In this document: positions 1 through 14,708 of the stretch, in pieces
Layout of the letters: each line of letters begins with the position of its first letter
Numbering within the stretch: the stretch's first letter is position 1
Assembly (NCBI GenBank): GCA_026394095.1
Contig: JAPKYY010000116.1
Location: 1 to 14,708 of the forward strand
Length of the DNA: 14,708 bases
Source of the DNA: Acidobacteriota bacterium
GTDB taxonomy: Bacteria > Acidobacteriota > Terriglobia > Bryobacterales > Bryobacteraceae
Reading direction: 5' to 3'
Position numbers and translations under genes: made by a program
Notes under the pieces: model-generated
What the model was told of the DNA's origin: nothing
Databases searched by the model: none
The model's input: only the letters and a program-made list of their open reading frames with translations

Positions 1-39
1 GACGCATCAGCGTCGCGTGAAGCAGTAGAACACCCTAAC

Positions 40-588
40 ATGAAAATTCACTACACCGGTAAACTTGCAGAGCTCAGTAAAGAGCAAAAGAAGAACCTCG
101 ACAATCACTTCGCCAAGCTTGGGAAGCTCGTCGACCAGAAGGGGGAGCGCGAAGCCCACGTCATCCTGAAGATGCAACGCCTTGAGCACAAGGCGGAAGT
201 CACGATGATGTATTTCCACCATCAGGCTGTTGGCATCGCTACCCACAAAGATCAGTTCATGGCACTGCTGGCTGCTATTGACAAGCTCGAAAAGCAGTTG
301 CACAAGCTGCACGACAAGCGGATTGATTCCAAGCGCCACGGTGTCGGGATCAATGGCAAGAAGGCTCCGATTCCGGAAGTGGTTGCCGCAACTGCACCTG
401 CCAAGAAGGCTAAGGCACTGAAGCCGACTCGCGTGCAACGCACCTCCAAGCCCATCACCATCGAAGAAGCGCCCTTGGCCATCAAGGCAGCTTCGACGTA
501 TCTGGTATTTGAAGAACTGGGCAGCGGCCAGATTCATGTTCTGGTTCGACGTGCCGACAACGAATTCGACCTCATCGAAGCACGCTAA
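40..588 (+). CDS. hpf: Long-form ribosome hibernation promoting factor
   Basis: Cytoplasmic factor that binds the 30S decoding region and, in the long form, dimerises ribosomes into inactive 100S particles in slow growth. Residues 1 to about 98 fit the S30AE/RaiA fold, opening MKIHYTGK and containing the basic helix around KQLHKLHDKR (86-94). A low-complexity Ala/Lys linker (about 105-130) leads to a C-terminal dimerisation domain (about 136-181) with KPITIEEA and the closing VRRADNEFDLIEAR, typical of long HPF. Length 182 aa is normal for the long form. The frame is open to the left edge with no earlier start codon, and MKIHYTG is the canonical beginning, so position 40 is chosen; the Shine-Dalgarno is weak. 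The stop overlaps the rapZ start (TAATG), implying translational coupling. In many bacteria rpoN lies just upstream, but that region is outside the window. Confidence 0.93.
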   Translation: MKIHYTGKLAELSKEQKKNLDNHFAKLGKLVDQKGEREAHVILKMQRLEHKAEVTMMYFHHQAVGIATHKDQFMALLAAIDKLEKQLHKLHDKRIDSKRHGVGINGKKAPIPEVVAATAPAKKAKALKPTRVQRTSKPITIEEAPLAIKAASTYLVFEELGSGQIHVLVRRADNEFDLIEAR

Positions 589-1478
589 TGCTCCCAGGAT
601 CTGCGCAGGCTGAACTCGTCATCATCACGGGCCTCAGTGGCTCGGGTAAAGGCACTGTACTCAAGTGCTTTGAGGACATGGGTTACTACGCTGTAGATAA
701 CCTTCCCCTCGACCTTTTTCCTAAATTTGCCGAGCTAACCAAGGATGCTCCAAACATCCGCAAGGCTGCGCTGGTCGTCGACGTTCGTGAAGGGGAGGCG
801 CTACAGCGCTTCCCCGCCATGTATCGTGAGGTTTCATCGAAGGTACCCACGCGCCTGATCTTTCTTGAAGCAGACGATGCTGCTCTGGTTCGGCGCTTCT
901 CTGAGACTCGCCGTCCACATCCCCTGGGGCAGAGCCGTTCGGTTCTGAAGAACGTACAGGCCGAGCGACATCTGCTCGAAGAACTTCGGTCGCTGGCTAC
1001 TTTTTCGGTCAATACTTCCAAGTTCAACGTTCATGAACTCCGTGCGCTGATTGAAGAGCATTTCTCGGCCAGCGGCAAGGAGGGCCGTCTCTCGATTCAC
1101 GTCTCGAGCTTCGGTTTTCGTCACGGCATCCAGCAGGATGCCGATCTGGTTTTTGACGTCCGCTTCCTTCCCAATCCCAATTACATTCCTGAGTTCAAGC
1201 CGCTCACCGGCAAACACCCGAGCGTTGCCCGGTACATCCGGAGCTTTCCTCAGACACAGGAATTTCTTTCGCGAGTGACTGAAATGCTTACATATCTCTT
1301 GCCGCACTACATCAAAGAGGGCAAGAGTTATCTCACAATTGGCTTTGGTTGTACCGGAGGCCAGCACCGGTCTGTCATGATTGCCGAAGAGGTTGCCAAG
1401 CGTCTGAAGCGCATCGGCCTCCCCATCAAGGTGCAACACCGGGATGCGGTTTCCAAATCCGGCAAGAAGAGTGGCTAG
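588..1478 (+). CDS. rapZ: RNase adapter protein RapZ (P-loop nucleotide-binding protein)
   Basis: P-loop protein. In Enterobacteria it binds nucleotides and the sRNA GlmZ and presents it to RNase E, controlling glucosamine-6-phosphate synthesis; in other phyla its RNA target is not established, so only the family name is firm here. Visible signs: Walker A GLSGSGKG at residues 15-22, the family motif DNLP at 37-40, VVDVRE at 63-68 in the Walker B region, and the C-terminal signature GCTGGQHRS at 254-262, which lies in the RNA-binding/tetramerisation domain. Length 296 aa is close to the usual 280-300. The start ATG shares one base with the hpf stop (TAATG). The last 35 bases overlap the start of the downstream glycosyltransferase gene. 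The hpf-rapZ neighbourhood is a widely conserved pairing and supports the call. Confidence 0.95.
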   Translation: MLPGSAQAELVIITGLSGSGKGTVLKCFEDMGYYAVDNLPLDLFPKFAELTKDAPNIRKAALVVDVREGEALQRFPAMYREVSSKVPTRLIFLEADDAALVRRFSETRRPHPLGQSRSVLKNVQAERHLLEELRSLATFSVNTSKFNVHELRALIEEHFSASGKEGRLSIHVSSFGFRHGIQQDADLVFDVRFLPNPNYIPEFKPLTGKHPSVARYIRSFPQTQEFLSRVTEMLTYLLPHYIKEGKSYLTIGFGCTGGQHRSVMIAEEVAKRLKRIGLPIKVQHRDAVSKSGKKSG

Positions 1479-2874
1479 ACAACTCCTCCTCATTTTCGCT
1501 TTGGTTTTCGCCGTGCGACTGACGCACGTAAACCTGCTCTGGATTGAAGAAGCCTACCCGATGACGGCGGCGATTCAGATGTTGCACGGCCGCTGGCCTT
1601 ATCTTGATTTCTGGTTTGACAAGCCTCCGCTTAGCGCCGCGCTTTATCTGCTTTGGGGCGCAATGCCGGGATGGCTTCTGCGGCTTGCCGGGGCGCTTTA
1701 CGTAACGGGATGTGCTGGGCTTGCCTATCGCCTTGGCGGCCGATATGCAGCCTGGTTGATTGCCGTTTACTTGAGCTTTGGAATCCCTTCGGCGGTGATG
1801 GCACTTGCTCCGGATCTCCTGCTGGTGGCTCCGCATCTCGGTGCCGTCTGGATGGCGCAAAGTGGCCGCCCGTTGCTTGCGGGCCTGATTTGCGGGGTTG
1901 GGCTTTTGATCCATACCAAGGCGATTTTCATCCTCGCCATTGCACTGCTTTGGGCCCCGAAGTGGCGTACCCTCGCGGGCTTTGTTGTGACGCTTCCGGT
2001 GCATGCTCTCTTTGGTGCCAACTACTGGCAACAGGTGTGGTGGTGGGGTGGTATCTATTCCAGAGATACGTTCGTTACGAAGCCTGTAGCTGAATTTCTG
2101 CGGCGTACGGCCAACTGGGTTGGCTTTCAGTCTGCTGCCGTCGTTGCGGCTTTGTTGCCCTGGCGCAGTTTGGAGTGGCGTAATTATGCCTGGCTCGGGA
2201 TGTCGCTGGCGAGCGTTGCGATGGGTCTTCGCTTTTTTCCTCGATACTACTTTTTCCTGCTGGTGCCAGTGGTTGTGCTGGCTGGAAGATCGCTCGAGCA
2301 ACTGAAGCCTCGCTGGCGGGTGGCGCTGCTCGCGCTATTGCTCATTCCTGTCGTGCGCTTTGCCCCCCGGAATCTTCAGTTAGCCCTTGGCAACGAGAGC
2401 TGGGACGACCTGGCACTCTTTCACGATAGCCAGACGATTGCAAAGTATTTGAAGGAACAGAGAAAGCCAACGGATACGCTTTTTGTGTGGGGTTATCGCC
2501 CTGATATTGATGCCCTGTCTCGCCTGAAAGGAGGCAGCCCGTATCTTGAGAGCCAGCCTCTTGATTGCATCTTCGCGGATCGACATTTGCGTGAGTTCAA
2601 GGCAATGCCTGGCCTTGGCTGTGAAGACCGGTTGAAGCGCTTTCGCGAAGCCGAGCCCACCTGGATGGTGGATGGGCTTGGGCCATCCAACGTGCGCCTA
2701 CGCCTTGAGGCTTACTATCCGCTTAAAGGCTATGAGCTGGTGTTGCGGACGCAAACCGCTTACCTGTACAAGCTTGTTCTGCCTCAGAACCAGCCGCTCG
2801 ATGTACGCTTAAGGCCTGACGCCGTGGACGTGGTAGGGCACGTAGTAGCGCCGGTCTTCGTCTCGGGTCGTTAG
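1444..2874 (+). CDS. GT-C family membrane glycosyltransferase (GT39/ArnT/PMT-like)
   Basis: Predicted polytopic inner-membrane glycosyltransferase that would use a polyprenyl-phosphate-linked sugar and transfer it to an acceptor on the outer face; substrate and acceptor cannot be told. About eight to ten hydrophobic segments fill residues 13-310. The first extracytoplasmic loop holds WIEEAYPMTAA (33-43), matching the acidic-pair position of PMT/ArnT enzymes, followed by GRWPYLDFWFDKPP (49-62), a usual loop motif of the family. A soluble domain follows (about 311-450). The 476 aa length suits the family. The start ATG lies inside rapZ (35-base overlap), preceded by AAGGTG about 11 bases upstream. 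The natural end appears to be near AYLYKLVLPQ (about 446-455); the final 20-odd residues are encoded opposite the end of the convergent methyltransferase gene and look like read-through tail. Other GT-C subfamilies are possible. Confidence 0.82.
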   Translation: MRFPNPARRVARQLLLIFALVFAVRLTHVNLLWIEEAYPMTAAIQMLHGRWPYLDFWFDKPPLSAALYLLWGAMPGWLLRLAGALYVTGCAGLAYRLGGRYAAWLIAVYLSFGIPSAVMALAPDLLLVAPHLGAVWMAQSGRPLLAGLICGVGLLIHTKAIFILAIALLWAPKWRTLAGFVVTLPVHALFGANYWQQVWWWGGIYSRDTFVTKPVAEFLRRTANWVGFQSAAVVAALLPWRSLEWRNYAWLGMSLASVAMGLRFFPRYYFFLLVPVVVLAGRSLEQLKPRWRVALLALLLIPVVRFAPRNLQLALGNESWDDLALFHDSQTIAKYLKEQRKPTDTLFVWGYRPDIDALSRLKGGSPYLESQPLDCIFADRHLREFKAMPGLGCEDRLKRFREAEPTWMVDGLGPSNVRLRLEAYYPLKGYELVLRTQTAYLYKLVLPQNQPLDVRLRPDAVDVVGHVVAPVFVSGR

Positions 2875-3615
2875 GGCGAAGCCTTGCGCGGTGAGGAAGT
2901 CTCTCACCATGGAGAGAGTTCGAAAGCTTTCGCCTTCGCCACGGTTGGCACGAAAGTCGTGTGCCGAGATGCAGACCTTCTTTGTGCGGCCCAGGGCGGC
3001 TACGCATCCGGGCAACGCAGAACGCTCTGCACCTTCGATGTTCATCTTCAGAAATGAGATCTCGCCGATGCCTTCACGCCGGGCCAACTCATCAAAGGGG
3101 ATTCCTTCGACTGCGCAACTTGTGTCGCTGGCTTCGCCCGAACGCACGTAGTTTGATTCCCAGACCGGCATTGTTTCAATCTGCAAGCTCTCGGGCTGTT
3201 CGGTGGAGGCGTAGTTCAAGAGCCTGACGTTGCTCAGCTCATTCCATTCGCAAAGCTTTCGCAAGGCGAGGAAGCTTGTGGGATGTGGCTCTACTGCCCA
3301 CACCTGGCCAGTGGGCCCGACAGCGCGTGAGAAGACGAAGACGTCCTCTCCACGGCCTGCGCCAATATCGACAATGACATCACCGGCGGCGGGCTTGTAG
3401 AGGTGAAACCAATAATCCTCGACATCACGCAAATACTTGTCGACGATCGCGGCGCGCTTCTGGATATCTTCGGCATTGCGCTGCGGCATTTCAGGATCTG
3501 GAATGCGTACGGAACCAATTCGCCATCCCCAGACTTCATCCCAGAATGCTTCGATGTCCACGTCTGGACAAGTCTCGCGCGCGAGCGCGTTCATCGTATT
3601 CAACAACTCAATCAC
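2809..3615 (-). CDS. FkbM-family SAM-dependent methyltransferase
   Basis: Predicted cytoplasmic class I methyltransferase; FkbM members mostly O-methylate sugar or polyketide hydroxyls, but the substrate here is unknown. Motif I is VDIGAGRGE at residues 82-90, the SAM-ribose acidic residue is probably E109 in AVEPHP, and the FkbM hallmark appears as LKMNIEGAE (189-197), with Asn where many members have Asp. The end YYVPYHVHG is family-like. The start is GTG at 3615, overlapping the previous stop as GTGA; an internal ATG at 3594 (residue 8) is an alternative, and neither has a good Shine-Dalgarno. It is the last gene of the minus-strand operon and overlaps the convergent glycosyltransferase gene by 66 bases. 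It could serve glycan modification with that neighbour rather than the signalling operon; its place in the operon may be passive. Confidence 0.85.
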   Translation of the reverse strand: MIELLNTMNALARETCPDVDIEAFWDEVWGWRIGSVRIPDPEMPQRNAEDIQKRAAIVDKYLRDVEDYWFHLYKPAAGDVIVDIGAGRGEDVFVFSRAVGPTGQVWAVEPHPTSFLALRKLCEWNELSNVRLLNYASTEQPESLQIETMPVWESNYVRSGEASDTSCAVEGIPFDELARREGIGEISFLKMNIEGAERSALPGCVAALGRTKKVCISAHDFRANRGEGESFRTLSMVRDFLTAQGFALTTRDEDRRYYVPYHVHGVRP

Positions 3616-4325
3616 TTATCAATCTTAACTACCCGCACCTCATGAAAGGCCACCGGAGCCTCCTGGCCCTCAGAATTGAGTGCTACGAGCTCGAGGCGGA
3701 TTCTCCCGGCAGGGATTTCTGCGGCTGGTAAGGCTACCTTTAAGGGGGTTGCAGGCCAGCCCTTGCCCTCTCGCACCAGCACCGCTGCGCCGCCTGAATT
3801 CAAGACTCGAAGGCGATAGCCGCTGGCGGGCTCAGCAGCCACTTCGAACTGAAATTCAACTTCGGAGACGTCTTTTGCGATTGTTAACTCAAGGTTTGTG
3901 TTGGTGCCACGGGTGATGTCGCGAGGCAGGGCAAGGCTCACGCGCCGGGCAACCAGAGTTGGCCCGGGCCGCTTCTCGATACCCATCCACCACCAGGCTC
4001 CGCCGCCTACCAGCAAGAGAGCCGCGGCAACTTCTAACCACCAAAGCGCGCGTCTTCGAGGTTTTGACTTTATTGCCATGGCCCTGGCAATACGCAAGCG
4101 ATCCAGTTGACCGGTTTGTTCGAGGAAGGTCTGCCATGCTGCGGCTTCAGCTACGCGTAAGTCTCCGCGAGCGAGGGCGTCGATCTGGTCGCACTCGATC
4201 TCCTGCATAAGTGCGTGCAAATCCGGATCTACGATCAGCGCTTCGGCCAGCGCCGCCCGTTCTTCATCGCTGCCTTTGCCCAGCAGATAAGCTTCAATCT
4301 CGGCTCTTGAATAATCGTGCTTCAA
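3612..4325 (-). CDS. Single-span anti-sigma-factor-like membrane protein
   Basis: Probably the partner and inhibitor of the sigma factor encoded immediately upstream, by position and architecture. Residues 1-88 are cytoplasmic, acidic and helical (for example SDEERAALAEALIVDPDLHA, 19-38), like anti-sigma N-termini, but there is no HxxxCxxC zinc motif, so it is not a classic ZAS protein. A membrane span lies at about 94-114 (LWWLEVAAALLLVGGGAWWW). Residues 120-237 form an extracytoplasmic beta-rich, possibly Ig-like domain. Translation starts at TTG (4325), overlapping the sigma stop as TTGA; the next in-frame Met is residue 40, too late to keep the N-terminal helices. The stop overlaps the methyltransferase start (GTGA). 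Alternative: an exported-domain sensor with no sigma role. The family assignment is inference from context. Confidence 0.62.
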   Translation of the reverse strand: MKHDYSRAEIEAYLLGKGSDEERAALAEALIVDPDLHALMQEIECDQIDALARGDLRVAEAAAWQTFLEQTGQLDRLRIARAMAIKSKPRRRALWWLEVAAALLLVGGGAWWWMGIEKRPGPTLVARRVSLALPRDITRGTNTNLELTIAKDVSEVEFQFEVAAEPASGYRLRVLNSGGAAVLVREGKGWPATPLKVALPAAEIPAGRIRLELVALNSEGQEAPVAFHEVRVVKIDK

Positions 4326-4894
4326 AATTTAGTGTCCTGAACCGGCAAATCATCACGCAATTTTCCCAGGCAACGCCTCACGCACTCCTCCAGCCGCTCA
4401 CGAATTCGCAAGGCGCGATTCCGTAGGGCGTTGATCTCAAGACCGAGCTCTTCGGCGATTTCGCGTCGCACGACGATGTGGGCACTCCCGCTGCCGGCGT
4501 AATAGCGCAGGATGAGGCGAGCCTGATCTGGCCCGAGTTTTGCGAGGCAGCCTTCGAGGCAGGCTAGCGCATCGGGGTCTACTGGTGGATCCCGATCGGG
4601 AAGAACCATCTTCTTGAGGGCCAATTCGCGGCGTTGGGACCGGGTTATAGATTCTCGCATCAAGACCCGCGCGACGCCGGCGGCAAAGCGCTCTACTCCT
4701 TCGACTTCTTCACCCTCGGCTAATATTCTCGCTACTCGATTTAGAACCTCGTCTGCCTGATCTTCAGGCTCTGAGCTGCGCTCCCACCGAAAGTATCGAA
4801 TGAGCCTTTGGCGTAGCTCTTCATAGAGGAGAGCCGCCGTGTCTTTGTCTCGATTCAGCCTGGAGAGCAGAGCCTCGAACTGAGCCTTCTCCAT
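4322..4894 (-). CDS. ECF-type RNA polymerase sigma factor
   Basis: Predicted alternative sigma factor that would direct core RNA polymerase to stress or envelope promoters. In the 190-aa form, residues 14-85 fit region 2 (LIRYFRWERSSEPEDQADEV) and residues 116-175 fit region 4, with a helix-turn-helix at about 143-168 (RREIAEELGLEINALRNRAL) after a region 4 lead-in LGPDQARLILRYYAG. It lacks regions 1.1 and 3, as ECF sigmas do. ATG at 4894, two bases after the CHAT gene stop, is chosen: AAGGAG lies 13 bases upstream. A TTG at 4933 would add only 13 arginine-rich residues encoded within the CHAT gene end. It overlaps the downstream anti-sigma-like gene by 4 bases (TTGA). The region 2 sequence is divergent, so the subgroup cannot be named. 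It sits inside the operon rather than leading it. Confidence 0.8.
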   Translation of the reverse strand: MEKAQFEALLSRLNRDKDTAALLYEELRQRLIRYFRWERSSEPEDQADEVLNRVARILAEGEEVEGVERFAAGVARVLMRESITRSQRRELALKKMVLPDRDPPVDPDALACLEGCLAKLGPDQARLILRYYAGSGSAHIVVRREIAEELGLEINALRNRALRIRERLEECVRRCLGKLRDDLPVQDTKF

Positions 4895-4896
4895 TG

Positions 4897-7557
4897 CTAG
4901 CGCCAATCTCCTTCGAGGCGGAAGCCGGCCCAATAGTAAGGATCCTTCCAGCGCGCATCTGCACGCAGTGCGAGTTGCGCCTGTCGTAATGCAGCGGCGG
5001 CAGTGAGCCTGCCGCGCAATAGGCGTTCATAGAATCGACGCATCAACTCGGCAGTTGCGCGGTCTTCCACCTCCCACTGAGTGGCCAGAACCCTGGCTGC
5101 GCCGGCATAGAGAAAGCCGCGGGTGAGGCTCATGGTGCCTTCGCCGCTCAGGTCAGGACCAAGTGCAGTACTGCAGCCGCTCAAGACTACCAACTCTGCG
5201 GCCAGCTTTAGTCGATAGATCTCGTAGAGACGCAGGTGGCCATTGCGGGGGCGTCCTCGGGCGTCTACCTGAGAGAACAAGACGGCCGACAATTCCGGCC
5301 GAATCTCGTCCACCTGAGCGTGGGTTGCCAGATGCACGATCATCGCCTCACGGAATGTCTTCTGATCGAGCAGTGATTTCTCTGCAAGCAGACCGCTCCA
5401 TTGCTTTGCAGTGCCAACGCCCGCAATCTTTGCAATTTCACTCGACTCAATTCTTGAAAAATGGAGACGCCGGTATTCGCTTTGGTTGTTGCTGGCGAGG
5501 GAATCATCACTTTTTTGCAAGCGGGAGTCTGCTGCATCGAAGACCGGGTCTGCTACTATTTGCAGGCTGCGTCTACCTGTCCACTTTGGCCTCTCGCGCA
5601 GGGCGACGAGCATCGAAGCTGAAGGTATGTCGATAACTTCAAGCCGATCGAGCAAGTTGCCAATTGCGGCAAAACTTAAGTGATCGAGCGGTGCATCCGG
5701 CACAATGACGAGTCTTGAGATGGAAGTGCCCAAGCCGAGGGGAGTGATCAAGAGCCGTGTGAGTTCCTGATCCAAATTCGTATCGCGGGTTTTGGCTGCG
5801 ATCGCTGCGCGCTGCTTCCTGACCAGCGCTGCAATTGAGGCTCGCGCGGATAACTTTACAGCTCGTACGCCTGCGGTGGTGACTACCCAGGCCCAGCCCC
5901 GATCCTGATCGAGCGAATACTCAACCAGTGCTGTCCGCCCGTCGAGAACCTCGCGCTGCACGCGCTCGATAGATGGTCTGGCCTCGACCCCAACTAACAC
6001 CTGCCTCTCATTTGTCAATTGGCTCCAGCGTTCGAAGAGGCGATCGAGGTTGCGCCGGGCCTCGGCCGATTCGGCCCCTGGTTTTGCTGCGCTTAAGCGC
6101 TGCAGTCGCTGAGCCTGGGCATGGATGTCCCGGGTTAGCTCGCGCTCGCGAAGCAAAATGCTCTGATCTTCCGGAAGTGCTTCTCTCGCTGCAAGAACCC
6201 TGTCGAGCAATACCCGGGCTCGGCTTCTTTCGCTTAGTTCTAAAGCTTCTTGCGTCTTGCCGAGATCCATCAGCACGGCGATGGCATCTTTGTAGACTCG
6301 CTGCTGGGTGGCAAAGAACGTTGAACGCAACTCTACGCTTACAACAGAGGCGCGCAGCCCCTCAATTTGCTTGAGGGCAGAATCGAGTGATGCTTTGGCT
6401 TCCTCCAACTTGCCCAAGCTCAAAAGAGATCTTGACCGGATTGCTTCGGCTGAGGCCTCACCGAGTTTGTTGCCCACTGTATGTTGTAATTCCACAGCTG
6501 ACACAGCAGTGGCAAGAGCGTCGTTGCTACGTCGGGCCTTCAGATAAGCTTCGGCCAGCTTCTCCAGTGTCTGCGCTTCACCATAACGATCTCCCAGGTC
6601 GCGCTTGATTGCCAGCGACTCTTCAAAGAGTGCAAAGGATCCATCGAGGCCAGCCAGATTGTGGAGGACATAAGCCTGACCGCGCTTGTCGCCCTTCTCG
6701 CGCAGAACCTTGAGCGCTCGTTCGAAAGAAGCTCTGCCGGCTGTGCCCTCAACCATGCCGAGGTTGCTTAGTGTGTAGGCCTCACCGATCCCGTCGCCAG
6801 CCTTCTGCCACAGCGCGAGCGCCTCAGCATAGTGCAGGCGGGCCTTGCGTGTGTCCCCCAAGAGAGAGTACATGAGCCCGATGCCATTCAATGAATCTGC
6901 TTCTCCACGCGGATTCTTGAGCTTTCTCCAAATCGCCAGCGCCTGTTCATATTCGTGCAAGGCCTTTTCTGCATCGCCCCAGGTGTACTGCACACTGGCC
7001 ATTCCGAAGAGTGTGTAGGCAAGGCCTGTTTCGTCTTTGAGTTCGCGCCGGATGGCGAGGGCTTCCTGATATGCGCTCAAGGCTTCTACGTTCAGCCCTA
7101 AGGACCAATAGGCAGCGCCCATGTTGTGCAAGGCGAGGGCCTGCTCAAAACGCTCACCTGTATTGCGTCGCAGCGATAGTGCTTTCTGGTAGCTGGCGAT
7201 TCCTTCTGTCGCCTGCCCCATGGCTACCAGAACCCGGGCTGTGCCGTAATGCAGGCTTGCTTCTAGCTTTGCTTCTGCTGCAATAGCGAGGCCCAGCTGG
7301 AACTCTGCAAGTGCCTTCTCTCGCTGGCCGCTGAGGTCCAGCAACTGCCCGAGGCGCAACCTGACTTTTGCTTCTTCGCCCGACCCTTTCCACATTTCGG
7401 CAACTCGCTCGTAAAGCGCGATTGCATCTTTGCGGGTTTTCGCATCCAGGCGCAGCTTCTCTGCCTGTGCGTATAAATCGGCAGCACTGTCCTGAGCGAG
7501 CGCGAGCCCGGCGAAGAGTGGCAGTATAAGGAGCCAATGGCAGCGTCGAAGCTCCAT
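4897..7557 (-). CDS. Exported TPR-CHAT protein (caspase-like peptidase fold)
   Basis: An 886-aa protein with a signal peptide (MELRRCHWLLILPLFAGLALAQDS, cleavage probably after ALA), about nine TPR-type repeats (roughly 25-410), a helical linker (about 410-590) and a C-terminal CHAT domain. CHAT domains belong to the caspase/separase clan and are cysteine peptidases when the dyad is intact. Here both residues are present: His746 in VHLATHAQVD and Cys795 in LSGCSTALG. Export through Sec is predicted, so the enzyme would act outside the cytoplasm, or be anchored if the signal is not cleaved. The start at 7557 begins exactly at the signal peptide; a GTG at 7602 would add 15 residues and overlap the kinase gene. 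The gene follows the kinase by 19 bases and precedes the sigma gene by 2. Two repeats in the middle are shortened. Substrate unknown. Confidence 0.88.
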   Translation of the reverse strand: MELRRCHWLLILPLFAGLALAQDSAADLYAQAEKLRLDAKTRKDAIALYERVAEMWKGSGEEAKVRLRLGQLLDLSGQREKALAEFQLGLAIAAEAKLEASLHYGTARVLVAMGQATEGIASYQKALSLRRNTGERFEQALALHNMGAAYWSLGLNVEALSAYQEALAIRRELKDETGLAYTLFGMASVQYTWGDAEKALHEYEQALAIWRKLKNPRGEADSLNGIGLMYSLLGDTRKARLHYAEALALWQKAGDGIGEAYTLSNLGMVEGTAGRASFERALKVLREKGDKRGQAYVLHNLAGLDGSFALFEESLAIKRDLGDRYGEAQTLEKLAEAYLKARRSNDALATAVSAVELQHTVGNKLGEASAEAIRSRSLLSLGKLEEAKASLDSALKQIEGLRASVVSVELRSTFFATQQRVYKDAIAVLMDLGKTQEALELSERSRARVLLDRVLAAREALPEDQSILLRERELTRDIHAQAQRLQRLSAAKPGAESAEARRNLDRLFERWSQLTNERQVLVGVEARPSIERVQREVLDGRTALVEYSLDQDRGWAWVVTTAGVRAVKLSARASIAALVRKQRAAIAAKTRDTNLDQELTRLLITPLGLGTSISRLVIVPDAPLDHLSFAAIGNLLDRLEVIDIPSASMLVALRERPKWTGRRSLQIVADPVFDAADSRLQKSDDSLASNNQSEYRRLHFSRIESSEIAKIAGVGTAKQWSGLLAEKSLLDQKTFREAMIVHLATHAQVDEIRPELSAVLFSQVDARGRPRNGHLRLYEIYRLKLAAELVVLSGCSTALGPDLSGEGTMSLTRGFLYAGAARVLATQWEVEDRATAELMRRFYERLLRGRLTAAAALRQAQLALRADARWKDPYYWAGFRLEGDWR
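4908..4913 (-). promoter_or_regulatory. Shine-Dalgarno of the sigma factor gene
   Basis: On the minus strand this reads AAGGAG, 13 bases before ATG 4894. The site is inside the end of the CHAT gene. The spacing is rather long, but it supports the 4894 start over the upstream TTG at 4933. Confidence 0.5.
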
Positions 7558-7560
7558 GAG

Positions 7561-7564
7561 CCTC
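7561..7564 (-). promoter_or_regulatory. Short-spaced ribosome binding site of the CHAT gene
   Basis: The minus strand reads GAGGCTCATG here: GAGG only 3 bases before ATG 7557, in the 19-base gap after the kinase stop. The short spacing suggests modest or coupled initiation. It supports the ATG that opens the signal peptide. Confidence 0.35.
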
Positions 7565-7576
7565 AGTATAGGACCC

Positions 7577-9802
7577 CTAGCGCATGAGTTGCTGGATCGC
7601 ACTCACGATTCGGTCTGGACTCTCTCTGGCTACAAAGTTAAAGTTACGGCCTGACTTCAACTTCACATGGAATGCCTTCATGTTGCGAACCGGCATCCGG
7701 TTCATCTTGATCTCATCAATGTCCGAGAAGGGTGCCTCAAAGCTGTCGCCTGCGTATCGCGTGTCGTAGCGCAGCGACTTGCCTACGACGCGCAAAACGC
7801 CTTCGCAATGATTCCAAACTTTGTCATAGGGGTTGAAACCCGTCAAGCCCTGGTGATCGTGCATAACAGGCCAGGCGTAGCGGCTCAGGACAGGATTCGG
7901 GTTTGGGTTGGGAATCTCAGACCGCTTCGCCACTACTTCAACCATTGCCGTCGCCGTTACTGTTTTGCCACCGGCATCGATGGCAGTGAGTACATAGCGG
8001 GAAGTCATTCTTGGGGATACTCGCGCTTCGCCTGTTAAAGCAACCGTGCCGGGCTCGGGTGCGATCGAAACCCGGGCCGCACCGCTGACGGACCAATTTA
8101 GAGTTGTTGAAGCGCCCTCTTCAATGCGGCTCGATTGCGGCTGGAATGAGTTCACCTGCATGGCAGCTGGAATAGGGTCTGACTTTCGAGTGGGTTTGTC
8201 GGTCTTGGTTACGGTTCGCGGCTCCACGCTGAGCAAGACTTGCGACTGCTGCTTTATGCCGTCAGGGCCAACCGCTTCGAGGGTGAAGCTTGTTGATTGA
8301 TCGGGCCGCAATTCCTGACTCCCGTTTGCCTGGACTGGCTGCCCATTGAGTTTCACGTCTGAGCCGTTCTGGACTTCCCAGGCGAGCAAGGCCAGATCGC
8401 CGGCTGTGACCCGATCTGGCTTCAGCTCGAGTCGAAGGATTCTTGCGGAGGCTGGTGAAACCACACTCACGTCCAGCTTCTGACGAATTGCTTCCCCTCG
8501 TTTTGGCCTTGCAACCAGCGTGTAGCTGATGCTGTCATTCGGCAGGACAGTTGTGGTGCCCTTGGCGGCCTGTTTTCCGAGGCCTTCAATTTCGATGCTG
8601 TCTGCACCTGAAACGTCCCAGCTTAAAGCCACTTTGCCGCCACGGGTGACACTTTGAGGCTCGGCGCGGAAGGCGTTCACGACTGGAGGCGCGCCTGGCC
8701 TCAGATAAAACCAGAAACCAATTACGAGCGCGACCAAAGCAAAAGCCCCGATGGCGAGCCAGGGCAATTTTGGTGGCACTGGAAGAGGAGGGGGAAGAGG
8801 AGCGGGTTTGGGCAATGGTACTGTCGCAGGCACGGACTTTCCCTGAAAGGCTTGTTCCATCGAGAGCATGTCGGGGAAGCGATCTTCGACCCGCAGTGCC
8901 AGGCCTTGCATGAGTGCCGCTTCTGCGTGGGCCGGCATGGGGATGCCAAGTTCTGTTGGACGCACGAGCGAGTCGGCCTTGAAACGATCGGGGGCGGCGG
9001 CGGGCATCACCCCGGTGATTGTGCGGTAAAGCGTTGCCGCCGTGGCATAGACGTCGGTCCAGGGGCCTTGTTGGCCTTTGCTCTCATACTGTTCAAAGGG
9101 TGCATAGCCATGTTTCAAGATGACTGAGAGGTTCAGGCTCTTTTGCCCCATCGCCTGGCGGGCTGCACCAAAATCAATGACTTTCACATGGCCGCTTCGA
9201 ACCAGGAAAATGTTGTCCGGGCTGATGTCGCGATGCAGGACTCCCGCTGCATGAACTTCGCGCATTGCATCCATTACCCACATCAGGCAGTTCACAGCGC
9301 TCTGCCAATCGATTTTGCCGCCTTGCTGTTCGATGAACTTCTCAAGCGTCATGCCGTCGAGAAACTCGAGAATCATGTAGGCGGTATCGTGCTCTGAAAA
9401 GAAGTCCTCCACGCGTACGATGTTTGGATGGTCTTTGAACTTTCGCACGAGCCGGGCTTCATCGAGAAAACGCTCAAGACCGAAGAGATAATCCTGCTTA
9501 TAACTGGCCGATGCTGGAAAGACGCTCGGTTCGCCTCGCATTCTTACGGCCATGCCAGAAGGGAAATACTCTTTGATTGCGACCTTGGAATCGAGAACGA
9601 GATCGCGGCCAAGATAGGTGATCCCGAAGCCTCCGTCGCCCAGGACCCGGCCCACTAGGTAGCGTTCTTTGAGTACGATGCCTGGAGTGAGATGGAGCAG
9701 CGAATCGACTTCTTTGCCTGAGACATAACCGCAATGGGGACACACTGGCATGTCTTTGCTTAGTTCCATGCAACCCAGACAATATTGCTGTGAGTTTTCC
9801 AT
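7577..9802 (-). CDS. Membrane Ser/Thr protein kinase with zinc ribbon, Ig-like repeats and PH-like C-terminus
   Basis: A 741-aa Hanks-type kinase, probable writer of the operon's phospho-circuit. An N-terminal zinc ribbon has C8-C11 and C21-C24. The kinase domain (about 47-315) has G-loop GDGGFG 55-60, catalytic Lys77 in VAIKEYFP, HRD 190-192 with Asn197, DFG 210-212 and the APE-like APFE 234-237, so all catalytic residues are present. A proline-rich linker (328-346) leads to a membrane span (about 347-367). Outside follow three Ig-like repeats (about 373-447, 454-527, 547-625), a PNPNPNP hinge (631-637), and a final domain (641-741) resembling bacterial PH/GRAM-like folds. ATG 9802 is chosen because GGAGG lies 11 bases upstream and the zinc ribbon starts there; the frame stays open 139 codons further upstream, but that stretch is the phosphatase gene in another frame. 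The gene starts 5 bases after the phosphatase stop. Confidence 0.93.
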   Translation of the reverse strand: MENSQQYCLGCMELSKDMPVCPHCGYVSGKEVDSLLHLTPGIVLKERYLVGRVLGDGGFGITYLGRDLVLDSKVAIKEYFPSGMAVRMRGEPSVFPASASYKQDYLFGLERFLDEARLVRKFKDHPNIVRVEDFFSEHDTAYMILEFLDGMTLEKFIEQQGGKIDWQSAVNCLMWVMDAMREVHAAGVLHRDISPDNIFLVRSGHVKVIDFGAARQAMGQKSLNLSVILKHGYAPFEQYESKGQQGPWTDVYATAATLYRTITGVMPAAAPDRFKADSLVRPTELGIPMPAHAEAALMQGLALRVEDRFPDMLSMEQAFQGKSVPATVPLPKPAPLPPPLPVPPKLPWLAIGAFALVALVIGFWFYLRPGAPPVVNAFRAEPQSVTRGGKVALSWDVSGADSIEIEGLGKQAAKGTTTVLPNDSISYTLVARPKRGEAIRQKLDVSVVSPASARILRLELKPDRVTAGDLALLAWEVQNGSDVKLNGQPVQANGSQELRPDQSTSFTLEAVGPDGIKQQSQVLLSVEPRTVTKTDKPTRKSDPIPAAMQVNSFQPQSSRIEEGASTTLNWSVSGAARVSIAPEPGTVALTGEARVSPRMTSRYVLTAIDAGGKTVTATAMVEVVAKRSEIPNPNPNPVLSRYAWPVMHDHQGLTGFNPYDKVWNHCEGVLRVVGKSLRYDTRYAGDSFEAPFSDIDEIKMNRMPVRNMKAFHVKLKSGRNFNFVARESPDRIVSAIQQLMR

Positions 9803-9807
9803 AAGCT

Positions 9808-10521
9808 TTAAGTCCTCCACACCGCGATCGCCGAGTAGTTGTCTGCCTGGCCAGCGTCGATTTTCACGAATCGTTCCATCAGTCTCACCTGCATGCCTTG
9901 CAACCAATCCTGAACAGTGGCCGCCCTGACTAGTTCGGCTTCCATCTCGCGTTCGGTAACCAGTTCCCAAAAGCCGTCGCTGGCTAGCAGAAAGGCATCG
10001 CCAGGTTCGAGGTCGCGCCATCCCGGGCCCATTTCGATTTCTGCCGATGCTCCGCCCAGGCTTTTGAGAATGCGGTTGCGGTCTGGATGTCTTCTGATCT
10101 CGGCGGGTGTGATCTTTCCAGTGAGTACAAGCATTTGCGGCACGCTGTGATCGAGCGTGTGTTCGATCAGTGCGCCACGCTGAAATCGATAGAGTCTGGA
10201 ATCGCCGCTGTGCATCCACTTTGCCCGATTGCCGTCTGAGACAAGCAGAACGAGAGTGCTTCGCATTGATGCTGATTGCGGGTATGCCTTCTGGGCTTGC
10301 TTGATTGCATCCTGGGCGGCGGTAGCCATTGTCAAAAGGTCTTCAGACAAAGTGCTGGAGATCGCATGGATTGCAGCGGCCGAAGCAAGCTCGCCGCCAC
10401 CCATGCCACCGAGGCCGTCGGCAAGAGCCCAACCGAAGCAGCCGGCTGTTGAACCGCTCCAGACTGCGTCCTGGTTGACTTCTCGCCCGCCCCGATCAGA
10501 CACTTGAGCTGTTGCAAACAT
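9808..10521 (-). CDS. Soluble PP2C-family Ser/Thr phosphatase
   Basis: A 237-aa single-domain PPM/PP2C metal-dependent phosphatase, presumably removing phosphates placed by the kinase encoded directly downstream. Motifs in order: RGGREVNQDA with Asp18; ADGLGGMGGGE with Asp35/Gly36 for the metal pair; HSGDSRLYRF with GDS 106-108; LASDGFWE with Asp182; and ADNYSA with Asp227. All the usual metal-ligand positions are filled. No signal peptide or membrane span, so cytoplasmic. It starts 3 bases after the stop of the protease-FHA gene, with AGGAGA about 10 bases upstream of the ATG. It is shorter than the other PP2C of the operon and lacks its membrane anchor, so the two probably act at different sites. 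Confidence 0.94.
   Translation of the reverse strand: MFATAQVSDRGGREVNQDAVWSGSTAGCFGWALADGLGGMGGGELASAAAIHAISSTLSEDLLTMATAAQDAIKQAQKAYPQSASMRSTLVLLVSDGNRAKWMHSGDSRLYRFQRGALIEHTLDHSVPQMLVLTGKITPAEIRRHPDRNRILKSLGGASAEIEMGPGWRDLEPGDAFLLASDGFWELVTEREMEAELVRAATVQDWLQGMQVRLMERFVKIDAGQADNYSAIAVWRT
9814..9818 (-). promoter_or_regulatory. Shine-Dalgarno fixing the kinase start
   Basis: The minus strand reads GGAGG, 11 bases before ATG 9802 and overlapping the last codons of the phosphatase gene. It supports the 741-residue kinase over a form extended by 139 codons. Confidence 0.55.
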
Positions 10522-10524
10522 GCG

Positions 10525-11703
10525 CTAGTGGTCTCCTGCAATCTCGAACTGGTTTGCAGTCGAGGCCAGATAGAAGCGATCTCCCACCTTTAATTCGACT
10601 GCCGCGCCAGGCCTGAGTGCCTTGCCGCTGGAAAGAAAGGTGCCGTTGCTTGAGCCCAGATCTTCGAGGGTCAGCTTCCCGGTTGCCTGATCCTGACGGA
10701 GTTGACAGTGACGTTTTGAGATCTCGGTTATGTTGTCTGGATATACGAGCTGCGCAGCGCTATGATCTCTGCCCAGCACAAGCGTGATGCCCTCAAGCCC
10801 GATATCTTGCCCGGCATAAAAGCCGGTGATTCCCCGGAGCTTTGCTTTGGCTGGCAAGGCTGGCGCAGGCTCTGGCGGGAGTGCGCCACGGCGCCTGTGA
10901 AAGCCCCTCGTTAAGGACAGCGCCAGCAAACCCGCCAACAAGCCGATCAGCCAGCCTGGAAAGCTGGAACTCGTTGTGGCCACCGGTGCAGCACCACACT
11001 TGTCACTGACGACATCTGCCCCGATCTTGAGGGCCTTCAACTCGTCGAGGAGCTCCTGGCTTTCAATGGCAAAGTTGATTCCGTCTGCGAGTGGGACGCG
11101 TTCTTCGCGGCCGTCTGCTGTCACCACCTTTACCAATGCTTTGCGCGAGTTGATTCCGATGACCCGCCCGCAATCATCAAAGAGCGGCCCGCCAGAGTTG
11201 CCGGGGTTGGCAGCGGCAGTTGTTTGCATAAAGCGAGTGGGCTCGCTGTTGCCCTGCTTTGCGCTGGTAAAGAATTTACTGATTACACCCTGAGTGATGG
11301 TGGGAATCTGAATCGAATCCTGCCCACTCATTCTGCCTGCCGCACCCGGATAGCCGATGGCCCAAACAGCCTGACCGTCGCGCAATACCTGGCGTGTGGA
11401 AAACTTTACTTTCTCGCCGGCCAGCGGTTTCTGCATTTCAAGAACGGCGAGATCTTTTCCTTCGTTCTTCCACAAGACTTTGGCTTCGCTTGTCTGGCGC
11501 TTCTCATTCATGACGAGGATTTTGCTTTCGCCGCGCATGCAACAGACGTGCCAGTTTGTTGCTACAAGGCGATCTCCGATGAGGAAGCCGCTTCCAGCGG
11601 ACTTCTCGAGCAGGATCAGCATTGTGCTGCCCTTCATCTGCTCCATCGGGGGCTCGGCGGCGAGACCGAATGCGAGGCCAAGGCCCAGCCAAACAATTCT
11701 CAT
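10525..11703 (-). CDS. Exported trypsin-like protease fused through a membrane span to a cytoplasmic FHA domain
   Basis: A 392-aa protein with unusual two-sided architecture. A short signal or anchor sequence (1-16, ending GLAA) is followed by an S1/DegP-like protease domain (about 25-228): His52 in TNWHV, Asp84 in KDLAVLEM, Ser170 in NPGNSGGPLFD, so the triad is complete. No PDZ domain follows. A membrane span lies at about 249-266 (PGWLIGLLAGLLALSL), then a basic stop-transfer RRR and a proline-rich linker (275-286), then an FHA domain (about 306-387) with GRD 311-313, SKRH 329-332 and SSNGTF 351-356, the phosphothreonine-binding residues. The protease would be outside and the phospho-reader inside. 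ATG overlaps the upstream phosphatase stop (ATGA), with GAGGGAG just upstream. It could transmit phosphorylation state outward or cleavage state inward. Confidence 0.92.
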   Translation of the reverse strand: MRIVWLGLGLAFGLAAEPPMEQMKGSTMLILLEKSAGSGFLIGDRLVATNWHVCCMRGESKILVMNEKRQTSEAKVLWKNEGKDLAVLEMQKPLAGEKVKFSTRQVLRDGQAVWAIGYPGAAGRMSGQDSIQIPTITQGVISKFFTSAKQGNSEPTRFMQTTAAANPGNSGGPLFDDCGRVIGINSRKALVKVVTADGREERVPLADGINFAIESQELLDELKALKIGADVVSDKCGAAPVATTSSSFPGWLIGLLAGLLALSLTRGFHRRRGALPPEPAPALPAKAKLRGITGFYAGQDIGLEGITLVLGRDHSAAQLVYPDNITEISKRHCQLRQDQATGKLTLEDLGSSNGTFLSSGKALRPGAAVELKVGDRFYLASTANQFEIAGDH

Positions 11704-12662
11704 GGCTCCCTCAGTTCATTTACTGGCGGCAATTTGGAGTTATCAAATCGCTCCTTGCCAGGGGCAGTGCTGGGGGCGCTGACCGTTACAGGTTTCTTTT
11801 CTCTCTCTCCGGCCCAGTAGGCTGCGGCGACTCCGGATAACAGCAATACCACTACCGCTGCCCATTGGCCCCATTTGCGCTGAGGAGCAATGATTACGGG
11901 CTCGATAAACTCACGCACGTGCGCTGGTTCGAGCATCAAGATCGTAATGTTGTCCTGGCCTGGAGCACAAGCGGCGAGTGCGGCTTGCATCAATTGCTCG
12001 CAATAATCCTGCGGGTCTCCATTGCGCTGGTGGAAATTGGCCGGAGCTATTGTCTTAAACAACCCATCACTGGCCAGCAGCAGCCCATCGGTTTCCTTTA
12101 TTGGCATGGGCCGCAAGTTGCGGTCTACCAATTGCAGGTTCGCCATGCCGAGATAACTTGTGAGGGACTCTCGTTGCGGGTCTGCCAGTGCCACCTCAAG
12201 GCTTAACTCTCCGGCTAGTACACGCGCGTCCAGATCGAGTGAATAGACATGAGGCCGGTTGATTTGGGTTAATTCGTTGCCACGCACATGGTAAAGCGCA
12301 CTGTCTCCAACCGAGATCCAGTAAAGCGATGCTTCGTGCAGGACTGCAGCTACGAGGGTTGTGCCCAGTTGGGCTTGCGCGGCAAGTTCAAGCACTCTCT
12401 GCTGGGCTGCAATCAAAGCTCTAGCCAGCGCCTGAGGAATTTCTTCTTCAGCGCTCTTGGTGAGGTAGGTGTCGATAAACACTTTCACTGCTGCGCGGCT
12501 TGCCAGTTCGCCTCGCTCCAGGCCGCCCATGCCATCAGCCAGAACTGCGAGAAAGCCACCGTGAACGCAAAACGCGGGGTTCTCAGGGTCTGAGAAGCCA
12601 AAGGCGTCCTGTTGAGCCTCTCGCTGGCCGATGTCCTGGGCATTACCGAATGCGTATTTCAT
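11700..12662 (-). CDS. Membrane-anchored PP2C-family Ser/Thr phosphatase
   Basis: A 320-aa phosphatase with the PP2C domain at residues 1-248: Asp19 in EAQQDA, Asp43/Gly44 in LADGMGGLERGE, GTT 100-102, VGDSALYHV with Asp120, LASDGLFK with Asp199, and GQDNITI with Asp237. The metal ligands are all present. A membrane span follows at about 265-284 (WGQWAAVVVLLLSGVAAAYW), with a tail of about 35 residues outside, so the catalytic domain is cytoplasmic and tethered to the membrane. It overlaps the FHA gene upstream and the protease-FHA gene downstream, both as ATGA, giving tight translational coupling. As the second phosphatase in the operon it probably works on membrane-bound targets such as the kinase or the channel proteins; that is inference. 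Confidence 0.93.
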   Translation of the reverse strand: MKYAFGNAQDIGQREAQQDAFGFSDPENPAFCVHGGFLAVLADGMGGLERGELASRAAVKVFIDTYLTKSAEEEIPQALARALIAAQQRVLELAAQAQLGTTLVAAVLHEASLYWISVGDSALYHVRGNELTQINRPHVYSLDLDARVLAGELSLEVALADPQRESLTSYLGMANLQLVDRNLRPMPIKETDGLLLASDGLFKTIAPANFHQRNGDPQDYCEQLMQAALAACAPGQDNITILMLEPAHVREFIEPVIIAPQRKWGQWAAVVVLLLSGVAAAYWAGEREKKPVTVSAPSTAPGKERFDNSKLPPVNELREP

Positions 12663-13207
12663 GAGTCCCAGCGAAATTGCTCCGTGACAAAGGGTACGAG
12701 GACCAACTTGCTTTTACCGACTTCGATCTGGTCGCTGGCTTTCAGTTCCATTGCCGCATGGACGACATCGCCATTGCAGTAAACCAAGCCGCTTGACTCT
12801 CCTGGAGCCAGCCAAAAACTGCCCCGCTTCGGCTCAAAGGTAAGCACTGCATGTTTGTCGCGCGAAACAGTTTCGTCGCCCGTGATGCTAATGTCCATTG
12901 CAGGTGAGCGGCCGATGAAATTCTTGGCTGCGTGGATGCGAAAGTCTTGCCCGCGGTCGGGGCCTTCGGTGCAGACGAGCCAGCCGACGACGGGTTCTAC
13001 TTTTCCGCCACCACGCATGAGCGGTACTGTTTTGCCACCAACGGGTATTGCTGGTGGAGGTGCGAGTGCAGCGGCGGGTTCAGCGCGCAATGGAGTAGTC
13101 TTGCCTCCCGGGATGATCGGGGCTGCCATCTCAACAGGCTTTGGGCACCAGGGGCAAGCGTGGTGCTTGGCCGGGTCGTAAAAATGTCCTTCTGTGCAGC
13201 GAATCAT
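12659..13207 (-). CDS. Zinc-ribbon FHA-domain protein
   Basis: A 182-aa cytoplasmic phosphothreonine reader. The N-terminus has a small zinc-binding motif, C4, H8, C18, C21 (CTEGHFYDPAKHHACPWC). A low-complexity linker (23-70) carries two copies of GGKTxPL (34-40 and 58-63), possible phosphorylation sites. The FHA domain follows (about 74-176), with PVVGWLVCTEGPDRG, FIGRSP 97-102, SRDKHA 115-120 and YCNG 143-146 standing for the GR, SxxH and N positions. I recall the same layout, including a KT-containing linker and the VVGWLVC entry, in FHA proteins of Firmicutes encoded beside PP2C and kinase genes; this is from memory, not a search. A good AAGGAG lies 7 bases before the ATG. The gene overlaps both neighbours by ATGA. 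Confidence 0.92.
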   Translation of the reverse strand: MIRCTEGHFYDPAKHHACPWCPKPVEMAAPIIPGGKTTPLRAEPAAALAPPPAIPVGGKTVPLMRGGGKVEPVVGWLVCTEGPDRGQDFRIHAAKNFIGRSPAMDISITGDETVSRDKHAVLTFEPKRGSFWLAPGESSGLVYCNGDVVHAAMELKASDQIEVGKSKLVLVPFVTEQFRWDS

Positions 13208-14016
13208 TGACCCGCTCCTTTCTCATCTCTTCTTCCAAAAGCCTCTAACTGTTTGGCATAGCTGGCCTTGTATTCCGGTGCGGCCTCAAACGTCATCTTG
13301 TGGTTTTTGTCTGTTATCAGCGTCCCCACCCAGGCTGCTGAATGTTCTTTTTCAATCGTTGCGTTGGGAAGCAAGGTGAGCTTGTCGTCGGAGAGAAAGT
13401 AACCTCCAACGTTGACCGGGCCTGCGTTACCGTTGCTGCTGAAGTATTTGTAGTAGACCTTTACCTCGCCATTTACAACCGTGTCTCGTTGCAGCCAGAT
13501 CTCGGTTGCAGGGCCACCGGAATAGTCGCTGAGACATTCCCCCTGAAAACTGGTGCCTTGCTTTTTGTTTACGTCCATTCGCGGTGAGCGTTGGCCGTTG
13601 GCACCCCCGTAATTGGCTGGCTCCAGGAAGAGATCTATATCCTGCGGCCCATTCCATTTCATAGATACAGCCACCGGGTTGCGCATCTCCAGCTTTTCAA
13701 TCACTTTGTCTGCCGCTTTTAACTCCTGCTGGGCCTTGTTCAGATCTCCCTGTTGCTGCTGGAGGCGTTGTTCGAGTTGCTCGACTTGTTGCAATACCCG
13801 CTTGCCATCGACACTCTCACTCAGCTTCTTTTTGAGCTCTTTCATCTCCTGCTCAATTGCAAGTTTGTTTTTCTCAAGGTCTTCTGCATTTGCCCCCGTC
13901 GGACGCCAATAGGGGAAGAGCACCAGTGTCATGAAACAGAAGACTCCCAGTGCTCCGCACAGGATGTCGAGCAAGGACATGTTGAAGATGTTGATTTCCC
14001 GGTTTCTTGCTTTCAT
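13204..14016 (-). CDS. TolR/ExbD/MotB-like single-span protein with coiled coil and DUF2135-like domain
   Basis: A 270-aa protein, likely partner of the channel subunit encoded just upstream. Residues 1-12 are cytoplasmic; a membrane span (about 14-36) opens FNMSLLDILCGALG, and Asp17 sits where ExbD, TolR and MotB carry the proton-binding Asp. A coiled coil rich in Gln and Lys (about 45-112) is followed by a periplasmic beta-rich domain (about 115-247). Its QDIDLFLEP entry, repeated Gly/Asn turns and VKVYYKYFSSN resemble DUF2135, a domain often found with VWA proteins; this match is by eye and tentative. There is no OmpA-like peptidoglycan-binding domain and no usual ExbD C-terminal fold. AGGGA lies 8 bases before the ATG. 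Gap of 3 bases to the upstream gene, ATGA overlap with the downstream one. Confidence 0.78.
   Translation of the reverse strand: MKARNREINIFNMSLLDILCGALGVFCFMTLVLFPYWRPTGANAEDLEKNKLAIEQEMKELKKKLSESVDGKRVLQQVEQLEQRLQQQQGDLNKAQQELKAADKVIEKLEMRNPVAVSMKWNGPQDIDLFLEPANYGGANGQRSPRMDVNKKQGTSFQGECLSDYSGGPATEIWLQRDTVVNGEVKVYYKYFSSNGNAGPVNVGGYFLSDDKLTLLPNATIEKEHSAAWVGTLITDKNHKMTFEAAPEYKASYAKQLEAFGRRDEKGAGQ
13215..13220 (-). promoter_or_regulatory. Strong Shine-Dalgarno of the zinc-ribbon FHA gene
   Basis: The minus strand reads AAGGAG, 7 bases before ATG 13207, within the last codons of the upstream gene. It is the best-spaced ribosome site among the overlapping junctions and suggests this reader is made at relatively high level. 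Confidence 0.6.
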
Positions 14017-14019
14017 GGC

Positions 14020-14706
14020 CTAGTTCCCTACGTAGAGCCTGTTGATCAGATTGCGCAGTGTGTAATCACCTGCCAGATTCACGGCCCGTTCTTCCTGCTC
14101 TTGCACCAGTTGGAGGATGAAAACCAACAGAGCGCTTTGGGCCAGTGCCACCATCGTGCAATCGAAGCCTACGGCCAAGGTCTTAGCCATTTCCTTCAGG
14201 TCGAGCGCCTTGCCAGGGTCGCCTGCTGCGGCCAGGGAGGCGCCAAGGCCAAAGACGGTGCCGATGAATCCCAGGGTTGGAACGAGCCAGGCAACGAATC
14301 GGACCATGCCGTATTGAAGATCTACACGATGGGCTAGCAATTCGAGGCTGCTGGTTAATACTCCTGAGGCCTGCTCTACGGAGCGGCTCGATTGAAACTG
14401 CAGGATCGCCAGATTGATGAGCGAGGCTACGAAGCCGCTATCGCGGTCAAATTGGCCCATTACACGCCGCCGGATGGGGCCGAGATCTTTGGGTGTGAGA
14501 ACTGTTTGCTCGTCTTCGGGTAGAAAGCCTGCATGCAGCAGGGCCTCTTCGCGCGCCCCCGCCCGCCAGCGGACAAAGAGCTCTCCCAGGCCGAGGAAGA
14601 AAACAACGTGCATGATGTTTTGAATCGTCAGCGGGTATGGGAAATGCAGGGATGGCCGGTCAAAGAGCAGGACACTCGCACGCCCTTCCGGTAAGAGGCT
14701 GCCCAT
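14020..14706 (-). CDS. MotA/TolQ/ExbB-family proton channel protein (5' end may be incomplete)
   Basis: Inner-membrane channel or stator subunit, expected to form a pentamer around a dimer of the next gene's product. The visible 228 aa have spans at about 29-46, 136-160 and 177-201. The family core is VRFVAWLVPTLGFIGTVFGL (135-154) followed by LAVGFDCTMVALAQSALLVF (177-196), the usual two conserved helices with the Pro-x-x-Gly-x-x-Gly-Thr pattern and a Thr-containing helix facing the ion path. A cytoplasmic stretch (about 47-130) separates the first span from these. The ATG at 14706 is only two bases from the window edge, so a longer N-terminus cannot be excluded and no ribosome site can be judged. 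It is the first visible gene of the minus-strand operon; the promoter and perhaps further genes lie outside. Confidence 0.86.
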   Translation of the reverse strand: MGSLLPEGRASVLLFDRPSLHFPYPLTIQNIMHVVFFLGLGELFVRWRAGAREEALLHAGFLPEDEQTVLTPKDLGPIRRRVMGQFDRDSGFVASLINLAILQFQSSRSVEQASGVLTSSLELLAHRVDLQYGMVRFVAWLVPTLGFIGTVFGLGASLAAAGDPGKALDLKEMAKTLAVGFDCTMVALAQSALLVFILQLVQEQEERAVNLAGDYTLRNLINRLYVGN

Positions 14707-14708
14707 GG

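Follow-up and report, generated by a model that had tools for sequence, protein, structure and literature searches.

Block layout and gene content

Eleven consecutive open reading frames (g1 to g11) occupy positions 2809–14706 of the minus strand of an Acidobacteriota contig, and the question that they raise is whether a predicted proton-channel pair, a Ser/Thr phospho-circuit, protease-fold proteins and a sigma/anti-sigma pair act together as one machine. The window, by which we mean the whole stretch of DNA analysed (14,708 nucleotides), is the entire contig C117 (coordinates 1–14708) of a fragmented assembly of 1077 contigs that is 88.88% complete, and the 5' end of g1 is therefore cut at the contig edge. 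ORF calls and a check of the junctions bore out the block and the close spacing described in the initial annotation: 4-base overlaps were present at g2/g3, g3/g4, g4/g5, g9/g10 and g10/g11, gaps of 3, 3 and 5 bases separated g1/g2, g5/g6 and g6/g7, respectively, and internal ATG starts for g8 (7557) and g9 (4894) left preceding gaps of 19 and 2 bases. Sigma-70-like promoters occurred in the block at chance level (4 on both strands together, against a mean of 4.1 in shuffled sequences). The domain set that had been assigned (channel pair, kinase, two phosphatases, two FHA proteins and protease folds) was recovered by Pfam for g1 and g3–g8, with g2 matching no Pfam family at E up to 0.01. On the plus strand of the window are ordinary neighbours: genes for RapZ, for a ribosome hibernation factor, and for a membrane protein that matches no Pfam family.

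A candidate motor pair beside kinase, phosphatase and FHA genes

The first gene, g1 (14020–14706, minus strand), encodes an A subunit of the MotA/TolQ/ExbB family, with a MotA_ExbB match in Pfam of 1.2e-9 and 38.5 bits against a cut-off of 22.9, and it is far from the solved MotA/PomA structures (E 0.03–0.7). Of this protein 228 aa are left, versus 277 aa in the orthologue at locus L002, to which it is 94% identical over 228 columns; the A subunits of 13 orthologues measured were 252–288 aa long. The protein ends soon after its last helix. A loop with the pattern LPEDxxT(V/M)L retains its threonine in 30/31 sequences matched by the pattern; among full-length A subunits that the pattern missed, the one in L073 has the threonine and the one in L044 has it shifted by one residue, and the loop threonine is absent from the A subunit of L028.

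The adjacent gene, g2 (13204–14016, minus strand), is predicted to encode a B subunit with one transmembrane helix, a coiled coil, and a periplasmic beta-sandwich like YfaP/DUF2135 and possibly TerD. Its single N-terminal helix (residues 8–36 in the structure model, hydrophobic at 15–33) contains the motif NREINIFNMSLLDILCGALG, which carries an aspartate, Asp17, that was invariant in three overlapping alignments of 25, 14 and 19 sequences. This helix with its aspartate, and a weak PADLOC match to ZorB1 at the N-terminus (E 0.0042), suggest somewhat weakly that g2 is MotB/ExbD-like. The kinship of the head to DUF2135/YfaP was seen in profile comparison only, and searches of g2 for DUF2135 (PF09906) gave no Pfam match at E up to 0.01 or at E up to 0.1. 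In relatives L028, L029 and L057 a B-subunit helix is instead fused to a VWA domain; Pfam found no VWA domain in g2, so the window pair does not have the helix-aspartate-VWA gene beside a TolQ-like gene that defines a TPH-vWA motor. The periplasmic head of the B subunit is swapped, with a YfaP/TerD-like sandwich here and VWA elsewhere. The A/B pair would conduct protons and assemble as A5B2.

The next five genes, all on the minus strand, supply the parts of a putative phospho-circuit. The product of g3 (12659–13207) combines a zinc ribbon (CxxGHFYDxxxHxxCPxC), a linker with conserved Thr motifs, and an FHA domain (Pfam FHA, 4.7e-7). The linker Thr motif was present in 24/25 sequences versus 1.0 expected in shuffled linkers, a comparison in which the kinship of the orthologues inflates independence. 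Two PP2C phosphatases are encoded by g4 (11700–12662; Pfam PP2C_2, 2e-13), which has a C-terminal hydrophobic helix at residues 267–285, and by g6 (9808–10521; Pfam PP2C_2, 9.4e-9), which is soluble. Catalytic motifs of g4 were intact in the window and 24 relatives, with one relative cut, and those of g6 in the window and 15 relatives. Between them, g5 (10525–11703) encodes a trypsin/HtrA-like protease (Pfam Trypsin_2, 4.5e-26) with a signal-like N-terminus by eye, followed by a transmembrane helix and an FHA domain (4.3e-12). Its triad, His52, Asp84 and Ser170, was intact in 13/16 sequences containing the region and lost in L016, L018 and L019. The sequence RGFHRRRG directly after the helix suggests that the FHA domain faces the cytoplasm. 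A zinc-ribbon Ser/Thr kinase (Pfam Pkinase) is encoded by g7 (7577–9802), with a transmembrane helix, outer repeats that look Ig-like by eye, and a domain of PH/PTB fold at the C-terminus; kinases and phosphatases of related loci keep their catalytic residues. In most related loci, the closest relatives L002 and L003 among them, the A subunit is immediately preceded by one further gene, whose small product carries an FHA domain (2.1e-12 by Pfam in L002) and, at its C-terminus, a zinc ribbon. We found no copy elsewhere in the window's own genome, and this conserved FHA-ribbon gene is therefore probably off-contig here, in an assembly gap.

A recurrent core and a separable cassette

Related loci were collected by aligning g2 with 24 homologues, and the alignment retrieved 29 loci from the genome collection; later additions were a Rhizobium megaplasmid stretch, five stretches from the Acidobacteriota genus f47/g73, a single stretch from a second genus of that phylum (G246), and others. 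Their ORFs were called and then searched with profiles built from related loci. For the count we took 32 loci, each with an A subunit scoring over 200 bits, and recorded partner genes within 9.5 kb. The count leaves out the window; L015, L029 and L030, which have no A subunit at the 200-bit level; L027, which contains L026 letter for letter, and L072, which is identical to L003; L055, of the same genus as L053, L054, L056 and L057; the distant homologues L058 and L075; the CHAT loci of the window's own genome; and short re-fetches.

Within this distance of the A subunit, a B subunit was found in 30/32 loci, a g3-type FHA gene in 29/32, PP2C in 29/32, the upstream FHA-ribbon gene in 27/32, the kinase in 23/32, and the protease-FHA gene in 19/32, where some of the absences are contig ends (for example in L003, L005 and L011). 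Wherever one of these genes was present, at least one copy was on the strand of the A gene, except for g3 (28/29). These data point to a core consisting of an FHA-ribbon protein, a MotA-like A subunit, a MotB/ExbD-like B subunit, a ribbon-FHA protein, PP2C and a kinase, with the membrane protease-FHA gene of g5 type as a common extra. The initial annotation had named a gene order confined to close relatives as evidence against its proposal; for the core, the order is kept in many Acidobacteriota and in Binatota. Binatota loci L023–L027 have the FHA-ribbon gene, A, two consecutive B subunits, ribbon-FHA, PP2C and kinase, and are without the protease and the second phosphatase (L025 and L026 are labelled Binatota here and recorded as Proteobacteria, Deltaproteobacteria; L026 lies within L027, which is recorded as Binataceae). 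A second kinase follows the first in L010, L012 and L020, and a VWA-FHA protein lies between g3 and g4, identified by Pfam in L010 and 78% and 74% identical in its L012 and L020 counterparts.

The core is rearranged in other Acidobacteriota, in Gammaproteobacteria, and on the Rhizobium megaplasmid. In Acidobacteriota loci L053–L057 and L073 the genes stay together in a changed order; in L044 (Rhizobium) the set is split across two diverging strands; and L028, a Gammaproteobacterium, has four kinases, a VWA protein and two B subunits, of which one has a VWA head and the other, by eye, a sandwich head. L029 and L074 are two contigs of one Gammaproteobacterium, between which the parts are divided. 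Because the core recurs in distant bacteria, it is probably one machine, and we lean towards reading it as an envelope motor that would be driven by protons and controlled by Ser/Thr phosphorylation. Counting against motor control are loci where the A-B pair stands alone, L007 and L021, in stretches of about 20 kb, and loci lacking a kinase within 9.5 kb: L016, L018 and L019, which have also lost the protease triad, and L073, where neither kinase nor protease reached threshold. On the supporting side, the distant A homologues L058 and L075 (about 94 bits) had no FHA, PP2C, kinase or protease relative within 12–14 kb, and nothing near L058 was stronger than a B-like match of 20 bits. The solitary pairs of L007 and L021 would also suit a mechanical or secretion/gliding apparatus with a constitutive motor, in which the kinase module controls something else and the operon is shared for co-expression only, and a role in gliding has been proposed for VWA transducers (PMC12204202). 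We regard this as unlikely, since strand, order and tight junctions are shared by many loci, and in Rhizobium, in another genus of Acidobacteriota and in a Gammaproteobacterium the genes are rearranged but have stayed together.

The four remaining genes of the block, also on the minus strand, present a different picture. A TPR-CHAT protease with a signal-like N-terminus by eye is encoded by g8 (4897–7557; Pfam CHAT, 1.1e-55, and TPR), with His746 and Cys795 in the numbering of the 886-aa form. The sigma/anti-sigma assignment of the initial annotation held more weakly: g9 (4322–4894) resembles an ECF-type sigma factor (TIGR02989, 1.2e-11) and g10 (3612–4325) is a probable anti-sigma factor (NF052375, 1.9e-6), but both fall below curated cut-offs, g9 with 44.8 of 124.55 bits in NCBIfam and 20.9 of 25.7 bits in Pfam, and g10 with 28 of 100 bits in NCBIfam. 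A hydrophobic stretch of g10 is visible by eye and lies under the hydrophobicity threshold. An FkbM methyltransferase is encoded by g11 (2809–3615; Pfam 4.5e-12), which belongs to the block by position.

Should all eleven genes form one machine, the CHAT protease and sigma factor would be its built-in executors. The close spacing runs through g11, and the same g8-g9-g10 tail (CHAT, sigma, anti-sigma) follows the kinase in L002, the closest relative; in L006, CHAT and sigma follow the kinase before the available stretch ends. However, CHAT is near the core in 3/32 loci (L002, L006 and L009), on the opposite strand in L009, and a sigma gene follows a CHAT gene adjoining the core in L002 and L006 only. 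The window's own genome contains 8 CHAT genes, one of which, at C285, is independent of the core, with sigma and anti-sigma relatives of its own downstream; a g10 paralogue occurs in L076 with the same gene order. No relative of g11 was seen in related loci, where the L002 and L006 stretches end before its expected place, and its membership in the unit has no support. We thus give the eleven-gene machine little credence. Given the few loci with an adjacent CHAT gene and the free paralogous trio in the same genome, g8–g10 appear to be a separable cassette, attached to the core in this lineage. What stands of the original one-machine proposal is the channel pair with its kinase/phosphatase/FHA circuit, as a conserved unit.

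Distribution and comparison with known systems

The distribution of the gene set is patchy. Relatives of the A subunit were found in 2/8 genomes of the window's own genus, 3/41 relatives and 7/396 genomes of the phylum, counts that include the query's own genome, and one of the seven (G246) is a distant homologue without partner genes. In the phylum of L028 they were found in 1/299 genomes, L028 itself, and relatives of g2 were found in 5/297 genomes. The g1 tree, which has long branches and a midpoint root, nests the Binatota rows within Acidobacteriota (starred branches, 97/92 and 95/91), a placement consistent with inter-phylum transfer. This nesting and the patchiness would be in keeping with a Zorya-style anti-phage defence, in which the stator senses an envelope attack and triggers an effector; so would the MotA/MotB class of the pair and the strong matches to GajA, GajB, MkoB, a type II methyltransferase and RmrA, one member each, among the best 25 of 42 families for 87 flanking ORFs. 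Against it, the PADLOC matches listed for ten proteins of the window, with the best 25 of 34 families for g7, included no ZorC, ZorD or ZorE, Pfam placed no window protein in a nuclease family, and no g1 relative was found in phage records or viral contigs. A defence role is backed by the patchiness and by a handful of defence-type genes flanking some loci, with no carriage by phages found on the other side, and we consider it improbable. Like ZorAB, the pair is a MotA/MotB-class stator with a weak ZorB1 resemblance; unlike ZorAB, its A subunit stops soon after the last helix and its B subunit is without a peptidoglycan-binding domain, which was ruled out for g2 because it has no Pfam family and a sandwich head.

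Other systems share single elements with the core. With ExbBD, TolQR and MotAB it shares the A-subunit family and a B-subunit helix with an aspartate, but the window pair forms its own sequence family, has no OmpA-like domain, and is linked to kinase, PP2C and FHA genes. The g3 protein resembles the OdhI/GarA-type FHA switches in its match to the OdhI model and in the Thr motifs that precede its FHA domain, but the match, at 29.1 of 200 bits, does not reach the family cut-off, a zinc ribbon is added, and phosphorylation of g3 is putative. Two further memberships were rejected: g5 scored 23.2 of 120.25 bits against the TagH model of the type VI secretion PpkA/PppA/Fha module (TagH/Fha), and the type III-E CRISPR TPR-CHAT protein (Csx29) gave 15.4 of 300 bits. 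TerY-P triads, which combine a zinc-ribbon kinase, PP2C and VWA, may be likened to the present set. GAP1-N2 systems contain such triads, sharing with our loci the zinc-ribbon kinase and PP2C, the VWA-FHA protein of L010, L012 and L020, and the VWA protein of L028, but their accessible description mentions no proton-channel pair (PMC7159879).

Another close parallel is the VWA-headed stators, relatives for which the motor half was independently predicted in 2025 and in which the helix of a VWA family replaces ExbD in a TolQ-like pentamer, often in unlike pairs (PMC12204202). These TPH-vWA motors likewise join a TolQ-like gene to a B-like helix-aspartate-VWA, in unlike pairs as in L028, whereas the window B head is a YfaP/TerD-like sandwich and the words "kinase" and "phosphatase" are absent from the main text of that paper (PMC12204202). 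The Idiomarina VWA family is described there as widespread in Proteobacteria (PMC12204202), and our VWA-type B profile matched 1/398 genomes in the phylum of L028, that of L028 itself, so the Idiomarina family may be another branch. Literature searches found no paper connecting VWA-headed stators to kinases, and none describing the present gene set.

A putative phosphorylation-controlled motor

In our favoured reading of the core as a phosphorylation-controlled motor, its predicted members are the off-contig FHA-ribbon gene, g1, g2, g3, g4, usually g5 and g6, and g7; a membrane kinase, PP2C and FHA proteins, with intact active or binding motifs, are kept together across phyla. The kinase ectodomain and/or the B-subunit head would sense an envelope ligand or stress, and the kinase would phosphorylate the g3 linker threonines and possibly the conserved A-subunit loop LPEDxxT(V/M)L. 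Binding of FHA proteins to the phosphorylated sites could then turn the A5B2 motor on or off, with PP2C resetting it, and proton flow would move the periplasmic heads. The transmembrane protease g5 may be gated via its cytoplasmic FHA domain, and in the Bryobacter-like lineage the CHAT protease/sigma/anti-sigma cassette added downstream could provide a further, transcriptional output. The phosphosites, FHA partners and topology of the core proteins in this scheme are those that we infer. A bolder and more tentative idea, which we hold to be possible but somewhat doubtful, is that the set is a trans-envelope machine of a new class: Ser/Thr phosphorylation, read by FHA adaptors, would gate a proton-driven stator with periplasmic heads of VWA or YfaP/TerD-like type exchanged as sensor or grip modules, and phospho-gated periplasmic proteolysis would be a second output.

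The gene set is real and spans several phyla, and it joins a predicted proton-motor pair to a Ser/Thr phospho-circuit, with a mechanism and function that we infer. Its motor half is a member of a known superfamily, of which a VWA branch was recently predicted, and within the scope of our literature searches the connection of such a motor with kinase, PP2C and FHA is undescribed. The known control of flagellar, Ton and Tol stators works through assembly, ligands or partner proteins. A family of stators with genetic wiring to a kinase, phosphatases and phosphothreonine readers of its own would, if true, represent a new control mode for a proton-driven motor. It would also offer a candidate partner set for the VWA-headed motors, which were predicted without a known function in the accessible account (PMC12204202).

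Protease and kinase in related clusters

In three related loci (L016, L018 and L019), the homologues of g5, the trypsin/HtrA-like protease-FHA protein, have lost the protease triad, and the same three loci are without the downstream kinase, as if protease activity and the kinase had been lost jointly. The reordered acidobacterial cluster L073 is likewise kinase-less, and carries two g5-like ORFs in which a pattern search showed the usual protease motifs to be absent. In L056, also reordered, a match to a papain-like C70 peptidase (1.8e-7; L056:8280-8996) lies between the kinase and PP2C genes, suggesting that the protease slot of the cluster has been exchanged.

Additional ORFs and flanking genes

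The Rhizobium version of the cluster includes a 1610-aa ORF (L044:16120-20952) that had no Pfam match. Two other loci have an additional small FHA-type ORF between g5 and the phosphatase gene g6 (L004:14106-14666 and L006:14055-14621). Among the matches listed for 87 ORFs flanking related loci were one strong match each to the defence families GajA and GajB, together with an MkoB match and methyltransferase-type matches.

Paired B subunits

At L023, L026 and L028, one MotA/TolQ/ExbB-family A subunit is adjoined by two MotB/ExbD-like B subunits, either unlike or duplicated. A heterodimeric B pair in the putative 5:2 motor would fit this arrangement.
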